From Modestobacter sp. VKM Ac-2986 (GTDB lineage: Bacteria > Actinomycetota > Actinomycetes > Mycobacteriales > Geodermatophilaceae), in NCBI RefSeq assembly GCF_026967795.1, contig NZ_JAPVBH010000001.1:609028-673027 (forward strand): 64,000 bases of DNA, read 5' to 3'. The translations under genes and the position numbers were made by a program. Shown here in pieces: positions 1 through 64,000 of the stretch. Position 1 is the stretch's first letter. The number at the start of each line of letters is the position of its first letter. The notes under the pieces were generated by a model. That model searched no databases. It was not told where the DNA came from and saw only the letters and a list, made by a program, of their open reading frames with translations.

Positions 1-1539
1 CTGACGCACGACCTCGACCCCCAGGACCCCGGCCCCCAGGACGCCTGTGGTGTCTTCGGCGTCTGGGCACCCGGCGAGGAGGTCTCGAAGCTCACGTACT
101 TCGGCCTCTACGCCCTCCAGCACCGCGGTCAGGAGGCGGCCGGCATCGCGGTGTCCGACGGCTCCTCCGTCGTGGTCTACAAGGACCTCGGCCTGGTCAG
201 CCAGGTGTTCGACGAGCCGACCCTGGGCAGCCTGCGCGGCCACATCGCCGTCGGGCACACCCGCTACTCCACGACCGGTGCCTCCACGTGGGAGAACGCC
301 CAGCCCACGTTCCGCACCACGGGTGCCGGGACAGGGCTGGCGCTCTGTCACAACGGCAACCTGGTCAACACCGCCGAGCTGGCCAGTGCAGCCGCCGACG
401 AGGGCGTGAGCGGGGCGTTCGCCGCGACCACCGACTCCGACCTGATCACCTCGCTGATCGCGGCCAAGCCCGACATGTCGGTCGAGGCGGCCGCGATGGA
501 GGTGCTGCCCCGGCTCCGCGGCGCGTTCAGCCTGACGTTCATGGACGAGCACACGCTCTACGCCGCGCGCGACCCGCAGGGCGTGCGCCCGCTGGTGCTG
601 GGCCGGCTCGAGCGCGGCTGGGTCGTGGCCAGCGAGACCGCGGCGCTGGACATCACCGGCGCCTCCTACGTCCGCGAGGTCGAGCCCGGCGAGCTCATCG
701 CAATCGACGAGGACGGGCTGCGCAGCCAGCACTTCGCGCACAGCCAGCCCAAGGGCTGCGTCTTCGAGTACGTCTACCTCGCCCGCCCCGACACCACCAT
801 CTCCGGCCGCGGCGTGCACGCCGCCCGCGTCGAGATCGGCCGTCGGCTGGCCAAGGAGCACCCGGCCGAGGCCGACCTGGTGATCCCGGTGCCGGAGTCG
901 GGCACCCCGGCTGCTGTCGGGTACGCCGAGGCCTCGGGCATCCCCTACGGGCTGGGCCTGGTCAAGAACTCCTACGTGGGGCGCACGTTCATCCAGCCCA
1001 GCCAGACCATCCGGCAGTTGGGCATCCGGCTCAAGCTCAACCCACTGCGCGACGTCATCCGCGGCAAGCGGCTGGTCGTCGTCGACGACTCCATCGTGCG
1101 CGGCAACACCCAGCGCGCCCTGGTGCGCATGCTGCGTGAGGCCGGCGCCGTCGAGGTGCACGTGCGCATCTCCTCCCCGCCGGTGAAGTGGCCGTGCTTC
1201 TACGGCATCGACTTCGCCAGCCGGGCCGAGCTGGTCGCCAACGGCCTGGACGTCGACGGCGTCCGCGCCTCGATCAACGCCGACTCGCTGGCCTACGTCT
1301 CCGAGCAGGGCCTGATCGCCGCCACCGAGCAGCCGGCCAACCGACTGTGCACCGCGTGCTTCACCGGCGAGTACCCGATCCCGCTGGCCGAGCCCACGGT
1401 GCTGGGCAAGCACGTCCTGGAGGGCATCGGCCGCCGGGCGCTCACCGAGGAGGCGGCCGCCGTCACCGGCTGGACCGGGCGCCAGGCCGGCAGCCCGACC
1501 GTCCCCGGCGGCGCCGACGACGCCCTCACCCGTCCCTGA
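1..1539 (+). CDS. purF: Amidophosphoribosyltransferase PurF (5' end at window edge)
   Basis: PurF makes 5-phosphoribosylamine from PRPP and glutamine, the committed step of purine synthesis. The frame is open from base 1, so the start codon lies at or just before the window edge. Cys16 of the visible frame, in a DACGVFG context, is the N-terminal nucleophile of the Ntn glutaminase domain, exposed after removal of a short propeptide as in Bacillus-type PurF. The PRPP loop VVVDDSIVRGNT lies near codons 358-370. Four cysteines (codons 253, 399, 450, 453) match the [4Fe-4S] ligands of the Bacillus-type enzyme. purM follows after 19 bases, so the two are probably co-transcribed. Confidence 0.97.
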   Translation: MTHDLDPQDPGPQDACGVFGVWAPGEEVSKLTYFGLYALQHRGQEAAGIAVSDGSSVVVYKDLGLVSQVFDEPTLGSLRGHIAVGHTRYSTTGASTWENAQPTFRTTGAGTGLALCHNGNLVNTAELASAAADEGVSGAFAATTDSDLITSLIAAKPDMSVEAAAMEVLPRLRGAFSLTFMDEHTLYAARDPQGVRPLVLGRLERGWVVASETAALDITGASYVREVEPGELIAIDEDGLRSQHFAHSQPKGCVFEYVYLARPDTTISGRGVHAARVEIGRRLAKEHPAEADLVIPVPESGTPAAVGYAEASGIPYGLGLVKNSYVGRTFIQPSQTIRQLGIRLKLNPLRDVIRGKRLVVVDDSIVRGNTQRALVRMLREAGAVEVHVRISSPPVKWPCFYGIDFASRAELVANGLDVDGVRASINADSLAYVSEQGLIAATEQPANRLCTACFTGEYPIPLAEPTVLGKHVLEGIGRRALTEEAAAVTGWTGRQAGSPTVPGGADDALTRP

Positions 1540-1558
1540 CCCGCAGGAGCCCTCGAAC

Positions 1559-2632
1559 GTGAGCACGCAGCAGGACCGGTCCGGCGAGTTCACCTACGCG
1601 GCCTCCGGGGTCGACATCGACGCCGGCGAGCGCGCGGTGACCCTGATGCGGTCGGCGGTGGAGCGCACCAACCGGCCCGAGGTCGTCGGCGGGCTGGGCG
1701 GCTTCGCCGGGCTGTTCCGGCTGGACGTCGCCCGGTACCGCAGCCCGCTGCTGGCCTCCTCGACCGACGGCGTGGGCACGAAGATCGCGCTGGCCCGGGC
1801 GCTGGACCGGCACGACACCGTGGGCATCGACCTGGTCGCGATGGTCGTCGACGACCTGGTGGCCTGCGGCGCCGAGCCGCTGTTCCTGCAGGACTACGTG
1901 GCCTGCGGGCGGGTGGTGCCCGAGCGGATCGCCGCGATCGTCACCGGCATCGCCACCGGCTGCACCCTGGCCGGGGCGGCCCTGGTGGGCGGGGAGACCG
2001 CCGAGCACGGCGACCTGATGGGCGCCGACGACTACGACCTGGCCGCCACCGCCGTGGGCGTGGTGGAGGAGGACTCCGTGCTGGGGCCCGAGCGGGTCCG
2101 GGACGGCGACGTCGTGATCGCGATGGCCTCCTCCGGGTTCCACTCCAACGGCTACTCGCTGGTGCGCCGGGTGGTCGACCGCGCGGGCCTGAACCTCACC
2201 GGGACGCCGGCCGGGCTGGACCGCCCGCTGGGCGACGTGCTGCTCGAGCCCACCCGCATCTACGCCCTGGACTGCCTGGCCCTGGTCGCCGAACTCGGCG
2301 TGTCGGGCGTGCACGCCTTCGCCCACATCACCGGCGGCGGGCTGGCCGGCAACACCGTGCGCGTGGTCCCCGACGGGTTGGAGGCGGTGCTGGACCGCAG
2401 CACCTGGGCGCTGCCGGCCGCCGTCTCGCTGATGGAGTCCCACGGCGTGCCCCGCGCGGAGTCCGAGCGGGCCTTCAACTGCGGGGTGGGCATGGTCGCC
2501 GCGGTCGCACCCGACCAGGCCGACGCGGCCCTGGCCCTGCTCGCCGGCCGTGGGGTGCCCGCCTGGGTCGCCGGCACGCTGTCGGCGTCCGACGGTGCCG
2601 CCTCGGCCCGGCTGGTCGGCTCCTACATCTGA
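1559..2632 (+). CDS. purM: Phosphoribosylformylglycinamidine cyclo-ligase PurM
   Basis: AIR synthetase, the fifth step of purine synthesis: it closes the imidazole ring of FGAM using ATP. The protein has 357 residues, usual for the family. The AIRS fold is recognisable from STDGVGTKIALA (around residues 61-72), the ATP-contacting DLVAMVVDDL stretch and GGETAEHG, with a glycine-rich ITGGGLAGN segment in the C-terminal half. The GTG start sits 19 bases after purF and is preceded by a GCAGGAGCC ribosome-binding site. The order purF-purM-DUF3073-dehydrogenase is conserved in many actinobacteria. Confidence 0.97.
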   Translation: MSTQQDRSGEFTYAASGVDIDAGERAVTLMRSAVERTNRPEVVGGLGGFAGLFRLDVARYRSPLLASSTDGVGTKIALARALDRHDTVGIDLVAMVVDDLVACGAEPLFLQDYVACGRVVPERIAAIVTGIATGCTLAGAALVGGETAEHGDLMGADDYDLAATAVGVVEEDSVLGPERVRDGDVVIAMASSGFHSNGYSLVRRVVDRAGLNLTGTPAGLDRPLGDVLLEPTRIYALDCLALVAELGVSGVHAFAHITGGGLAGNTVRVVPDGLEAVLDRSTWALPAAVSLMESHGVPRAESERAFNCGVGMVAAVAPDQADAALALLAGRGVPAWVAGTLSASDGAASARLVGSYI

Positions 2633-2685
2633 GGCAGGCCGCGTGCCGGGCCCGGCACGGCGGCCTCAGCGGCTGAACGCGCGGC

Positions 2686-2730
2686 ACGTCGAGGAGCCCT
2701 GGCACCACTGGTGCCGGGGCTCCTCGACGT
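2686..2730. repeat. 45-bp near-perfect palindrome between purM and the DUF3073 gene
   Basis: Two 22-base arms (2686-2707 and 2709-2730) around a single central base. There is one mismatch, which would be a G-U pair in RNA. It lies between the convergent purM and DUF3073 genes and could act as a terminator in both directions. It has no T tract and is much longer and tighter than the other terminator hairpins here. Confidence 0.8.
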
Positions 2731-2763
2731 ACCCGGCCGGGGCCGGGCGGTGAGCACGCGAGA

Positions 2764-2794
2764 ACACCGCTGCACCCGGGAGGGGCAGCGGTGT
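2764..2794. terminator. Hairpin between convergent genes
   Basis: A 10-bp perfect stem, ACACCGCTGC with GCAGCGGTGT, around an 11-base loop. It stands between the 45-bp palindrome and the 3' end of the DUF3073 gene and is the likely terminator for that minus-strand gene. Confidence 0.55.
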
Positions 2795-2822
2795 CGCGGT
2801 GGAACGTGTGTCGACCTCGAGG

Positions 2823-3044
2823 TCAACGACCGGTGGCAGCCCAGTCGTCGTCCTCGTCGTCCCCCAGCCAGGTCTCGGCCTGGGGCTCGTCCTCGTCGTC
2901 GTCGTCCTTCGGCGCACGGGTCGGGAACGACGACGGCTGCCCAGCGAGTTCACGCTGGAGTGCCGTCAGATCGGTGTTGGGTGAGCTGTACTTGAGCTCA
3001 CGGGCCACGCGTGTCTGCTTGGCCTTCGCTCGGCCGCGCCCCAT
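2823..3044 (-). CDS. DUF3073 family protein
   Basis: A 73-residue protein of the actinobacterial DUF3073 family. The basic N-terminus MGRGRAKAKQTRVARELKY is the family hallmark, and the C-terminal half is strongly acidic (DDDDEDE, GDDEDDDW). No function is known to me. The basic head and acidic tail suggest a small soluble protein that might bind nucleic acid or ribosomes, which is only a guess. Its place beside purM is conserved in actinobacteria. The ATG is the only sensible start. Confidence 0.9.
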   Translation of the reverse strand: MGRGRAKAKQTRVARELKYSSPNTDLTALQRELAGQPSSFPTRAPKDDDDEDEPQAETWLGDDEDDDWAATGR

Positions 3045-3240
3045 GGCTCGACCCCCTCGTGACGGAGTGCGGGTCGTCGTCCAGCACTGGGCTGGACGGC
3101 CCGTGTGGCGACCCCGACTGAGTGACTGTGTCCTGGAGGCAGCTTACGACACGGATCGGTCACGGGCACGCGTCCCTCCCCCGAGCCCCCTCTCCAGGGG
3201 GTGTTCCGTGACCGTCGTCTCACGATCGGAGGGCGTCTCG

Positions 3241-3266
3241 CCCCCTCGCCGGTGGGGGCGAGGGGG
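3241..3266 (-). terminator. Terminator of the amino-acid dehydrogenase gene
   Basis: A 10-bp perfect GC stem (3241-3250 with 3257-3266) and a 6-base loop. It lies immediately downstream of the minus-strand dehydrogenase stop codon at 3271. Confidence 0.6.
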
Positions 3267-3270
3267 TCCG

Positions 3271-4326
3271 TCAGCGGGGGAGACGGATGGTCGCGAGCCG
3301 GCCCACCGAGCGCATCCGCTCCTCGGCGAGCCGGTCGGCGGCCACGGCGGGGGAGACGCCCTCGGCGTCGGCGGTGGCGAACACCTGCCGGGCGATGTCG
3401 AAGACCGTCGCCGTCCGGGCCTCGGCGCGGGCGAAGGAGAACCCGTGCCGCTCGTCCTCGACCTGGATCACCCCGCCGGCGTTCACCAGGTAGTCCGGCG
3501 CGTACAGGACCCCGCGGGCCCGCAGCAGCTCCGCCGTCCCTGCGTGCGGCAGCTGGTTGTTCGCCCCGCCGCACACGATCTGCGCGGGCAGGACCGCGAC
3601 GGTCTCGTCGTCCAGGGCGCCGCCGAGTGCGCAGGGCGCGTAGACGTCGTGCGGGGTGCGGACCAGGGTCGCGGTGTCGGCCACGGCGGTCACGGCGGGA
3701 TGGCGGGCCAGCACGCGGTCCACGGCGGCCCGGTCGACGTCGGTGACCACGGCGGAGGCGCCGTCGGCCACGACCAGGTCGACCAGGTGCGAGCCGACCT
3801 TGCCCACGCCGGCGACCGCGACGGTGCGGCCGGCCAGCGAGGGGGAGCCCCAGCGGTGCTGTGCCGCGGCCCGCATGCCCTGGAAGACACCGGCGGCGGT
3901 GAGCACCGAGGAGTCGCCGCACCCGCCGAGGGCCTCCGACCGGCCGTGCGCGAACCGGGTCTCCCGGGCCACGACGTCCAGGTCGGCGTTGTAGGTGCCC
4001 ACGTCGCAGGCGGTGAGGTAGCGCCCGCCCAGGCTCTCCACGAACCGGCCGTAGGCGCGCAGCAGCGCCTCGGTCTTGTCGGTGCGCGGGTCGCCGATGA
4101 TGACGCCCTTGCCCCCGCCCAGGTCCAGCCCGGCGAGGCTGTTCTTGTAGGCCATCGCCTTGGACAGGGCCAGCGCGTCGGTCACCGCCGCCTCCTCGGA
4201 GGCGTAGGGGAAGAAGCGGGTCCCGCCCAGCGCCGGCCCGAGCGCGGTGGAGTAGATCGCGATCACCGCGCGCAGCCCCGACCCCGGGTCGGAGCAGAAG
4301 ACGACCTGTTCGTGCCCTGAGCCCAT
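3271..4326 (-). CDS. Glu/Leu/Phe/Val dehydrogenase (valine or leucine dehydrogenase type)
   Basis: NAD-dependent oxidative deamination of branched-chain amino acids to 2-oxo acids. The product has 351 residues, matching leucine/valine dehydrogenases (about 350-365) rather than the longer glutamate dehydrogenases. Visible marks are the glycine-rich substrate loop [11 protein letters not shown] with the catalytic-lysine stretch [11 protein letters not shown] before it, the Rossmann motif GVGKVGSH, and CGGANNQL in the C-terminal half. The ATG at 4326 is chosen because the fold begins just after it; a GTG two codons upstream is possible. Streptomyces has vdh in the same position, which favours valine dehydrogenase. 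Substrate choice cannot be read from the sequence alone. Confidence 0.92.
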
Positions 4327-4584
4327 CACGTCCACCCGGCCAGCGTAGGTGGCGCCCACGAGGCCCCCTGCGCGCCCGCGGGAGGGCGTCCTGGGACGAC
4401 GCGCAGGTCGGGTCAGGGAGTCCGTGCCGCGATCGCAGGGCGCGCCGGGCATGATCGGGGGCTGACGACAGGCGCCGGCGCACGCCGGTGCCGCACACTT
4501 CCCCCGTCGTGACCCTGGTCGGGGTCGCCGGGGAGGGGACCAGCGGGGCAGCGCTGCGCCGCCACACAGGAGGACAGGCACATC

Positions 4585-5580
4585 ATGGCTCGACGCAAGC
4601 GGCTGCTGGCACTCACCCTCGCGGCACCCCTGGTGCTCCTGGGCTGCTCCACCGAGAACTCCGGCGGTGAGGGCGAGACCACCGCAGCCGCCCCGAGCGC
4701 GGGCGGTGGCGCCGCGGACGGCGACCTGCAGTTCGCCGTCGTCACCCACGGCTCGGCCGGTGACGCCTTCTGGGACGTCGTGCAGAAGGGCGCGTTGGCG
4801 GCCGGCGAGGACCTCGGCGTGGGCGTGGACTACCAGAGCGACGGCGACCCGCAGCGGCAGTCCCAGCTCATCGAGGCCGCGGTCAACCAGGACGTCGACG
4901 GCATCGTGGTCTCGATGGCCAACCCCGACGCGCTGCAGGACTCGCTGGCCGCGGCGCGCACGGCCGGCATCCCCGTGGTCACCATCAACTCCGGCGCCGA
5001 CCGGTCCGTCGAGTTCGGCGCGATCGGCCACGTCGGCCAGGACGAGACGATCGCCGGTCAGGGTGCCGGGCAGCGGCTGGCCGCCGAGGGGCGCAGGAAC
5101 GTCCTCTGCGTCGTCCACGAGGCGGGCAACATCGGCCTCGAGCAGCGCTGCGACGGCGCCTCGCAGGGCCTGGGCACCGACGTCCGGCTGCTGCAGGTCG
5201 ACATCAACGACCTGCAGGGCGCGCAGTCCACGATCACCTCGCAGCTGCAGGCCGACGCCTCGATCGACGCCGTCCTCACGCTGAACTCCGCCGTCGCCCC
5301 GATCGCCGCCTCGGCCGCCTCCGACGCCGGGTCCACCGCCGAGATCGCCACCTTCGACCTCAACGGCGACGTCATCGCCGCCATCCAGGCCGGCACGGTC
5401 TCCTTCGCCGTCGACCAGCAGCAGTACGAGCAGGGCTACCTGCCGGTCGTGATGCTCAAGCTCTACGCGCAGAACCTCAACACCGTCGGCGGCGGCCGGG
5501 CGGTGCTCACCGGCCCCGGGATCGTCGACGCCGAGAACGTCGACGCGATCGCCGACCTGGCCTCGGCGGGCACCCGCTGA
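4585..5580 (+). CDS. Sugar ABC transporter substrate-binding lipoprotein (FrcB/RbsB-like)
   Basis: Extracellular binding component of a carbohydrate importer. The 331-residue protein opens with a lipoprotein signal: basic MARRKR, a hydrophobic stretch, and lipobox VLLGC with Cys21 as the lipidated residue. A short Gly/Ala linker follows, then a type I periplasmic-binding fold; [26 protein letters not shown] and [15 protein letters not shown] are typical of the ribose/fructose-binding group. A strong AGGAGG site precedes the ATG. Permease and ATPase genes follow closely, so this is the first gene of a three-gene importer operon. The sugar is not identifiable; fructose or another pentose/hexose is likely. 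Confidence 0.93.
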
Positions 5581-5600
5581 GCGCCACCCGCGAGGCGCCG

Positions 5601-6638
5601 GTGGGCCGGCCGGCGCGCGCCGACGAGCGGGTCGCCGCCGTCGGCCTGTGGCGCCGGCTGCTGGTCAAGCCCGAGCTCGGGTCGCTGATCGGTGCGGTCG
5701 TCATCCTGGTGTTCTTCTCCGCGCAGAGCCAGGTCTTCCGGTCGCTGAGCGGGATCGCGAACTGGCTCGACGTCGCCTCGACGCTGGGCATCATGGCGGT
5801 CGCGGTCGCCCTGCTGATGATCGGCGGGCACTTCGACCTGTCGGCCGGCGTGCTGACCGGCACGACCGCGCTGACCGTCGGGATCGTCGCCGTCCGGTTC
5901 GGGCAGGCCATCTGGGTGGCCATCGCCGTGGCCGGGGTGCTGGCGCTGGCCATCGGCGCCCTCAACGGCTGGCTGGTGACCCGCACGGGGCTGCCCAGCT
6001 TCATCATCACGCTGGCGACCTTCCTGATGCTCCAGGGCCTGAACCTCGGGCTGACCAAGCTGTTCACCGGCACGGTCCAGGTGCGCGGCATCGCCGAGGC
6101 GCCGGGCTACCACTCGGCCGAGCTGGTGCTGGCCTCCACGTTCAGCCTGTTCGGCCAGCAGTTCCGCATCGCGATCGTGTGGTGGCTGCTGGCCACCGCG
6201 GTGGCGACCTGGGTGCTGCTGCGCACCCGGTTCGGCAACTGGGTCTTCGCCACCGGCGGTGACGAGGTCGCCAGCCGCAACGTGGGCGTGCCGGCCGCGC
6301 GCACGACGATCGCGCTGTTCATGACCACGGCCGGCGCGGCCTGGCTGGTCGGGTCCATCACCGCCGTCCGGCTCACCTCGGTGCAGGCCAACACCGGCAC
6401 CGGCCAGGAGCTGATCTACATCGTCGCGGCGGTCATCGGCGGCTGCCTGCTCACCGGTGGCTTCGGCTCGGCGATCGGGGCCGCGCTCGGGGCGCTGGTG
6501 TTCGGCATGACCCAGCAGGGGATCGTCTACCTGCGCTGGGACGCCGACTGGTTCTACTTCTTCCTCGGCGCGATGCTGCTGCTGGCCGTGCTGAGCAACC
6601 GGGCCGTCCGCCGCTACGCCGAGGCGGCCCGTCGATGA
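5601..6638 (+). CDS. Sugar ABC transporter permease (FrcC/RbsC-like)
   Basis: Integral membrane component of the same importer, 345 residues, with about eight to ten hydrophobic segments of the BPD_transp_2 (RbsC) type. The conserved loop [21 protein letters not shown], which typically precedes the cytoplasmic coupling region, is visible near residues 119-139. A charged stretch of about 20 residues precedes the first membrane segment. The GTG at 5601 is the only good start after the upstream stop and has a GAGGCG site close by. Its 3' end overlaps the ATPase gene by four bases (ATGA), so the two are translationally coupled. Confidence 0.93.
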
Positions 6639-7441
6639 GCACCGCCTCGGGCGCCGCGGGCGCTCCCCTGCTGGAGCTGCGCGAGATCGGCAAGGACTTC
6701 GGCTCGGTCATCGCCCTGGACGGCATCTCCACCACCGTGCGGGCCGGGCAGGTCACCTGCGTGCTGGGCGACAACGGCGCGGGCAAGTCCACGCTGATCA
6801 AGGTGCTGTCCGGGGTGCACCGGCCGACGCGGGGCGAGCTGCTGCTCGACGGCGCCCCGGTGCGCTTCGGTGCCCCCCGGGAGGCGCTGGACGCCGGGAT
6901 CGCGACGGTCTACCAGGACCTGGCGATGATCCCGCTGATGGCGATCTGGCGGAACTTCTTCCTCGGGTCGGAGCCGACCACCGGCTGGGGCCCGTTCCGC
7001 CGGTTCGACAGCGCGACGGCCAAGGACGTCACCCGGCGCGAGCTGGCCGCGATGGGCATCGACGTCCGGGACGTCGACCAGCCCGTGGGCACGCTGTCCG
7101 GGGGTGAGCGCCAGTCGGTGGCGATCGCCCGGGCCGTGCACTTCGGTGCCCGGGTGCTCATCCTCGACGAGCCGACCTCGGCGCTGGGGGTCAAGCAGGC
7201 CGGGGTGGTGCTGCGCTACATCGCCCGGGCGCGCGACCAGGGGCTGGGCGTCGTGTTCATCACCCACAACCCACACCACGCGCACCCGGTGGGCGACCGC
7301 TTCCTGCTGCTCAACCGCGGGCGCAGCCTGGGTGACTTCGCGAAGGGCGAGGTCAGCCGCGAGGAGCTGACCACGATGATGGCCGGCGGCGACGAGCTGA
7401 CCCGGCTGGCCGAGGAGCTGGGGCGCGAACCGCGATCTTGA
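6635..7441 (+). CDS. Sugar ABC transporter ATP-binding protein (FrcA-like)
   Basis: ATPase that powers the importer. It has 268 residues and one nucleotide-binding domain, like FrcA and unlike RbsA, which has two. Visible motifs are Walker [10 protein letters not shown] (around 47-55), signature LSGGERQS, Walker [12 protein letters not shown] and switch histidine ITHN. A homodimer is expected. It overlaps the permease stop by four bases. No sugar kinase or regulator lies beside the operon, so the substrate stays open. Confidence 0.94.
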
Positions 7442-7564
7442 CTGCGGTGGGTCATGTGACAACTGCGCCGCGTGTTGCCTTGGGGACGGGTGGGGTCGGT
7501 GCGACCCTCGGAGGAGTCCACCTGCGGGAGCTCGTCCGCAGGCACCTCTTCCCCAGGAGCCACC

Positions 7565-8959
7565 ATGCCGCAGCTCGTGCTGCGTCCGTCCCCGGCACCC
7601 CGGTGCCCGGCCCCCGGCCGGCTGTCGCGTGCGTCCCGGTGGCTGGCCCGGACGGTCTCCGGCGGGCTGGTCGCCGCCGCCACCGTGACCGCCGTGCTGG
7701 GCGCCGGCGGGGGCACCGCGTGGGCTGACCCGGTCAACCCCTCCGACGAGCAGCTGGAGGGCGCGGCGGCGACCCAGGCCGCCGCCACCGCGGAGGTCGC
7801 CCGGATCACCGGGCTGGTGGCCGACGCCGAGGCGCGGCTGGAGCAGGTGCAGTTCCAGGCCGAGGCCGCCGGCACCGCCTACCTCGCGGCGGAGGAGGCC
7901 CGGCAGCTGGCCGAGGCCGCCGCCCAGCAGGCCGCCCGCGACCTGCAGGCCGCCGCCGAGGCCGTGACCGCCTCGCAGGCCCGGATCGCCGACTTCTCCC
8001 GCGACACCTACAAGAACGGCTCCGAGCTCACCAGCGAGATGGCCCTGCTCGACGCCGACGGCCCGGCCGAGCTGATCGAGAAGGCCGCGATCCTGGACTA
8101 CGTCGGCGACCACCAGGTCGACGTCCTGGGGATGCTCGAGGACTCCCGCGTGCAGCAGGCCGCCGCGGACGCCGCCGCCCGGGACGCCCGGGACGACAAG
8201 GCCGCCGCCGAGGCCGCCGCCGAGGCCGCCAAGGTGGCCGCCGACGAGCAGCTGGCCGCCCAGCAGGCCGCGCTGACCCAGGCCGCCGAGCAGAAGGCGC
8301 AGCTGGACCAGCAGCTGCAGGACGCCGAGGTGCGGCTGCTGGAGCTGCAGGGCGCCCGCAACGCCTTCCAGGCCTGGCAGGCGCAGAAGGCCGCGGAGGA
8401 GAAGGCCCGGCAGGAGGAGGAGGCGCGGATCCGCGCGCAGGCCGAGGAGGACGACCGGCGGGCCCGGGCGGCTGCGGCGGCGGAGGCCTCGACCGAGGAG
8501 GACGCCGCGGACACCGGCGACACCGGCAGCGGGGCCGCGCCGGACGACGGCGGCTCGGGCTACGTCCGCCCGGCGGTCGGCCGCACCAGCAGCTGCTACG
8601 GCGCCCGCTGGGGCGTCACGCACTACGGGGTCGACATCGCCGCGCCGATCGGGACGCCCATCTACGCCGCCGCGACCGGCGTCGTCGAGCGGGCCGGGCC
8701 GGCCACCGGGTTCGGGCTGGCGGTGTACATCCGCGGCGACGACGGCGCGATCACCGTCTACGGGCACGTGAACCGGCACTTCGTGGCCGACGGCGAGAGG
8801 GTGCGCGCCGGTGAGCGCATCGCCGAGGTGGGCAACCGCGGCCAGTCCACCGGCCCGCACCTGCACTTCGAGGTGCACCCCAACGGCATGATGTACGGCG
8901 GTCAGGTCGACCCGGTGCCGTGGCTGCGGGCGCGGGGGATCACCATCCGCGGCTGCTGA
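7565..8959 (+). CDS. Secreted M23 (LytM-type) peptidoglycan endopeptidase with coiled-coil stalk
   Basis: Predicted cell-wall hydrolase of 464 residues. The ATG at 7565 has a good AGGAG site seven bases upstream. The N-terminus carries a long signal peptide ending near TAWADP. Residues about 60-330 form an Ala/Gln/Glu-rich coiled coil like the stalks of EnvC/RipA-type hydrolases or activators. The C-terminal M23 domain (about 360-455) keeps the zinc ligands: HYGVD (HxxxD) and GPHLHFEV (HxH), so it should be an active enzyme. A short acidic linker joins stalk and domain. It is transcribed alone; a terminator hairpin follows at once. Confidence 0.93.
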   Translation: MPQLVLRPSPAPRCPAPGRLSRASRWLARTVSGGLVAAATVTAVLGAGGGTAWADPVNPSDEQLEGAAATQAAATAEVARITGLVADAEARLEQVQFQAEAAGTAYLAAEEARQLAEAAAQQAARDLQAAAEAVTASQARIADFSRDTYKNGSELTSEMALLDADGPAELIEKAAILDYVGDHQVDVLGMLEDSRVQQAAADAAARDARDDKAAAEAAAEAAKVAADEQLAAQQAALTQAAEQKAQLDQQLQDAEVRLLELQGARNAFQAWQAQKAAEEKARQEEEARIRAQAEEDDRRARAAAAAEASTEEDAADTGDTGSGAAPDDGGSGYVRPAVGRTSSCYGARWGVTHYGVDIAAPIGTPIYAAATGVVERAGPATGFGLAVYIRGDDGAITVYGHVNRHFVADGERVRAGERIAEVGNRGQSTGPHLHFEVHPNGMMYGGQVDPVPWLRARGITIRGC

Positions 8960-8964
8960 GGCGA

Positions 8965-8992
8965 CCCGGGCGCCCTGTCGCAGGCGCCCGGG
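8965..8992. terminator. Bidirectional terminator between convergent genes
   Basis: A 10-bp stem, CCCGGGCGCC with GGCGCCCGGG, between the 3' ends of the M23 peptidase gene (plus) and the lipoprotein gene (minus). It can fold on either transcript. Confidence 0.65.
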
Positions 8993-9001
8993 CCGACGGT
9001 C

Positions 9002-9544
9002 TCAGGCCCCGCAGTTCTCGCTGGTCCAGGCGTCGAGCCGGGTCTGGGCCTCGCCGGTCTCGGCCTGCAGCCGGGTCGCCTCGGCCTGCACGGCCGCCTG
9101 GCCCTCCGCGGTGTTGAGGTCCACGCCCTGCACGGCGTCGCGGAGGCCGGCGAACAGCCGCTTGGCGGCGTCCCAGTCGCCGCTGATCTCCGCCGGGGCC
9201 TGGACGGCCTCGAGGTCGGTGACCGCCTTCTCCAGGGCCGGGCCGACCTGGGTGGCGTCGGGGGACTCCAGGCTCTGGCTGACCTGGGTGAGGGCCTGGC
9301 CGGCCTGGTCGCAGAAGGCCCGCACCGCCGGGTCGTCGGACCCGCCGGAGGCGGCAGCGCTGGAGCTGGGGGCCGCCGAGCCGGACGACGCCGCCGAGCT
9401 GGAGGCCGGAGCCGAGCTGGAGGCCGGTGCGGGGGAGGCCGCGGCGTCGGTGGCCTCCTCCTCCGATCCGCCGCAGGCGGTCAGCAGGACGAGGGCGGCG
9501 GTGGCGGTCAGGCCGGCCTTGAGCAGGGTCGCGGGTGCGCGCAT
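9002..9544 (-). CDS. Putative secreted lipoprotein of unknown function
   Basis: A 180-residue protein with a lipoprotein signal: hydrophobic segment ending VLLTAC, Cys24 lipidated. An unusually long Ser/Ala/Pro linker of about 45 residues follows. The remaining roughly 110 residues look alpha-helical, with a Cys near the start of the domain (RAFCDQAG) and another at the C-terminus (ENCGA), which may form a disulphide. I do not recognise the family. It is divergent from the metallo-hydrolase gene and probably lies at the outer membrane face. Confidence 0.8.
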   Translation of the reverse strand: MRAPATLLKAGLTATAALVLLTACGGSEEEATDAAASPAPASSSAPASSSAASSGSAAPSSSAAASGGSDDPAVRAFCDQAGQALTQVSQSLESPDATQVGPALEKAVTDLEAVQAPAEISGDWDAAKRLFAGLRDAVQGVDLNTAEGQAAVQAEATRLQAETGEAQTRLDAWTSENCGA

Positions 9545-9608
9545 GGGGTCGACGCTACGTGGCCGGGCGGACGGCGGCCGTGCCTGCGACGGCGTTACCG
9601 TGCCGTCC

Positions 9609-10475
9609 GTGAGCGCGCCGGTGGACCCACGCAGCAGCTGGGGCCTGCCCGCTCCCGGGACGATGGCGCCGGTCGCCGACCCCGAGCCCCTGGTCACCCG
9701 GGTGCTGGCGCCCAACGCCTCGCCGATGACGCTGGACGGCACCAACACCCACCTGGTCGGCGAGCCGGGGTCGGGACAGGCGGTCGTGGTCGACCCCGGT
9801 CCCGACGACCCCGCGCACCTGGTCGCGGTCGAGGCGGCGCTCGCCGCCCGCGGTGCCCGGGTGGTGGCGGTGCTGGTCACCCACCACCACGGCGACCACG
9901 CCACCGCGGCCCGCCCCTGGGGCCGGCACTTCGGCGCGCCGGTGGCCGCGGCCTCGCCCGCCGTGACCGGGTCCGGCGGGCGGCTGCTGGTGGCCGGCGA
10001 GCGCCTGCGCCTGGCCGGGACGACGCTGGACGTCGTCCCCACGCCCGGGCACACCGCCGACCACCTGGCCTTCCGGCTGGCCTCCGGGGCGGTGCTGACC
10101 GGGGACGCGGTGCTCGGCCGCGGCACCTCGGTGGTCAGCCATCCCGAGGGCGACCTGCTGGCGTACCTGGACTCGCTGCGCCGGCTGCACGACCTGGGCC
10201 CGGCCGCGCTGTACTGCGGGCACGGGCCGGAGCTGACCGTCGACCCCTCGGCCGTGCTGCGCCACCTCCTCGACCACCGGGCGCACCGGGAGGCGCAGCT
10301 GCTGGCCCTGCTGGCCGTGGCCCCGCGCACCGTGCCGGAGCTGGTCGCGGCCGTGTACCCGGGCGTCGTCCCGGCCGTGCTGCCGGCGGCGGCGCAGTCG
10401 ACCCGGGCGACGCTGGTCAAGCTGGCCGCCGAGGGGCACGTCCGGGTGGACGGCGACCGGGCCGAGCTGGCCTGA
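9609..10475 (+). CDS. MBL-fold metallo-hydrolase (LACTB2-like)
   Basis: Metallo-beta-lactamase-fold hydrolase of 288 residues. The metal motif THHHGDHA (HxHxDH type) and downstream ligands in PTPGHTADH and YCGHGPE are intact. The C-terminal 60 residues (from about 230) look like a winged helix, as in LACTB2-type nucleases and hydrolases. MTLDGTNTHLVG near the N-terminus is typical of the actinobacterial subgroup. The GTG at 9609 is favoured by comparison with that subgroup; an earlier GTG is possible. The substrate is unknown. It is divergent from the lipoprotein gene and convergent with the next gene, seven bases away. Confidence 0.88.
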   Translation: MSAPVDPRSSWGLPAPGTMAPVADPEPLVTRVLAPNASPMTLDGTNTHLVGEPGSGQAVVVDPGPDDPAHLVAVEAALAARGARVVAVLVTHHHGDHATAARPWGRHFGAPVAAASPAVTGSGGRLLVAGERLRLAGTTLDVVPTPGHTADHLAFRLASGAVLTGDAVLGRGTSVVSHPEGDLLAYLDSLRRLHDLGPAALYCGHGPELTVDPSAVLRHLLDHRAHREAQLLALLAVAPRTVPELVAAVYPGVVPAVLPAAAQSTRATLVKLAAEGHVRVDGDRAELA

Positions 10476-10482
10476 GCGCCGC

Positions 10483-11157
10483 TCAGCCGCCGGCGGAGGT
10501 GCGGGCGGCGTCGGCGACGGCGAGGGAGCGGTCCAGGTAGACGGCGTTGCCCGACAGCAGGGTGTGCAGCTGCCGGAACACCCGGTCCAGCACCGCGGCC
10601 GGGTCGGTCTCCGCGGCGGTGGCACCCGGCGCCTGGGCGGCCATCTCGGCCAGGCCCGCGGCCGCGTCGAACAGCGTGGGCCACAGGTGCCCCCACTGCC
10701 AGAGCTCGTAGGTGTCCGGCCGCACCCGGGCCAGCGGCGGGCGGCCCAGCAGGCCGATGCCGTCGACCCCGGGGGAGTCGGGCTGGGCGCCCAGGCCCAG
10801 CAGCAGCGACTGGACCCGGTGGGTGCGGGCGAACTGCTCGGCGGCGTCCGTGCCGGGGGCGACCTCGGCGACCAGCCCGCGGGCGACCAGGCCGTCCAGC
10901 CGCTCGTCGAGGTCGGGGAGGCCGGCCTCGGCGGCGGCCGCGCGGAGGGCCGACCGGGTCCACGGGGTGCCGTGCACGCGGTCGGGGAGGCCGTGGGCCA
11001 GGGCCCAGACGTCGGCGGTGGCCCGGTCGTGCAGCAGCGGGCTGTCCCAGCCCAGCCGCACCACCCAGTAGCTGGGCGCCTCGCCGCGGGAGGCGTGGAA
11101 GGGGCCCATCGGGTGGCCCAGCGGGAGGACCAGCGGCTCGTCGTGCGGGGCGGGCAT
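10483..11157 (-). CDS. Unknown protein, paralogue A of a tandem pair
   Basis: A 224-residue soluble protein that I cannot assign to a named family. Residues about 45-95 (WALAHGLP...LVARGLVAEV) resemble a winged helix-turn-helix. The C-terminal half holds GRPPLARVRPDTYELWQWGH and, near the end, LHTLLSGNAVYLDRS. These segments align well with the gene just upstream, so the two arose by duplication. Its ATG overlaps the upstream stop by one base (TGATG), so the pair is translationally coupled. No signal peptide or membrane segment is seen. Confidence 0.8.
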   Translation of the reverse strand: MPAPHDEPLVLPLGHPMGPFHASRGEAPSYWVVRLGWDSPLLHDRATADVWALAHGLPDRVHGTPWTRSALRAAAAEAGLPDLDERLDGLVARGLVAEVAPGTDAAEQFARTHRVQSLLLGLGAQPDSPGVDGIGLLGRPPLARVRPDTYELWQWGHLWPTLFDAAAGLAEMAAQAPGATAAETDPAAVLDRVFRQLHTLLSGNAVYLDRSLAVADAARTSAGG

Positions 11158-11777
11158 CAGTCGACCGCCCAGGTGTCCAGGCAGACGGCGTTGGGCGTCA
11201 GCAGCCGGTGCAGGTCCTCCAGCAGCGAGGTCAGCAGCCCCTCGGGCTCGGTGGACTGCGGATCGGCGATGCCCACCCGGGCGGCGGTCTCGGCCGCGCC
11301 CTCGCAGGCCCGCCACAGGCTGGTCTCCATGTGCGCCCACTCGAAGAGGTCGTAGGCGGCCGCCGACAGCACGGCCAGCGGTCGGCCGGGCAGGCCGACC
11401 GAGTAGACGTCCGGCGCCTGGGCGCTGTTGCCCAGGCCGAGCACCAGCGGCACCATCCGCACCCGCTCGGCGAGCTCGCGGGCCGAGGGCGTGCCGGGTG
11501 CGGCGAGCGCGACCAGGCCGTCGGCCTCCAGCCGGGCCAGCCGCTCGGGGAACCCGGTCAGCCCGACCGCGGCGGCCTGCTCGGCCAGCGCCGCCGGCGT
11601 CCAGGGCCGGGGCACGTGGTCGGCCGGGCCGTGGGCCATCGCCCACACGCCGAAGTCGGCGGCGGTGAGGCTGTGCAGGCCGGCACCGACCCGGACGTCG
11701 AACTGGTCGACGACCGCGCGCACGCCGATGAGCTGCCCGATCGGGTAGACCTGCAGCGCAGGCGCGTCGCTGGTCAT
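11157..11777 (-). CDS. Unknown protein, paralogue B of a tandem pair
   Basis: A 206-residue protein and the first gene of the pair. It shares the layout of its neighbour: a winged-helix-like segment (VWAMAHGPADH...LEADGLVAL, about 45-95), a central GLPGRPLAVLSAAAYDLFEWAH, and a C-terminal LHRLLTPNAVCLDTW that aligns with LHTLLSGNAVYLDRS of paralogue A. The product may form a heterodimer with paralogue A, which is inference. The function is unknown; a regulator or a modified-substrate binding protein are both possible. Confidence 0.8.
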   Translation of the reverse strand: MTSDAPALQVYPIGQLIGVRAVVDQFDVRVGAGLHSLTAADFGVWAMAHGPADHVPRPWTPAALAEQAAAVGLTGFPERLARLEADGLVALAAPGTPSARELAERVRMVPLVLGLGNSAQAPDVYSVGLPGRPLAVLSAAAYDLFEWAHMETSLWRACEGAAETAARVGIADPQSTEPEGLLTSLLEDLHRLLTPNAVCLDTWAVD

Positions 11778-11809
11778 CGGCCGGAGCCTAGCGGGACCGC
11801 CCGCGGAGC

Positions 11810-12019
11810 TCAGCGGACGACGCGGCTCTGGGTGCCGGTGGCCGACATCGGTGACCAGGTGTCCGGGTGCGGCTGCCCGGCGTCGGCCACCCAGGACGCC
11901 GTCCGGGCGCCGGTCGTGTGCACCCGGGTCGCCGGCCGGGCGGACAGGTGCACGATCAGGGTGAGCAGCACGAGCAGCCCTCCGAGCACACCGGCGATGA
12001 CCAAGAGCGTCGAGAGCAT
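11810..12019 (-). CDS. Small single-pass membrane protein
   Basis: 69 residues: one N-terminal membrane segment (LLVIAGVLGGLLVLLTLIVHL, about 5-25) and a short, mildly basic, probably cytoplasmic or cell-wall tail. No family recognised. It starts with ATG and has the same strand as the pair downstream and the large membrane protein upstream. Confidence 0.6.
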   Translation of the reverse strand: MLSTLLVIAGVLGGLLVLLTLIVHLSARPATRVHTTGARTASWVADAGQPHPDTWSPMSATGTQSRVVR

Positions 12020-12074
12020 GTCGCGACGCTAGAGCCGGGGAGCGGTCGGCGTCCCCGGCGACGCGGGGCAGAAG

Positions 12075-12131
12075 TCACCGAAGCCGGACCCGGATCTGCG
12101 GGGACATGCGCCACTTGACGGCGGTCGACAT
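12075..12131 (-). CDS. Possible 18-residue basic microprotein
   Basis: An open frame of 18 codons, MSTAVKWRMSPQIRVRLR, ending in TGA. It is preceded by GCAGGAGTCGCC, an AGGAG site at near-ideal spacing from the ATG. Six of 18 residues are Arg or Lys. It lies 52 bases downstream of a minus-strand gene and about 55 bases upstream of the next one, so it could be a small protein or a translated leader. The good ribosome-binding site is the only real evidence. Confidence 0.35.
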   Translation of the reverse strand: MSTAVKWRMSPQIRVRLR

Positions 12132-12183
12132 GGCGACTCCTGCGGCTGGTCGGCGTGGCGCGGGACCGACCAGCTCGCCCGGG

Positions 12184-13614
12184 TCAGCCGGCCGGGACGG
12201 TGAGGCGGAAGGACGCCCGGGCGCTCCCGAGGTCCACGACCGCGCCGTCGGGGGAGGTCGACGCACCCCCGACACCGATCACCGCCTGGGTCAGGTCGGC
12301 GGGGACGTCGAACGCGGGCAGCGAGTACGCCGGGTCGTCGTCGAGGTCGACCGGCCGCACCACGGACCCGTCGGGCAGGGTGAGGCGGAGGTGCTCGACG
12401 GGCATGCCGCCCGGCGGCGAGCCGGTCACGGACATGCGGGCCTCGACCACCAGGAACGCCCGCGTGACGTCCCGGGGTCGCGCCGTGCCGTCCGGTCCGG
12501 CGGACCACTGCAGGGTCGCGCGGGCGACCGACACGGTGAACGGGAGCTCTGCGGGGACGAAGCCGGGTGCGCTCACGGTGCCGACCAGCTGCTGCGTGGC
12601 GTCCAGGTCGACCTCGCGGTTCACCCGGGCCAGCACCTGCAGGTTCTCCTCGCCGGGGTCCCCGGTGTGCAGGGACAGCCGCTGCTCCACCCCGTCGTCC
12701 ACCACGACCAGGGCGGCGGAGCTGTCGCCGGCCGGGACCGACACCAGGGCCTCGACGGTGGTCCCCGGGGCGATGAGCCACCCGGGCACGGGGACGGGCT
12801 CGGCCCCGGCCACCTGGTACGACACCGCGGGCGGGGTCGTCGAGCGGCCCTCGCCGTCCTCGACGGTGTAGGTGACGGCGAGGAACTGCTCGCCCTCGGC
12901 CGGGCGCCGCGCGGCGTCACCGGTGCCGACCCGCTCCGGGGCGGCCAGCCCGGTCACCGTCACCGCGGCCGCGGGCCCGGACAGCCGGCTGGGGCCCTCC
13001 GGGAGGCGGTACGTGACGCCGGGGAACGGCCCGACGGCGGTGTGACCCGGCTCGGCCCGCAGCGGCGGGGGCACCCGGAGCCCGGCTGCGTCCCCCGGCG
13101 GGCGTCCGCCGCCGGGCCGGCGCAGCAGCCCGGGGTCGGCCGGCCGGTCGGGTGCGGCGTCCGCGGGCAGGGCGGCGACGGAGAGCCGGACGTCGCCGCC
13201 GTCCGGCGCGGCGGTCACCGGGAAGCGGAGCCAGGTCCGGGCGGGGTCCCCGTCGACGAAGAGGACCGGGCCGCACAGCAGCGCGTCGCGCACGTCGTCG
13301 ACCTCGGGCGCGGTCCGCTCGAACCAGCAGCGGCTGTCCTCGGCCCGGACTCCGTTGCGCCCGTCGACGTAGCCGGCCAGCGCCCGGTCGGCGTCGGCCA
13401 GCACCGCGGCGGGGTCGGTCACGTAGCGGCCGCCCAGGAGGACCGGGTCCTCGCGCTGGAGGAGGACCAGCGCCGTCCCGGCACCCACCAGCAGGACGAG
13501 GACCAGGGCCGTGACGGTCGGCCAGGGGCCCCGGGGGCGGCGCGGGCCCGGCGGCGCCGCGTCGGTCGTGGGCACCGCCGCACCGGGGAGCTGCTGGTCG
13601 CCGTGCTCGCCCAC
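12184..13614 (-). CDS. Single-pass membrane protein with large extracellular region, unknown
   Basis: 476 residues from a GTG at 13614 that has GGAGGA just upstream; the frame is open further upstream but that part looks non-coding. A short Pro/Arg-rich cytoplasmic segment is followed by one membrane helix (VTALVLVLLVGAGTALVLL, about 32-50). The long extracellular part has one Cys pair (SRCWFER, LLCGPV) and several beta-rich segments, with SVPAGDSSAALVVVDDGVEQRLSL and DLDATQQLVGTV reminiscent of DUF4352-like or immunoglobulin-like modules. No catalytic motif is visible. Function unknown. Confidence 0.75.
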   Translation of the reverse strand: MGEHGDQQLPGAAVPTTDAAPPGPRRPRGPWPTVTALVLVLLVGAGTALVLLQREDPVLLGGRYVTDPAAVLADADRALAGYVDGRNGVRAEDSRCWFERTAPEVDDVRDALLCGPVLFVDGDPARTWLRFPVTAAPDGGDVRLSVAALPADAAPDRPADPGLLRRPGGGRPPGDAAGLRVPPPLRAEPGHTAVGPFPGVTYRLPEGPSRLSGPAAAVTVTGLAAPERVGTGDAARRPAEGEQFLAVTYTVEDGEGRSTTPPAVSYQVAGAEPVPVPGWLIAPGTTVEALVSVPAGDSSAALVVVDDGVEQRLSLHTGDPGEENLQVLARVNREVDLDATQQLVGTVSAPGFVPAELPFTVSVARATLQWSAGPDGTARPRDVTRAFLVVEARMSVTGSPPGGMPVEHLRLTLPDGSVVRPVDLDDDPAYSLPAFDVPADLTQAVIGVGGASTSPDGAVVDLGSARASFRLTVPAG

Positions 13615-13850
13615 GCGTCCTCCGACCCCGTCCGGGCCACTGCCTGCGGTGAGCGGCCGCCCGGACGGTAACGAGCGCCGCCGCCGGCGTCCCCGTCCGA
13701 CACGGTCGTCCACCCGGTCGGGTGACGGCGGCCCTCCCCTCGGTTGGGGCACGCCGACCCGGGTAGGGGGAGGTCGATCGACCACAACCCATCTCGAGAG
13801 CACCGCCCCTGCCGTGTCGCAGTGCTCGACCGCAGGAGGCGTAGGACCGC

Positions 13851-14894
13851 GTGAGCGCAGTGCCCGAGGAGCGCAGGCCGCGACCCGTCCGGGTCGCGAC
13901 CGTCCCGTTCGCGAGCCCGTACCTCGACGCCGTGCTGCCCGCCGGCGTCGTCCGGGTCGGCCCGGAGACCTCGCCCAGCCCCTGGCTGGACCCCGACCAC
14001 CTGCTGGCGCACGCCGCCGACGTCGACGTGCTGCACCTGCACGGCGGCTACGACCACCTGACGGTGCCGGAGATGGACGCCTGGACGGCGGCCGTCCGGT
14101 GCAGCGACGTCCCGCTCGTGGTGACCGTGCACGACCTCGTCCCGCGGGAGGACGCCGAGGGCACGCTGATGCCCGCCCGGCACCGCAACCACCTGCGGGC
14201 GCTGCTGGCCACCGCCGAGGTGGTGCTCACCCTGACCCCGGGCGCCGCCGACGAGATCGCCGACCGCTTCGGGCGCACGGCGATCGTCGTCGCCCACCCG
14301 TCGCTGGCCCCGCCCACGCCGGGCGTCGGCCGCGAGACCCGGCTGGTCGGGCTGCACCTGGACCGGCTCGGCCCGCAGGTGCACGACCCGCTGGAGCTGG
14401 TCCGCGCGACGCTGTCCGGTGCGGTGTCCGGGGGCGGCCGGCTGCGCGTCGACGTCCACCCCGACGTCGACCTCGCGGCCCGGTTGCCCGAGCTGCTGGA
14501 GCTGGCCGGGGACGGCCAGCTGGAGGTGGCCCGCAGCTGGGAGCCCGGGCCGGCCGGCTGGGTGCGGCACCTGCAGGAGCTGCACGTCTCGGTGCTGCCG
14601 TGGTGGGGCGGGTCGCACTCGGGCTGGGTCGAGCTGTGCCGCGACGCCGGCACGCGCGCGGTGGTGCCCGCCGGCGGCTGGCAGGGCCAGCAGTGGTCCG
14701 ACGTCGTCCTGTACGGCAACGACCCGCAGGCGGGGCTGGACGCCGCCTCGCTCACCTCCGCGGTGGTGGCAGCGCTGACCCGCCCGGCGCCGGGGCGGGT
14801 CGACCCCGCCTGGCGGTCCGAGCAGCGGGCCGCGGTGCGTCGGGTGCACGCCCAGGTCTACGAGCAGGTGGCCGCCGACCACGTGCCGGCCTGA
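13851..14894 (+). CDS. Glycosyltransferase (GT4-like)
   Basis: 347 residues with the two-Rossmann layout of GT-B enzymes. The N-terminal part has a donor/acceptor-site pattern DVDVLHLHGGYDH and VVTVHDLVP; the second half has the ADEIADRFGRTAIVVAHPS stretch where GT4 enzymes carry the 'host PNGVD' segment. The conserved E-x7-E pair of classical GT4 enzymes is only partly visible, so it is a divergent member. No membrane segment. GTG start at 13851. It stands alone and is convergent with the histidine kinase gene, with two bases between them. Confidence 0.75.
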   Translation: MSAVPEERRPRPVRVATVPFASPYLDAVLPAGVVRVGPETSPSPWLDPDHLLAHAADVDVLHLHGGYDHLTVPEMDAWTAAVRCSDVPLVVTVHDLVPREDAEGTLMPARHRNHLRALLATAEVVLTLTPGAADEIADRFGRTAIVVAHPSLAPPTPGVGRETRLVGLHLDRLGPQVHDPLELVRATLSGAVSGGGRLRVDVHPDVDLAARLPELLELAGDGQLEVARSWEPGPAGWVRHLQELHVSVLPWWGGSHSGWVELCRDAGTRAVVPAGGWQGQQWSDVVLYGNDPQAGLDAASLTSAVVAALTRPAPGRVDPAWRSEQRAAVRRVHAQVYEQVAADHVPA

Positions 14895-14896
14895 GG

Positions 14897-16381
14897 TCAG
14901 CTGCTCGCAGCGGGCAGCCGGACGGTGAACACCGTGCGGCCCGGCTCGCTGTCCAGCTCCACCCGGCCGCCGTGCGCGGTCACCACCGCCTCGACGATCG
15001 CCAGGCCCAGCCCGGTGCTCCCGGCCGCGCGGGACCGGGAGGCGTCACCGCGGGCGAACCGCTCGAACACGTGCGCCCGCAGCGCCGGCGGCACGCCCGG
15101 CCCGTCGTCGACCACCTGTAGCACCGCCCCGCCGTCCTCGGCGCGCAGCCGCACGGTCGCCGTCGTCCCCTCGGGGGTGTGGCTGCGGACGTTGGTCAGC
15201 AGGTTCGCCAGCACCTGGTGCAGCCGGGCCGGGTCGCCGGGCACGACGACCGGGGTGTCGGGCAGGTCGACCTGCCAGGAGTGCCCGGTGCCCGCGGCGT
15301 GCGCGTCGCTGACGGTGTCGACCACCAGCGCGGTCAGGTCGACGTCCTCGCGGGTCAGCTCGCGCCCGGCGTCCAGGCGGGCCAGCAGCAGCAGCTCCTC
15401 GACCAGCTCCTGCATCCGCAGCGCCTCGGACTCCACCCGGCCCATCGCCCGGCCGACGTCGGGGGAGACGTCGCCGCCGGTGCGGCGGACCAGCTCGGCG
15501 TACCCGCGGATCGAGGCCAGCGGGGTGCGCAGCTCGTGGCTGGCGTCGGCGACGAACTGCCGGACCCGGGTCTCGGACGCCTGGCGGGCGGCCAGCGAGC
15601 CCTCCACGTGGTCCAGCATCCGGTTCAGCGCCGTGCCCACCTGGCCGATCTCGGTGCGCGGGTCGGTGTCCTCGGGCGGCACCCGCTCGGCGAGCTCCAC
15701 CTCCCCGCTGGCCAGCGGCAGCTCCGACACCCGGGTGGCGGTGGCCGCGACCCGGTCCAGCGGCTGCAACGTGCGGCGGACCACCACCACCGCGGTCCCG
15801 GCGGCCGCGAGCAGGGCCAGCAGCCCGGCGAGCACCTCGACCAGGACCAGGTTGCGGACGGCGTCGGTGGTGCCGCGCAGCGGCAGCCCGGTCACCAGCA
15901 CGACCCCGGCGGGGGAGGGGTCGGCGACCAGCCGGTAGCTGCCGAGGTCGCCGCCCAGGTCGACGGTGACCGGCTCCTCGTCGGCGGGCAGCCCGGCCAG
16001 CACCGTCCGCTGGGCGTCGCCGAGCTCGATCAGCTGGCCGCGGGCGCCCAGCACCCCGGCCGAGGTGCAGACCCCGTCGGTGACCGTCGCCCCCAGCGTC
16101 CCCTCGCCCTGCCCGCGGGCACCCAGGAACGCCGGACCGCGGCCACCGCCGTCGTCCTGGAACCAGGGTCGCGGGAACCCCGGCCCGGGGCGGGCGGAGT
16201 AGTCGCGGGAGCGGTCGGTGGCAGCCTCCAGCCGGGTGTCGACCTGGGCGGTGAGCTGGTGCCGCAGCGCGGCGACCGACACGACCCCGACCAGGGCGAG
16301 CACCACCACCAGCGGGACGACGGAGGCGACGAGGAGCCGGGTCCGCAGCGAGCGGCGCGACCGGGTGCGTCCGCGGGTCAC
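14897..16381 (-). CDS. Sensor histidine kinase (HAMP, TcrY/TrcS-like)
   Basis: Membrane sensor kinase of 494 residues. Order: basic N-terminus, membrane helix 1 (about 15-38), extracellular sensor (about 40-172) with a single Cys, membrane helix 2 (about 177-200), HAMP, then the H-box ASHELRTPLASIRG (around 280) with the phospho-acceptor His. The ATPase boxes are intact: N box NLLTNVRSHTPEG, G1 VVDDGPGVP and G2 GSTGLGLAIVEA. The partner response regulator lies 16 bases upstream in the same operon. The signal is unknown; the related mycobacterial systems respond to envelope or redox cues. Confidence 0.94.
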   Translation of the reverse strand: MTRGRTRSRRSLRTRLLVASVVPLVVVLALVGVVSVAALRHQLTAQVDTRLEAATDRSRDYSARPGPGFPRPWFQDDGGGRGPAFLGARGQGEGTLGATVTDGVCTSAGVLGARGQLIELGDAQRTVLAGLPADEEPVTVDLGGDLGSYRLVADPSPAGVVLVTGLPLRGTTDAVRNLVLVEVLAGLLALLAAAGTAVVVVRRTLQPLDRVAATATRVSELPLASGEVELAERVPPEDTDPRTEIGQVGTALNRMLDHVEGSLAARQASETRVRQFVADASHELRTPLASIRGYAELVRRTGGDVSPDVGRAMGRVESEALRMQELVEELLLLARLDAGRELTREDVDLTALVVDTVSDAHAAGTGHSWQVDLPDTPVVVPGDPARLHQVLANLLTNVRSHTPEGTTATVRLRAEDGGAVLQVVDDGPGVPPALRAHVFERFARGDASRSRAAGSTGLGLAIVEAVVTAHGGRVELDSEPGRTVFTVRLPAASS

Positions 16382-16397
16382 CGCGGGATCGTAGACG

Positions 16398-17141
16398 TCA
16401 GGCGGCCGGCTTGATCACGTACCCGGCGCCGCGGAGCGTGTGGATCATCGGCGTGCGGCCGGCGTCGATCTTGCGGCGCAGGTAGGAGATGTAGAGCTCG
16501 ACGATGTTGCCCTGGCCGCCGAAGTCGTACTGCCACACCCGGTCGAGGATCTGGGCCTTGGACAGTACCCGCTTGGGGTTGCGCATCAGGTAGCGCAGCA
16601 GCTCGAACTCGGTCGCGGTGAGCCGGATGTCGGCACCGCCCCGGGTGACCTCGTGGCTCTCCTCGTCCAGCGTCAGGTCGCCCACGACGAGCAGTCCGTC
16701 GTCGGTGACGGCCCGGCTGGTGCGGCGCAGCAGCCCGCGCAGCCGGGCGGCGACCTCCTCCAGGCTGAACGGCTTGGTGACGTAGTCGTCCCCGCCGGCG
16801 GTGAGGCCGGCGATGCGGTCCTCGAGGGCGTCCTTGGCGGTCAGGAAGACCACCGGGACCAGCGGGGTGTCCGCGCGCAGCCGGCGCAGCACCTCCAGGC
16901 CGTCCATGTCCGGCAGCATGACGTCGAGGACGACCGCGTCGGGGCGGAAGTCGCGGGCGGTGCGCACCGCCTCGGTGCCGTCGGCCGCCGTGCGCACGTC
17001 CCAGCCCTCGTACCGCAGCGCCATCGACAGCAGCTCGCAGATGGAGGGCTCGTCGTCGACGACCAGCACCCGCAGGGCGCTCCCGTCGGGCCGGGTCAAC
17101 TGGGTCCGGGAGCTGGCGGCGGACGAGGTGGTCGTGGTCAT
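16398..17141 (-). CDS. OmpR-family response regulator (TcrX/TrcR-like)
   Basis: 247 residues: receiver domain with acidic pocket VDDEP and phospho-acceptor Asp73 (VLDVMLPDMDG), the Thr and Lys switch residues in FLTAKDA and VTKPFS, then a winged-helix DNA-binding domain of the OmpR/PhoB type ending HTLRGAGYVIKPA. The ATG at 17141 is chosen because the receiver begins 24 residues later; the open frame upstream overlaps a pseudogene. First gene of the operon with the kinase. The second pair at 52.1-54.5 kb is built the same way, so the two systems are paralogous. Confidence 0.95.
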   Translation of the reverse strand: MTTTTSSAASSRTQLTRPDGSALRVLVVDDEPSICELLSMALRYEGWDVRTAADGTEAVRTARDFRPDAVVLDVMLPDMDGLEVLRRLRADTPLVPVVFLTAKDALEDRIAGLTAGGDDYVTKPFSLEEVAARLRGLLRRTSRAVTDDGLLVVGDLTLDEESHEVTRGGADIRLTATEFELLRYLMRNPKRVLSKAQILDRVWQYDFGGQGNIVELYISYLRRKIDAGRTPMIHTLRGAGYVIKPAA

Positions 17142-17217
17142 GCCCCGACCCTGGACCGCGATCCTGCGAACTCCCTGGGTGCTGCACAGGAAGTACCTGG
17201 GGTGTGCACCCTCGTGG

Positions 17218-17448
17218 GGCCTCCGGCGTGTCGCGGGTGCCGCAATCGAGCGCTGCGTCTCCTGCACCGTCTGGGGCGTCGCCGACAGCAACTCCTGGAT
17301 CCCGGGCGTCTTCCCGGGTGAGGGTGCTGCCCTGCTCTTCGACGACGACCACCAGGCCGAGCCGGAGTACACCGTGATCTCCCAGGACCTCGCGCGGGCG
17401 GCAGGCAAGGCCCGTCACCGCACCGGGAAGGGCTCCGGCGGTCGCTGA
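17218..17448 (+). pseudogene. 3' remnant of a GH10 endo-1,4-beta-xylanase gene
   Basis: The last 70 or so codons of this frame match the C-terminal end of family 10 xylanases: CVSCTVWGVADSNSWIPG followed by LLFDDDHQAEPEYTVI, the family's 'W-G-x-x-D-x-x-S-W ... LLFD ... KPAY' signature. The rest of the catalytic barrel, including both catalytic glutamates, is missing, because the divergent response-regulator start lies only about 75 bases upstream. There is no plausible start codon. I call it a decayed gene end rather than a small protein. Its terminator (next entry) is still intact. Confidence 0.75.
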
Positions 17449-17453
17449 CCGAC

Positions 17454-17488
17454 CACGGGGCGCCGCGCAGACCGCGCGGCGCCCCGTG
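17454..17488. terminator. Strong terminator after the xylanase remnant
   Basis: A perfect 15-bp stem (17454-17468 with 17474-17488) around a 5-base loop, just downstream of the remnant's stop codon at 17448. Confidence 0.7.
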
Positions 17489-17530
17489 TGGCGTCCGGGC
17501 CGGGACGAGCACACGGGCCGGGGACGAGAA

Positions 17531-17561
17531 CGGGGCGCCACGCTGATCGCGTGGCGCCCCG
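17531..17561. terminator. Terminator of the tRNA Glu-Asp-Phe transcript
   Basis: A perfect 13-bp stem (17531-17543 with 17549-17561) around a 5-base loop. It lies 18 bases beyond the 3' end of tRNA-Phe on the minus strand, where the tRNA transcript should end. Confidence 0.7.
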
Positions 17562-17578
17562 TCGTCGTGCTGTTCGGG

Positions 17579-17652
17579 TGGGCAGGGGCGGGGTCGAACC
17601 GCCGACCTCTCACTTTTCAGGCGAGCGCTCGTACCGACTGAGCTACCTGCCC
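17579..17652 (-). tRNA. tRNA-Phe (anticodon GAA)
   Basis: The minus strand folds into a full cloverleaf of 74 bases: acceptor GGGCAGG/CCTGCCC, D-stem GCTC/GAGC, anticodon stem CTCGC/GTGAG around loop CTGAAAA, and T-arm GGCGG-TTCGACC-CCGCC. The anticodon is GAA. The CCA end is not encoded. Confidence 0.95.
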
Positions 17653-17688
17653 CTCCCGGCGAGCCGGCGTGAGCCGGACACCGGATGG

Positions 17689-17762
17689 CGACCCTGACGG
17701 GACTCGAACCCGCGACCTCCGCCGTGACAGGGCGGCGCGCTAACCAACTGCGCTACAGGGCC
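17689..17762 (-). tRNA. tRNA-Asp (anticodon GTC)
   Basis: A 74-base cloverleaf on the minus strand: acceptor GGCCCTG/CAGGGTC (one G-U pair), anticodon stem CCGCC/GGCGG around loop CTGTCAC, and T-loop TTCGAGT. Anticodon GTC, discriminator G as expected for Asp. CCA not encoded. Confidence 0.96.
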
Positions 17763-17784
17763 AGACTGTGGAACTCGTGGTGCG

Positions 17785-17857
17785 TGCCCCCAACGGGGTT
17801 CGAACCCGTGCTACCGCCTTGAAAGGGCGGCGTCCTGGACCACTAGACGATGAGGGC
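17785..17857 (-). tRNA. tRNA-Glu (anticodon TTC)
   Basis: A 73-base cloverleaf on the minus strand: acceptor GCCCTCA/TGGGGGC, anticodon stem CCGCC/GGCGG around loop CTTTCAA, T-loop TTCGAAC. Anticodon TTC. First gene of a Glu-Asp-Phe cluster, an order common in actinobacteria; the spacings of 22 and 36 bases suggest one precursor. Confidence 0.96.
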
Positions 17858-17881
17858 TCGTGCTCGCTGGAGGCAGGGAGA

Positions 17882-17887
17882 ACCATA
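17882..17887 (-). promoter_or_regulatory. Possible -10 element for the tRNA cluster
   Basis: On the minus strand TATGGT stands 24 bases before the first base of tRNA-Glu, a fitting place for a -10 box. No convincing -35 hexamer is seen at the usual distance. Confidence 0.35.
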
Positions 17888-17999
17888 CATGAGTGCGTGG
17901 ACCGTTCGTGCACCCCCTCCCGGGCGTGCCGTGGGGGAGGTGTCCGGCGCCCCCGCGCGGCGGCGCCGGGGCCGGCCCGCTGCGTGCCAGCATCGGCCC

Positions 18000-18671
18000 G
18001 TGACCGCCTCCCCGTCCTCCCGACCGGTGCGTGCCGCCGGTGTCGTCGTGGCCGTCGCCCTCCTCGCCGGGTGCGGTGGTGCGACCGGCACCGTCGACGC
18101 GGCGAGCTCGGTCGGCGCACCGTCGGCCCCCAGCAGCGCGCCGGCCTCGACGACGGCCAACAGCGAGCTGGCGCCGTCGTCGGCAGCACCCAGCGGGCCG
18201 TCGCCGTCCGCCACCGCCCCCGCCGACGACCGGCCCGCAGACACCCAGCCCGACGTCGCCGAGGCCGTGGACCCGGCGGGGCTGACCGTCACCGCCGTCC
18301 GGGCCGCCCGTCAGGAGGGCCACGACCGGGTCGTGTTCGAGCTGGCCGGCAGCGGCACGCCGGGCTGGCGCGTGGAGTACGTCGACGGCCCGGTCGCCCA
18401 GGGCAGTGGGGACCCCGTCGACGTCCCGGGCGAGGCGGCGCTCCAGGTGACGCTGCAGGGGGTGAGCTACCCCTACGAGACCGGCGCGGAGGAGGTGCCG
18501 CGCGGCGCGGTGCCCGTCTCCGGCACCGAGCACGTCGCCGGCGTCGTCTACGACGCGACGTTCGAGGGCACGGCGGTGGCCTGGATCGGCACCGACGGGA
18601 CCGCGCCGTTCCGCGTGTACTCCCTGACCGGTCCCTCGCGCGTGGTCGTCGAGGTGGTCGACGCCGGCTGA
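18000..18671 (+). CDS. AMIN-like domain lipoprotein
   Basis: 223 residues from GTG at 18000. A lipoprotein signal ends in lipobox VALLAGC, followed by a Ser/Ala/Pro/Thr-rich linker of about 60 residues. The C-terminal part (about 95-223) has the actinobacterial AMIN-like pattern: LTVTAVRAARQEGHDRVVFELAGSGTPGWRVEYVD in outline, a central Y-containing strand segment, and a closing FRVYSLTGPSRVVVEVVDA. AMIN-type domains bind peptidoglycan or envelope components in other bacteria; that role here is inference. Convergent with the next gene. Confidence 0.82.
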   Translation: MTASPSSRPVRAAGVVVAVALLAGCGGATGTVDAASSVGAPSAPSSAPASTTANSELAPSSAAPSGPSPSATAPADDRPADTQPDVAEAVDPAGLTVTAVRAARQEGHDRVVFELAGSGTPGWRVEYVDGPVAQGSGDPVDVPGEAALQVTLQGVSYPYETGAEEVPRGAVPVSGTEHVAGVVYDATFEGTAVAWIGTDGTAPFRVYSLTGPSRVVVEVVDAG

Positions 18672-18676
18672 GCGGC

Positions 18677-19006
18677 TCAGCTCAGGGCGGCGGTGATCTC
18701 CAGGGAGTCCTCGGTGACGGTGGTGCAGGTCAGCGTCAGCGGCCCGGCGGTGACGCTCTCGCCCTGCCCGCAGGAGTAGCTGACCCCGCCGACGGAGACG
18801 CTGGCCCGGCCGTCCTGCGTGCCGGCGAACGCCAGGTCGGTGCCGAAGAAGGTGGCCTCGGCGCCGGAACCGCTCAACGTCGCGGTGCACTGCTGGCCGG
18901 AGCAGGAGACGTTCTGCGAGCTGCAGGCGGTCAGCGGCAGCAGGAGCAGCACGCCGGCGGCAGCGCCCACGAGGGTCCGGGTGGCGTACCGGTGCGGGAT
19001 CGACAT
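18677..19006 (-). CDS. Small lipoprotein, unknown
   Basis: 109 residues. The signal ends with lipobox LPLTAC (Cys28). The mature part is about 80 residues, beta-rich, with cysteines at VSCSGQQC, YSCGQG and LTCTTV, probably making two disulphides. No family recognised. It faces the AMIN-like lipoprotein gene end to end, with five bases between the stops, and the two stops sit in a 7-bp inverted repeat around 18667-18681. Confidence 0.72.
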   Translation of the reverse strand: MSIPHRYATRTLVGAAAGVLLLLPLTACSSQNVSCSGQQCTATLSGSGAEATFFGTDLAFAGTQDGRASVSVGGVSYSCGQGESVTAGPLTLTCTTVTEDSLEITAALS

Positions 19007-19055
19007 GCCGGCAGCGTAGGGGCGCGGCGGTCGCCGGCGGGGGAGGTCGCCGGGG

Positions 19056-19586
19056 TCAGGGACGCGAGGCGCTGCTGGTGAAGACCCAGCTGCGCAGGGC
19101 GATGAAGCGCACCAGGCCGATCGCGCCGGTGACCGCGGCGATCAGGCCGAGCTGGGCGACCGTGCCGACGTCGCCGACCAGCGTGTGCACCCCGGCGAGG
19201 GCCAGGGACGTGGCGACCAGGCCGATGGCGGCCAGTCCGCCGCCCTCCCACTGCGCGGTGAGGAACGAGACCTGCTGCCCGGCGTGGAAGGTCAGCCGCC
19301 GGTGCATCTCGTTGGCCACCAGGGTGGAGGTGATCGCACCGACCAGGTTCGCGGTCTGGTCGCCCAGGCCGCCGAGGGCGATGAACATGACGGCGTAGAG
19401 GGCGCTGGAGACCCCGCCGACGACGACGAAGCGGACGAACTGCGCGCCGGCGTCGTCCTGGTGCAGGCGGGCCCGCAGCGGGGCGAGCAGCTGCCGGCCG
19501 CGCTGGAGGACCGTGGTGACGTCGTCCCGGTGCTCGCGTGCCACACCCGACAGAGCGGGGCGGCGGAGCAGGGACGGGCAGGTCAC
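19056..19586 (-). CDS. GtrA-like membrane protein
   Basis: 176 residues with four membrane segments in the second two-thirds: FVRFVVVGGVSSALYAVMFIA-type helix 1 near 47-67, then three more. The FVRFVVVGG...LVANEMHRRLTFHAG pattern marks the GtrA family, which helps move lipid-linked sugars across the membrane for polysaccharide or teichoic acid glycosylation. A GTG at 19586 is chosen as start, with GAGGAGAACCC just upstream; a longer frame exists but its start lies in the shared intergenic region. No glycosyltransferase partner is adjacent. Confidence 0.8.
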   Translation of the reverse strand: MTCPSLLRRPALSGVAREHRDDVTTVLQRGRQLLAPLRARLHQDDAGAQFVRFVVVGGVSSALYAVMFIALGGLGDQTANLVGAITSTLVANEMHRRLTFHAGQQVSFLTAQWEGGGLAAIGLVATSLALAGVHTLVGDVGTVAQLGLIAAVTGAIGLVRFIALRSWVFTSSASRP

Positions 19587-19779
19587 GGGTTCTCCTCGAC
19601 GGACGGGTGGGACACCAGCGTGGCTGGCAAGGCCATGCTCCGGCAGCAATACCCCCGGCGAGCTGTGTATTCCCGGTGAGCCGCCCGCACACACGGTGAC
19701 GTCGCTCACGGAGCGTGGTCACGTGCAGATCACAGGTGACTGTCAGGGAGTTGCCGGGTCGGCCCGGCAGGGTGCGGCC
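19587..19779. promoter_or_regulatory. Divergent intergenic region with clustered GTGA/TCAC sites
   Basis: Between the divergent GtrA-like gene and the gene at 19780. On the minus strand GGGTAT within CCGGGGGTATTG resembles a SigB/SigF-type -10 box for the GtrA-like gene. Between 19695 and 19740 there are five GTGAC- or TCAC-type half-sites (19695, 19704, 19717, 19728, 19735), which may bind a regulator. No family is assigned. Confidence 0.35.
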
Positions 19780-20262
19780 ATGACCAGCAGCCCCCGGCGA
19801 CCCTGGCTCTACGACCCGACAGTGGGAGGTGTGCTCGTGCGCGCCCACCGGTCCCCCGACGGCGGCCCGGCCGACGACGTCGTCTCCGACGTGCTGTGGT
19901 CGGAGGTGCTGGGGCTGCTCCGCTGGGCCGAGGCGGCCCTGGGCTGCCCGCCGCCGCTGGTCGAGGGCGCCGCGTGGCGCACCGCCGCCACGGCCGCCGC
20001 GCTGCTGCGCCGGCTGCCCGTGCTGTGCGCCGAGGCCGGGCTGCCCTGGCCGGGCGTCCAGGCGGATCCCGACGACGCCGTGCTCCCCGGGCGGGAGCGG
20101 CTCGCCGCGGCGGCCGACCGGCTCGTCGGGCTGCTGTGCGCCCGACCGGCGGACGTCGGCGCGCTCGAGCTGGTGGAACGGGTGGCCGCCGACGTCGACG
20201 CGATCGGTGCCGCCGCGATCGCGCTGCTGGCCGAGGGCACGGACTGGGGCGCGGCGTCCTGA
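19780..20262 (+). CDS. Hypothetical protein, 160 residues
   Basis: Starts with ATG at 19780. It is soluble, Ala/Leu-rich and mostly helical, with no signal peptide or membrane segment. The only distinctive stretch is the N-terminal RPWLYDPTVGGVLVRAHRSPD. I do not recognise a family. It lies 37 bases upstream of the Rieske/DUF2231 gene on the same strand and may be co-transcribed with it. Confidence 0.65.
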   Translation: MTSSPRRPWLYDPTVGGVLVRAHRSPDGGPADDVVSDVLWSEVLGLLRWAEAALGCPPPLVEGAAWRTAATAAALLRRLPVLCAEAGLPWPGVQADPDDAVLPGRERLAAAADRLVGLLCARPADVGALELVERVAADVDAIGAAAIALLAEGTDWGAAS

Positions 20263-20299
20263 CCGGTTCTGCTCACGCGCAACGGGTAAGGGAGCGCCC

Positions 20300-21187
20300 A
20301 TGAGCCTGTTCGGTGTGCTGGACCGCCTCTCCGAGGTGCCCTCGTTCGACAAGCAGCTGGAGGCCGCGCGGGCGGCGGTGGACAAGGTGCTGCGGCCCCA
20401 GGCGTTCAAGGACGTGCTGCACGGCACGTGGCTGGGCCACCCGCTGCACCCGATCCTGGCCATGGTGCCGGTGGGCACCTGGCTGTCGGCCGGTCTGCTG
20501 GACCTGGTGCCGGCGACCCGCCCGGCCGCCACCGCGATGATCGGCGCCGGGGTGGCCGGCAGCGTGCCCGCGGCCCTCGCCGGTGCGGCCGACTGGTCGG
20601 AGCAGGACGACGCCGTGCGGCGGCTCGGTGGCCTGCACGCGGTGAGCAACGTGGCCGCCCTGGGCCTGTACGTCGGGTCCCTCGTGGCCCGGAAGAAGGG
20701 CAACGGCACGCTGGGCCGGGTGCTGTCCTACAGCGGGCTGCTGGTCGCGAGCGGCTCGGCGGCGGTGGGCGGGCACATGTCCTACGCGCAGTCCTCCGGG
20801 GCGAACCACGCCGTCGTCGAGGCGCGCCGGCTCACCACCGACTGGATCGACCTCGGCCCGCTCGACGACCTGCCCGAGGGCCGGCCCACGCAGCGCACCG
20901 GGGAGGGCCAGGGGGCGCCGGTCGCGCTGGTCGTCGTCCGCCGCGGGCTGACCGTCGACGCGTTCATCGACGCGTGCGCCCACGTCGGCGGGCCGCTGTC
21001 CGAGGGCACGGTGGAGAAGGTGCGCGGCTCGGACTGCCTCGTCTGCCCGTGGCACGGCTCGGCCTTCGCCCTGGACAACGGCGAGCCGCGGCGCGGCCCG
21101 ACGGCGTCGGCGCAGGAGAAGCTCGAGGTCAAGTACGAGGCCGGCCGGGTGTTCGGGCGGCTGCCCAACCGGCACGTCTCGAAGTGA
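20300..21187 (+). CDS. DUF2231 membrane domain fused to a Rieske [2Fe-2S] domain
   Basis: 295 residues. The N-terminal part (about 35-165) has the DUF2231 membrane domain: the GHPLHPILAMVPVGTW segment and four helices. The C-terminal part (about 190-290) is a Rieske domain with both cluster motifs intact, CAHVGG (C-x-H) and CPWHGSAF (C-x2-H). It should be a membrane-anchored electron-transfer protein. The partner oxidase or oxygenase is unknown and none is adjacent. ATG at 20300 with GGGAG upstream. Confidence 0.92.
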   Translation: MSLFGVLDRLSEVPSFDKQLEAARAAVDKVLRPQAFKDVLHGTWLGHPLHPILAMVPVGTWLSAGLLDLVPATRPAATAMIGAGVAGSVPAALAGAADWSEQDDAVRRLGGLHAVSNVAALGLYVGSLVARKKGNGTLGRVLSYSGLLVASGSAAVGGHMSYAQSSGANHAVVEARRLTTDWIDLGPLDDLPEGRPTQRTGEGQGAPVALVVVRRGLTVDAFIDACAHVGGPLSEGTVEKVRGSDCLVCPWHGSAFALDNGEPRRGPTASAQEKLEVKYEAGRVFGRLPNRHVSK

Positions 21188-21212
21188 GCTGACCGCACTT
21201 ACGCTGCCGTCC

Positions 21213-22031
21213 GTGCGGGGCGGCGCGGGGTGGGTGGTGGTGGCCCTGCTGCTCGCCGGGTGCGCCGGCGCGGGCGACGAGCCCGCGCCGGCGGCCTTGC
21301 CGGAGCTCCCCGGCATGGCCGCGGAGTCGTTCCGGCACCGCAGCGACGTGGCGCTCGGCGACGGCTTCCAGGTGCGGCTGACCAACAGCGGGACGGCGCC
21401 GTTCACGGTCACGTCGGTGCAGCTGGACTCGCCGGGGTTCACCGTCCGGCCGGCCCGGGAGCTGACCCAGGAGTTCGCGCCCGGGCGCAGGTACGACCTC
21501 GCCGCCCGGTTCGGTGCCGTCGTCTGCTCGGCGTCCCCCGACCCGGTGGCCGCGCTGCTGACCGTCTCCCGGGACGGCGGGCCGGCGGAGCAGGTGCGGG
21601 TGCCGCTGGCCGGGCCGGTGCTGGCCGACGTGCACGCCGAGCAGTGCGCCGTGGAGGCGGTGACCTCGGCGGCCCCGGTGTCCGTGCAGGGGCTGGTGGC
21701 TGCGGGCGACACGGTCACCGGCGAGGTGGTGCTCACCCGCGCGGCCGGGTCCGAGCCGGTGGAGGTGACGGCGCTGCAGCGCAGCGTGGTGCTGGAGCCG
21801 GTGCTGTCGGCCACCCTGCCCGCGACGCTGGAGGACGGCGAGCTGCGCCTGCCGGTGACCTTCCGGCCCGCGACCTGCGAGCCGCACGCGCTGGCCGAGA
21901 CCAAGCAGCCGTTCCTCTTCCCGCTGCTCGTGTCGGTGGGGGAGGGGGCGCCGATCGCTGTGCCGCTGCCGCTGGACGACGCGCAGCGCGGGCTGCTGCA
22001 GGACCTGCTCGGCCGGGTGTGCGCTGGCTGA
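21213..22031 (+). CDS. Putative lipoprotein with beta-sandwich repeats
   Basis: 272 residues from GTG at 21213, with a very short signal: MRGGAGWVVVALLLAGC, Cys17 lipidated. The mature protein looks like two beta-sandwich units: FQVRLTNSGTAPFTVTSVQL (about 52-71) and a second with EVVLTRAAGSEPVEVTALQ, both similar to immunoglobulin-like or DUF1573-type folds that carry a Cys (VVCSAS, EQCAVE, ATCEPH). No enzyme motif. It starts 25 bases after the Rieske gene. Confidence 0.75.
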   Translation: MRGGAGWVVVALLLAGCAGAGDEPAPAALPELPGMAAESFRHRSDVALGDGFQVRLTNSGTAPFTVTSVQLDSPGFTVRPARELTQEFAPGRRYDLAARFGAVVCSASPDPVAALLTVSRDGGPAEQVRVPLAGPVLADVHAEQCAVEAVTSAAPVSVQGLVAAGDTVTGEVVLTRAAGSEPVEVTALQRSVVLEPVLSATLPATLEDGELRLPVTFRPATCEPHALAETKQPFLFPLLVSVGEGAPIAVPLPLDDAQRGLLQDLLGRVCAG

Positions 22032-22070
22032 CCGCGGTTGTGCCGTCGGCCGGGCGGGCAGGAGGGGGCG

Positions 22071-22169
22071 GTGTTCCTCCTCTTCTCCAACCGGCTGGGC
22101 TGCCTCGGCTCGTTGCTGCTCAGCCTGGTGCTCACCGCTGTCGTCGTCCTGCTGATCACCGTGCTGTGA
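22071..22169 (+). CDS. 32-residue single-pass membrane peptide
   Basis: A short frame with a very strong ribosome-binding site (AGGAGGGGGC directly before the GTG). It encodes a polar MFLLFSNRLGC head and one membrane helix rich in Leu and Val that ends the protein. Small proteins of this shape are common and conserved in actinobacteria. The gene lies 21 bases before tRNA-Lys. The function is unknown. Confidence 0.65.
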   Translation: MFLLFSNRLGCLGSLLLSLVLTAVVVLLITVL

Positions 22170-22190
22170 CTCTGGGACACTGAGCGGGCC

Positions 22191-22263
22191 GGGCCTCTAG
22201 CTCAACTGGCAGAGCAGCGGACTTTTAATCCGCGGGTTGTGGGTTCGATCCCCACGGGGCCCA
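22191..22263 (+). tRNA. tRNA-Lys (anticodon TTT)
   Basis: A 73-base cloverleaf: acceptor GGGCCTC/GGGGCCC, anticodon stem GCGGA/TCCGC around loop CTTTTAA, T-arm GTGGG-TTCGATC-CCCAC. Anticodon TTT, discriminator A. CCA not encoded. A less GC-rich stretch begins directly downstream, as seen where elements integrate at tRNA 3' ends. Confidence 0.97.
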
Positions 22264-22520
22264 CCGCGCGTGTGCCTTGCCCGCTCCGTGATCGGCGAGA
22301 TGCGTCGAGAGTGCACTCATCGGCCTCCGAGCGGTCGGGGAGCCCCGCTGATCGCACAGTCGATGCGGTCGACCAGCGTCACGAGCCGCGGAGCTGGCTC
22401 GTGCAACTGGACCTGTCTTCTCCTAGGCGCTCTCGGAGGCATCCGTGGCGCCCGCGGAGCCGTTGTGGTCGCAGTGTGATCGCGTTGGGTGCAGGGCAGC
22501 CGCTTGGGAAGAAGGGCGGA
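22264..22520. other. Non-coding stretch downstream of tRNA-Lys
   Basis: About 260 bases with no convincing gene on either strand. It is visibly richer in A and T than the flanks. No copy of the tRNA-Lys 3' end and no integrase remnant were seen here. Confidence 0.5.
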
Positions 22521-23444
22521 CTACTGCCGGAGTCGCTGCTTCGCGAGGTAGAGCGCCGTCATCCGTGGTGCTGCGTCCGCGGGCACGTGATCGCAGTAGG
22601 TGCGGTAACAAGTGAGGCGGTCGACGGCAGCTGCGTGCTGCCGCTCGGTGGACGACGCGAAGCCCTCGGGGTGTTCGTGGTTGACGTATCCGTCGCCCAC
22701 TCCGCCGGTCGCCGCCCCCACGACCAGTGAAGACAGCGGGGGTTTGCCATCGGTGAGCGTGGCGTCCTGCACCGGTCCGAGTACCTGGCCGATCCACTGG
22801 CCCAGGAGCATCCGGGTCCGGTAGCCGGTCTCGTCGAACAACTGCTGCGCGAGTTGCTCGTAGGTGATCCAGCCGCCGAAGTTGGCTGCAACCCCCTCCA
22901 GGACGGTCTCGGTCTTCTGAGCCCAGGCCGCTGTTGCCACCGGCCAGGCGGCCCTCGTCGTCGGATCGAGGTCGTGCCACGTGCCAGGGCCAGCAGCCGT
23001 CACCGCCGGCAACGCCTCTGGCCGCCCAGCGGGCGTAGCCGGCGAGGAACTGCGGCGCGTGACCGGGTGCTGCGGGCAGCGCGACGCGGACCGGTCCAGC
23101 ATCGCCCGGGCCTTTGCGCGCAGTGCCTCGCTGGGCAGCGCGGCCAGCAAGGACTGGTCCTCTGTGCCTGCCGCGATCATCGCCCGGCCGATCCGCGAAG
23201 CGTGCCGGGCGTCGTGCCCTGGTCGATAGAGGGCGCCCCGCCCGACCTGCTCCCCGCAGCCGCACCGGCAACCGGCCGCTGGCGGTCGTCCCAGAGACAC
23301 TGTCGAATCAGCCTCCGTGACGCCGACACCCTCAAGGTCATCAGCTTGGCTGTGATCTCCGAACCAGCTCACGTGCTCAGTCTGCGGCTCGAGTGCCCCC
23401 GAGGAGGTCAGTCCGTCGCCCCAACTTCCATCGGAGTAGTCCAT
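22521..23444 (-). CDS. Unrecognised protein with Cys-rich head, atypical composition
   Basis: 307 residues from ATG at 23444. The head is unusual: about residues 58-85 hold GCRCGCGEQVGRGALYRPGH followed by DARH, which could bind a metal ion through Cys and His. The C-terminal half has FGGWITYEQLAQQLF, a Q-W-I-G-Q-V-L-G segment, and PPLSSLVVGAATGG, a pattern seen in some uncharacterised restriction- or defence-associated proteins. The gene is less GC-rich than its neighbours, stands alone next to tRNA-Lys, and has two palindromes about 125-185 bases upstream. It is probably acquired. No catalytic motif is certain. Confidence 0.7.
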   Translation of the reverse strand: MDYSDGSWGDGLTSSGALEPQTEHVSWFGDHSQADDLEGVGVTEADSTVSLGRPPAAGCRCGCGEQVGRGALYRPGHDARHASRIGRAMIAAGTEDQSLLAALPSEALRAKARAMLDRSASRCPQHPVTRRSSSPATPAGRPEALPAVTAAGPGTWHDLDPTTRAAWPVATAAWAQKTETVLEGVAANFGGWITYEQLAQQLFDETGYRTRMLLGQWIGQVLGPVQDATLTDGKPPLSSLVVGAATGGVGDGYVNHEHPEGFASSTERQHAAAVDRLTCYRTYCDHVPADAAPRMTALYLAKQRLRQ

Positions 23445-23567
23445 GGCGTCAGCCTGGCGGGCGCACCGCTGCACTGACCTGGGGCCCGGGACGACGCCCA
23501 CCGCCGGCCGGTGGGAGTCCGCGGCAGGCGACGTCCTGCTCGTGCTCGTCTGGCACCACTGAGCTCA

Positions 23568-23628
23568 CAGGCGGTTTCGCGGAACCGCCTGACGTGACCG
23601 AGGCCCAGGCGGTTCCGCGGAACCGTCG
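23568..23628. repeat. Two tandem palindromes sharing GGTTYCGCGGAACC
   Basis: Copy 1 (23568-23591) is a 24-base palindrome with one mismatch pair. Copy 2 (23606-23628) has a perfect 16-base core. Their centres are 38 bases apart. They lie between the 3' end of the epimerase gene and the start of the Cys-rich gene. They may be terminators of the former or operators of the latter. Confidence 0.75.
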
Positions 23629-23631
23629 GGG

Positions 23632-24630
23632 TCAGAGCGGGCGAGGGCGGTACGCCTCGACCAGGCGGTCCATCAGCGCGTCCATCCGGGCGTCGACGAC
23701 CTGGTGCTCGGGGTGGGCGTCGTGCCACTCGACGATCTCCCGCGCGCCCTGCTCGAAGGGCACCCGCGCCGCGGAGTCCGGCACGAGGTCGCGCACCTTC
23801 GAGTTGTCGAAGACCGCCGAGTGCGCCTTGTCGCCGAGCAGCCCGGCACCCCACTCGGGGTCGACCGCGGCGATCGCGTCGGAGGGGACGTGCACCAGCC
23901 GGGGCTCGACGCCGGCCGCCCGGGCCAGCAGCGTGGTGATCCGGTCCCAGGTGATCGCCTCGTCGGAGGTGAGGTGGAAGGCCTCGCCGAGGGTCTCCGA
24001 CCGGCCGAGGAGGCCGACGAACCCACGGGCGAAGTCGGTGTTGTGGGTGAGCGTCCACAGTGACGTGCCGTCGCCGGGCACCACGACCTCCGCGCCCCGG
24101 CGCAGCCGGTCGATGACGGTCCAGCCCCCGTCGAGGGGGATCGTCGCCGCGTCGTAGGTGTGCGAGGGCCGCACGATCGTCACCGGGAAGGCGCTGTCGC
24201 GGTACGCGGACACCAGGAGGTCCTCGCAGGCGATCTTGTCCCGCGAGTAGGCCCAGAACGGGTTGCGCAGCGGCGTGGACTCGGTGATCGGCAGCCGCAG
24301 CGGCGGGGTCTGGTACGCCGACGCCGAGCTGATGAACACGTACTGACCGGTGCGGCCGGTGAACAGGTCGACGTCGGTCTGCACGTGCTCCGGGGTGAAC
24401 GCCACCCAGTCGACGACGACGTCGAAGTCCTGGCCGCCCAGCGCCCGCCGGACGCTGTCGGCGTCCCGGACGTCGCCCTCGTGGACGACGACACCCTCGG
24501 GCACCGGCCGGAGCGAGGACCGGTTCCTCTTGAGGAGGTGCAGCTCGATGCCGCGCTCCACCGCCAGCCGGGCGCACGCCGAGCTGATGATCCCGGTCCC
24601 GCCGATGAAGAGCACCTTGAGCGCGGTCAT
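23632..24630 (-). CDS. NAD-dependent epimerase/dehydratase (extended SDR)
   Basis: 332 residues from ATG at 24630. The cofactor motif FIGGTGIISS (GxxGxxS variant) opens the Rossmann fold, followed by the acidic GDVRDADSVRRAL segment. The catalytic pattern is present: FISSASAYQ and YSRDK (Y-x3-K). The C-terminal half, around SLWTLTHNTDFARGFVGLL, is that of extended SDRs acting on nucleotide sugars or related substrates. The substrate is not identifiable. It stands alone and diverges from the UvrA-like gene. Confidence 0.88.
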   Translation of the reverse strand: MTALKVLFIGGTGIISSACARLAVERGIELHLLKRNRSSLRPVPEGVVVHEGDVRDADSVRRALGGQDFDVVVDWVAFTPEHVQTDVDLFTGRTGQYVFISSASAYQTPPLRLPITESTPLRNPFWAYSRDKIACEDLLVSAYRDSAFPVTIVRPSHTYDAATIPLDGGWTVIDRLRRGAEVVVPGDGTSLWTLTHNTDFARGFVGLLGRSETLGEAFHLTSDEAITWDRITTLLARAAGVEPRLVHVPSDAIAAVDPEWGAGLLGDKAHSAVFDNSKVRDLVPDSAARVPFEQGAREIVEWHDAHPEHQVVDARMDALMDRLVEAYRPRPL

Positions 24631-24750
24631 GCCTCGACCATGCGGTGCCCGGCGCCGGGCAGCAAGACGAGGGACGGACGGCGCCGCGGGGCCTCCCGAC
24701 TGTCCGACCCGTCCGGTACACATCGAGCCAGGGCGACGAGGGAGCAGACG

Positions 24751-27120
<2,370 letters not shown>

Positions 27121-27450
27121 CCGCGCCGGGTGCGGCGGTCCGGCGGAGGGTGCGGGCCGGGCACCGCCCGGTGGCCCCGGCCGGGTCCGCCGCGACATGC
27201 CGCGCCGGAGCGCCCCACCGTGATCACCGACCCCCGCGAACGCGAAATCCCAGGTCAAGCACGGTGTCAAGTCGACAAGGCGGCTGAGGTGAGGCGGGTC
27301 GTCGACCGCTCGGGTGCCTCCGACAACGATTGGGTGACGGGCCCCTCCGGGAGGTGTCGGACCGGGCCCGTGCGGGGCCTGTCGGGACCTACCTTTCGCC
27401 CTACGTCCGCGGCACTTCCCCAGCCGCGACGGAGCACCGAGGAGTCCCGC
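27121..27450. other. Intergenic region upstream of the two small coupled genes
   Basis: 330 bases. No credible coding frame on either strand, although long frames run through by chance. The second half becomes less GC-rich around 27230-27300, as promoters do. No -35/-10 pair was convincing. Confidence 0.5.
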
Positions 27451-27714
27451 GTGAGCACGCCCCCTGACCTGTTGACCCGCCCGTCGTCCGGGCACCTCCC
27501 TTCCCGCGACGAGGAGGTGGGCCTGGACGCGCTGCTGGAGTTCTTCGCCGACGAGTCGCCGGTGTCGGCCCGCCGGACCCTCCGCCGGTCCGCCGCCGAG
27601 CTGCGCGGCTGGGCGCGCTCCTCGTCCCGCCGCGCCGCCGCCTGGGGCGCCACCGCACCGGTCGTCGTCCCCGCCCACCGTTCCGCCTCGGTCGTCACGG
27701 AGGTCGGGCAGTGA
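27451..27714 (+). CDS. Hypothetical protein, 87 residues
   Basis: Starts with GTG at 27451, preceded by GAGGAG. Two parts can be seen: an acidic segment EEVGLDALLEFFADES and an Arg/Ser-rich segment of about 25 residues. No signal peptide. It overlaps the next gene by four bases (GTGA), so the two are translationally coupled and probably work together. I do not recognise it. Confidence 0.7.
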   Translation: MSTPPDLLTRPSSGHLPSRDEEVGLDALLEFFADESPVSARRTLRRSAAELRGWARSSSRRAAAWGATAPVVVPAHRSASVVTEVGQ

Positions 27715-28598
27715 TCATCTGGCCGGTCGTCGCCGTGGTGGGCTTCGTCGTCATGGCCGCCCTCGTCGTGGCCCTCGCGCAGAGCTCGACGGCGCGGTAC
27801 GAGTTCGAGCGCAACCAGGTGCAGCGCAACCAGCTGCCGGGGCAGCGCACCCGGGTCGAGGCGCCGGCGCTCGCCACGGCCGGTGCGGTCGTCGGGTCGG
27901 CCGAGGCTGCCGGTCCTGCGGCCAACGAGGTCGCCCCGATGGCCCTCCCGGTGCAGGAGCCGCGGACCGACCAGGAGGCGCGGACGGCCGGCCTGGCCGC
28001 CCACCCCGCCGGCAAGCGCGTCGCCGACCACGGACCGGCGGCCTGGTGGCTGGTCGCGGAGTCCGAGGAGCGCCCGGGGGAGCAGCTCGTGTCCGGGCCG
28101 TTCGCCGACCGGATCGAGGCCGAGTGGGCCGGCCTGACCGGTGCCGGCCAGCCGGTGCACGGGGTCCGTCGCGCCGACGGCCGTGTGGTGCGCCGCCAGC
28201 TGCCCGAGGAGCGGGCCTGGCTGTCCGACCTCAGCGACCAGCTGGACCGGCTGCCCGCCGAGTGGGACCACGACTTCGCCGACGACGACGAGCTGGTGAC
28301 GCTGGTCGTGGAGGTGGCGTCCGCACTGGTGGAGTCCGGGCTGTCGCTGCACGACTGCGTGGGGGACGAGACCGCCGGTGGCGTGTGCCTGAGCCCGGAG
28401 CCGGGTCGCCCGGGCATCGTCGTCAGCTGGCACCAGCACCACCGGGCGAGCTCGGCGGACGTGCGCTCGGCCGAGGCGCACGACGCGGTGCAGGCCGCGA
28501 TGAACCTGGCGCTGGCCGAGTGCCTGCTCCAGCTGGGCTTCGAGGTCGAGCCGTTCGGGAACTCGGGCTGCTCCCTGGTGGTGCTCGGCAGCAGCTGA
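27711..28598 (+). CDS. Membrane-anchored protein of unknown function
   Basis: 295 residues from a GTG that overlaps the upstream stop. An N-terminal membrane helix (about 2-24), then a charged stretch and a disordered region to about 100, then a soluble domain of about 190 residues with two Cys (HDCVGDE, GVCLSP) and a strongly acidic DFADDDELVTLV. The N-terminal 33 residues are about half identical to those of the 59-residue protein at 40204-40383 (W-P-x-V ... GFVV ... ALVV ... ST-x-RYE-x-E). No function is known. Confidence 0.78.
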   Translation: MIIWPVVAVVGFVVMAALVVALAQSSTARYEFERNQVQRNQLPGQRTRVEAPALATAGAVVGSAEAAGPAANEVAPMALPVQEPRTDQEARTAGLAAHPAGKRVADHGPAAWWLVAESEERPGEQLVSGPFADRIEAEWAGLTGAGQPVHGVRRADGRVVRRQLPEERAWLSDLSDQLDRLPAEWDHDFADDDELVTLVVEVASALVESGLSLHDCVGDETAGGVCLSPEPGRPGIVVSWHQHHRASSADVRSAEAHDAVQAAMNLALAECLLQLGFEVEPFGNSGCSLVVLGSS

Positions 28599-28705
28599 GC
28601 CCGGGGGGAGGAGGTGCCGCCGTGACCGGGGGCGAGGTCACGGCGGCGCCCACCGCAGGGGACCGGCCGAGCACGGTCGGCCGGTACGGCCCCCACGCCC
28701 GGGCC

Positions 28706-30394
28706 TCAGTGGGCGTCGGCCCAGGACCGGACGGCGGCGACGTCGAGCGGGAAGTCGACGGGGAAGGACCCGAACAGCAGCCGGCCGGCCTCGGCCGCGG
28801 CGGTGCGCACCACTGCGCCCACCTCGTCGGCGAGCTCGGCCGGGGTGTGCACCACCACCTCGTCGTGCACGAAGAACACCAGGTGCGGGCGCCCGGTGAG
28901 CTCGCCGGACCCCAGCCGCCACAGCCGGTTGCGGAGGTCGGCCAGCCAGCACAGCGCCCACTCGGCACCGGTGCCCTGGACGACGAAGTTGCGGGTGAAC
29001 CGGCCCCACGACCGGCGCTCGCGCCCGCGGTCCTCGACCGACTGGCCGCCGTCGGGCTCCTCACCGGCGGGCACCGCCCACGCGCCGGTGGGCAGCGGCG
29101 ACCCGCGGCCGAGCAGCGTGTGCACCACCTCGCCGCGCTCCCCGGCGCGTGCGGCCTCCTCGACCAGCCCGATCGCCCGCGGGTAGCGGCGGGTCAGCCC
29201 CGGCATCATCCGGCCGCTCTCGCCCCGGGTCGCGCCGTACATCGCCCCCAGCATCCCGATCTTGGCCTCCGCCCGGGTCGCGACCGCCCCGCTGTCGACC
29301 ATGCCCTGGTACAGGTCGGCAGCACGCGCGGCCTCGGCCATCACGGTGTCGCCGCTCATCCCGGCCAGCACCCGCGGCTCCAGCTGCGCGACGTCGGCCA
29401 CCACGAACAGCCACCCGTCGTCGGCCCGGGCGGCCGGGCGCACCGGCGCGGGCACCGACAGCGCCCCACCGCCGGAGGACGCCCACCGGCCGGTGACCAC
29501 GCCGCCGGGCAGCCAGGTGGGCCGGAACCGGCCGTCGGCCACCCAGGTGTCCAGCCACGCCCAGCCGTTCGCGGCCAGCAGACGGGAGAGCTTCTTGTAC
29601 TCCAGCAGCGGGCCCACCACGGGGTGGTCGACCTGCTCCAGCGTCCACGAGCGGGTGTCGGCCACCGGCAGCCCTGCGGTCTGCAGCGCCCGGAGCAGGT
29701 CCGGCGGGGAGTCGGGGTTGAGGTCGGGGGCGCCCAGTGCGGCCCGGATGTCGGGCACCAGCCGCTCCAGCCCGGCCGGCCGGGCACCGCGCACCGGCCG
29801 CGGGCCCATCAGCTCGGTCAGCAGCCGGTCGTGGACGTCGGCCCGCCACGGCATCCCGGCGTGCGTCATCTCCGCCGCGACCAGCGCCCCGCCCGACTCC
29901 GCCGCCAGCAGCAGCCCCAGCCGCGCCCGCTGCGGCGAGGCGGCCACGGTCGCCTGCTGCCGCTCGTGCTCCGCGGCGGGGTCGAGCCCGTCGGCCGGGT
30001 CGTCGAGCGGGAAGAGCGCCGGCTCGGCGGCGGACACCGGCTCGAGGGAGTCCCAGCCCGCGGTGTCCGGGCCGGCCAGCAGCGCCTGGTCGGCGAACGG
30101 GGAGCGCCGCAGGACCGCGTGGGCCAGCCGCAGGTCGGTGCAGCGCTCCACCCGGACCCCGGCGGCCAGCAGCTGCGGGTACCAGCGCGTCGTGTCGTCC
30201 CAGACCCAGCGCGGGCTGGCGGGCTCCCGGGCGGCCACGAACCGCGGCAGCCCACTGGCCGGCACCTCGATCAGCCCCACGGTGCGGCCGTCGGCGGACA
30301 GGTCGCGGGCGACCACCACGTCGGGCCCGCGCCGGGTCAGCAGCACCCGCGACACCGCGTCGCCGGCCGCGCGCCCGGGCAGCTCGACGGTCAC
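28706..30394 (-). CDS. Family A DNA polymerase without 5' nuclease domain
   Basis: 562 residues from GTG at 30394 with GGGCGAG nine bases upstream; a GTG at 30412 is the alternative. The polymerase motifs are intact: motif A ADVAQLEPRVLAGMSGD, motif B RAEAKIGMLGAMYG (R-x3-K-x7-YG) and motif C VFFVHDEVVV. The 5'-3' nuclease of PolI is missing. The N-terminal third (about 1-180) occupies the place of the proofreading domain, but the DEDD residues are not obvious. Actinobacteria carry such a second PolA-like protein in addition to PolI; a repair role is likely. Convergent with the membrane gene before it and divergent from the exosortase operon. Confidence 0.92.
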   Translation of the reverse strand: MTVELPGRAAGDAVSRVLLTRRGPDVVVARDLSADGRTVGLIEVPASGLPRFVAAREPASPRWVWDDTTRWYPQLLAAGVRVERCTDLRLAHAVLRRSPFADQALLAGPDTAGWDSLEPVSAAEPALFPLDDPADGLDPAAEHERQQATVAASPQRARLGLLLAAESGGALVAAEMTHAGMPWRADVHDRLLTELMGPRPVRGARPAGLERLVPDIRAALGAPDLNPDSPPDLLRALQTAGLPVADTRSWTLEQVDHPVVGPLLEYKKLSRLLAANGWAWLDTWVADGRFRPTWLPGGVVTGRWASSGGGALSVPAPVRPAARADDGWLFVVADVAQLEPRVLAGMSGDTVMAEAARAADLYQGMVDSGAVATRAEAKIGMLGAMYGATRGESGRMMPGLTRRYPRAIGLVEEAARAGERGEVVHTLLGRGSPLPTGAWAVPAGEEPDGGQSVEDRGRERRSWGRFTRNFVVQGTGAEWALCWLADLRNRLWRLGSGELTGRPHLVFFVHDEVVVHTPAELADEVGAVVRTAAAEAGRLLFGSFPVDFPLDVAAVRSWADAH

Positions 30395-30487
30395 CGACGC
30401 AGTCTCGCCCACGGGTCCGACACGGCCACCGCGGCTGCCGGCACCGCGCCGTCCCGGGCACCGCCGGCAGCCCGGCGAGCGGGCGCT

Positions 30488-30514
30488 CAAGAGCCTGCGG
30501 CGGGATGCCGATCA
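30488..30514 (+). promoter_or_regulatory. Possible FliA/WhiG-type promoter of the exosortase operon
   Basis: GCCGATCA at 30507-30514 matches seven of eight bases of the sigma-28 class -10 element (GCCGATAA). CAAG at 30488-30491, 15 bases upstream, is a weak match to the -35 (TAAA). It ends about 60 bases before the first start codon. Geodermatophilaceae have motile cells, so a flagellar-type sigma factor could link the operon to cell type. This is inference from a short motif. Confidence 0.3.
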
Positions 30515-30574
30515 CCACCGAGTACCGGAGCTGACCAGCACCGGGACACCACCACCGCCCGGAGAGGACCCGTC

Positions 30575-32059
30575 GTGCCCGCAGTGCCCGCGGTCGTCGA
30601 GAGCCCGTCCGACGTCCCGTCGGTCGGCTCCCACACCGACCGCCCGGAGGCCCGGATCGGCGCGCTCGTGGTCTACGTGCTGCTCGCGGTGACCGCGTTC
30701 CTGTTCTTCGGCGTCGACCGGACCCTCGGCGTGGTCGCCGGCGCCATCAACGTCGTCTTCGCCGTCTTCTTCTGCCGGCACCTGGCCTTCGCGGTCTCCG
30801 CGGCCCGCTGGGCCGAGGCCGACCTGCTCGCCGCCGACGTCGACCTGGAGGGCTACACGCCCCCCGTCGCGGTGTTCGTCGGCTGCAAGAACGAGGAGCT
30901 GGTCGTCGACGGGATGATCCAGGCGCTGTTGGCCCTGGACTACCCGGCCGACCGGCTCCAGCTCGTCGTCGTCGACGACGGGTCCGACGACGGCACCGGA
31001 CCGCGCCTGGACGCCTGGGCTGTGCGCGAGCCCCGGCTGCGGGTCATCCACCGGCCGGCGGGCTCGGGCGGCGGCAAGTCCGGCGCCCTCAACGAGGCGC
31101 TGCGCACCGTCGAGGCCGAGGTCGTCCTGGTCTTCGACGCCGACCACGAGCCCGACCCCAACGCCCTGCGCCGCCTGGTGCGGCACTTCCGCGACCCCTC
31201 CGTGGGCGCGGTGATGGGCCGCTGCGTCATCCGCAACGGCCACGACTCCTCGCTGGCTTCGGTCGTCTTCGTCGACTACCTCTCCGGCTACCTGGTCAAC
31301 GAGTACGGCCGCCAGGCGATGTTCGAGCTGCCGGCCTACGGCGGCGCGAACTGCGCGGTGCGGATGTCGACGCTGCGGTCGCTGGGCGGGTGGAACCCGA
31401 ACACGGTCACCGAGGACACCGACCTGACCCTGCGGGTGCTGCTGTCCGGGCAGCGGGTCCGCTACGACGTCTCGGCCGTCGACTACGAGGAGGCCGTGGT
31501 CACCGCGCGCCGCTTCTGGACGCAGCGGTACCGCTGGGCCCGCGGCCACCAGAAGTGCATGCGCGACTACTGGCGTCCGATGATGCGCTCGCGGCACCTG
31601 ACGGTGCTGGAGAAGGCCGAGTCGATGATGTTCCTGCTGACCTACCACGTCCCGGTGCTCTCCGGGATCGGCCTGCTGCTCACCGTGCTGCGCGCCTTCG
31701 GCATCGGCGACCTGCCGCTGATCGGGCTGCTGCCGCTGTCGATGCTGCTGTTCGTCGGCCCGCTCGCCGAGCTGAGCGTGGGCCTGCTGGTCAGCCGGGT
31801 CGAGCGGCGGGCGGCCTGGCAGCTGATCGGCTTCCTGCCCTCCTTCGCGTTGTCGATCTGGATCACCACGCGGGCCTACCTGGACGGGATGCTCGGCCGC
31901 CCCTACACGTGGGTGAAGACCACCCGCTCCGGCGCGACCTCCACCCTGGCCCCGGTCGCCGTCCCGCTGCCACTGCCCCTGCCGCCGGTCGAGGGCGCCC
32001 GCCCCCGGTCCTTCGCGGTCGCCGGCACCGACGCCGGGACGGTGGGTCCCCGTGGCTGA
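30575..32059 (+). CDS. Processive family 2 glycosyltransferase (cellulose/hyaluronan synthase type)
   Basis: First of seven overlapping genes. 494 residues from GTG at 30575 with GGAGAGGA upstream. Two membrane helices (about 28-46 and 50-68) precede the catalytic GT2 domain. All processive-synthase motifs are present: VDDGSDD (133-139), DADH (188-191), TEDTD (279-283) and QRYRW (317-321). Two to three more membrane helices follow from about 345. It should polymerise a sugar at the membrane and extrude the chain, from a UDP-sugar probably linked to the epimerase and deacetylase in the same operon. The tail is Pro-rich. It overlaps the exosortase gene by eight bases. Confidence 0.93.
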   Translation: MPAVPAVVESPSDVPSVGSHTDRPEARIGALVVYVLLAVTAFLFFGVDRTLGVVAGAINVVFAVFFCRHLAFAVSAARWAEADLLAADVDLEGYTPPVAVFVGCKNEELVVDGMIQALLALDYPADRLQLVVVDDGSDDGTGPRLDAWAVREPRLRVIHRPAGSGGGKSGALNEALRTVEAEVVLVFDADHEPDPNALRRLVRHFRDPSVGAVMGRCVIRNGHDSSLASVVFVDYLSGYLVNEYGRQAMFELPAYGGANCAVRMSTLRSLGGWNPNTVTEDTDLTLRVLLSGQRVRYDVSAVDYEEAVVTARRFWTQRYRWARGHQKCMRDYWRPMMRSRHLTVLEKAESMMFLLTYHVPVLSGIGLLLTVLRAFGIGDLPLIGLLPLSMLLFVGPLAELSVGLLVSRVERRAAWQLIGFLPSFALSIWITTRAYLDGMLGRPYTWVKTTRSGATSTLAPVAVPLPLPLPPVEGARPRSFAVAGTDAGTVGPRG

Positions 32060-33233
32060 CGCCGTCCTCGCGCCGCCGGTCCCGCGCCGGCTGCGCGCCA
32101 CCAGCCGGCGACAGCTGGCCGTCCTCGCCGACCTGCTGCTGGCCGGGGCGATCTGCCTGGTCGGGTACCGCTACGGCACCCACTGGCTGCAGGTCCAGGA
32201 GGCCAGCTGGGTCGTCGGGCTGCTGCACCTGTTCGGGGTGGACTCCGTCTCCGGGGTGCTGCCGACCCGCATCCTCATCTTCCGGGCCGACGGCGAGCTG
32301 CTCAACGCCGTCGTCACCGCCTCGTGCTCGTCGATCCTGTCGGTCGTCGGCCTCACCGCGCTGACCGCGTCGGTGCTGCGCAGCCGCCGCTGGCACGCGG
32401 TCGCCGGCCTGGCCGTCGCGATCGTCGCGGTGCTGGTCGCCAACCACGTCCGGCTGCTGCTGTCCACGGTGATCGGCCTGCAGTGGGGCGGCGGCTCGCT
32501 GGTGCTCTTCCACGACTGGGTGGGCACGTTGTGGAACCTCGCGGCCACCCTGGGGGGCTTCCTGCTCATGGTCTACGTCACCCTGCCTCCCAGCGTGCGG
32601 GCCGAGCAGGACGTCGCCGGCCGGCACACCGCCCGCCGTCCCAGCAGCTGGGCCCGCCCGGGGCTGGGCTACCGGCTGCCGGAGACCGACCAGACCGCAC
32701 CCGTCCAGGGACGCAACCTGGCCGGGCTCGTCCACCGCTTCCTGCTCCCGCGCCGGATCTCCCGCTGGCTGGGTGCCCGCCGAGAGACCGCCCGGATCGA
32801 CTACCGGATCGGCCACCTCCCGGTGGAGGGCCGGGTGAAGCGCGTCGGCGCCCTCGCCGCCGACGGACTGGGCGCGCACACCGCCTCGCTGCTGGCCGTC
32901 GCCACCTACGAGCAGGACGGCGCCGTCCTCGACGCCCTCGCCGACGCCATCGCCGCCCGGCAGTGGGAGCCGGTGACCAACGAGCGCGTCTCGTCGCTGC
33001 GGTTGTGGGCGCGGGGCTGGACGCTCAGCCGCGGCCTGCACGCGACCGTCGCTCCCGCCCCGGCGGCCGTCCTCCCGGCGGCCCCCGCTCCGGCGGCGGC
33101 CCCCGTCCCCGCACCGGTCGTCCCGACCGGCGTGCCGAGGCCCCCGGTGCCGCGGCGCACCGGCCCGACCCTGCGCAGCTTCGCCCGCCCCGCCCCCAGC
33201 CCGTCCGCACCCGACGCCGAGGACCCCCGATGA
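32052..33233 (+). CDS. Exosortase/archaeosortase-like transpeptidase with C-terminal extension
   Basis: 393 residues. Residues about 20-180 form a compact multi-pass core with the three catalytic residues of the family in order: Cys92 in TASCSS, Arg134 in NHVRLLL and His154 in FHDWVGT. Exosortases cleave substrates at a C-terminal sorting signal and are thought to join them to a cell-surface acceptor. After the core comes an extra soluble part (about 185-330) that I cannot assign, then a Pro/Ala-rich tail. A likely substrate is encoded four genes downstream. No sortase is present in the window. GTG start overlapping the upstream gene by eight bases, and its stop overlaps the next gene (ATGA). 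Confidence 0.88.
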   Translation: MADAVLAPPVPRRLRATSRRQLAVLADLLLAGAICLVGYRYGTHWLQVQEASWVVGLLHLFGVDSVSGVLPTRILIFRADGELLNAVVTASCSSILSVVGLTALTASVLRSRRWHAVAGLAVAIVAVLVANHVRLLLSTVIGLQWGGGSLVLFHDWVGTLWNLAATLGGFLLMVYVTLPPSVRAEQDVAGRHTARRPSSWARPGLGYRLPETDQTAPVQGRNLAGLVHRFLLPRRISRWLGARRETARIDYRIGHLPVEGRVKRVGALAADGLGAHTASLLAVATYEQDGAVLDALADAIAARQWEPVTNERVSSLRLWARGWTLSRGLHATVAPAPAAVLPAAPAPAAAPVPAPVVPTGVPRPPVPRRTGPTLRSFARPAPSPSAPDAEDPR

Positions 33234-34390
33234 GCCGCTCCCTGCACCCCTGGCCGGTCCCGCCGCCGCGCGTGGCCGTGGTGGACGTCCGCGCCCTGCC
33301 CCGCCCCGTGGTGCCGGCCGCGCCGGCGACCGCCGTCCCCGCCCCCCGGACCCCGACCCCGGCCCCGACCCCGAGCCCGACCGCGGACGTCGTCCCCGGG
33401 TCCACCGTCCTGGTCACCGGCTCGGGTGGGCCGGCCGGGGTGGCCGTGGTGCGACGCCTGGTCGCCCTCGGGCACCGGGTGGTCGCCGTCGACATCGACC
33501 CCATCGCCGCCGGCAGCGCGCTGGCCACCGTCGGGGGCGTCGTCCCCCGCGCCGACGACCCGGCCTTCGTCGACGCCCTGCTCGCGTTCGCCGCCGAGCA
33601 CGGCGCCGACGCGCTGGTCAGCACCGTCGCCGAGGAGCTGCCGGCGCTCACCGCCGCCACCGACCGGTTCGCCGCCGCCGGCCTCGCGACCTGGCTGCCC
33701 GACGTGGCCGCCGTCGACCTGTGCTGCGACAAGGCCGCCTTCGCCGTCCGGCTGGTCGAGGCCGGGGTGCGCACCCCGGCGACCGCCTCGACCGTCGAGG
33801 CCGCAGCCGACGTCCCCGGGCCGTGGATCGTCAAGCCCCGCGCGGGGCGGGGCAGCCGCGGGGTCCAGCTGCTGGACTCGGCCGCCGACGTGGCCGCGGC
33901 GATGACCGCCGACCCGGGCCTGATCGTGCAGACCCGGTTGACCGGCCGGGAGTTCACCGCCGACGCCCTCGTCGCCCGGGACGGCTCGCTGCTCACCGTC
34001 GTGCCGCGCTGGCGGGACGCCACCAAGGCCGGCATCTCCGTGCAGGGCACCACCTTCGACTCCGAGGCCGTCACCACGGTGGTCGCCGACGCGCTGGAGG
34101 CGGTCGCGCTCACCGGCCCGGCCAACGTGCAGGGCTTCGTCGCCGACGACGGCACGGTCACCGTCGTGGAGATCAACCCGCGGTTCAGCGGTGGTCTGCC
34201 GCTGACCCTCGCCGCCGGCGCCGACGTCGTCGGCACCTACCTGGCCGGGGTCCGCGAGCCGGCCGCCGAGCTGCCGCACCTGTTCTTCACCCCCGGGGTG
34301 CGGATGAGCCGCTACTTCGCCGAGACCTACACCGCCGGTGACGGCAGCCCCGTCGCCGACCCCTGCGCCGTCCCCGCGGTGACCCGGTGA
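33230..34390 (+). CDS. ATP-grasp family ligase
   Basis: 386 residues. A Pro/Ala/Thr-rich segment (1-57) is followed by a Rossmann-like pre-ATP-grasp domain with VLVTGSGGPAG and VDIDP, then the ATP-grasp fold: KPRAGRGSRGVQLL as the glycine-rich loop, LTGREFTADALV, and EINPRFSGGLPL with the metal-binding Glu and Asn. Such proteins (PylC or carbamoyl-phosphate-synthase-like) join a carboxylate to an amine. In this operon it may amidate or aminoacylate a sugar or the surface-protein linkage; that is inference. It is coupled to both neighbours by 4-base overlaps. Confidence 0.9.
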   Translation: MSRSLHPWPVPPPRVAVVDVRALPRPVVPAAPATAVPAPRTPTPAPTPSPTADVVPGSTVLVTGSGGPAGVAVVRRLVALGHRVVAVDIDPIAAGSALATVGGVVPRADDPAFVDALLAFAAEHGADALVSTVAEELPALTAATDRFAAAGLATWLPDVAAVDLCCDKAAFAVRLVEAGVRTPATASTVEAAADVPGPWIVKPRAGRGSRGVQLLDSAADVAAAMTADPGLIVQTRLTGREFTADALVARDGSLLTVVPRWRDATKAGISVQGTTFDSEAVTTVVADALEAVALTGPANVQGFVADDGTVTVVEINPRFSGGLPLTLAAGADVVGTYLAGVREPAAELPHLFFTPGVRMSRYFAETYTAGDGSPVADPCAVPAVTR

Positions 34391-35538
34391 GCCGCAGCCG
34401 GCACGTGCTGGTGCCCTTCGGCACCCGGCCCGAGGTCGTCAAGCTCGCCCCGGTGGTGGCCGCGCTGGTCGCCGCCGGGCACCGGGTGGACGTCGTGGAC
34501 ACCGGGCAGCACGCCGACGCCGCGATGGCCTCGCAGCTGCAGGAGGCCCTCGGGCTCACCCCGACCCACCGGTTCAGCCTGCCGACCGAGCCCGCGTCGG
34601 CCCGCACCGGCGCGCTGCACGCCGACGCCGCCACGGCGCTGGCCCGCTTCCGCCCCGACCTCGTCCTGGCCCTCGGCGACACCAACACCGTGCCGGCCTA
34701 CGCGCTGGCCGCCCGCGGTGCCGGCGTGCCGTTCGCGCACGTGGAGGCCGGACTGCGCAGCTACAACATGCGCAGCGTCGAGGAGGTCAACCGGCGGGTC
34801 GCCGCCGCGATCGCCCAGCTGCACCTGGCCCCGACCGCCCGGGCCGCGGACTCGCTGCTGCGCGAGGGCGTGCCCGCCGAGCGGGTGTTCGTCGTCGGCA
34901 ACCCGGTCATCGACACCCTCGTCACCCGTGGCGTCACCCCGCTCCCGGTCGCCGAGCGCGCCGGGGTGCTGGTAACCGCCCACCGCCCGACCAACGTCGA
35001 CGACCCGGTCCGGCTCGCCCGGCTGGTCGCCGTCGTCCGCGGTCTGGCCGAGCGGGTCGGGCCGGTCACCTTCCCGGTGCACCCGCGCACCACCGCCCGG
35101 CTGGCCGCCGCCGGTCTCACCGGGGCCCTCGACCACCCGGGCATCACGCTCACCGGGCCGGTCGACCACGACACGCTGATGGGCGCGCTGCGCGCGTCGG
35201 CGCTCGCGGTCACCGACTCCGGCGGCGTCCAGGAGGAGGCCGCCCACCTCGGCGTCCCGGTCGTGGTGCTGCGCTCCTCGACCCCCCGCTGGGAGGGCGT
35301 CGAGGCCGGGACGACGACGCTGGCCGGGCTGACCGACGACGGCGCCGCCGAGGCGGTGCTGGCCGCCGCCGCCGCGCACACCTCCGCCGCCGGGCAGGCC
35401 CGGGCCGCCGCGCTGCCCTGCCCCTACGGCGACGGCACGACCGGCGCGCAGGTCGCGGCGATCCTGGCCGACGAGCGCACCGACGCCCTGCTCGAGCTCA
35501 CCGAGCCCGACTTCACCGACGGCCGGCTCCCGTGGTGA
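34387..35538 (+). CDS. wecB: UDP-N-acetylglucosamine 2-epimerase (non-hydrolysing)
   Basis: Interconverts UDP-GlcNAc and UDP-ManNAc, and so supplies UDP-ManNAc to surface glycans. 383 residues, full length. Family marks are FGTRPEVVKLAPV at the N-terminus, GDTNT, HVEAGLRS and DSGGVQEEA. The usual E-E-x-N-R is present as SVEEVNRR. The HRREN motif of the standard enzyme reads HRPTN here, so the histidine is kept but two neighbours differ. GTG start inside the upstream stop (GTGA). It gives a direct clue that the operon makes a ManNAc- or GlcNAc-containing product. Confidence 0.93.
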   Translation: MSRSRHVLVPFGTRPEVVKLAPVVAALVAAGHRVDVVDTGQHADAAMASQLQEALGLTPTHRFSLPTEPASARTGALHADAATALARFRPDLVLALGDTNTVPAYALAARGAGVPFAHVEAGLRSYNMRSVEEVNRRVAAAIAQLHLAPTARAADSLLREGVPAERVFVVGNPVIDTLVTRGVTPLPVAERAGVLVTAHRPTNVDDPVRLARLVAVVRGLAERVGPVTFPVHPRTTARLAAAGLTGALDHPGITLTGPVDHDTLMGALRASALAVTDSGGVQEEAAHLGVPVVVLRSSTPRWEGVEAGTTTLAGLTDDGAAEAVLAAAAAHTSAAGQARAAALPCPYGDGTTGAQVAAILADERTDALLELTEPDFTDGRLPW

Positions 35539-36371
35539 CCGGCTGGGCCGGGCCGCCGCCGCTGGCCGTCGTCGTCGACCTCGACGACACCCTGTACCCG
35601 CAGGCCAGCTACCTGGCCGGCGCCGCCGCGGCCGTCGGTGCGGCAGCAGCCGCCGCCGGGCTGGACGGCGCCGCCGTGCACGCCGCGCTGGCCGCGGAGC
35701 TGGCCGCCGGCTCCGACACCGGCGGCACCATCGACCGGGCCCTGCTGGCCACCGGGGTCGACCCGGCGGCGCTGCCCGCGCTGCTGCCGCCGCTGGTCGC
35801 CGCGTTCACCGGCCACGTGCCCGACCGGCTGCCCACCTACCCCGGCGTCGAGGCGGCCCTGACCGCCCTCGCCGCCGCCGTCCCGCTGGCCTGCCTGACC
35901 GACGGCGCGCCGGTGGTCCAGCGGGCCAAGCTCGCCGGCACCGGGCTGGACCGGCTGCTGCCGCTGGTCGTGCTCAGCGACTCCCTCGGCGGCCGGGCCA
36001 CCCGCAAGCCCTCCCCGGCCGGGCTGCTGGCCATCGCCGCGCGGCTCGGCGTCCCGGCCGACCGGCTGCTGATGATCGGCGACCGGCCGGGCAAGGACGT
36101 CGCGGTCGCGGCCGCCGTGGGCGCCCGGGCGATCCGCGTGCGGCAGGGCGAGTACGCCGACGCGCCCGACGTCCCCGCGGCGTGGGCGGTCACCGACACG
36201 TTCCCGGAGGCGGTGACCTGCGCACTCTCCGTGATCGGCCACCCGACCGGGGACGGGCACCTCACCCGGAGGCAGGACGTCCCGGCCCGGCACTCCAGGA
36301 CAGGCGCTCTGCTGTCGATGACAGGAGCACCAGGCGACCAGGTCGCCACCGAGCCGAGGGCAGGCAGATGA
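35535..36371 (+). CDS. HAD-superfamily phosphatase
   Basis: 278 residues from GTG at 35535 (GTGA overlap; a GTG three bases earlier is possible). All four HAD motifs are visible: D15-x-D17 in VVVDLDDTLYP, CLTDGAP, Lys in ATRKPSP, and MIGDRPGKD. The cap region (about 25-100) is of the small C1 alpha-helical type. The C-terminal 35 residues after the HAD fold are basic and look disordered. It may dephosphorylate a sugar phosphate or lipid-linked intermediate of the same pathway. Its stop overlaps the surface-protein start (ATGA). Confidence 0.88.
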   Translation: MTGWAGPPPLAVVVDLDDTLYPQASYLAGAAAAVGAAAAAAGLDGAAVHAALAAELAAGSDTGGTIDRALLATGVDPAALPALLPPLVAAFTGHVPDRLPTYPGVEAALTALAAAVPLACLTDGAPVVQRAKLAGTGLDRLLPLVVLSDSLGGRATRKPSPAGLLAIAARLGVPADRLLMIGDRPGKDVAVAAAVGARAIRVRQGEYADAPDVPAAWAVTDTFPEAVTCALSVIGHPTGDGHLTRRQDVPARHSRTGALLSMTGAPGDQVATEPRAGR

Positions 36372-36970
36372 CGAACACCTCACCGACGGGGCAGCGCACC
36401 CGGCGACCGCTGCGCGAAGCGGCACTCGCCGTGCTGACCGGACTGCTCGCGGTGCTGGCCCCGCTGGCCGCAGCGACGCCGGCCTCGGCCTCGGGCTACT
36501 ACGGGTACGACGGCGGCTACAGCGGCGACACGAACGGTCAGTACACCGGCCCGGTCGTCGTCTTCCCGATGGTCAACTGCATCCAGGTCAGCAACGGGAC
36601 GTACAGCGCGGTGCTCGGCTACCGGAACACGAGCACGAGCACGTACAGCATCACCGGCGGCTACAACGTGATCAGCCCGTCGTCGTACAACGGCCGGCAG
36701 CCCACGACGTTCCGGCCCGGCACCTACAGCGGCGTCTTCACGGTGCCGGTCACCTCCGGCACCGTCTACTGGACCCTGGGCAACACCAAGCTGACCATCA
36801 ACCGCACCGCGGCCAAGACCTGCGGCGCGGACACCCAGATGCCCGCCGACGGCAACGGCACCGGCGTGGTGGGGGCCCTGGCCGTCGCCGCCGGCGCCGG
36901 CGCCCTGGTCGTGCAGCGCACCCGCCGCCGGCTGGCCGGGACCCCTTCGGAGGAGACCGTCGATGCGTAG
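36368..36970 (+). CDS. Secreted surface protein with C-terminal sorting signal (probable exosortase substrate)
   Basis: 200 residues. A signal peptide (1-41, cleavage likely after ASA at 39-41) precedes a Gly/Tyr-rich start and one beta-sandwich domain (about 62-152) with a Cys71/Cys152 pair, the NGTYSAVLGYRN pattern and VYWTLG. The end has the three-part layout of sorting signals: MPADGNG (158-164), a hydrophobic helix (165-183) and a basic stop RTRRR (184-188). No exact LPxTG or PEP motif is seen, so the cleavage motif may be lineage-specific. The gene is locked between the HAD and PIG-L genes of the exosortase operon by 4- and 8-base overlaps, so it is the obvious candidate substrate. Confidence 0.82.
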   Translation: MTNTSPTGQRTRRPLREAALAVLTGLLAVLAPLAAATPASASGYYGYDGGYSGDTNGQYTGPVVVFPMVNCIQVSNGTYSAVLGYRNTSTSTYSITGGYNVISPSSYNGRQPTTFRPGTYSGVFTVPVTSGTVYWTLGNTKLTINRTAAKTCGADTQMPADGNGTGVVGALAVAAGAGALVVQRTRRRLAGTPSEETVDA

Positions 36971-37709
36971 CGTGCTGGCCGTCGGGGCCCACCCCGACGA
37001 CATCGAACTGGGCTGCGGCGCGACGCTGCTGGCCCACCACCAGGCCGGCGACCGGGTCACCATGCTGGTGCTCACCGGTGGCGAGAACGGCCCCGGCGAC
37101 GAGTTCGGCCAGGCGGGTCTCCGCCGCCTCGAGCAGCAGCGCGCCGCCCGGACCCTCGGTGCCGAGCTGCGCTGGGGCGGGCTGCGCGACTGCACCGTCG
37201 TCCCCGACTCCGCCACCATCGGCATCATCGAGGCCGCGCTGCGCGCCACCGACGCCGACCTGGTCTACGTGCACGCCCCCGACGACAGCCACCAGGACCA
37301 CCGGGCGGTCTCCGCAGCGACGCTGTCCGCCGCCCGCCGGCTCTCCCGGGTCATGCACTACCAGAGCCCCTCGACGCTGACCTTCACCCCGACGGTCTTC
37401 GTCGACGTCACCGCGCACCTGTCCGGCAAGCTCGCCGCGCTCGGCGCGCACGCCTCGCAGGTGGAGATGTCGGCGATGGTCGAGCCGGACGCCGTCGTGG
37501 CCTCGGCCCGGCACTGGGGCGCCCAGGCCCGGATCGGCTACGCCGAGGCCTTCGCCCCGACCCGGATGGTGCTGGACCTGGCGCCGGCACTGCGGCCGTC
37601 GGCCGAGGTGCCCACCCCGCGCCCGGCGGTCGAGGACCTGGTCGTCACCGCCCACCGGCTCAGCAGCCTGATCGCCGCCCCGGTCGCCGCCCCGGTCGCC
37701 GCGGGCTGA
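36963..37709 (+). CDS. PIG-L/LmbE family de-N-acetylase
   Basis: Last gene of the operon, 248 residues. The zinc site is intact: AHPDD (9-13) at the N-terminus and the distal SHQDHRAV (H-x2-H). PIG-L enzymes remove N-acetyl groups from GlcNAc-bearing compounds, as MshB does in mycothiol and others in glycolipid or polysaccharide synthesis. Here it probably acts on the sugar made by the epimerase and glycosyltransferase of the same operon. The C-terminus ends in an Ala/Pro/Val-rich tail. It overlaps the surface-protein gene by eight bases. Confidence 0.92.
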   Translation: MRSVLAVGAHPDDIELGCGATLLAHHQAGDRVTMLVLTGGENGPGDEFGQAGLRRLEQQRAARTLGAELRWGGLRDCTVVPDSATIGIIEAALRATDADLVYVHAPDDSHQDHRAVSAATLSAARRLSRVMHYQSPSTLTFTPTVFVDVTAHLSGKLAALGAHASQVEMSAMVEPDAVVASARHWGAQARIGYAEAFAPTRMVLDLAPALRPSAEVPTPRPAVEDLVVTAHRLSSLIAAPVAAPVAAG

Positions 37710-37713
37710 CCGT

Positions 37714-37938
37714 TCAGGAGCCGTACTGGCAGACCCGGCACAGCCCGGCGTCGTCCGGCACGTCCTCCACCGCGATCACCTGGACCTGCTGCCCGCACAG
37801 CGCGGGCACGTCCTCGTGCGTCTCCTGGGCCACCCGGCCCATCGACTCGGACACCGCGTGCAGCGGCCCGGCCAGCTTCTCGCCGGCCGGGCCGCTGTCG
37901 TCTGCACTCCGCCGGGAGCGCCCGACCAGGTTCGCCAT
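37714..37938 (-). CDS. Hypothetical protein, 74 residues
   Basis: ATG at 37938 is preferred; a longer reading to 38037 is possible but its extra part is low-complexity. The chain is hydrophilic: MANLVGRSRRSADDSGP at the start and a C-terminal CGQQVQVIAVEDVP...CRVCQYGS with three Cys (C-x2-C at the end), which could bind a metal ion. No family recognised. It is convergent with the exosortase operon, four bases away from the PIG-L stop. Confidence 0.6.
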   Translation of the reverse strand: MANLVGRSRRSADDSGPAGEKLAGPLHAVSESMGRVAQETHEDVPALCGQQVQVIAVEDVPDDAGLCRVCQYGS

Positions 37939-38066
37939 GCCCCCACCATGCCCTCCCGTCCCGCGGATCCGCGCGCCGGCCCGGGTGGTGCATGCGACGA
38001 GCCGGTCGCGGGCATGGAGGGTCAGCGTCTGAGCCACTGACGTCGGTACGCAGGTAGGAGCACGAG

Positions 38067-38774
38067 ATGACCAGGTCGATCGCCGACCAGACCGTGACCG
38101 AGCTCGGCGGACCCGGGTCGGTGTTCGTCCGCCAACGAGCGGACCACGAGCAGCTCGACCGGCTGCTGCAGGAGCTCGACGGCACCACCGGCACCGAGCA
38201 GGAGCGGGTGCTCCGCCGGATCGACCGGCTGGTGTTCAGCCACGCCTTCGCCGAGGAGACGGTGCTCTGGCCGGTCGTCCGCCGCGTCCTCCCGGACGGC
38301 GAGGCCCTCACCCTGCAGGTCGAGGAGGAGCACCAGGAGGTCAACGAGCTGGTCAGCACGCTGGAGACCCTCGGCCACGACGACCCCCGCCGGGCTGCGA
38401 CGCTCGCCCGACTCGTCCAGGTCCTGCGGGAGGACGTGCGGGACGAGGAGGACGTGATGTTCCCGCGGCTGCAGCAGGCGCTGGACGGCCCCGCCCTGCG
38501 CCGGCTCGGTCGGCAGTGGGAGGTCGCCCGCCGGGTGTCCCCGACCCGGCCGCACCCGACGGTGTCCCGCCGTCCGCCGGGCAACGCGGTCTCCGGGCTG
38601 CCGCTGAGCGTCCTCGACCGCACGCGTGACCTGGTGGACGCCGGCGTCCAGCACGCACCGGCCCGGCTGGCCCCGGCCGGCCGGGCGGTCAGCCACGGGC
38701 TGGCCGCGGTGGCCGGCTGGGTCGAGCGGGTCCCGCTGGCCCGCCGGGGTGACCGGCCCCCGACCAGCCGCTGA
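38067..38774 (+). CDS. Hemerythrin/HHE cation-binding domain protein
   Basis: 235 residues. The N-terminal 150 form a hemerythrin-like four-helix domain with repeated His/Glu ligands: RADHEQLDRLL, FSHAFAEETVLWPVV, EEEHQEVNELV and EDVRDEEDVMFP. The rest is basic and Pro-rich and looks disordered. Proteins of this type sense or store oxygen, nitric oxide or iron. ATG at 38067. Transcribed alone and terminated by the strong hairpin that follows. Confidence 0.9.
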   Translation: MTRSIADQTVTELGGPGSVFVRQRADHEQLDRLLQELDGTTGTEQERVLRRIDRLVFSHAFAEETVLWPVVRRVLPDGEALTLQVEEEHQEVNELVSTLETLGHDDPRRAATLARLVQVLREDVRDEEDVMFPRLQQALDGPALRRLGRQWEVARRVSPTRPHPTVSRRPPGNAVSGLPLSVLDRTRDLVDAGVQHAPARLAPAGRAVSHGLAAVAGWVERVPLARRGDRPPTSR

Positions 38775-38793
38775 CCCGTCCGGACGAACGACG

Positions 38794-38833
38794 ACGAAGG
38801 CCCCCGGTCCCATCAGGGACCGGGGGCCTTCGT
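38794..38833. terminator. Strong bidirectional terminator
   Basis: A perfect 17-bp stem (38794-38810 with 38817-38833) and a 6-base loop between the convergent hemerythrin and YihY/BrkB genes. Confidence 0.85.
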
Positions 38834-38850
38834 GCGTGTCGGACCTGGGG

Positions 38851-39912
38851 TCAGGTCGTCTGCTTGCGCTTCGGCGCCTCACGGGCGTCGAGCTGGATCT
38901 CCTTGTCCGCGCGCGGGACGCCGGCCTTCAGCTCCTTGGTCCGCTCCATCTCGGCGTCGAGCTCGATGCCGAACAGCAGGGCCAGGTTGATCAGCCAGAA
39001 CCAGATCAGGAAGATCACGACGCCGGCCAGCGCGCCGTAGGTCTTGTTGTAGCTGCCGAAGTTGGCGACGTAGAACGCGAACGCCGCCGAGGCGACGACC
39101 GCGACCAGGATCGCGACACCGGCACCGGGGCTGACCCACTTGAAGCCGCGGAGCTTCGCGTTGGGGGCGGTGTAGTAGAGGACGGCGATCATCAGCGCGA
39201 GCAGCACCAGGATGACCGGCCACTTGGCCCAGCTCCAGATGTTGAGCACCGTCTCGCCCAGACCGATGGACTGGCCGATGGCGTCGACGACCGGACCGCT
39301 GAGCACCAGCATGGCCAGGATCAGCGCGGCGAAGAGGATGCCGATGAGGGTGACCAGCAGCTGGAGCGGCTTGAGCTTCCAGACCTTCCGGCCCTCACGG
39401 GTCTCGTAGACGATGTTGGCCGCCCGGCCGAAGGCACCGACGTAGCCCGAGGCCGACCAGATGGCCGCCGCGATGCCGATGATCAGGCCGAGGCTGGCCG
39501 CGCTGGAGCTGCCCGCGATCTGCTGGATCACCGGGTTGAGGGTGTTCGCCGCCTGCTCGGGCACGACCTGGGTGATGCCGTCGGTGAGCTGCTGCGGGTC
39601 GGTGAGCAGGCCCACGATCGACAGCAGCGCGGTCAGTGCGGGGAAGAGGGCGAGGATGCCGTAGTAGGTCAGCGTGGCCGCCCAGTCGGTGAGCCCGTCC
39701 TCGCTGAACTCCTTCAGCGTGCGCTTGAAGGTGCCGCCGGTGGTGGCCTTCGGGTCGGCACCGGTGGGCGCGTAGTCGGCCCGCTCACGGCTGATCTTGT
39801 CGTCGCCGGGCGCGGTGTCGCGCGCGTCGCGGTTCGTGGTCGGGTCAGTGCTGTCGTTCGCGGTGCCGCCGCGTGCGCCCTCTCGGGGCGCACTCGCACT
39901 AGCTCCGGCCAT
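38851..39912 (-). CDS. YihY/virulence factor BrkB family membrane protein
   Basis: 353 residues with a hydrophilic N-terminus of about 65 residues, then six membrane helices of the BrkB/YihY type. The family start LTDWAATLTYYGILALFPALTALLS (about 75-98) is clear; GYVGAFGRAANIVYETREGR and the later GFKWVSPGAG segments also fit. The C-terminus is charged (ELDAEMERTKEL). The family's transport role is not settled. ATG at 39912 with GGAGG upstream. Confidence 0.92.
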   Translation of the reverse strand: MAGASASAPREGARGGTANDSTDPTTNRDARDTAPGDDKISRERADYAPTGADPKATTGGTFKRTLKEFSEDGLTDWAATLTYYGILALFPALTALLSIVGLLTDPQQLTDGITQVVPEQAANTLNPVIQQIAGSSSAASLGLIIGIAAAIWSASGYVGAFGRAANIVYETREGRKVWKLKPLQLLVTLIGILFAALILAMLVLSGPVVDAIGQSIGLGETVLNIWSWAKWPVILVLLALMIAVLYYTAPNAKLRGFKWVSPGAGVAILVAVVASAAFAFYVANFGSYNKTYGALAGVVIFLIWFWLINLALLFGIELDAEMERTKELKAGVPRADKEIQLDAREAPKRKQTT

Positions 39913-40203
39913 GGGGGCCTCCGGGTGGGGTGGGGCGCTTGCTCGTCGCTCCTGGGTGCCCCGACCGGGACCGCTCCACGCGCACAGGAGATGACATTCC
40001 GGCAACGGACCGTCCCGGACGGCGGTCCTGGCCCGTGGAGGTGCAGGCGACCCCGGGACGACACCTGCACGTGCGACGACAGTCACACGCTGTCCACCGA
40101 GAAGTCGCTCTGCGCAGGGTTCGGGCCGTGTCGGCCCGGGCAGTGAGCAGTGGCAGAGCGCCGGGCGACCGGCGGGCACCGAAGAGAACGTGGAGCGGAC
40201 CAG

Positions 40204-40383
40204 ATGGTGATGTGGCCGGCAGTCAGCCTGCTCGGATTCGTGGTGCTGACGGCACTCGTGGTCCTGATGGGCATGCAGTCCACCAAGCGGTACGAGGCGG
40301 AGAAGCAGGCGGCCTCCGCCGTCCGGCACCCGGCCCCCGACGCCACCGCCCGCGCCGCCGCGGCCGCGACCGCGGTCCTCTAG
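40204..40383 (+). CDS. Small membrane protein sharing its N-terminus with the 27711 protein
   Basis: 59 residues from ATG at 40204, with a GGAG site 9-12 bases upstream; starts a few codons later are possible. One membrane helix (about 4-22), then QSTKRYEAEKQ and a short Ala-rich tail. About half of the first 33 residues are identical to the start of the 295-residue protein at 27711, which suggests a lineage-specific anchor module used in two proteins. A terminator follows at 40418. Confidence 0.72.
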   Translation: MVMWPAVSLLGFVVLTALVVLMGMQSTKRYEAEKQAASAVRHPAPDATARAAAAATAVL

Positions 40384-40417
40384 CCCCTCGCGCCGGACAC
40401 CGGCGCACGCAGACCCC

Positions 40418-40449
40418 CGACGGCGGTCCTCCCAGGAGGACCGCCGTCG
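40418..40449 (+). terminator. Terminator after the small membrane protein gene
   Basis: A 13-bp perfect stem, CGACGGCGGTCCT with AGGACCGCCGTCG, around a 6-base loop, 34 bases after the stop. Confidence 0.75.
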
Positions 40450-40506
40450 TCGCACGTCCGGGCCCGTGCACACCCACCCCGGGCCGCCGTGACCCCGGGA
40501 CGCGGA

Positions 40507-40544
40507 CGGCCCCTGCCTCCCGCAGGTGCGGGGGACAGGGGCCG
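40507..40544 (-). terminator. Terminator of the efflux transporter gene
   Basis: CGGCCCCTG pairs with CAGGGGCCG, with a further GC-rich inner stem, 18 bases beyond the minus-strand stop of the transporter gene. Confidence 0.6.
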
Positions 40545-40561
40545 CCGAGGTGCGCCGAGCG

Positions 40562-42571
40562 TCAGCTGCGGCGGCGGAGCTCCTCGGGCAGGTGGTCGGC
40601 CGGGACGCTGGCCAGCCCGGTGGGCTGGTCGGGGGCGGTCGCCTCGTGCCGCCCGCCCTCGGGGGCGTCCGCGTCGGCGGCCTCGTGGCGGCCCGGGTGA
40701 CCAGTCGTGCCGGACCCGGTCCCGAAGGCGGTCCCGGCGGCCGGTGCGGTGGCCGGCTGGACGGCGGCGGTCCGGTCGGTGGTCGCCCGGTCGTCTGCCG
40801 GGACGGCGCCCTCCCCGGTCCGGTCGACGCCGTCCACGGGCGGCTCGACCGAGGTCGGGGCCGCAGCACCCACGGCGTCGGCCGCGGCCAGGGCAGGGGA
40901 GTCGGCGGCATCCCCGTCCCTGCCGTCCTCGCCGGCCTGCGCCGCCTGGATCCCGGACTGGGTGCGCAGCGGCAGCTGGGGCAGGAACAGCAGCACGAAG
41001 AAGCCGAGGGCGACCACGATCGCGGCGAGCAGGAAGACGACGTCCAGCGAGTGCGAGAACCCGGTCTTGAACGGCAGGGCGATCTCGGCCGGCAGCTCCT
41101 GGATGAACGAGGTGTTCGACAGGTCCGTGCCGCCGGCGCCGGCCTGCTGCAGCTGCGGGGCGATCGCCGGGTTCGCGGTGGCGGCGTCGGTCACGGCGCC
41201 GCCGATGTCACCGGGCAGCCGGGTGAACAGCACCGACAGGAAGACCGCCGTCCCGAGCGTGCCGCCCATCTGGCGGAAGAAGGTGACCGAGGAGGTCGCC
41301 ACGCCGATCTCCCGCGGGCTGACGGCGTTCTGCACGGCGAGGATGACCGGCTGGAAGTTGAAGCCCAGCCCCAGGCCCATGAGCAGCATGAAGGGCACGA
41401 GCGCCCAGACCGAGGTGTCGGCGCCGACGATGAAGGACAGCGACACCAGCGCGGTGACGATGAAGACGACGCCCACGAGCGGGAAGAACTTGTACTTCCC
41501 GGTGCGGGCGATCGTCTGCCCGGCGATGATCGAGCCGGACATGATGCCCAGGACCAGCGGGATCATCTGCAGGCCGGCCTCGGTGGGGCTGGAGCCGTGC
41601 ACGATCTGCAGGTACTGCGGGAGCAGCAGGATGCCGCCGAACATGCCGGCGCCCAGCACGATCGAGCTGGCGCTGCTGACGGCGAAGGTGCGGTTGCCGA
41701 ACATGCGCAGCGGCAGCAGCGCGTCGTCCTTGAACGCCCGCTCGGCGAGCACGAAGAGCGCGAACCCGACCACGCCGATGGCGTAGCAGACCAGTGCCCG
41801 GGTGGAGCCCCAGCCCCAGGTGCGGCCCTGCTCGGCCACGATCAGCAGCGGCACCAGGAAGGTGATCAGCGCCAGCGCGCCGGGCCAGTCGATGCGGTGC
41901 TCGCGCGGGGTGTGCGGCAGGTGCAGCACCTTGGAGACGACGACCAGCGCCAGGATGCCCAGCGGCACGTTGACGTAGAAGATCCAGCGCCAGCCGGTGA
42001 TGCCCAGGATCGTGTCCTGCCCGGACAGGAAGCCGCCGATGACCGGGCCCAGCACGCTGGAGGTGCCGAAGACGGCCATGAAGTAGCCCTGGTACTTCGA
42101 GCGCTCCCGCGGCGGGACGATGTCGGCGATGATCGCCAGCGCCAGCGACATCAGGCCACCGGCACCGATGCCCTGCACGGCGCGGTAGACGGCCAGCTGG
42201 TACATCGAGTCGGCCAGGCCGCACAGCGCCGAGCCGAGGACGAAGACGGCGATGGCGAACAGGTAGAACGGCCGCCGGCCGTAGATGTCGCTCAGCTTGC
42301 CGTAGAGCGGGGTGGCGATCGTCGAGGTGATCAGGAAGGCGGTGGTCGCCCATGCCTGCAGGTCGTAGCCGTCCAGGTCGTCGGCGATGGTGCGGATGGC
42401 CGTGGAGACCACGGTCTGGTCCAGGGCGGCCAGGAACATGCCCAGCAGCAGCCCGACCAGGATGGTCATGATCTGGCGGTGCGTGAACGCCCCGGAGGCG
42501 TCCGGCGCGGCGGCCGAGGCGCGGGCGGCGCTGCGCTCGGACCCCGTCCCGCGGTCGGTGGTCTGGCTCAT
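40562..42571 (-). CDS. DHA2-family MFS efflux transporter (EmrB/QacA type)
   Basis: 669 residues with 14 predicted membrane segments; the family's LAALDQTVVSTAIRTIADDL motif C-like stretch follows helix 1, and GKLSDIYGRRPFYLF is the motif A loop between helices 2 and 3. The C-terminal 150 residues are hydrophilic, Ala/Pro/Thr-rich and longer than usual. It should export drugs by proton antiport. The upstream MarR gene overlaps it by four bases (ATGA), so the regulator and the pump are co-expressed. Confidence 0.94.
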   Translation of the reverse strand: MSQTTDRGTGSERSAARASAAAPDASGAFTHRQIMTILVGLLLGMFLAALDQTVVSTAIRTIADDLDGYDLQAWATTAFLITSTIATPLYGKLSDIYGRRPFYLFAIAVFVLGSALCGLADSMYQLAVYRAVQGIGAGGLMSLALAIIADIVPPRERSKYQGYFMAVFGTSSVLGPVIGGFLSGQDTILGITGWRWIFYVNVPLGILALVVVSKVLHLPHTPREHRIDWPGALALITFLVPLLIVAEQGRTWGWGSTRALVCYAIGVVGFALFVLAERAFKDDALLPLRMFGNRTFAVSSASSIVLGAGMFGGILLLPQYLQIVHGSSPTEAGLQMIPLVLGIMSGSIIAGQTIARTGKYKFFPLVGVVFIVTALVSLSFIVGADTSVWALVPFMLLMGLGLGFNFQPVILAVQNAVSPREIGVATSSVTFFRQMGGTLGTAVFLSVLFTRLPGDIGGAVTDAATANPAIAPQLQQAGAGGTDLSNTSFIQELPAEIALPFKTGFSHSLDVVFLLAAIVVALGFFVLLFLPQLPLRTQSGIQAAQAGEDGRDGDAADSPALAAADAVGAAAPTSVEPPVDGVDRTGEGAVPADDRATTDRTAAVQPATAPAAGTAFGTGSGTTGHPGRHEAADADAPEGGRHEATAPDQPTGLASVPADHLPEELRRRS

Positions 42572-43095
42572 CGGTCCTTCTCGGGGGTGGTGGCGGCGCC
42601 GGGTGTGGCGCCCAGGGTGGGGAGGTGGTCGGTCAGCTGCTGCACCAGGCGGTGCAGCTGCGCGGTGAAGGTGTGCAGCTCGGCGTCCGCCCAGTCGGCG
42701 GTCACCTGCGCGAACAGGGCGGCGCGCTCCTGGCGCATCTGGTCGACCACGGCCTCGCCGTCCGGGGTGACGACCAGCCGGCTGGCCCGGCCGTCGGAGG
42801 CGTCGGCGACCCGGCGGACCAGCCCGTGGTCGACGAGCAGCGTCACGTGCCGGCTCACCGTCGAGGGGTCGGCGTGCACGAGCTCGGCCAGCGCGCCCTG
42901 CCGCAGCGGACCCTGCCGGGTCAGCGGGAACAGCAACACGTGCGCCGCGCGCTCGCGGGCCTCGGGGCCGGCACCGCTGGTGCTCTGGTTCTTGAGCAGG
43001 TGCATGACCCGGACCAGCTGGACCAGCTCCTCGGAGAGGGAGAGCGGGGAGGCGGTCGTCGATGCGACGGTCTCGGACACGGCGGTCTCGGACAC
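42568..43095 (-). CDS. MarR-family transcriptional regulator
   Basis: 175 residues from GTG at 43095, with a CCGGAG site upstream. The winged-helix core is clear: RQGALAELVHADPSTVSRHVTLLVDHGLV as recognition helix and DGRASRLVVTPDG as the wing, then a C-terminal dimer helix. It most likely represses its own operon with the efflux pump and lets go when a drug binds. A dyad matching a MarR operator lies in the upstream region (43163-43181). Confidence 0.93.
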   Translation of the reverse strand: MSETAVSETVASTTASPLSLSEELVQLVRVMHLLKNQSTSGAGPEARERAAHVLLFPLTRQGPLRQGALAELVHADPSTVSRHVTLLVDHGLVRRVADASDGRASRLVVTPDGEAVVDQMRQERAALFAQVTADWADAELHTFTAQLHRLVQQLTDHLPTLGATPGAATTPEKDR

Positions 43096-43162
43096 AGGGG
43101 CGCTCCGGAGGTCAGCGGGGGGCGCCGCACTGCGCCGGAGGAACAGGTGCACGGTACAAGCC

Positions 43163-43181
43163 GTTGCACCATGCATGCAAC
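43163..43181. promoter_or_regulatory. Probable MarR operator in the efflux operon promoter
   Basis: GTTGCA-N7-TGCAAC dyad, with a nested ATGCAT, about 70 bases upstream of the marR start. On the minus strand a -35-like TTGCAT falls inside it and TGTACC lies about 16 bases on as a possible -10. This layout would let the regulator block RNA polymerase. Confidence 0.55.
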
Positions 43182-43275
43182 CAGTTGGGTGGTGCACTGG
43201 CCGTGAGGCGCGCGACCGTGCCCGCCGGGTGAGACCCTGGAGCGACTGCCCTCGACAAGGAAGTGCGAGCACACC

Positions 43276-46200
43276 GTGACCACCCCGCACGACGACCTCC
43301 GGTCCCGGCTGTCCGCACTGACCCTCGCCGACGAGCACCGCCTCGGACGCCGGCTCGACGGCACCCGGCGCACGAAGGACCTCGCGGTCCGCGCGAAGCA
43401 GACCGAGCAGATCGCCGCCGAGGTCGCCGCGGCCGAGCAGCGCGTCGCCCGCCGCCGGGACGCCGTCCCGGTCGTGAGCTACCCGGAGGAGCTGCCGGTC
43501 AGTCAGCGGCGCGACGACATCGCCGAGGCGCTGCGCAGCTCGCAGGTCGTGGTCGTCGCCGGCGAGACCGGTTCGGGCAAGACCACGCAGCTGCCGAAGG
43601 TCCTGCTGGAGCTCGGCCGCGGCGTCCGGGGCCGGATCGGGCACACGCAGCCGCGCCGGATCGCCGCGCGCACCGTCGCCGAGCGGATCGCCGAGGAGCT
43701 GGGCAGCCCGCTGGGCGACGTCGTCGGCTTCAAGGTCCGGTTCACCGACGACGTCGGCGACCGCACGCTGGTCAAGCTGATGACCGACGGCGTGCTGCTC
43801 GCCGAGGTGCAGCGCGACCGGCTGCTGCGCCAGTACGACACGATCATCATCGACGAGGCCCACGAGCGGAGCCTCAACATCGACTTCCTGCTGGGCTACC
43901 TCGCCCGGCTGCTGCCCCGCCGTCCCGACCTGAAGCTGGTCATCACCTCGGCGACCATCGACGTCGACCGGATCGCCAAGCACTTCTCCGTCGACGGCGC
44001 GAGCGTGCCGGTGGTCGAGGTCAGCGGGCGCACCTACCCGGTCGAGGTCCGCTACCGCCCGGTCATCGACCCGGACGACGAGGACGCCGACCCCGACCGC
44101 GACCAGGTGAGCGCGATCGTCGACGCCTGCGCGGAGCTGGTGGCCGAGGGGCCGGGCGACGTCCTGGTGTTCCTGGCCGGTGAGCGCGAGATCCGGGACA
44201 CCGCGGACGCGCTGGGCGAGCGCGGGTTCCCGCACACCGAGGTGCTGCCGCTCTACTCGCGGCTGAGCGCCGCCGACCAGCACAAGGTCTTCCAGCCGCA
44301 CACCGGACGGCGGATCGTGCTGGCCACCAACGTCGCCGAGACGTCACTGACGGTGCCCGGCATCAAGTACGTCGTCGACCCGGGCACCGCGCGCATCTCC
44401 CGGTACAGCCATCGCACCAAGGTCCAGCGGCTGCCGATCGAGGCGATCAGCCAGGCCTCGGCGCGGCAGCGCTCGGGTCGCTGCGGGCGCACCAGCGAGG
44501 GCATCGCGATCCGGCTCTACACGGAAGCCGACTTCGAGGCCCGCCCCGAGTACACCGACCCGGAGATCCTGCGCACCAACCTGGCCTCGGTGCTGCTGCA
44601 GATGGCCTCGCTCGACCTCGGCGACGTCGCCGAGTTCCCCTTCATCGACCCGCCGGACCGCCGCGCCATCGCCGACGGCGTCGCGCTGCTGGAGGAGCTG
44701 GACGCCCTCGACGCGCAGGGCGGGCTCACCCCGACCGGCCGCTCGCTGGCCACCCTGCCGCTGGACCCGCGGCTGGCCCGGATGGTCGTGGAGGCCGACC
44801 GGCGCGGGGTGCTGGAGGAGGTGCTGGTCATCGCCGCCGGGCTCACCGTGCAGGACGTGCGCGAGCGCCCGGCCGAGCACCAGCAGGCCGCGGACGAGTC
44901 CCACAAGCGGTTCGCCGACGAGAACTCCGACTTCATCGGCCTGCTCAACCTCTGGCGGTACCTGGAGGAGCGGGCCGAGGAGCTCTCGGGCAACCAGTTC
45001 CGCCGCACCGTGAAGAAGGAGTTCCTGCACTACCTCCGCATCCGCGAGTGGCAGGACCTGCACGGCCAGCTGCGCGGCACCGCCCGCCGGCTGGGCATGA
45101 CCCTGGGCGAGCTGGCCCCGGCACCCGACGAGCGCGGCGTGACCGCGTCGCTGCTGTCCGGGCTGCTGTCCCAGGTGGGCATGCAGGCCGAGCCGGCCAA
45201 GAACCGTGACGGCAAGCCCGGCCGCCCGGGCCGGGAGTACGTCGGCACGCGCAACACCCGCTTCGTGCTGGCCCCGGGGACGCCGCTGGCCAAGAAGCCG
45301 CCGCGCTGGGTGGTCGCCGCCGAGCTGGTGGAGACCAGCCGGCTCTTCGCCCGCACCGTCGCCCGGATCGACCCCGAGACGGTCGAGAAGCTGGCCGATC
45401 ACCTGGTCCACCGGCAGTACAGCGAGCCGCGCTGGGACGCCAAGCGCGGCTCGGTCGTCGCCACCGAGCGGGTCACCCTCTACGGGCTGCCGCTGGTGGT
45501 GGGCCGCCGCGTCCAGTACGGCTCGATCGACCCGGTCGTCTCCCGTGAGCTGTTCATCCGGCACGCCCTGGTGCAGGGCGAGTGGACGACGCACCACCGC
45601 TTCGCCGCCGACAACGCCCGCACCATCGAGCAGGTCGCCGAGCTGGAGGAGCGCGCCCGCCGCCGCGACATCCGGGTGGACGACGAGACCGTGTTCGAGC
45701 TCTACGACGCCCGGGTCCCCGCCGACGTCGTCTCCACCCGGCACTTCGACCGGTGGTGGAAGGAGGCCCGGCGCACCACGCCGGACCTGCTGACCTTCAC
45801 CCCGGAGATGCTCACCAACGCCGCCGTCGCCGGGCAGGTGCAGCTCGAGGACTACCCCGACGAGGTGCAGCTGACCCAGGGCCTGACCCTGCCGCTGTCG
45901 TACGCCTTCGCCCCGGGGGCGGAGCAGGACGGCGTGACCGTCGACGTCCCGCTGGGCGTGCTGGACACGGTCGCCGCCCGGACGTCGGGGGAGTCGCTGG
46001 CGTTCACCGTGCCCGGGCAGCGGGCCGAGCTGGTCACCGAACTGCTCCGCTCGCTGCCCAAGCAGCTGCGCCGCGGCCTGGTGCCCATCCCGGACCGGGT
46101 CCGCGAGGTGCTGCCGAAGATCGACCCGACCGAGGCGCTGCTGCCGGCCCTGGAGCGCGAGCTGCGCCGGGCCACCTCGGTCGTGATCCCGCCGGACGCC

Positions 46201-47226
46201 TGGCGCCCGGCCGAGGTGCCCCCGCACCTGCGCGCCACCTACCGGGTGCTCGACGACTCCCAGCGCCTGCTCGCCCAGGGCAAGGACCTCACCGCGCTGC
46301 GCAGCCAGGTCGCCCCGCAGGCTCGGGCCAGCCTGGCCCGCGCCGCGTCGACCTACGAGCGCAGCCGGCAGACCACCTGGACGTTCGGCGACCTGCCGGC
46401 CACCGTCGAGGTCGAGCGCGGCGGGCACGTGGTCACCGCGTTCATCGCCCTGGTCGACGAGGGCGAGACCGTCGGCGTCCGGGTGGTCCCCACGCAGGCG
46501 GAGGCGACCCGGCTGAGCTGGCGGGGCGCCCGCCGGCTGCTGGAGCTGGTCGTCAGCTCCCCGGTCAAGCAGGTGGTCAAGGGCATCGGACCGCGCTCCC
46601 GGCTGGCGCTGCAGTTCAACCCCGACGGCGAGATCCCCGACCTGGTGGCCGACTGCGTGGACGCCGCGGCCGACGAGCTGATCGCCGCCGCCGGTGGCCC
46701 GCCGCGCACCGAGGCGGCGTTCACCGCGCTGGTGGCCGCGGCCCGCACGGAGCTGCACACGCTGACCAGCGACGCCGTCCGCAGGGTGGAGGCGGTGCTG
46801 ACCCAGGCGCGGGAGACCGCGATCGCCATCGGTGCCGCGCCCGGACGGCGGGTGCCGGAGGCCGCGATCGCCGACCTGCGGGCGCAGATGGGCGGGCTGC
46901 TGCACCGTGGGTTCGTCGCCTCCGCCGGGCGCAAGCGGCTGCCGGACCTGGTGCGCTACCTGAAGGCGATGGAGCTGCGGCTGGAGAAGCTGCCGGCCAA
47001 CGCGGCCCGCGACGCGTTGTGGCTGGCGCAGGTCGAGGCGGTGACCAAGGAGTACGAGCAGCTGCGTGCCGCGGTGCCCCCGACCGGGGCTCCCGACGAC
47101 CCGGTCATGCGGGTGCGCTGGATGGTCGAGGAGCTGCGGGTGGGGCTGTTCGCCCAGACCGTCGGCACGCCCCGGCCGGTCTCCGAGCAGCGCATCTACA
47201 AGGCGATCGACGCCGTCTCGGTCTGA
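43276..47226 (+). CDS. hrpA: ATP-dependent RNA helicase HrpA
   Basis: 1316 residues, full length for actinobacterial HrpA. DEAH-box helicase motifs in order: I GETGSGKT (around 95), Ia TQPRRIAART, II DEAHERSLN, III TSATID, V TNVAETSLTVPG, VI QRSGRCGRT. Then the helicase-associated domains, and the long C-terminal DUF3418 typical of HrpA. HrpA resolves stalled ribosomes or remodels RNA. GTG at 43276 with AAGGAAG upstream. It is divergent from the marR gene and transcribed alone. Confidence 0.97.
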   Translation: MTTPHDDLRSRLSALTLADEHRLGRRLDGTRRTKDLAVRAKQTEQIAAEVAAAEQRVARRRDAVPVVSYPEELPVSQRRDDIAEALRSSQVVVVAGETGSGKTTQLPKVLLELGRGVRGRIGHTQPRRIAARTVAERIAEELGSPLGDVVGFKVRFTDDVGDRTLVKLMTDGVLLAEVQRDRLLRQYDTIIIDEAHERSLNIDFLLGYLARLLPRRPDLKLVITSATIDVDRIAKHFSVDGASVPVVEVSGRTYPVEVRYRPVIDPDDEDADPDRDQVSAIVDACAELVAEGPGDVLVFLAGEREIRDTADALGERGFPHTEVLPLYSRLSAADQHKVFQPHTGRRIVLATNVAETSLTVPGIKYVVDPGTARISRYSHRTKVQRLPIEAISQASARQRSGRCGRTSEGIAIRLYTEADFEARPEYTDPEILRTNLASVLLQMASLDLGDVAEFPFIDPPDRRAIADGVALLEELDALDAQGGLTPTGRSLATLPLDPRLARMVVEADRRGVLEEVLVIAAGLTVQDVRERPAEHQQAADESHKRFADENSDFIGLLNLWRYLEERAEELSGNQFRRTVKKEFLHYLRIREWQDLHGQLRGTARRLGMTLGELAPAPDERGVTASLLSGLLSQVGMQAEPAKNRDGKPGRPGREYVGTRNTRFVLAPGTPLAKKPPRWVVAAELVETSRLFARTVARIDPETVEKLADHLVHRQYSEPRWDAKRGSVVATERVTLYGLPLVVGRRVQYGSIDPVVSRELFIRHALVQGEWTTHHRFAADNARTIEQVAELEERARRRDIRVDDETVFELYDARVPADVVSTRHFDRWWKEARRTTPDLLTFTPEMLTNAAVAGQVQLEDYPDEVQLTQGLTLPLSYAFAPGAEQDGVTVDVPLGVLDTVAARTSGESLAFTVPGQRAELVTELLRSLPKQLRRGLVPIPDRVREVLPKIDPTEALLPALERELRRATSVVIPPDAWRPAEVPPHLRATYRVLDDSQRLLAQGKDLTALRSQVAPQARASLARAASTYERSRQTTWTFGDLPATVEVERGGHVVTAFIALVDEGETVGVRVVPTQAEATRLSWRGARRLLELVVSSPVKQVVKGIGPRSRLALQFNPDGEIPDLVADCVDAAADELIAAAGGPPRTEAAFTALVAAARTELHTLTSDAVRRVEAVLTQARETAIAIGAAPGRRVPEAAIADLRAQMGGLLHRGFVASAGRKRLPDLVRYLKAMELRLEKLPANAARDALWLAQVEAVTKEYEQLRAAVPPTGAPDDPVMRVRWMVEELRVGLFAQTVGTPRPVSEQRIYKAIDAVSV

Positions 47227-47365
47227 CGCCCGTCCCGTCGGCCACCGCGGCCGGCAGGGGCGGGCCCCGGTGGGCGGGCGGTGCCGGTCCGACAGGTGAG
47301 GCGCCCCACCCAGCGTGCGCGCAGCAGCCGGTCACGGACGTCGTCCGGCCCGGCAGACTGGCGCG

Positions 47366-48220
47366 GTGGAGGATCACGACTTCGGTGCCGCTGTGCGCCA
47401 CCTGCGGGGGTGCACGGACCCCGCGTCCGTCGGGCTGCCGCCGGGCCCCCGGCGGGTGCCCGGGCTGCGCCGGGAGGAGCTCGGTGAGCTCGCCGGGATG
47501 TCCGCCGACTACGTCCGCCGTCTGGAGCAGGGACGGAGCCACCCCTCGGCCGGTGTAGTCCGGGCCATCGCCCGGGCGCTGCGGGTCGGTCGGGCGGACT
47601 ACGAGCGGCTGTCCGCGCTGGCCGGTTACGCCGCGGCGGACGGGCAGGTGCCGACCGAGCTCGGCCCGGGTGCGACGCGGCTGCTGGAGCGGTTCTCCGA
47701 CACCCCGATGATCGTCACGGACGCGGCGATGAACCTCGTCGCGGTCAACAGCGCGTTCCTGGCCCTCGAGCACTGGGACCTCACCGGCGGGCGGTGGGAC
47801 TGGAACGTGGCCTGGCGGCAGTTCTGCAGCCCCTTCGGTGCCTTCCAGCAGTCCGCGGCCGACGCGGCCAGTCACGAGGCGGTGCTCGTGGCCCAGCTGC
47901 GGGCCGCGCTGCTGCGCCACCCCGCCGACGTCCCGCTCGCCGCCCTGGTGGACGAGCTGCGTGGCCGGAGCCGGCGGTTCGACACGCTGTGGAGGGCACC
48001 GCGACCGGTGGCGGCCTACGAGAGCGCCGCGACCTTCACCCAGTCCGACGGTGACTCCCTCACCCTCGTCGGGAACCTGATCGCGATCCCGGGCGACGAC
48101 CTGGCGGCCGTCATGCTCACCGCGGCGCCGGGGTCACGGGACGCCGCCCGCCTGGTCGAGGTGGTCGGTGCAGCCGACGGGCGTGCGGTCGTGAAGGTGG
48201 GCCGGTCCGGCCCAGGATGA
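47366..48220 (+). CDS. XRE-family regulator with MmyB-like ligand-binding domain
   Basis: 284 residues from GTG at 47366. N-terminal helix-turn-helix: LPPGPRRVPGLRREELGELAGMSADYVRRLEQGR is the signature of MmyB-like regulators. The C-terminal part (about 95-284) is the PAS-like MmyB domain that binds a small, fatty-acid-like ligand (TPMIVTDAAMNLVAVNSAF, ending with an acidic domain). The oxidoreductase and cupin genes downstream on the same strand are likely targets or operon partners. Confidence 0.9.
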   Translation: MEDHDFGAAVRHLRGCTDPASVGLPPGPRRVPGLRREELGELAGMSADYVRRLEQGRSHPSAGVVRAIARALRVGRADYERLSALAGYAAADGQVPTELGPGATRLLERFSDTPMIVTDAAMNLVAVNSAFLALEHWDLTGGRWDWNVAWRQFCSPFGAFQQSAADAASHEAVLVAQLRAALLRHPADVPLAALVDELRGRSRRFDTLWRAPRPVAAYESAATFTQSDGDSLTLVGNLIAIPGDDLAAVMLTAAPGSRDAARLVEVVGAADGRAVVKVGRSGPG

Positions 48221-48289
48221 TCTCGCCGGGACCTGCCAGGTTGGGCCGTGCACGAGATCCCACGGCACCCGGTGAAGGCAGGTACAGCG

Positions 48290-49240
48290 ATGAAGGCAGT
48301 GCGGTTCCACGAGGTCGGCGGTCCGGAGGTCCTGCGGTACGAGGACGTCGACCTGCCCACCCCCGGCGCGGGTGAGGTGCGCGTGCGGGTGGCGGCCTCG
48401 GCGTTCAACGCCGCCGACAACGGCATGCGCGGCGGGTTCCTCCCCATCCCGGTCGTGCTGCCGCACGTGCCCGGCTACGACGTCTCCGGCACGGTCGACG
48501 CGCTCGGGGACGGCGTGGGCCGGGTCGTCGGCGAGGGTGGGCTGCAGGTGGGGGACGCGGTGATCGGGTTCCTGCCGATGGAGCGCGACGGCGGCGCGGC
48601 GGAGTACGTCATCGCCCCGGCCGACGCGCTGGTGCTGGCACCCGCGAAGGTCCCGCTCCCCGACGCGGCCGGTCTGCCGTCGGTGGCGCTGACGGCCTGG
48701 CAGGCGCTGTTCGACCTCGGTGGGCTGACCGCCGGGCAGCGGGTCCTGGTCAACGGCGCGGGGGGAGTGGTCGGCAAGTACGCCGTCGCGCTGGCCAGGC
48801 GGGCCGGCGTGCACGTCGTGGCGACCGCCAGCCCGCGCAGCATCGACGCCGTCCGCGCGGCCGGGGCCGACGAGGTCATCGACCACACCACCACCGACGT
48901 GCTGGGCGCGGTCGACGGGCAGGTCGACGTCCTGCTCAACCTGGCGCCCATCGAGCCGGACCAGTTCGCCGCGCTCGTCGCCGTGGTCCGCGACGGCGGC
49001 AGGGTCGTCAGCACCACCGCCTTCATGGCCACCCCCGGCGACGAGGCCCGCGGCGTCAGCGCGGCGACCGTGTTCGTGCTGCCGAACCGGGACCGGCTGG
49101 CCGAGCTGGCGTCCCTCGTCGACAGCGGCGACCTGCAGATCGAGGTCACCCGTCGCATCCCGCTGACCGAGCTGCCCGCGCTGCACGCGGAGGCCGCTGC
49201 CGGTCGTGTCACCGGCAAGGTCGTCGTCCTGCCCGCCTGA
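48290..49240 (+). CDS. Zinc-independent NADPH:quinone reductase (MDR superfamily)
   Basis: 316 residues from ATG at 48290. N-terminal GroES-like domain with MKAVRFHEVGGPEVLRYEDV and the cofactor motif VLVNGAGGVVGKYAVALA (GxGGVG). No zinc-binding Cys cluster is present, so it is a QOR-type enzyme that reduces quinones or enones with NADPH. It starts 69 bases after the MmyB-like regulator gene and is followed by a cupin gene after 39 bases. Confidence 0.9.
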   Translation: MKAVRFHEVGGPEVLRYEDVDLPTPGAGEVRVRVAASAFNAADNGMRGGFLPIPVVLPHVPGYDVSGTVDALGDGVGRVVGEGGLQVGDAVIGFLPMERDGGAAEYVIAPADALVLAPAKVPLPDAAGLPSVALTAWQALFDLGGLTAGQRVLVNGAGGVVGKYAVALARRAGVHVVATASPRSIDAVRAAGADEVIDHTTTDVLGAVDGQVDVLLNLAPIEPDQFAALVAVVRDGGRVVSTTAFMATPGDEARGVSAATVFVLPNRDRLAELASLVDSGDLQIEVTRRIPLTELPALHAEAAAGRVTGKVVVLPA

Positions 49241-49279
49241 GGCGGACCCGACCGACCACTCACGAGACCTGGAGGAGTC

Positions 49280-49741
49280 ATGAGCATCCCGTACCTCGCC
49301 CGACCCGAGCAGCACCAGCAGCTGGAGTGGCTGAACGGCGACACCCTGTCGATCCTGCTCGACGGCGCAGCCACCGACGGCCGGCTCATGGTCGGGCGCT
49401 TCGACGTGAGCAGGGGGGAGGCGCCGCCCTGGCACGTGCACAGCAGGGAGGACGAGGTGTTCCTGCTGATCAGCGGCACCGCGCTGGTGTGGGCCGGTGA
49501 CGAGGAGGACGAGCTGACCGCGGGCGGCATCGTCTTCCTGCCCAGGAACGTGCCGCACTCGTACCGCATCACCTCGGAGAAGGCCGACCTGCTGATGATC
49601 AACACCCCGGCCGGCATCGAGGGGATGTTCCGCGAGACCGGGCGGGACCGGTCCACCCCGCGACCCGACGGCTTCACCGTCACGCCGCGACCGGAGGTGG
49701 CCACCGCGTACGGCAGCACCGTCCTGGGCCCGCCCCGCTGA
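49280..49741 (+). CDS. Cupin-domain protein
   Basis: 153 residues. One cupin barrel with metal-binding residues in WHVHSREDEVFLLISG (H-x-H ... E) and the second-motif histidine in PRNVPHSYR. It could be a dioxygenase, isomerase or sensor; no substrate is implied. ATG at 49280 with TGGAGGAG upstream. Terminator directly after. Confidence 0.88.
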   Translation: MSIPYLARPEQHQQLEWLNGDTLSILLDGAATDGRLMVGRFDVSRGEAPPWHVHSREDEVFLLISGTALVWAGDEEDELTAGGIVFLPRNVPHSYRITSEKADLLMINTPAGIEGMFRETGRDRSTPRPDGFTVTPRPEVATAYGSTVLGPPR

Positions 49742-49742
49742 A

Positions 49743-49774
49743 CCCGGCGCCGCCCCGCCGAGGGCGGCGCCGGG
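49743..49774. terminator. Bidirectional terminator
   Basis: A perfect 13-bp stem (49743-49755 with 49762-49774) and a 6-base loop between the convergent cupin and cysN genes. Confidence 0.8.
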
Positions 49775-49784
49775 GACCCGGAGG

Positions 49785-51068
49785 TCAGGAGGGCGTGAGC
49801 ATCCCCGCGCCGACCGTGGCGTTGGTGGCCTCGTCGATGAGGATGAACCGGCCGGTGACCCGGTTGCGGTGGTAGTCGTCGACGAACAGCGGCTGGGTGG
49901 TGCGCAGCGTGACCCGGCCGATGTCGTTGAGCCCCAGGCCCTCGACCCCGGTCTGCCGGTGCAGGGTGTTGACGTCGAGCCGGTACTGCAGGTCCTTGAC
50001 CACGGCGCGCACCGAGCGGGTGGTGTGCTTGACCGCCAGCCGCATCCGGGGCACCAGCGGCGCGTCGGCCATCCAGCAGACCATCGCGTCGAGGTCCTGG
50101 GTGACCTGCGGTGCGTTGTGCGGCCGGCAGATCATGTCGCCACGGGAGACGTCGAGGTCGTCGGTCAGCCGCACGGTCACCGACATCGGCGGGAAGGCGG
50201 CGTCCAGCGGGCCGTCGGGTCCGTCGATCGCCGCGATCGTGGTGGTCAGGCCGCTGGGCAGCACCTGCACCTCGTCGCCGGGGCGCAGCACGCCGGCACC
50301 CACCCGGCCGGCGTAGCCGCGGTAGTCGCGGGACTCGTCGGTCTGCGGGCGGATCACGTACTGCACCGGGAACCGGGTGTCGACGAGGTTGCGGTCGCTG
50401 GCCACGTGCACGTGCTCCAGGTGGTGCAGCAGCGACGTCCCCTCGTACCAGGGCGTGTTCGCCGAGCGGGTGACCACGTTGTCGCCCTGGAGTGCGGAGA
50501 TCGGGACGACGGTCAGGTCGGGGACCTCGAGCTTGGTGGCGAAGGCGGCGAACTCCTCGCGGATGCCCTCGTAGACGTCCTCGGACCAGTCGACGAGGTC
50601 CATCTTGTTGACCGCGACGACCAGGTGCGGCACCCGCAGCAGCGAGGCGAGGAAGGCGTGCCGGCGGCTCTGCTCGAGCATGCCCTTGCGCGCGTCGACC
50701 AGCACGATCGCCAGGTCCGCGGTCGAGGCGCCGGTGACCATGTTCCGGGTGTACTGCACGTGCCCGGGGGTGTCGGCGAGGATGAACGTGCGCCGCGGGG
50801 TGCTGAAGTAGCGGTAGGCGACGTCGATGGTGATGCCCTGTTCGCGCTCGGCGCGCAGGCCGTCGGTGAGCAGCGACAGGTCGACGTGGTCGCCGCGACT
50901 GGCCCGCTCGATGGCGGCGTACTGGTCCTCGAAGACGGCCTTGCTGTCGTAGAGCAGCCGGCCGATGAGGGTGCTCTTCCCGTCGTCGACGGACCCGGCG
51001 GTGGCGATGCGCAGGATGTCCTTGCGGGCGGTGGCGAGCTCGGCGGCTGCCTGGGCGAGAGCGCTCAT
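49785..51068 (-). CDS. cysN: Sulfate adenylyltransferase, large subunit CysN
   Basis: GTPase subunit of ATP sulfurylase, which activates sulfate to APS. 427 residues, so it has no fused APS kinase (CysC). The GTP-binding motifs are SVDDGKSTLIGRL, DTPGH and NKMD, followed by the two beta-barrels of the elongation-factor type. Its ATG overlaps the cysD stop by one base (TGATG). No cysC, cysH or sulfite reductase gene is in this window. Confidence 0.96.
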   Translation of the reverse strand: MSALAQAAAELATARKDILRIATAGSVDDGKSTLIGRLLYDSKAVFEDQYAAIERASRGDHVDLSLLTDGLRAEREQGITIDVAYRYFSTPRRTFILADTPGHVQYTRNMVTGASTADLAIVLVDARKGMLEQSRRHAFLASLLRVPHLVVAVNKMDLVDWSEDVYEGIREEFAAFATKLEVPDLTVVPISALQGDNVVTRSANTPWYEGTSLLHHLEHVHVASDRNLVDTRFPVQYVIRPQTDESRDYRGYAGRVGAGVLRPGDEVQVLPSGLTTTIAAIDGPDGPLDAAFPPMSVTVRLTDDLDVSRGDMICRPHNAPQVTQDLDAMVCWMADAPLVPRMRLAVKHTTRSVRAVVKDLQYRLDVNTLHRQTGVEGLGLNDIGRVTLRTTQPLFVDDYHRNRVTGRFILIDEATNATVGAGMLTPS

Positions 51069-51976
51069 CAGAAGTACCCCTCCTTCTTGCGGTCCTCCAT
51101 GGCGGCGTCGCTGACCTTGTCGTCGCCGCGGGTGGCCCCGCGCTCGGTCAGCCGGGTCACCGCGATCTCGGCGATGACCTCGGCGACGGTGCCCGCGACC
51201 GACGGGACGGCGGCGGTCAGGTTCGCGTCGCCCACGGTGCGGTAGCGGACGCTGCGGCGCTCCACCTGCTCGCCGTCCTTCGGGGTGATGAACTCGTTGA
51301 CCGCGTAGAGCATCCCGGCCCGGTCGACGACGTCGCGCTCGGCGGCCAGGTACAGCGCCGGGATGGCGATCTCCTCCTGGGCGATGTAGCCCCAGATGTC
51401 CAGCTCGGTCCAGTTCGACAGCGGGAACACCCGGATCGACTCACCGAGGTGGGTGCGGCCGTTGTACAGGTCCCACAACTCGGGCCGCTGGTTCTTCGGG
51501 TCCCACTGGCCGAACTCGTCGCGGAAGGAGAACACCCGCTCCTTGGCCCGCGCCTTGTCCTCGTCGCGCCGGGCGCCACCGAACAGGGCGGTGAACCCGT
51601 GCCGCTCGACGGCGTCCAGCAGCACCGGCGTCTGGATCCGGTTGCGCGAGCCGTTGGGCTCCTGGCGCACCGTGCCGGCGGCGATCGCGTCGGGGACGGA
51701 CGCCACGATCAGCTCGACGCCGAGCTCGGCGACCCGGCGGTCGCGGAACGCCAGCACCTCGGGGAAGTTCAGCCCGGTGTCGACGTGCATCACCGGGAAC
51801 GGGATCCGCGCCGGGGCGAAGGCCTTGCGGGCGAGCTCCAGCATCACGATGGAGTCCTTGCCGCCGGAGAAGAGCAGCACCGGCCGCTCGGACTCGGCGG
51901 CCACCTCGCGCAGCACGTGGATGGACTCGGCCTCCAGCGTCTGCAGCTGGGTGAGCCGGTGGTCTGCGGTCGTCAC
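51068..51976 (-). CDS. cysD: Sulfate adenylyltransferase, small subunit CysD
   Basis: Catalytic subunit of ATP sulfurylase, 302 residues from GTG at 51976. The PP-loop SGGKDSIVML (about 36-45) and the following HVDTGLNFPEVLAFRD and GGARRDEDKARAKERVFSFRD motifs are complete, as is the C-terminal SVRYRTVGD. First gene of cysDN. A 36-codon frame with three Cys overlaps its start by four bases, and a stem-loop lies in the leader. Both may regulate the operon by cysteine or sulfur supply. Confidence 0.96.
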   Translation of the reverse strand: MTTADHRLTQLQTLEAESIHVLREVAAESERPVLLFSGGKDSIVMLELARKAFAPARIPFPVMHVDTGLNFPEVLAFRDRRVAELGVELIVASVPDAIAAGTVRQEPNGSRNRIQTPVLLDAVERHGFTALFGGARRDEDKARAKERVFSFRDEFGQWDPKNQRPELWDLYNGRTHLGESIRVFPLSNWTELDIWGYIAQEEIAIPALYLAAERDVVDRAGMLYAVNEFITPKDGEQVERRSVRYRTVGDANLTAAVPSVAGTVAEVIAEIAVTRLTERGATRGDDKVSDAAMEDRKKEGYF

Positions 51977-52083
51977 GCTCTCGGGCTCCCGGGGACGGCG
52001 GCACGCACCGCCGGACGGCGGCACACGTCAGCGGGGCAACCGCATCGACGTGATGCGGATTCCCCGCGACCAGTGTCCGGCAT
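51973..52083 (-). CDS. Possible cysteine-containing leader peptide upstream of cysD
   Basis: A 36-codon frame from ATG at 52083 with cysteines at positions 14, 16 and 21 (SRRCGCPADVCRR). It ends in the cysD start (GTGA overlap). GGAGG precedes the ATG but only by two bases, which is too close for good initiation. In actinobacteria, short Cys-containing leader peptides attenuate sulfur-assimilation genes, so the idea is attractive, but this peptide does not match the known consensus. Confidence 0.3.
   Translation of the reverse strand: MPDTGRGESASRRCGCPADVCRRPAVRAAVPGSPRA
52031..52067 (-). promoter_or_regulatory. Stem-loop in the cysDN leader
   Basis: Arms 52031-52046 and 52052-52067 pair over 13 of 16 positions (6 bp, a 3x3 internal loop, 7 bp) around a 5-base loop. 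It lies 55-91 bases upstream of the cysD start, inside the possible leader peptide. A role in attenuation or protein binding is possible. Confidence 0.5.
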
Positions 52084-52113
52084 GGCCTCCGGGGCGCCGC
52101 CGGGTGGGACCGC

Positions 52114-53712
52114 TCAGACCTCCGTGGGCCCCGGTCCGGACCGGGGCAGCCGCACGGTGAACGTCGCGCCCTCACCCGGCGCGGTGGCCAGCTCGACCCG
52201 GCCGCCGTGCGCGGCGACCAGCGAGGACACGATCGACAGGCCCAGCCCGCTGCCCCCGGCCGCACGGGTGCGGGAGGTGTCGGCCCGGTAGAACCGCTCG
52301 AACACCCGGTCGGCGTCGGCGGCGGACATCCCCGGGCCTGCGTCGGAGACGACGACGCAGACGGTGTCCGGGTCGTCGGCGGGCTCGGACAGCCGCACGG
52401 TCACCGGCGTCCCGGCCGGGGTGTGGGTGAGCGCGTTGGTGACCAGGTTGCCGATCACCTGCCGCAGCCGCGCCTCGTCGCCCAGGACGACGGGGACCTC
52501 GGTCAGTGACGGATCGAGCACCAGGTCCAGGGGGCGGTCGGGCTGCACGGCGCGGGCGTCGTGCAGCGCGTCCTCGGTCAGTTCGGCGAGGTCGACCGGG
52601 ACGACGTCCAGCGGCCGCTGCTGGTCCAGCCGGGCGAGCTGCAGCAGGTCCTCGACCAGCAGGCCCATCCGGGTCGCCTCGGACTCGATCCGCTGCATGA
52701 GCCGCTGCACCTCGGCCGGGTCGCGCACCGCACCCTGCCGGTGCAGCTCGGCGAACCCGCGGATCGAGGTCAGCGGGGTGCGCAGCTCGTGGCTGGCGTC
52801 GGCGACGAACCGGCGCATCCGGCCCTCGGAGGCCACCGCCTGCTCCTCGGAGGCCTGCTGGGCGCGGAAGGAGCCCTCGATCCGGGCGAGCATGCCGTTG
52901 AGGGCGTTGGACAGCCGGCCGACCTCGGTGCGCTCGTCACCGACCGGCACCCGGCGGGACAGGTCGCCGGCCGCGATCGCCTGCGCGGTGCGCTCGACGT
53001 CCTGCAGCGGCCGCAGGCTGTTGCGCACCAGCAGGTAGCCCGCGACGCCCAGGACGACGAGCACGGCCATGCCGACGACGAGCTCGAGTGCGATCAGCCG
53101 GGCGAGGACGGCGCGGTCGGTGGAGAGGTCGACGCCGTAGACGATCGTGAACGTGTCGGTGACGGGCTGGACGACGACCCGCCAGCGGGTGGTGCCGTCG
53201 TCGGAACGGACCGTGAAGGGCGCCTGGCCGTACGCGTTGAGCACCTCGGTGCCGGCCCGGGGCAGGTCGGGGGTCGTGGCCGACGAGCGCCCGTCGGACA
53301 GCTCCGCGAAGGTGTCCTCGGGCGAGACGCACGCCAGGAAGGTCCCGCGGCCGGCGAGCTGGGCGTCGGGGGTCGTGCACGCGCGCTGCAGCAGCGGGAG
53401 GTCCTTGGCCAGCTGCTGGGCGTAGCTGACCACCTCCTGGTTGCGCTGCTGCAGGAGGTAGTCGCGCAGCAGCGACGTGGCCGCGAAGCCGGTGGCGGTC
53501 AGCGCCGCGGCCACCAGGGCCACCAGCAGCGCCACGAGGGTGACCCGCAACGGGACCCGCGCGCGCAGGGCCCGCGGGCCGTACGGCGGCCGGACGGTCG
53601 CCGGTGCCGGGTCCCCGGCCGCCCCGTCGTCGGGCGGACGGTCGTCGGGGCTCTCGCCCGGGTCCGAGGAGAGCGTGCCGACGGACCCGCTGGTGGTGGC
53701 CGGGCCGCTCAC
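52114..53712 (-). CDS. Sensor histidine kinase (HAMP, second system)
   Basis: 532 residues from GTG at 53712 (GTGA overlap with the upstream regulator gene). Order: Pro/Asp-rich cytoplasmic start, membrane helix (about 55-78), extracellular sensor with one Cys pair (QRACTTP, LACVSP), helix 2 (about 225-248), HAMP, H-box ASHELRTPLTSIRG, and ATPase boxes NLVTNALTHTPAG, VSDAGPGMS and GSGLGLSIVSSL. Paralogous to the kinase at 14.9-16.4 kb. The signal is unknown. Confidence 0.94.
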   Translation of the reverse strand: MSGPATTSGSVGTLSSDPGESPDDRPPDDGAAGDPAPATVRPPYGPRALRARVPLRVTLVALLVALVAAALTATGFAATSLLRDYLLQQRNQEVVSYAQQLAKDLPLLQRACTTPDAQLAGRGTFLACVSPEDTFAELSDGRSSATTPDLPRAGTEVLNAYGQAPFTVRSDDGTTRWRVVVQPVTDTFTIVYGVDLSTDRAVLARLIALELVVGMAVLVVLGVAGYLLVRNSLRPLQDVERTAQAIAAGDLSRRVPVGDERTEVGRLSNALNGMLARIEGSFRAQQASEEQAVASEGRMRRFVADASHELRTPLTSIRGFAELHRQGAVRDPAEVQRLMQRIESEATRMGLLVEDLLQLARLDQQRPLDVVPVDLAELTEDALHDARAVQPDRPLDLVLDPSLTEVPVVLGDEARLRQVIGNLVTNALTHTPAGTPVTVRLSEPADDPDTVCVVVSDAGPGMSAADADRVFERFYRADTSRTRAAGGSGLGLSIVSSLVAAHGGRVELATAPGEGATFTVRLPRSGPGPTEV

Positions 53713-54485
53713 GTGCCGCGGGGCAGGCGCAGGGAGTAGCCCACGCCGCGCAGCGTGTGCAGCAGCCGCGGCTCGGTCGTGTCGACCTTGCGGCGCAGGT
53801 AGGAGATGTAGGACTCCACGACGTTGGCCTCGCCGTTGAAGTCGTAGTTCCACACGTGGTCGAGGATCTGCGCCTTCGACAGCACCCGGCCGGCGTTGGT
53901 CATCAGGTAGCGCAGCAGTTTGAACTCGGTGGGGGAGAGGCTGACCAGCTTCCCGGCCTTGAGGACCTCGTGCGACTCCTCGTCCAGCTCGATGTCGGCG
54001 AAGACCAGCCGCGGCGCCTCCGCCACCTGCTGGGCGCCCTGGGTGCGGCGCAGCACCGCGCGGATCCGGGCCAGGACCTCGTCGAGGCTGAAGGGCTTGG
54101 TGACGTAGTCGTCACCGCCCAGGGTCAGGCCGTTGACCTTGTCCTCGGCGGCGTCGCGGGCGGTGAGGAACAGCACCGGGGTGTGCGTGCCGTTCTGCCG
54201 CAGCCGGCGGACGACGCCGAAGCCGTCGAGGCCGGGCATCATCACGTCGAGCACCAGCAGGTCGGGGCGGAACTGCTCGGCGACGGCGAGGGCCTGCTGC
54301 CCGTCGGGCGCGGTGGCGACCTCGAAGCCGGCGAACCGCAGGCTGGCCGAGAGCAGCTCGCGGATGTTCGGCTCGTCGTCGACCACGAGCAGCCGGGCCT
54401 CCGGCCGGGGACCGGACGCCGAGGAGCCGGAGCTGCTGCCGGACACGGGGCCTCCCGTTGGACTCTGCGCCGTGGTCGTGGTCAT
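53709..54485 (-). CDS. OmpR-family response regulator (second system)
   Basis: 258 residues from ATG at 54485. A Ser/Gly-rich start of about 30 residues, then the receiver with VDDEP, Asp80 in LVLDVMMPGLDG and VTKPFS, and a winged helix ending HTLRGVGYSLRLP. First gene of a two-gene operon with its kinase; the last four bases overlap. It closely matches the regulator at 16.4-17.1 kb in layout and sequence. Confidence 0.95.
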   Translation of the reverse strand: MTTTTAQSPTGGPVSGSSSGSSASGPRPEARLLVVDDEPNIRELLSASLRFAGFEVATAPDGQQALAVAEQFRPDLLVLDVMMPGLDGFGVVRRLRQNGTHTPVLFLTARDAAEDKVNGLTLGGDDYVTKPFSLDEVLARIRAVLRRTQGAQQVAEAPRLVFADIELDEESHEVLKAGKLVSLSPTEFKLLRYLMTNAGRVLSKAQILDHVWNYDFNGEANVVESYISYLRRKVDTTEPRLLHTLRGVGYSLRLPRGT

Positions 54486-54553
54486 GGTGCCAGGGTGCGG
54501 CGGCGTACTGCGGTGGGCCTGCGCGTTCCCTGTGAGGAGGCTGGGGGTCCGGG

Positions 54554-55363
54554 TCAGCCGGCCGGGGACATGGCCCGGCCGCGCCGCCAGTAGCCGATCG
54601 CGTGGTGCTGGTGCCGCCGGAGCCCCCAGCGGCTGCGGAGGTCGGCCCGCACGGCGCGCACCGTGGCCGACTCCGCCCCCACCCACGCGAAGAGGTCCTC
54701 GCCCTCGGGCCGCTCGAGCGCGGCGACGGCGTCGACCAGCAGCGTGCTCTCGCCCGGTCCGGTGCCGGCCCGGTGCAGCCAGCGCACCTCGACGCCCGCC
54801 GGGGCGGGGAGCTCCTGCTCCTCGGCGGGGCCGGCCACCTCCAGCAGGGCGACGCCGCGGGTGTCGGGTGCGGCGGCGGCCAGGATCCGGCTGATCCCGG
54901 GCAGCGCCGTCTCGTCGCCGGCCAGCAGCAGCCAGCCGGCGAGCTCCGCGCCCAGCGGCGCGGCGGCGGCGATGCCGAGGAGCGCACCGGGCGCCGCGGC
55001 GGCGGCCCAGGCGGCGGCCGGTCCGTCGCCGTGCAGCACGAAGTCGACGTCCACCTCGCCGGCGGCGGGGTCCTGGCGACGGGCGGTGTAGCTGCGCAGT
55101 GCGACGCCGTGGCTGCCCTGCGGCCACACGATGCGGCCGTCGCGGGCGATCTCGGGCCACCGCGGTGCGGCGTCGCCGACCCGGGGGACCAGCAGCGACA
55201 GCGTCGGCCCGGCGGCGGCCACCACGGCGGAGGAGGCGCTCAGGGTGACCCGGCGGACCGCGGGCGTCACGTCGCGCACGGCGCTGACGGTGAGGACGTC
55301 GACCGGGCGGGCGACGGCGTCGACGCCTGCGTCCGCGCCGGCGGGGGTCTCGGTCGGTTCCAC
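54554..55363 (-). CDS. Siderophore-interacting protein (FAD/NADPH ferric reductase)
   Basis: 269 residues from GTG at 55363. N-terminal FAD-binding domain with ALRSYTARR (the RxYTxR flavin site), then an NAD(P)H domain with WLLLAGDETALPGISRIL (GDETALP is the family's best mark) and FAWVGAES. These enzymes release iron from ferric siderophores in the cytoplasm. Near its start AGGTTAAC (55371-55378) resembles half of an IdeR/DmdR1 iron box, but the other half is missing. Confidence 0.92.
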   Translation of the reverse strand: MEPTETPAGADAGVDAVARPVDVLTVSAVRDVTPAVRRVTLSASSAVVAAAGPTLSLLVPRVGDAAPRWPEIARDGRIVWPQGSHGVALRSYTARRQDPAAGEVDVDFVLHGDGPAAAWAAAAAPGALLGIAAAAPLGAELAGWLLLAGDETALPGISRILAAAAPDTRGVALLEVAGPAEEQELPAPAGVEVRWLHRAGTGPGESTLLVDAVAALERPEGEDLFAWVGAESATVRAVRADLRSRWGLRRHQHHAIGYWRRGRAMSPAG

Positions 55364-55686
55364 GGTCGCCAGGTTAACGAGGGCCGGGCACCACGAGGGC
55401 CGGCCCGACCGGCCCCGGGGGAATGGGGCCGACCGGGCCGGCGATCGAGGACGGGCACTCACCGAGCGTGACCAGCTGACTGCGCTGACCGGGGGAGACG
55501 CTTGGAGCGGCCCGTCGAGTGAGCACGCTACGTGACGGTCGCGCGGCCCGACCACCCGTCCCGGTGGACTCCCCCCGAACGGGTGAGGGCTGCCGCGCCC
55601 GGCAGGTCGATGTGTGCGCCCGTCCCGCCCCGGGCAGGCAGGGCGGACTCAGAGCGGACCGACGAGTGGACGACGAGGAGCCGGTG
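55364..55686. other. Divergent intergenic region with a long hairpin (55399-55442)
   Basis: 323 bases between the siderophore-interacting protein gene (minus) and the DUF2945-like gene (plus). The hairpin has 18-base arms (55399-55416 and 55425-55442) that pair at 16 positions around an 8-base loop. It lies upstream of the minus-strand gene, so it is not its terminator. No coding frame is convincing. Confidence 0.6.
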
Positions 55687-55896
55687 ATGGCGCAGGAGTT
55701 CGACAAGGGCGACCACGTGAGCTGGAAGAGCCACGGCGGCGAGGCCGAGGGCACCGTCACGAAGAAGATCACGAAGGACACCGAGGCGGCCGGGCGCACC
55801 GTGCGGGCCAGCGAGGACGACCCGCAGTACGAGGTGGAGAGCGAGAAGAGCGGCAAGTCCGCCGTCCACAAGCCCGGCGCCCTGCACCAGGACTGA
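55687..55896 (+). CDS. DUF2945 (hypervirulence-associated TUDOR-type) protein
   Basis: 69 residues from ATG at 55687. FDKGDHVSWKSHGGEAEGTVTKKI and the following DDPQYEVESEKSGKSAVHKPGAL match the DUF2945 family, a small SH3-like or TUDOR-like barrel. The role is unknown; it is often found with stress genes. The DUF2795 gene follows after 14 bases. Confidence 0.9.
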   Translation: MAQEFDKGDHVSWKSHGGEAEGTVTKKITKDTEAAGRTVRASEDDPQYEVESEKSGKSAVHKPGALHQD

Positions 55897-55910
55897 GCGA
55901 GGAGATCTCG

Positions 55911-56342
55911 ATGAGCGAGAACGACGACACCTTCGCGGGCACGTCCGCCCGCAGCACCACGCACAGCGCGCGCCAGGACGACCTGCTCAAGCACGAGGTC
56001 GAGGGCATGATGCGCTCCGGCCGGTCCACCCACGCCGAGGAGTGGAAGGACCCCGAGCCCGCCGCCGAGGGCGAGCCGGACGTCGACAGCTCCCCGGCCG
56101 ACACCCTGCTCGGTGGCGTGCCGGTCGGCATGACCCCCGACGCGGTGGTGGCCCGGGCCGAGCTGGCCCGCTGGCTGGTCCGTGCCGACTTCCCGGCCAC
56201 CGGCCCGGAGCTGGTGGAGGCAGCCCGCGACCACCGCGCACCCGACGCGGTCGCCGACGAGCTGGCGAGGCTGCCCGACGGGGAGACCTACGAGCGGATC
56301 GGTGACGTCGTCCGCGCCCTGGGCTACCCGACCGAGACCTGA
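55911..56342 (+). CDS. DUF2795 domain protein
   Basis: 143 residues from ATG at 55911 with GAGGAG upstream. The first 80 residues are charged and look disordered. The C-terminal part, LARWLVRADFPATGPELVEAARDH ... GETYERIGDVVRAL, is the DUF2795 helical domain. Function unknown. Shares an operon with the DUF2945 gene. Confidence 0.88.
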   Translation: MSENDDTFAGTSARSTTHSARQDDLLKHEVEGMMRSGRSTHAEEWKDPEPAAEGEPDVDSSPADTLLGGVPVGMTPDAVVARAELARWLVRADFPATGPELVEAARDHRAPDAVADELARLPDGETYERIGDVVRALGYPTET

Positions 56343-56358
56343 GCCGGGCAGTCCCCGT

Positions 56359-56393
56359 CGACCGGCGTCGTCCCTGCGGGGCGGCGCCGGTCG
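56359..56393. terminator. Bidirectional terminator
   Basis: CGACCGGCG pairs with CGCCGGTCG over 9 bp between the convergent DUF2795 and repeat-protein genes, and the inner bases add further pairs. Confidence 0.6.
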
Positions 56394-56398
56394 CGCGT

Positions 56399-57358
56399 TC
56401 AGTGCCCGGTGCTGGCCTCCTCCTCGGCGATCTCCTCCGCGCCGCGGCGGCGCATCAACTTCGAGCCGGGGAAGCCCTTCACCACCTGGCGCATGTCCTG
56501 GACGGTGTCCAGCAGGGCGTGCACGTCGGGCACCACGTCGCCCAGGGTCACCAGCACCGGGACGACGTCCTCGTCCAGGTGCACGACCAGGTCGGGGAGC
56601 CGGTCGACCAGCCCGATCAGCGCCGCCACCTCGTCGGGGTCCAGCTGGTCGACGAAGCGGGTCAGCGCCGGGGCCAGCCGGGTCAGCGGGTCGGCGTAGT
56701 GGTCGACCAGCGGGACCAGCGTGCCGACCAGCGGGGTCACCGTGTCCAGCAGGGGAGTGGTGGTCTCGATCAGGTCCTCGGCCCGGCCCAGCAGGCCACC
56801 GGCCGCCGCGGCCGTGCCACCGACCACAGCCAGCACCTGCTCGGCGGCGTCCGTGGTGCCGCCGATCCTGGCCACCACCTGCTCGGCGGCGTCGGTGGTC
56901 CCGCCGATCCGGGCCACCGCCGCGTCGGCGGCCGCCTGGGTCACGCCGATCTGCGCCACGGCCCGGTCGGCCGCGGCCTGGGTCTCCCCGATCTGCAGCA
57001 CCGTCTGGTCGGCGGCGCGCTGGGTCACGCCGATGTGCTCGATCGCCTCGTCGGCCCGCGCCCGGGTGGCCGCCACCCCGGCGATCGCGTCGTCGGCAGC
57101 GGCCTGCGTCGCCTTGATCCGGGTCATCGCCTCGTCGGCGTGCGCACGGGTCGCGTCGACGGCGGCGATCGCCCGCTCGGCGGAGTCGGCGAGCAGCTCG
57201 GCACGGTCGATCAGCGCGGTGCCACGCTGCAGCAGCCGTTCGAGCTCGCCCATCGCGCCGGCGATCCTGGGCAGCAGGGTCAGCGCCTCGGCGACGCCGT
57301 CGCGCAGGCCACCGGCCGCGCTCAGCACGTCGGTCGGGCCGGGGAAGGGCAGCTTCAC
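56399..57358 (-). CDS. Coiled-coil protein with tandem 14-residue repeats
   Basis: 319 residues from GTG at 57358. Residues about 60-190 consist of at least seven tandem 14-residue units (two heptads) with consensus AVARIGGTTDAAEQ; the last two full copies are almost identical. The rest, before and after, is helical with a Leu/Val-rich segment (about 195-290) that could bind membranes or other proteins, and the C-terminus is charged (MRRRGAEEIAEEEA). The shape suits a rod-like scaffold or apolipoprotein-like protein. No named family recognised. Confidence 0.75.
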   Translation of the reverse strand: MKLPFPGPTDVLSAAGGLRDGVAEALTLLPRIAGAMGELERLLQRGTALIDRAELLADSAERAIAAVDATRAHADEAMTRIKATQAAADDAIAGVAATRARADEAIEHIGVTQRAADQTVLQIGETQAAADRAVAQIGVTQAAADAAVARIGGTTDAAEQVVARIGGTTDAAEQVLAVVGGTAAAAGGLLGRAEDLIETTTPLLDTVTPLVGTLVPLVDHYADPLTRLAPALTRFVDQLDPDEVAALIGLVDRLPDLVVHLDEDVVPVLVTLGDVVPDVHALLDTVQDMRQVVKGFPGSKLMRRRGAEEIAEEEASTGH

Positions 57359-57552
57359 CGGGCCGACGCTACGGTCCGGCGGGTGTCCCTGCCGGTCGAG
57401 CGTGCGCAGGACATCGGCCCGCCGTCCGCGCGTCAGGACGCCGCAGGGGTCTGCCGACCGTATCGTGGGAAGGTCCCCCGGCGGGCGGCTCGAGCGCGGC
57501 CGGGGCGCGTATCGAGCGGCCCGGCCACGGCGCCGCAGGACACGACGATGGG

Positions 57553-60039
57553 ATGTCGACACCGGTGGCGGACCGACCGAGGCCGAGCGGGACCGACGGT
57601 GCCGTGCCCGTCGACGACCGCGCCGCCTCGGGTTCCCGCGCCGCCGGTGACGGCCCGGCCGCCCCGCTGACCGTCGCCGAGCTCGTCGCCCGTTCCGGTG
57701 GCAGCGGTGTCGGCCGGCGTGCCGGCCGCCGGGAGGCGGAGGCGACCGGCCGCCAGGCCCCGGTCGACGACCGTGGGGTGCCGCGGCCGACCACGCCGGG
57801 GCCGCCGGACGGGGGCCGGCGCACCGAGTGGCCGCGCGGCGCCGACCCGGCTCCCCGCGTCGGCGCGCGGCGCGACGCCGACCGCCCGGCCCCCGAGCCC
57901 GCCCCGCCGGTGCGCCCGGCCGGCTGGCAGCCCGCCGCACCGGCGCCGGACGCCGGGCCGCCGGCAGCCCCCCTGACCGGGTTGTTCCCGGGCAGCACCG
58001 CCGACGTGCGTCCGCCCGCGGCGCCGCCGGCCGCCCGATCGGCCGCTCCACCGCTGCCGGCGACCGGGCGCAACGCGCCCCCGCCTGCCGCCCCGCCCGC
58101 ACGTCCCGCGGCCGCTCCGCCGCAGCCGGCCGGCCCGGCCCCGACCTCGTCGTGGCCCGTCCCCACGTCGACCGGTCCGTCCCCGTGGGGGAGCCCACCG
58201 GCCGGCGCGGTCGCCGCTCCCCGGTCGGTACCCGGTGCGGCAGCCGGCTCGAGCCCGGCGGCCCCCGTCCCGGCGTCCGGTCCTGCTGCGGCCGCGGGCC
58301 CCGCCGCTGGCCCTGCCGTGAGCCCGCCGCCGGCTGCGAGCCCGGCACCTGCCGCCGGCCGCGCCCCGGCGGGGGCCTCCTCCGCTGCTGCACCCCCGCT
58401 CCTTGCGGCCGGCCCGGCACCCGCCGCGCGCGGGGTGTCGCCCTCGGTGCCGGTGCCCCCGCTGCCGGTCTCCCGCGGCGCCGTCGGGAGCCCCGTCCTG
58501 CCCGCCGTCCCCGCGCCGGGTGGGCCGCAGCCCTCGGTCCCGGTCCCCGGGGTGCGCCGGAGCCTGCCGGTCCCGCCGATCCCGGGCCGCGACCTCCCGA
58601 CCTCGACCGGCTCGACCGCCGTGCGGCGGGTGCGGACGCCACCGAGCCCCGCCCGGCGCCGGTTCACCCGGGCGGTGTTCGCCCTGCTCGCCCTCCTCGG
58701 CGTGGTCGTCGCCGCCTACGGGGGGCTCTACGTCTACGGCGACCGGGCGCTGGGCCGGGTGGACGCCCTGGTCCCCGACGGGCCGGAGGTGCTCGCCCCG
58801 CAGCTGCAGGTCGGTGCCGAGACCTCGCTGGTGGTCACCAGCGGCCTGCCCGGGCGCAGCGGCCTGGCGTCGGTGAGCGCGCTGGTCGCGCACGTGGCCG
58901 AGGACGGTCAGGTCGTCGTGGTGACGCTCCCGCCGACCGCGTTCAGCGACACCCCCGCCTGCCGGGCCGCCGACGGGTCGCTCCGCCCGCCGGCCACCGA
59001 GCCCTTCGCCGACGCCCTGCTGCAGGGCGGGCCCTCCTGCCTGGTGCGGTCGGTGCAGCAGCTGACCGGGCTGCGGGTCGACCACTACGTCGGCGTCGAC
59101 GCCGCCCGGCTGCCGGGGCTGGTCGAGGTGCTCGGCGAGGTGGACATGTGCCCGACCGTCGGCGAGCAGCAGCTGGCCGGGACCGCGGTCGCCGACCACC
59201 TGCGGCCCGGTGGGGCCGGGTCCGACGTGACCGGCGCCGTCGTCGGCCCGCGCGGGCAGCAGGTGCTGAGCTCCACACTGACCGCAGGGCTGACCGGGGG
59301 AGCGCTCGCCGACCCGCTGACACTCGCCCGCTTCCTGTCCGGGGCCGGCGACACGCTCACCGTCGACGAGGCGACCAGCCTGCAGGAGGTGCGGTCGCTG
59401 GGCCTGGCGCTCGGGCCGCAGGGGGAGTCGACGGTGGAGGTCGCCGAGCTGCCCGTCGCCCAGGTCGGCCGGGTGGCCGCCGGCAGTGACCAGGCCGCCG
59501 TCGTCATCGACGCGCTGGCCACCCGCGAGCTGTTCGACGAGGTCATCAACAGCGGCCGGCTGCCGGTCCCCGAGCCGCCGGCCGAGGGGCAGCCCGCCGA
59601 CGCCGCCCAGGCCGCCGCGCCGGCCGGGGGTCTGGTGGCGCCGGTCGCCACCGACCCGGTCCCGGCGGGCACCACGGTCACCGTGCCGCCGGAGGGGGTG
59701 ACCGTCGACGTGCTGGACGCCACCGGGACCGGCCGTACCGCCGAGGTCGCCGACGGACTGGCCGCCGGCGGGTTCCGGATCGGCGCCCGCGGGGTCGAGC
59801 CGGGCGCCGTCGACCGCACCGTCGTCCGCTACGGGCCGGCGGCGCTGGAGCCCGCCCGCACGGTGGCCACGGCGGTGCCCGGTGCCGTCCTGGTGGAGAC
59901 CGCCGCGGTGGGCGCCGCCGTGCAGCTGGTCGTGGGCCCGGACTACACCGGCCTGGCCGCGGCGCCGTTCGGCACGCCGGTGCCGGCGACGGCCGTCCCG
60001 CCCGCCGCGGACGACGCGGGCCGGGCCTGCACCAGCTGA
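57553..60039 (+). CDS. Degenerate LytR-CpsA-Psr (LCP)-like protein with LytR_C domain
   Basis: 828 residues from ATG at 57553. A Pro/Ala-rich, probably disordered cytoplasmic part of about 370 residues; one membrane helix (about 372-395); an LCP-like domain (about 410-660); and a C-terminal LytR_C domain (about 710-800, TVDVLDATGTGRTAEVADGL). LCP enzymes attach glycopolymers to peptidoglycan and need Arg/Asp residues in the phosphate site. Here the corresponding segments read GLASVSALV and TLPPTAFSD in place of R-x-DTM and P-R-DT, so the key residues look lost. It may be a non-catalytic partner. Confidence 0.8.
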   Translation: MSTPVADRPRPSGTDGAVPVDDRAASGSRAAGDGPAAPLTVAELVARSGGSGVGRRAGRREAEATGRQAPVDDRGVPRPTTPGPPDGGRRTEWPRGADPAPRVGARRDADRPAPEPAPPVRPAGWQPAAPAPDAGPPAAPLTGLFPGSTADVRPPAAPPAARSAAPPLPATGRNAPPPAAPPARPAAAPPQPAGPAPTSSWPVPTSTGPSPWGSPPAGAVAAPRSVPGAAAGSSPAAPVPASGPAAAAGPAAGPAVSPPPAASPAPAAGRAPAGASSAAAPPLLAAGPAPAARGVSPSVPVPPLPVSRGAVGSPVLPAVPAPGGPQPSVPVPGVRRSLPVPPIPGRDLPTSTGSTAVRRVRTPPSPARRRFTRAVFALLALLGVVVAAYGGLYVYGDRALGRVDALVPDGPEVLAPQLQVGAETSLVVTSGLPGRSGLASVSALVAHVAEDGQVVVVTLPPTAFSDTPACRAADGSLRPPATEPFADALLQGGPSCLVRSVQQLTGLRVDHYVGVDAARLPGLVEVLGEVDMCPTVGEQQLAGTAVADHLRPGGAGSDVTGAVVGPRGQQVLSSTLTAGLTGGALADPLTLARFLSGAGDTLTVDEATSLQEVRSLGLALGPQGESTVEVAELPVAQVGRVAAGSDQAAVVIDALATRELFDEVINSGRLPVPEPPAEGQPADAAQAAAPAGGLVAPVATDPVPAGTTVTVPPEGVTVDVLDATGTGRTAEVADGLAAGGFRIGARGVEPGAVDRTVVRYGPAALEPARTVATAVPGAVLVETAAVGAAVQLVVGPDYTGLAAAPFGTPVPATAVPPAADDAGRACTS

Positions 60040-60130
60040 CCCACCCGGTCGGCGGTCACCTGCAGCGGTCACGGGCCCACGGGGGACCGGACCGGGGCAG
60101 GCACGCACGGGCGGGCCTCGCACACGACAG

Positions 60131-60166
60131 CGGCCCCGCCCCCCGCCGAGGCGGGGGACGGGGCCG
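60131..60166. terminator. Bidirectional terminator
   Basis: CGGCCCCG pairs with CGGGGCCG, with a further GC inner stem, between the convergent LCP-like gene and pstB. Confidence 0.75.
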
Positions 60167-60204
60167 GGGTCCGTGCTGGTCGAGCCGGGCGGCTCAGCGG
60201 GGGA

Positions 60205-60984
60205 TCACCCGAAGCGGCCGGAGATGTAGTCCTCCGTGGCCTTCTCCTCGGGGTTGCTGAAGATCTTCTCGGTGGGGTTGAACTCGATCAGCCGGCCGGG
60301 CTGGCCCACGCCGTTGAGGTTGAAGAACCCGGTGGAGGTGCTCACGCGCGCGGCCTGCTGCATGTTGTGCGTGACGATGACGATGGTGAACCGCTCCTTG
60401 AGCTCGGTCATCAGGTCCTCGATGGCCAGCGTGGAGATCGGGTCCAGGGCGGAGCACGGCTCGTCCATCAGCAGCACCTCCGGCTCGACCGCGATGGCGC
60501 GGGCGATGCACAGGCGCTGCTGCTGGCCACCGGACAGGCCCGAGCCGGGGCGGTTGAGCCGGTCCTTGACCTCGTTCCAGAGGTTGGCGCCCTTCAGCGA
60601 GCGCTCGACCAGGTCGTCCATCGCGCTCTTCTTCATCTTGGTGCTGTTCAGGCGCACCCCGGCGACCACGTTGTCGTAGATCGACATCGTCGGGAACGGG
60701 TTCGGCCGCTGGAAGACCATGCCGATCTGCCGGCGGACGTCGACCGGGTCGACGCCGGCGCCGTAGAGGTCCTGGCCGTCGATGACGACCTTGCCCTCGA
60801 CGCGGGCACCGGGGATGACCTCGTGCATGCGGTTCAGCGACCGCAGGAAGGTCGACTTGCCACAGCCCGAGGGGCCGATCAGCGCGGTGATGCTGCGCGG
60901 CTCGATGGAGATGTTGACACCCTCCACGGCCTTGAAGTTGCCGTAGTAGATGTCCAGGTCACTGACGTCGATGCGCTTGGCCAC
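60205..60984 (-). CDS. pstB: Phosphate ABC transporter ATPase PstB
   Basis: ATPase of the high-affinity phosphate importer, 259 residues. Walker [10 protein letters not shown], signature [14 protein letters not shown], Walker [13 protein letters not shown] and ITHN-type [12 protein letters not shown] are complete. Last gene of the pstSCAB operon; it starts 25 bases after pstA. No phoU gene follows in the window. Confidence 0.97.
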
Positions 60985-61009
60985 GGTGGTGTTCCTCCGG
61001 ATGGGTCGG

Positions 61010-62095
61010 TCAGCGACCGGTCTTGGGGGCGAAGAAGCGGGTGATCAGGCGGGCGACGACGTTGAGCGCCATGACCAGGATGATGAGGACGAGCGCCGCC
61101 GTCCAGGCCCGGTCCAGGAAGGCCTGCGTCGCGGTGCCCGGCTGGGTGAGCTGGTAGTAGGCGAACACCGGCAGGGTCGCCATCCGTCCGTCGAACGGGT
61201 TGAGGTTCGTGCCGGTGATGAGGCCGACGGTGATCAGCAGCGGCGCGGTCTCGCCGATGACGCGGGCGACCGACAGCGTGATGCCGGTGCCCAGGCCCGC
61301 GATCGCGGTGCGCAGGACGACCTTGACGACCGTGCGCCACTTCGGGACGCCCAGGGCGTAGGCCGCCTCGCGCAGCTCGTTCGGGACGAGCTTGAGCACC
61401 TCCTCGCAGGAGCGCACGACCACCGGGATCATCAGCACCGACAGGGCGACCGCGCCCATGACGCCCATCCGCACCGAGACGCCGAAGATGAGCGTGAACA
61501 GCGCGTAGGAGAACAGGCCGGCCACGATCGAGGGGATGCCGGTCATGACGTCGACGAAGAAGGTGATCGCCTTCTTCAGCCGGCCGGTGCCGTACTCCGT
61601 CAGGTAGACGGCGGTCAGCAGGCCGATGGGCACCGAGATGACCGTGGCCAGGGCCGTGATGATCACGGTCCCGAGGATGGCGTGGTAGGCGCCACCGCCC
61701 TCGCCGACGACCCGGTACATCGAGTTGGTGAAGAAGGCGCCGTCGAGCCGGGGCAGGCCGTTGTCCAGCACCGTGTAGACCAGCGACAGCAGCGGGACCA
61801 TCGCGATGGCGAAGGCCGTGGTCACCAGGGTGGTCACGAGCCGGTCGCTGGCCTTGCGGCGGCCCTCGACGGACCGGGAGGCCAGGTAGACGAACAGGCT
61901 GCCCAGCACGACGCCGTAGATGACGGTCAGCGCCACGCTGAAGCCGGTCAGGGCCGACAGCCCGGCGCCGACGGCCACCCCGAGGAGGAACAGCCCCAGC
62001 GGGGCGAAGCGGGGCAGCCGGCGCTGCTCGCGCACGGGGCCGGAGTTGCCGGAGCTGGTGGCGCCGACGGGGGCGAGGGGGGTCTGGGTGCTCAT
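61010..62095 (-). CDS. pstA: Phosphate ABC transporter permease PstA
   Basis: 361 residues, longer than the usual 280-300 because of a charged start of about 25 residues and an extra helix pair before the core. The permease core has the EAA loop [24 protein letters not shown]. Its ATG overlaps the pstC stop by one base (TGATG). Confidence 0.96.
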
Positions 62096-63045
62096 CAGTT
62101 GGCTCCGGAGAAGTCGGCGCGCCGGTTGACGATCCAGCGGGCGAGCATGTTGACGGCGAGCGTGATGAGGAACAGGGCCAGGCCGCTGGCGATGAGCGTG
62201 TTCACGCCGATGCCGGTGGCCTCGGGGAAGCGCAGGGCGATGTTCGAGGCGATCGTCGAGGGGTTCGAGTTGCTGATCAGGTTCACGGTCGCGCCGGCGC
62301 CACCGGACAGGATGATCGCCACCGCCATCGTCTCGCCGAGCGCGCGGCCCAGGCCGAGCATGGAGCCGGCGATCACGCCGGACTTGCCGTAGGGCAGCAC
62401 CGCCATCTTGATCATCTCCCAGCGGGTGGCGCCCAGGGCCAGGGCGGCCTCGCGGTGCAGGGCCGGTGCCTGGCTGAACACCTCCCGCGAGATGGCCGAG
62501 ATGATCGGCAGGATCATCACGCCGAGCACGATGCCGACGGTGAGCATCGTGCGGCCGCTGGCGGAGGCGGGGCCGGCGAAGAAGGGCAGGAAGCCCAGGT
62601 GGTCGGCCGCCCAGGCGTGGAAGGGCACCAGCTTGGGCGCCAGGACCGCCAGGCCCCAGAAGCCGTAGACGACGCTGGGGATCGCGGCGAGCAGGTCGAT
62701 GACGTAGCCCATGGTCGCGGCGATCCGGCGGGGCGCGTAGTAGGTGACGAACAGTGCGATCCCGACCGCGAGCGGGGTGGCGACCAGCAGCGCGATCACG
62801 GCGCCGAGCAGGGTGCCGAGCACCAGCGGGCCGATGTAGGGGCCCAGCCCGTTGCCGTCGGGGATCTCCGACGGTGCGGCGGTGAGGGCCGGGATCGCCT
62901 CGCTGATCAGGAAGGCGGCGACGCCGGCGAGCACGAGCAGGATGAAGATGCCCGAGCCTCTGGCGGCGCCGGCGAAGAGGCGGTCACCCGGGCGGCGGAC
63001 TGGGCGCTGCGCCGGGGGTTCGGTCGGGGCCTTCGTGGCGGTCAC
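62095..63045 (-). CDS. pstC: Phosphate ABC transporter permease PstC
   Basis: 316 residues, with about six membrane helices and the EAA loop REVFSQAPALHREAALALGATRWEM. The YVIDLLAAIPSVVYGFWGLA stretch is typical of PstC. A hairpin in the 126-base gap to pstS (63121-63158) probably lowers read-through so that the binding protein is made in excess. Confidence 0.96.
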   Translation of the reverse strand: MTATKAPTEPPAQRPVRRPGDRLFAGAARGSGIFILLVLAGVAAFLISEAIPALTAAPSEIPDGNGLGPYIGPLVLGTLLGAVIALLVATPLAVGIALFVTYYAPRRIAATMGYVIDLLAAIPSVVYGFWGLAVLAPKLVPFHAWAADHLGFLPFFAGPASASGRTMLTVGIVLGVMILPIISAISREVFSQAPALHREAALALGATRWEMIKMAVLPYGKSGVIAGSMLGLGRALGETMAVAIILSGGAGATVNLISNSNPSTIASNIALRFPEATGIGVNTLIASGLALFLITLAVNMLARWIVNRRADFSGAN

Positions 63046-63120
63046 CGCTGCTCCGTGGGTCGTTCGGAAGGTGTTTCGTGGGGTGGGTCAGGCGGTGCGG
63101 GTGCCCGGGTCCGGGCGGTG

Positions 63121-63158
63121 CGATGGCCCGGGACGTCGGTCGACGTCCCGGGCCATCG
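63121..63158 (-). terminator. Intra-operon hairpin between pstS and pstC
   Basis: A perfect 18-bp stem (63121-63138 with 63141-63158) and a 2-base loop, 13 bases after the pstS stop. Probable partial terminator. Confidence 0.75.
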
Positions 63159-63171
63159 CGGTGTGCCGGTG

Positions 63172-64000
63172 TCAGCCGGCGGCGGTGATGGCGTCGACGG
63201 CCGTCTGGGCCTGCGTGCGCAGGGTCTCAGAGATCTGGGCGCTGCCGGCGTTCTCGGAGGACGCGGCCTGGCCGTCCTCGCTGATCACGTACTGCATGAA
63301 GCCCTTGACGGCCGCGGCCTTGGCGGCGTCGTCGTACTGCACGCAGCCGACGTGGTAGCTGATCAGGACGACCGGGTACTCGCCGGAGCCCTCGGTGGCG
63401 CGGTTGAGCTCGATGGCGAAGTCGTAGTCGCCACGGCCCTCGACCACCGGGGAGTTCTCGACGACGGCGGCGGCGGCCTCGGCCGACGGGGCGACGAACT
63501 CGCTGCCGACGGCGACGCTGACGACGCCCAGGTCGGAGGCCCGGCTGGCGTCGGCGTAGGTGATCGCACCGGCGGTGCTGGTGACGACGTCGATGACGCC
63601 GGAGGTGCCGTTGGCGTTCTCGCCGCCCTCGAGCGGCCAGACGCCGTCCGGCTCGGCCGTCCACGCGTCCGGGGCCGCCTCGTGCAGGTAGGCGGTGAAG
63701 TTCTCGGTGGTGCCCGAGTCGTCACCACGGTGCACGGGGACGATCGGGGTGGCCGGCAGGGTGACGCCGGCGTTGTCGGCGGCGATGGCCGGGTCGTTCC
63801 AGGTGGTGACCTTGCCGCTGAAGATGTCGGCGACGGTGGCCGGCTTCAGGTTGAGGGTGTCGACGCCCTCGAGGTTGAAGGCGATGGCGATCGGCGAGAT
63901 GTAGTTCGGCAGCTCGAACACGTCGGCGGTCGCGCACCGGTCGGCGGCCTGGGTGAGCTCCTCGTCCTTCAGCGCGGCGTCGGAGCCGGCGAAGTCGGCA
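63172..64000 (-). CDS. pstS: Phosphate-binding protein PstS (start beyond window)
   Basis: Periplasmic-type phosphate-binding component. The frame stays open to base 64000, so the N-terminus and signal peptide lie outside. The visible 275 codons contain ADFAGSDAAL, LPNYISPIAIAFNL, VPVHRGDDSGTTENFTAYL (the RxDxSGTT phosphate-binding loop) and GVIDVV, all typical of PstS. It heads the pst operon. Any PhoP-type box upstream is out of view. Confidence 0.96.
   Translation of the reverse strand, partial: ADFAGSDAALKDEELTQAADRCATADVFELPNYISPIAIAFNLEGVDTLNLKPATVADIFSGKVTTWNDPAIAADNAGVTLPATPIVPVHRGDDSGTTENFTAYLHEAAPDAWTAEPDGVWPLEGGENANGTSGVIDVVTSTAGAITYADASRASDLGVVSVAVGSEFVAPSAEAAAAVVENSPVVEGRGDYDFAIELNRATEGSGEYPVVLISYHVGCVQYDDAAKAAAVKGFMQYVISEDGQAASSENAGSAQISETLRTQAQTAVDAITAAG

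Follow-up and report, generated by a model that had tools for sequence, protein, structure and literature searches.

In the soil bacterium Modestobacter sp. VKM Ac-2986, seven overlapping plus-strand genes form an operon that we read, on balance, as an actinobacterial exosortase system whose type has no curated name, the operon also encoding synthesis of the acceptor. The evidence for the sorting part of this proposal is good; the chemistry of the acceptor is putative. Frames and overlaps were re-read from the window (the whole 64,000-nucleotide stretch of DNA that was analysed), and the six overlaps between the seven genes reported in an earlier note were recovered as 8, 4, 4, 4, 4 and 8 bases. 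Family searches (NCBIfam, Pfam) agreed with the products that this note had assigned. Its start of the first gene at 30488 had to be given up, as there is no start codon there and the frame is open further upstream; a GTG is the likely start (Table 1). A promoter and terminator scan was uninformative. All seven genes were found in the same order in 22 of 46 related loci, selected by their exosortase, and the arrangement is therefore not due to chance.

Table 1 Features of the seven-gene operon (positions are those of the window)
Feature	Position	Strand	Basis
Putative RBS of GT2 gene, GGAGAGG	30561..30567	+	Direct sequence reading
GT2 membrane glycosyltransferase, PgaC/IcaA-like, 494 aa (likely GTG start, 30575)	30575..32059	+	PF13641, PgaC, conserved residues
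Exosortase with HEAT-like extension, 393 aa	32052..33233	+	TIGR04178, invariant residues, model
ATP-grasp ligase, carbamoyl-phosphate-synthase-like group, 386 aa	33230..34390	+	PF02655/PF15632, NF009405 below cut-off
Non-hydrolysing UDP-GlcNAc 2-epimerase (WecB/MnaA type), 383 aa	34387..35538	+	TIGR00236, PDB relatives
HAD phosphatase, 278 aa	35535..36371	+	PF00702, D15/D17
Predicted substrate: secreted 200-aa protein, signal peptide, beta domain and sorting tail	36368..36970	+	Alignment, model
Sorting tail of substrate	36821..36967	+	Alignment A2 (32 tails), profile matches
PIG-L/LmbE-type de-N-acetylase, 248 aa	36963..37709	+	PF02585, conserved residues

The exosortase scored 34.0 bits against the exosortase/archaeosortase signature TIGR04178 (cut-off 23) and fell narrowly below the cut-off of the Pfam EpsH model PF09721 (23.8 against 25.7 bits). 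Cys92, Arg134 and His154, the residues singled out in the earlier note, were invariant, together with Asn131 and Asp155, in all 47 aligned exosortases. The core spans residues about 24-180; at about 223-331 the same protein continues with a small, helical domain of HEAT-like type, which a separate gene encodes in many distant loci. In the predicted model, pLDDT was mostly 90-97 across the membrane core. Target proteins with a motif, a membrane helix and a basic end co-occur with the enzyme, as expected of a member of the exosortase/archaeosortase superfamily. The curated exosortases XrtP, XrtR and XrtS (NF012139, NF012138 and NF033767) and the XrtP-associated glycosyltransferase (NF053846) have an actinobacterial range. 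All three exosortase identities were rejected, as the Modestobacter protein gave no match to the XrtP model at E ≤ 1 (curated score 200 bits), 29.6 bits against the XrtS cut-off of 145 and 20.9 bits against the XrtR cut-off of 150. Among 396 genomes of the phylum, the XrtP model found a single match at E ≤ 1e-10 and nothing above its cut-off; the XrtS model matched 11 of 394 genomes of the class at E ≤ 1e-6, one of them the genome of the window, and again no match exceeded the cut-off. A scan of viral contigs found no relatives of the exosortase.

The predicted substrate contains a beta domain at residues 65-144, delimited from an alignment of 22 sequences; its predicted model places the strands inside these limits with a pLDDT of about 90, flanked by helices at 16-34 and 166-189. 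In the tail, Cys152 is followed by P159-x-x-G162-N163-G164, by the second of these helices, which would span the membrane, and by an arginine-rich end, so ordered that the protein carries what its sequence suggests to be a new sorting signal: cysteine, P-x-x-G-N-G, membrane helix, arginines. The 200-aa protein belongs to no Pfam family (best DUF6338, E 0.048, below the cut-off), gave no NCBIfam match at E ≤ 1, curated tail models included, and did not qualify as PEP-CTERM. In the alignment A2, the invariance of the proline, glycine and asparagine is by construction, because the tails of the 31 relatives were picked by the pattern (L/M)P-x-x-G-N-(G/S)-x-(G/A), which already required them; the cysteine was not part of that pattern. 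Distant loci have another tail, (V/M/L)P-x-G-A-x-G-G and variants, and two of the three proteins tested that bear it were choice-of-anchor P proteins.

Of 23 genomes of the genus, five carry the exosortase, and it is these five that also have the tail and the ATP-grasp ligase; strong tail-profile matches were confined to them (the best 150 candidates per genome were scored for the tail, and the best 83 at most for the ATP-grasp ligase). Four of the five had themselves fed the profile, namely the window genome and G021, G010 and G007, which loci L014, L023 and L034 match in place. Nor are they five independent gains, because ATP-grasp identities of 92 and 89% to the window make three of them close kin. 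The tail protein was present in all 24 exosortase genomes searched, with the best 150 candidates scored in each, but the profile itself had been built with tails from 22 of them, which leaves those of L026 and L033 as the informative genomes, both positive. This distribution supports the earlier note in so far as the exosortase has a sorting signal of its own and glycan genes that are inherited with it. The pattern which that note regarded as contrary to its view, an exosortase lost where substrate and glycan genes stay, did not appear in the 23 genomes for the ATP-grasp gene, the sole glycan gene followed genome-wide. Its description of the system as self-contained with its own substrate is not supported: some 174 kb from the operon the window genome encodes another substrate, alike in domain and tail, and the relative L033 has an operon without a substrate and one unlinked substrate on another contig. 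That the tail might be an unusual LPXTG-like signal for a sortase class, as its (L/M)P-x-x-G start and the sortases (PF04203) present in all 23 genus genomes, with 3-8 each, could suggest, is very improbable; this reading was rejected since sortases are found in 23/23 of these genomes and the tail in no more than five, those that carry the exosortase. The genus genomes, all of which have sortases, can thus hold a second C-terminal anchoring route with a signal of its own.

Since the 46 related loci had been chosen by their exosortase, only the counts of the other genes are informative: the ATP-grasp gene was present beside the exosortase in 46, GT2 in 45, WecB and PIG-L in 43 each and HAD in 41. 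L040 and L042 gave no WecB or HAD, and L046 gave no PIG-L, so that near-universality among the glycan genes of these loci is confined to ATP-grasp and GT2. The set of exosortase, GT2, ATP-grasp, WecB, HAD and PIG-L recurs across Actinomycetota. The expectation that the seven genes always occur together stood for most of the core; it failed for the place of the substrate, and a few loci also departed from it in WecB, HAD or PIG-L. In L038 and L039 (the latter from Micromonospora pattaloongensis), exosortase, HEAT-like domain and ATP-grasp ligase are encoded in one frame, joined by 17 and 23 linker residues devoid of methionine; L018 and L025 likewise run from exosortase through ATP-grasp as a single frame, and L040 has the HEAT-like domain joined to the ATP-grasp ligase instead. 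L037 was left out of this count, as it seems fused by frame solely through an apparent frameshift.

These fusions, which tie the ligase to the exosortase, argue against an enzyme that would only cleave and release the protein, with the sugar genes travelling along for another surface function, as does the likening of the EpsH Cys/Arg/His set to that of sortases (PMC1569441). Transfer by these genes is itself an inference, and a substrate-domain relative with a different tail (G115, locus L097) adjoins a different, larger exosortase, with no match to the glycan genes of the seven-gene set in the 12.5 kb covered, indicating that the substrate domain itself can do without the operon; we nevertheless judge release alone to be quite improbable. 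L097 and L096 gave weak exosortase matches among the best 9 candidates scored, represent other, larger exosortases and were excluded from the 46 loci.

For the glycan enzymes, counts of pattern motifs proved too strict (DDGS in 37/45 GT2s, HVEAGLR in 4/43 epimerases) and aligned-column counts were used instead. The GT2 scored 89 bits against PF13641 (cut-off 27), and its D135, D188, D190, E280, D281, Q317, R320 and W321 were identical in 46/46 sequences, with Asn replacing D134 in 6/46. Its best-scoring NCBIfam model was the PNAG synthase PgaC/IcaA (TIGR03937), whose cut-off of 422 its 131 bits missed by far; the earlier note's GT2 assignment stands, and 'processive' is at most plausible. Against the XrtP-associated glycosyltransferase NF053846 it scored 101 bits (cut-off 520). 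The epimerase passed the WecB/MnaA model TIGR00236 (248 bits, cut-off 210), and its nearest PDB relatives were 2-epimerases (E 1e-50). The ATP-grasp ligase matched PF02655 and PF15632 and reached 171 bits against NF009405, below its cut-off of 390. The HAD protein scored 62.7 bits against PF00702 and kept D15 and D17 in 42/42 sequences, and the PIG-L protein scored 87 bits against PF02585 and kept H10, D12, D13, H110, D112 and H113 in 44/44. No signal peptide was seen in PIG-L, which is therefore probably cytosolic. The VimA-like transferase TIGR03019 was not among the matches listed for the seven proteins (for two of them, the best 25).

These families could also account for a polymer of amino sugars outside the cell, partly deacetylated and either PNAG-like or poly-ManNAc, to which the exosortase would attach the substrate or into whose matrix it would release it. 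This comes near the version put forward in the earlier note. The rank of PgaC/IcaA among the models for the GT2 speaks for such a polymer, a ManNAc exopolysaccharide could employ the same genes, and Gram-negative PEP-CTERM systems accompany exopolysaccharide loci (PMC1569441). We consider it unlikely, though worth weighing, as the GT2 score is far under the PgaC cut-off, PIG-L lacks the signal peptide expected if it deacetylated an exported polymer, a polymer-export gene is absent among the seven, and the ATP-grasp and HAD enzymes would have no obvious job in a plain homopolymer.

For the reading that we prefer, in which the sugar serves as acceptor, we infer the following steps and their order. 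The substrate, and the unlinked second one, would be exported through a signal peptide and retained by the C-terminal membrane helix. Cys92, aided by Arg134 and His154, would cleave somewhere near P-x-x-G-N-G, as superfamily membership suggests, to give an acyl-enzyme. WecB would convert UDP-GlcNAc to UDP-ManNAc, the GT2 would transfer the sugar to a lipid or to a chain, PIG-L would strip the acetyl group to leave a free amine, the ATP-grasp ligase may add an amino acid to this amine, and a phosphate would be taken off by the HAD enzyme. The acyl group would move from the exosortase to the amine of the membrane-linked amino sugar, and the substrate would end up amide-bonded to it at the cell surface. 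The substrates of the ATP-grasp and PIG-L enzymes cannot be read from sequence and the roles given to them here are putative; the acceptor would probably be a de-N-acetylated, perhaps aminoacylated, mannosamine-type sugar. Tentatively, and with rather less confidence than in the system as a whole, this may be the first recognised bacterial exosortase system to encode synthesis of the acceptor that it uses. That acceptor would be a 'linking sugar' of mannosamine type, de-N-acetylated and extended by the ATP-grasp ligase (aminoacyl), the ligase being part of the exosortase polypeptide in some relatives.

In the case of archaeosortase A the anchor is likely to be an ethanolamine lipid, and this lipid anchor is linked to PssA/PssD. 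By the same token the acceptor here could be an ordinary amine phospholipid, with the glycan genes secondarily glycosylating the substrate or the lipid, and archaeosortase A substrates are indeed cleaved and lipid-modified (PMC7157517). This appears improbable, since it leaves unexplained both the ATP-grasp/exosortase fusion and the exact co-occurrence of ATP-grasp, tail and exosortase. The Haloferax enzyme shares with the window a tripartite C-terminal signal and its superfamily (PMC7157517), but is archaeal, recognises a PGF motif and goes with a lipid anchor where the window has amino-sugar genes. Gram-negative PEP-CTERM/EpsH systems have in common with the window a tripartite tail, a Cys/Arg/His membrane enzyme and polysaccharide genes nearby (PMC1569441), whereas the window tail is without the PEP motif, no EpsI is found among the seven genes, the phylum is another and the exosortase core is smaller.

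Analogies to the proposed acceptor come from systems with other enzymes. In eukaryotic GPI anchoring, a PIG-L family de-N-acetylase works on the anchor sugar and a cysteine transamidase exchanges a hydrophobic C-terminal tail for the anchor amine; the likeness would be one of analogy only. The type IX sortase is the counterpart, in type IX secretion, of the window's exosortase. Type IX cargo is joined by an amide bond to an amino sugar carrying an amino acid, once a putative deacetylase has acted, and the Wbp/Vim pathway, as described in PMC7468200, would resemble our proposal in a dedicated amino-sugar pathway, a putative deacetylase, an amino acid and a C-terminal amide. It has the CE4-like VimE where the window has PIG-L and the acetyltransferase/FemAB-like VimA where the window has ATP-grasp (PMC7468200), and none of the Wbp genes is among the window's seven. 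If our proposal is true, the system would be, in bacteria, the equivalent of GPI anchoring as well as of the type IX linking sugar, made from other enzymes. Exosortase targets are said to be conjugated to 'an unidentified compound' (PMC7468200), and the operon, with likely acceptor genes and one small substrate within seven genes, and a ligase-exosortase fusion in some relatives, could help to reveal the acceptors to which bacterial exosortases join their targets.

Taken as a whole, the interpretation in the earlier note is partly supported. Its statement that no such system had been described holds for the exact seven-gene set, which appeared in no paper found by our literature searches, to the extent of their searchable text; 'exosortase' and 'ATP-grasp' came together in PMC11631085 alone, both words only in its references. 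It does not hold for an exosortase with a GT2, a known kind given the NCBIfam models for XrtP, XrtR, XrtS and the XrtP-associated glycosyltransferase, whose likeness to the window is a small exosortase adjoined by a GT2. Ten P/R/S-like loci (L093, L098 and L110-L117, none above a family cut-off) had a GT2 match in nine and a WecB match in eight, L112 matching neither and L093 no WecB, and PIG-L, ATP-grasp and HAD gave no match at E ≤ 1e-3 in any of the ten; tailed targets were examined in L093 and L098 only. The latter is an XrtP/R-like locus in a member of the genus itself (G022), and its glycosyltransferase scored 467 bits.

The earlier note had described seven overlapping plus-strand genes, and these were confirmed, with overlaps of 8, 4, 4, 4, 4 and 8 bases. 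The first of them, previously placed at 30488, probably starts instead at a GTG at 30575 preceded by GGAGAGG. Family searches assigned the products to a GT2 glycosyltransferase, an exosortase, an ATP-grasp protein, WecB, a HAD protein, an unclassified secreted protein (the putative substrate) and a PIG-L protein. The genome carrying the operon is of 4.19 Mb, and the nearest relatives found were in Modestobacter muralis (L014; GT2 96% identical) and in other Geodermatophilaceae. The window proteins were aligned with relatives from up to 46 related loci, and the columns inspected were those which we take, from family knowledge, to be catalytic. C92, N131, R134, H154 and D155 of the exosortase were intact in 47 of 47 sequences, as were H10, D12, D13, H110, D112 and H113 of PIG-L (44/44), E16, D98, H118, E120, E132, R136 and H199 of WecB (44/44), and D15 and D17 of the HAD protein (42/42). 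In the GT2, D135, D188, D190, E280, D281, Q317, R320 and W321 were intact in 46 of 46, and D134 was kept in 40, being Asn in the other 6.

Coordinates of the operon, its neighbours and related features in other genomes
Feature	Genome or locus	Position (strand)	Remarks
Probable UvrA-like ABC protein	window	24538-27120 (+)	ABC_tran match
Family A DNA polymerase gene	window	28706-30490 (-)	divergent from the operon
Seven-gene operon	window	30575-37709 (+)
Substrate	window	36368-36970 (+)	200 aa
Second tail protein	window's genome (G000)	C1:464845-465372	175 aa
XrtP/R-like locus	congener G022 (L098)	about 6346-10334 (-)	exosortase, GT2, tail-bearing secreted protein, WecB
Substrate-domain relative	G115 (L097)	8573-10983 (+)	different tail; beside large exosortase of other type
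Substrate-domain relative	L119	12407-12775 (-)	34% identity
(V/M/L)P-x-G-A-x-G-G tails and variants	L040, L042-L045, L047-L049, L051-L054

The 46 related loci comprised 42, all actinobacterial by record title, from one scan of 84,980 species genomes, and four from whole-genome searches. The ATP-grasp gene was present at all 46, the GT2 at 45, WecB and PIG-L at 43 each and HAD at 41; at 25 loci BLAST also detected a substrate relative. The constant association of all seven genes, a question left by the earlier note, held for most of the core and failed for the place of the substrate and, at a few loci, for WecB, HAD or PIG-L. Misses at L055, L026, L051, L053 and L095 concern loci cut by contig ends; within the stretches examined, WecB and HAD were not found in L040 and L042, nor PIG-L in L046. 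The substrate is missing locally at L033, and the other loci without a match to it are distant ones. The window's gene order was retained in 22 of the 46 loci, PIG-L being placed first in most distant loci. This type is rare: of 396 genomes of the phylum, 3, the window's own among them, gave a strong match to the exosortase (9 candidates scored per genome).

Relatives of the substrate begin with a signal peptide, carry a single domain of ~85 residues in which two cysteines are conserved, and end in a tail where a Cys and P-x-x-G-N-G-x-G are followed by a membrane helix and arginines. The pattern used to choose the tails already demanded the P, G and N; the Cys, which lay outside it, was present in 32 of 32 aligned tails. 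A structure model of the substrate gave a confident beta domain (65-144) and a C-terminal helix (166-189). A profile built from the 32 tails was run on 23 genomes of the genus, with 150 candidates scored per genome, and matched five of them (E <= 1.8e-12), no match in the other 18 having an E value better than 0.005; at least 90% completeness was recorded for 13 of these 18. An exosortase profile picked out the same five (E <= 5e-58), with an additional weak match in congener G022 (9e-5), and a search with the window ATP-grasp found these five and no others among the 23 at E <= 1e-10. Exosortase, tail and ATP-grasp thus mark the same five of 23 congeners, and for ATP-grasp, the one glycan gene covered genome-wide, the refuting outcome named in the earlier note (no exosortase where substrate and glycan genes persist) was not seen. 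The chance of such exact agreement would be 3e-5 for independent genomes, a figure to be taken only as a guide because the five are partly close kin. Sortases, unlike the tail, were found in all 23.

All 24 exosortase-bearing genomes searched contained a tail match (38 in total, weakest E 1e-11), and since 22 of them had contributed tails to the profile, the informative cases are L026 and L033. At L026 the operon is truncated at a contig end and a tail match is present in the genome. L033 (Geodermatophilus saharensis) has its substrate elsewhere, at position 468080 of a contig that must differ from that of the operon, which is only 277,764 bases long; this unlinked protein has the same domain as other substrates and the tail CPPSTQMPADGNGTG. 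Of the 24 tail-supplying loci, 7 carry two tail-bearing frames in tandem, and the window's genome encodes a second protein with matching domain and tail ~174 kb from the operon. The description of the operon as self-contained is not supported, given this second tail protein and the unlinked substrate of L033. Judged from sequence, an exosortase sorting step is very likely.

Many distant loci (e.g. L044, L047, L048, L052 and L054) encode a short exosortase followed by a small protein resembling the C-terminal, HEAT-like extension of the window exosortase, and a tblastn match to such a protein was obtained in 39 of the 46 loci. At L041, L050 and L094 the exosortase is directly followed by the ATP-grasp, and in L040 (Acidimicrobiaceae) the extension domain forms the N-terminus of the ATP-grasp protein. 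A single uninterrupted frame encodes exosortase, extension and ATP-grasp at L038 (an actinomycetotal MAG; linker of 17 residues) and at L039 (Micromonospora pattaloongensis; linker of 23 residues), and neither linker contains a methionine; L018 and L025 likewise have one frame, the L025 linker containing a methionine. The 655-residue stretch of L039 scored 30.6 bits with TIGR04178 (cut-off 23) and 151.8 bits with an ATP-grasp model, below its cut-off of 390. These fusions indicate that the ligase probably acts beside the exosortase, which makes its product a good candidate for the acceptor.

An amino-sugar amine could be that acceptor, a proposal we hold tentatively and rate as somewhat short of probable. 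An exosortase working as a transpeptidase would need an amine acceptor, PIG-L would create one from an N-acetyl sugar, WecB would point to mannosamine as the sugar, and ATP-grasp enzymes typically join a carboxylate to an amine. A paper on the type IX pathway (PMC7468200) describes cargo amide-bonded to 2-N-seryl or 2-N-glycyl sugars, with VimE as the presumed deacetylase and VimA as the enzyme presumed to attach the amino acid; the logic is the same as that proposed here, with other enzymes. Its authors also speculated about an amino-acid-modified sugar in exosortase systems. No paper on a window-type system was found among titles and abstract openings of the open-licence literature, and subscription papers or NCBI family notes may cover parts of it.

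Ten loci resembling the curated XrtS type were compared, two of which (L118 and L119) are of the window type. GT2 and WecB matches occurred in 7 of the other eight (L110-L117), L112 having neither. At none of the eight did the 10-20 kb examined yield a PIG-L, ATP-grasp or HAD match at E <= 1e-3. A WecB-type epimerase lies near the GT2 in L110, L111 and L113-L117, which suggests that exosortase systems of actinobacteria commonly draw on UDP-ManNAc. Among XrtP/R-like loci, L093 has a GT2 and a choice-of-anchor P target, and L098 of congener G022 carries a GT2 scoring 467 bits with the XrtP-associated glycosyltransferase model NF053846 (cut-off 520), against 101 bits for the window enzyme. Judging by these P/R/S-like loci, GT2 and WecB appear to form a shared core, to which the window type seems to have added PIG-L, ATP-grasp, HAD and the HEAT-like domain. 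L097 counts against too neat a picture of this kind, no match to the glycan genes being found within the 12.5 kb examined around its substrate-domain relative; different lineages apparently use different exosortases to anchor this domain.

In several distant loci the cluster is adjoined by secreted proteins with (V/M/L)P-x-G-A-x-G-G or a variant, then a helix and arginines, and a pattern search returned 12 tails of this type in 11 loci. Three such proteins were tested (L043, L047 and L048): two are members of the choice-of-anchor P family, and the third fell into no family. The substrate-domain relative at L119 lies beside a full cluster and carries no P-x-x-G-N-G motif.
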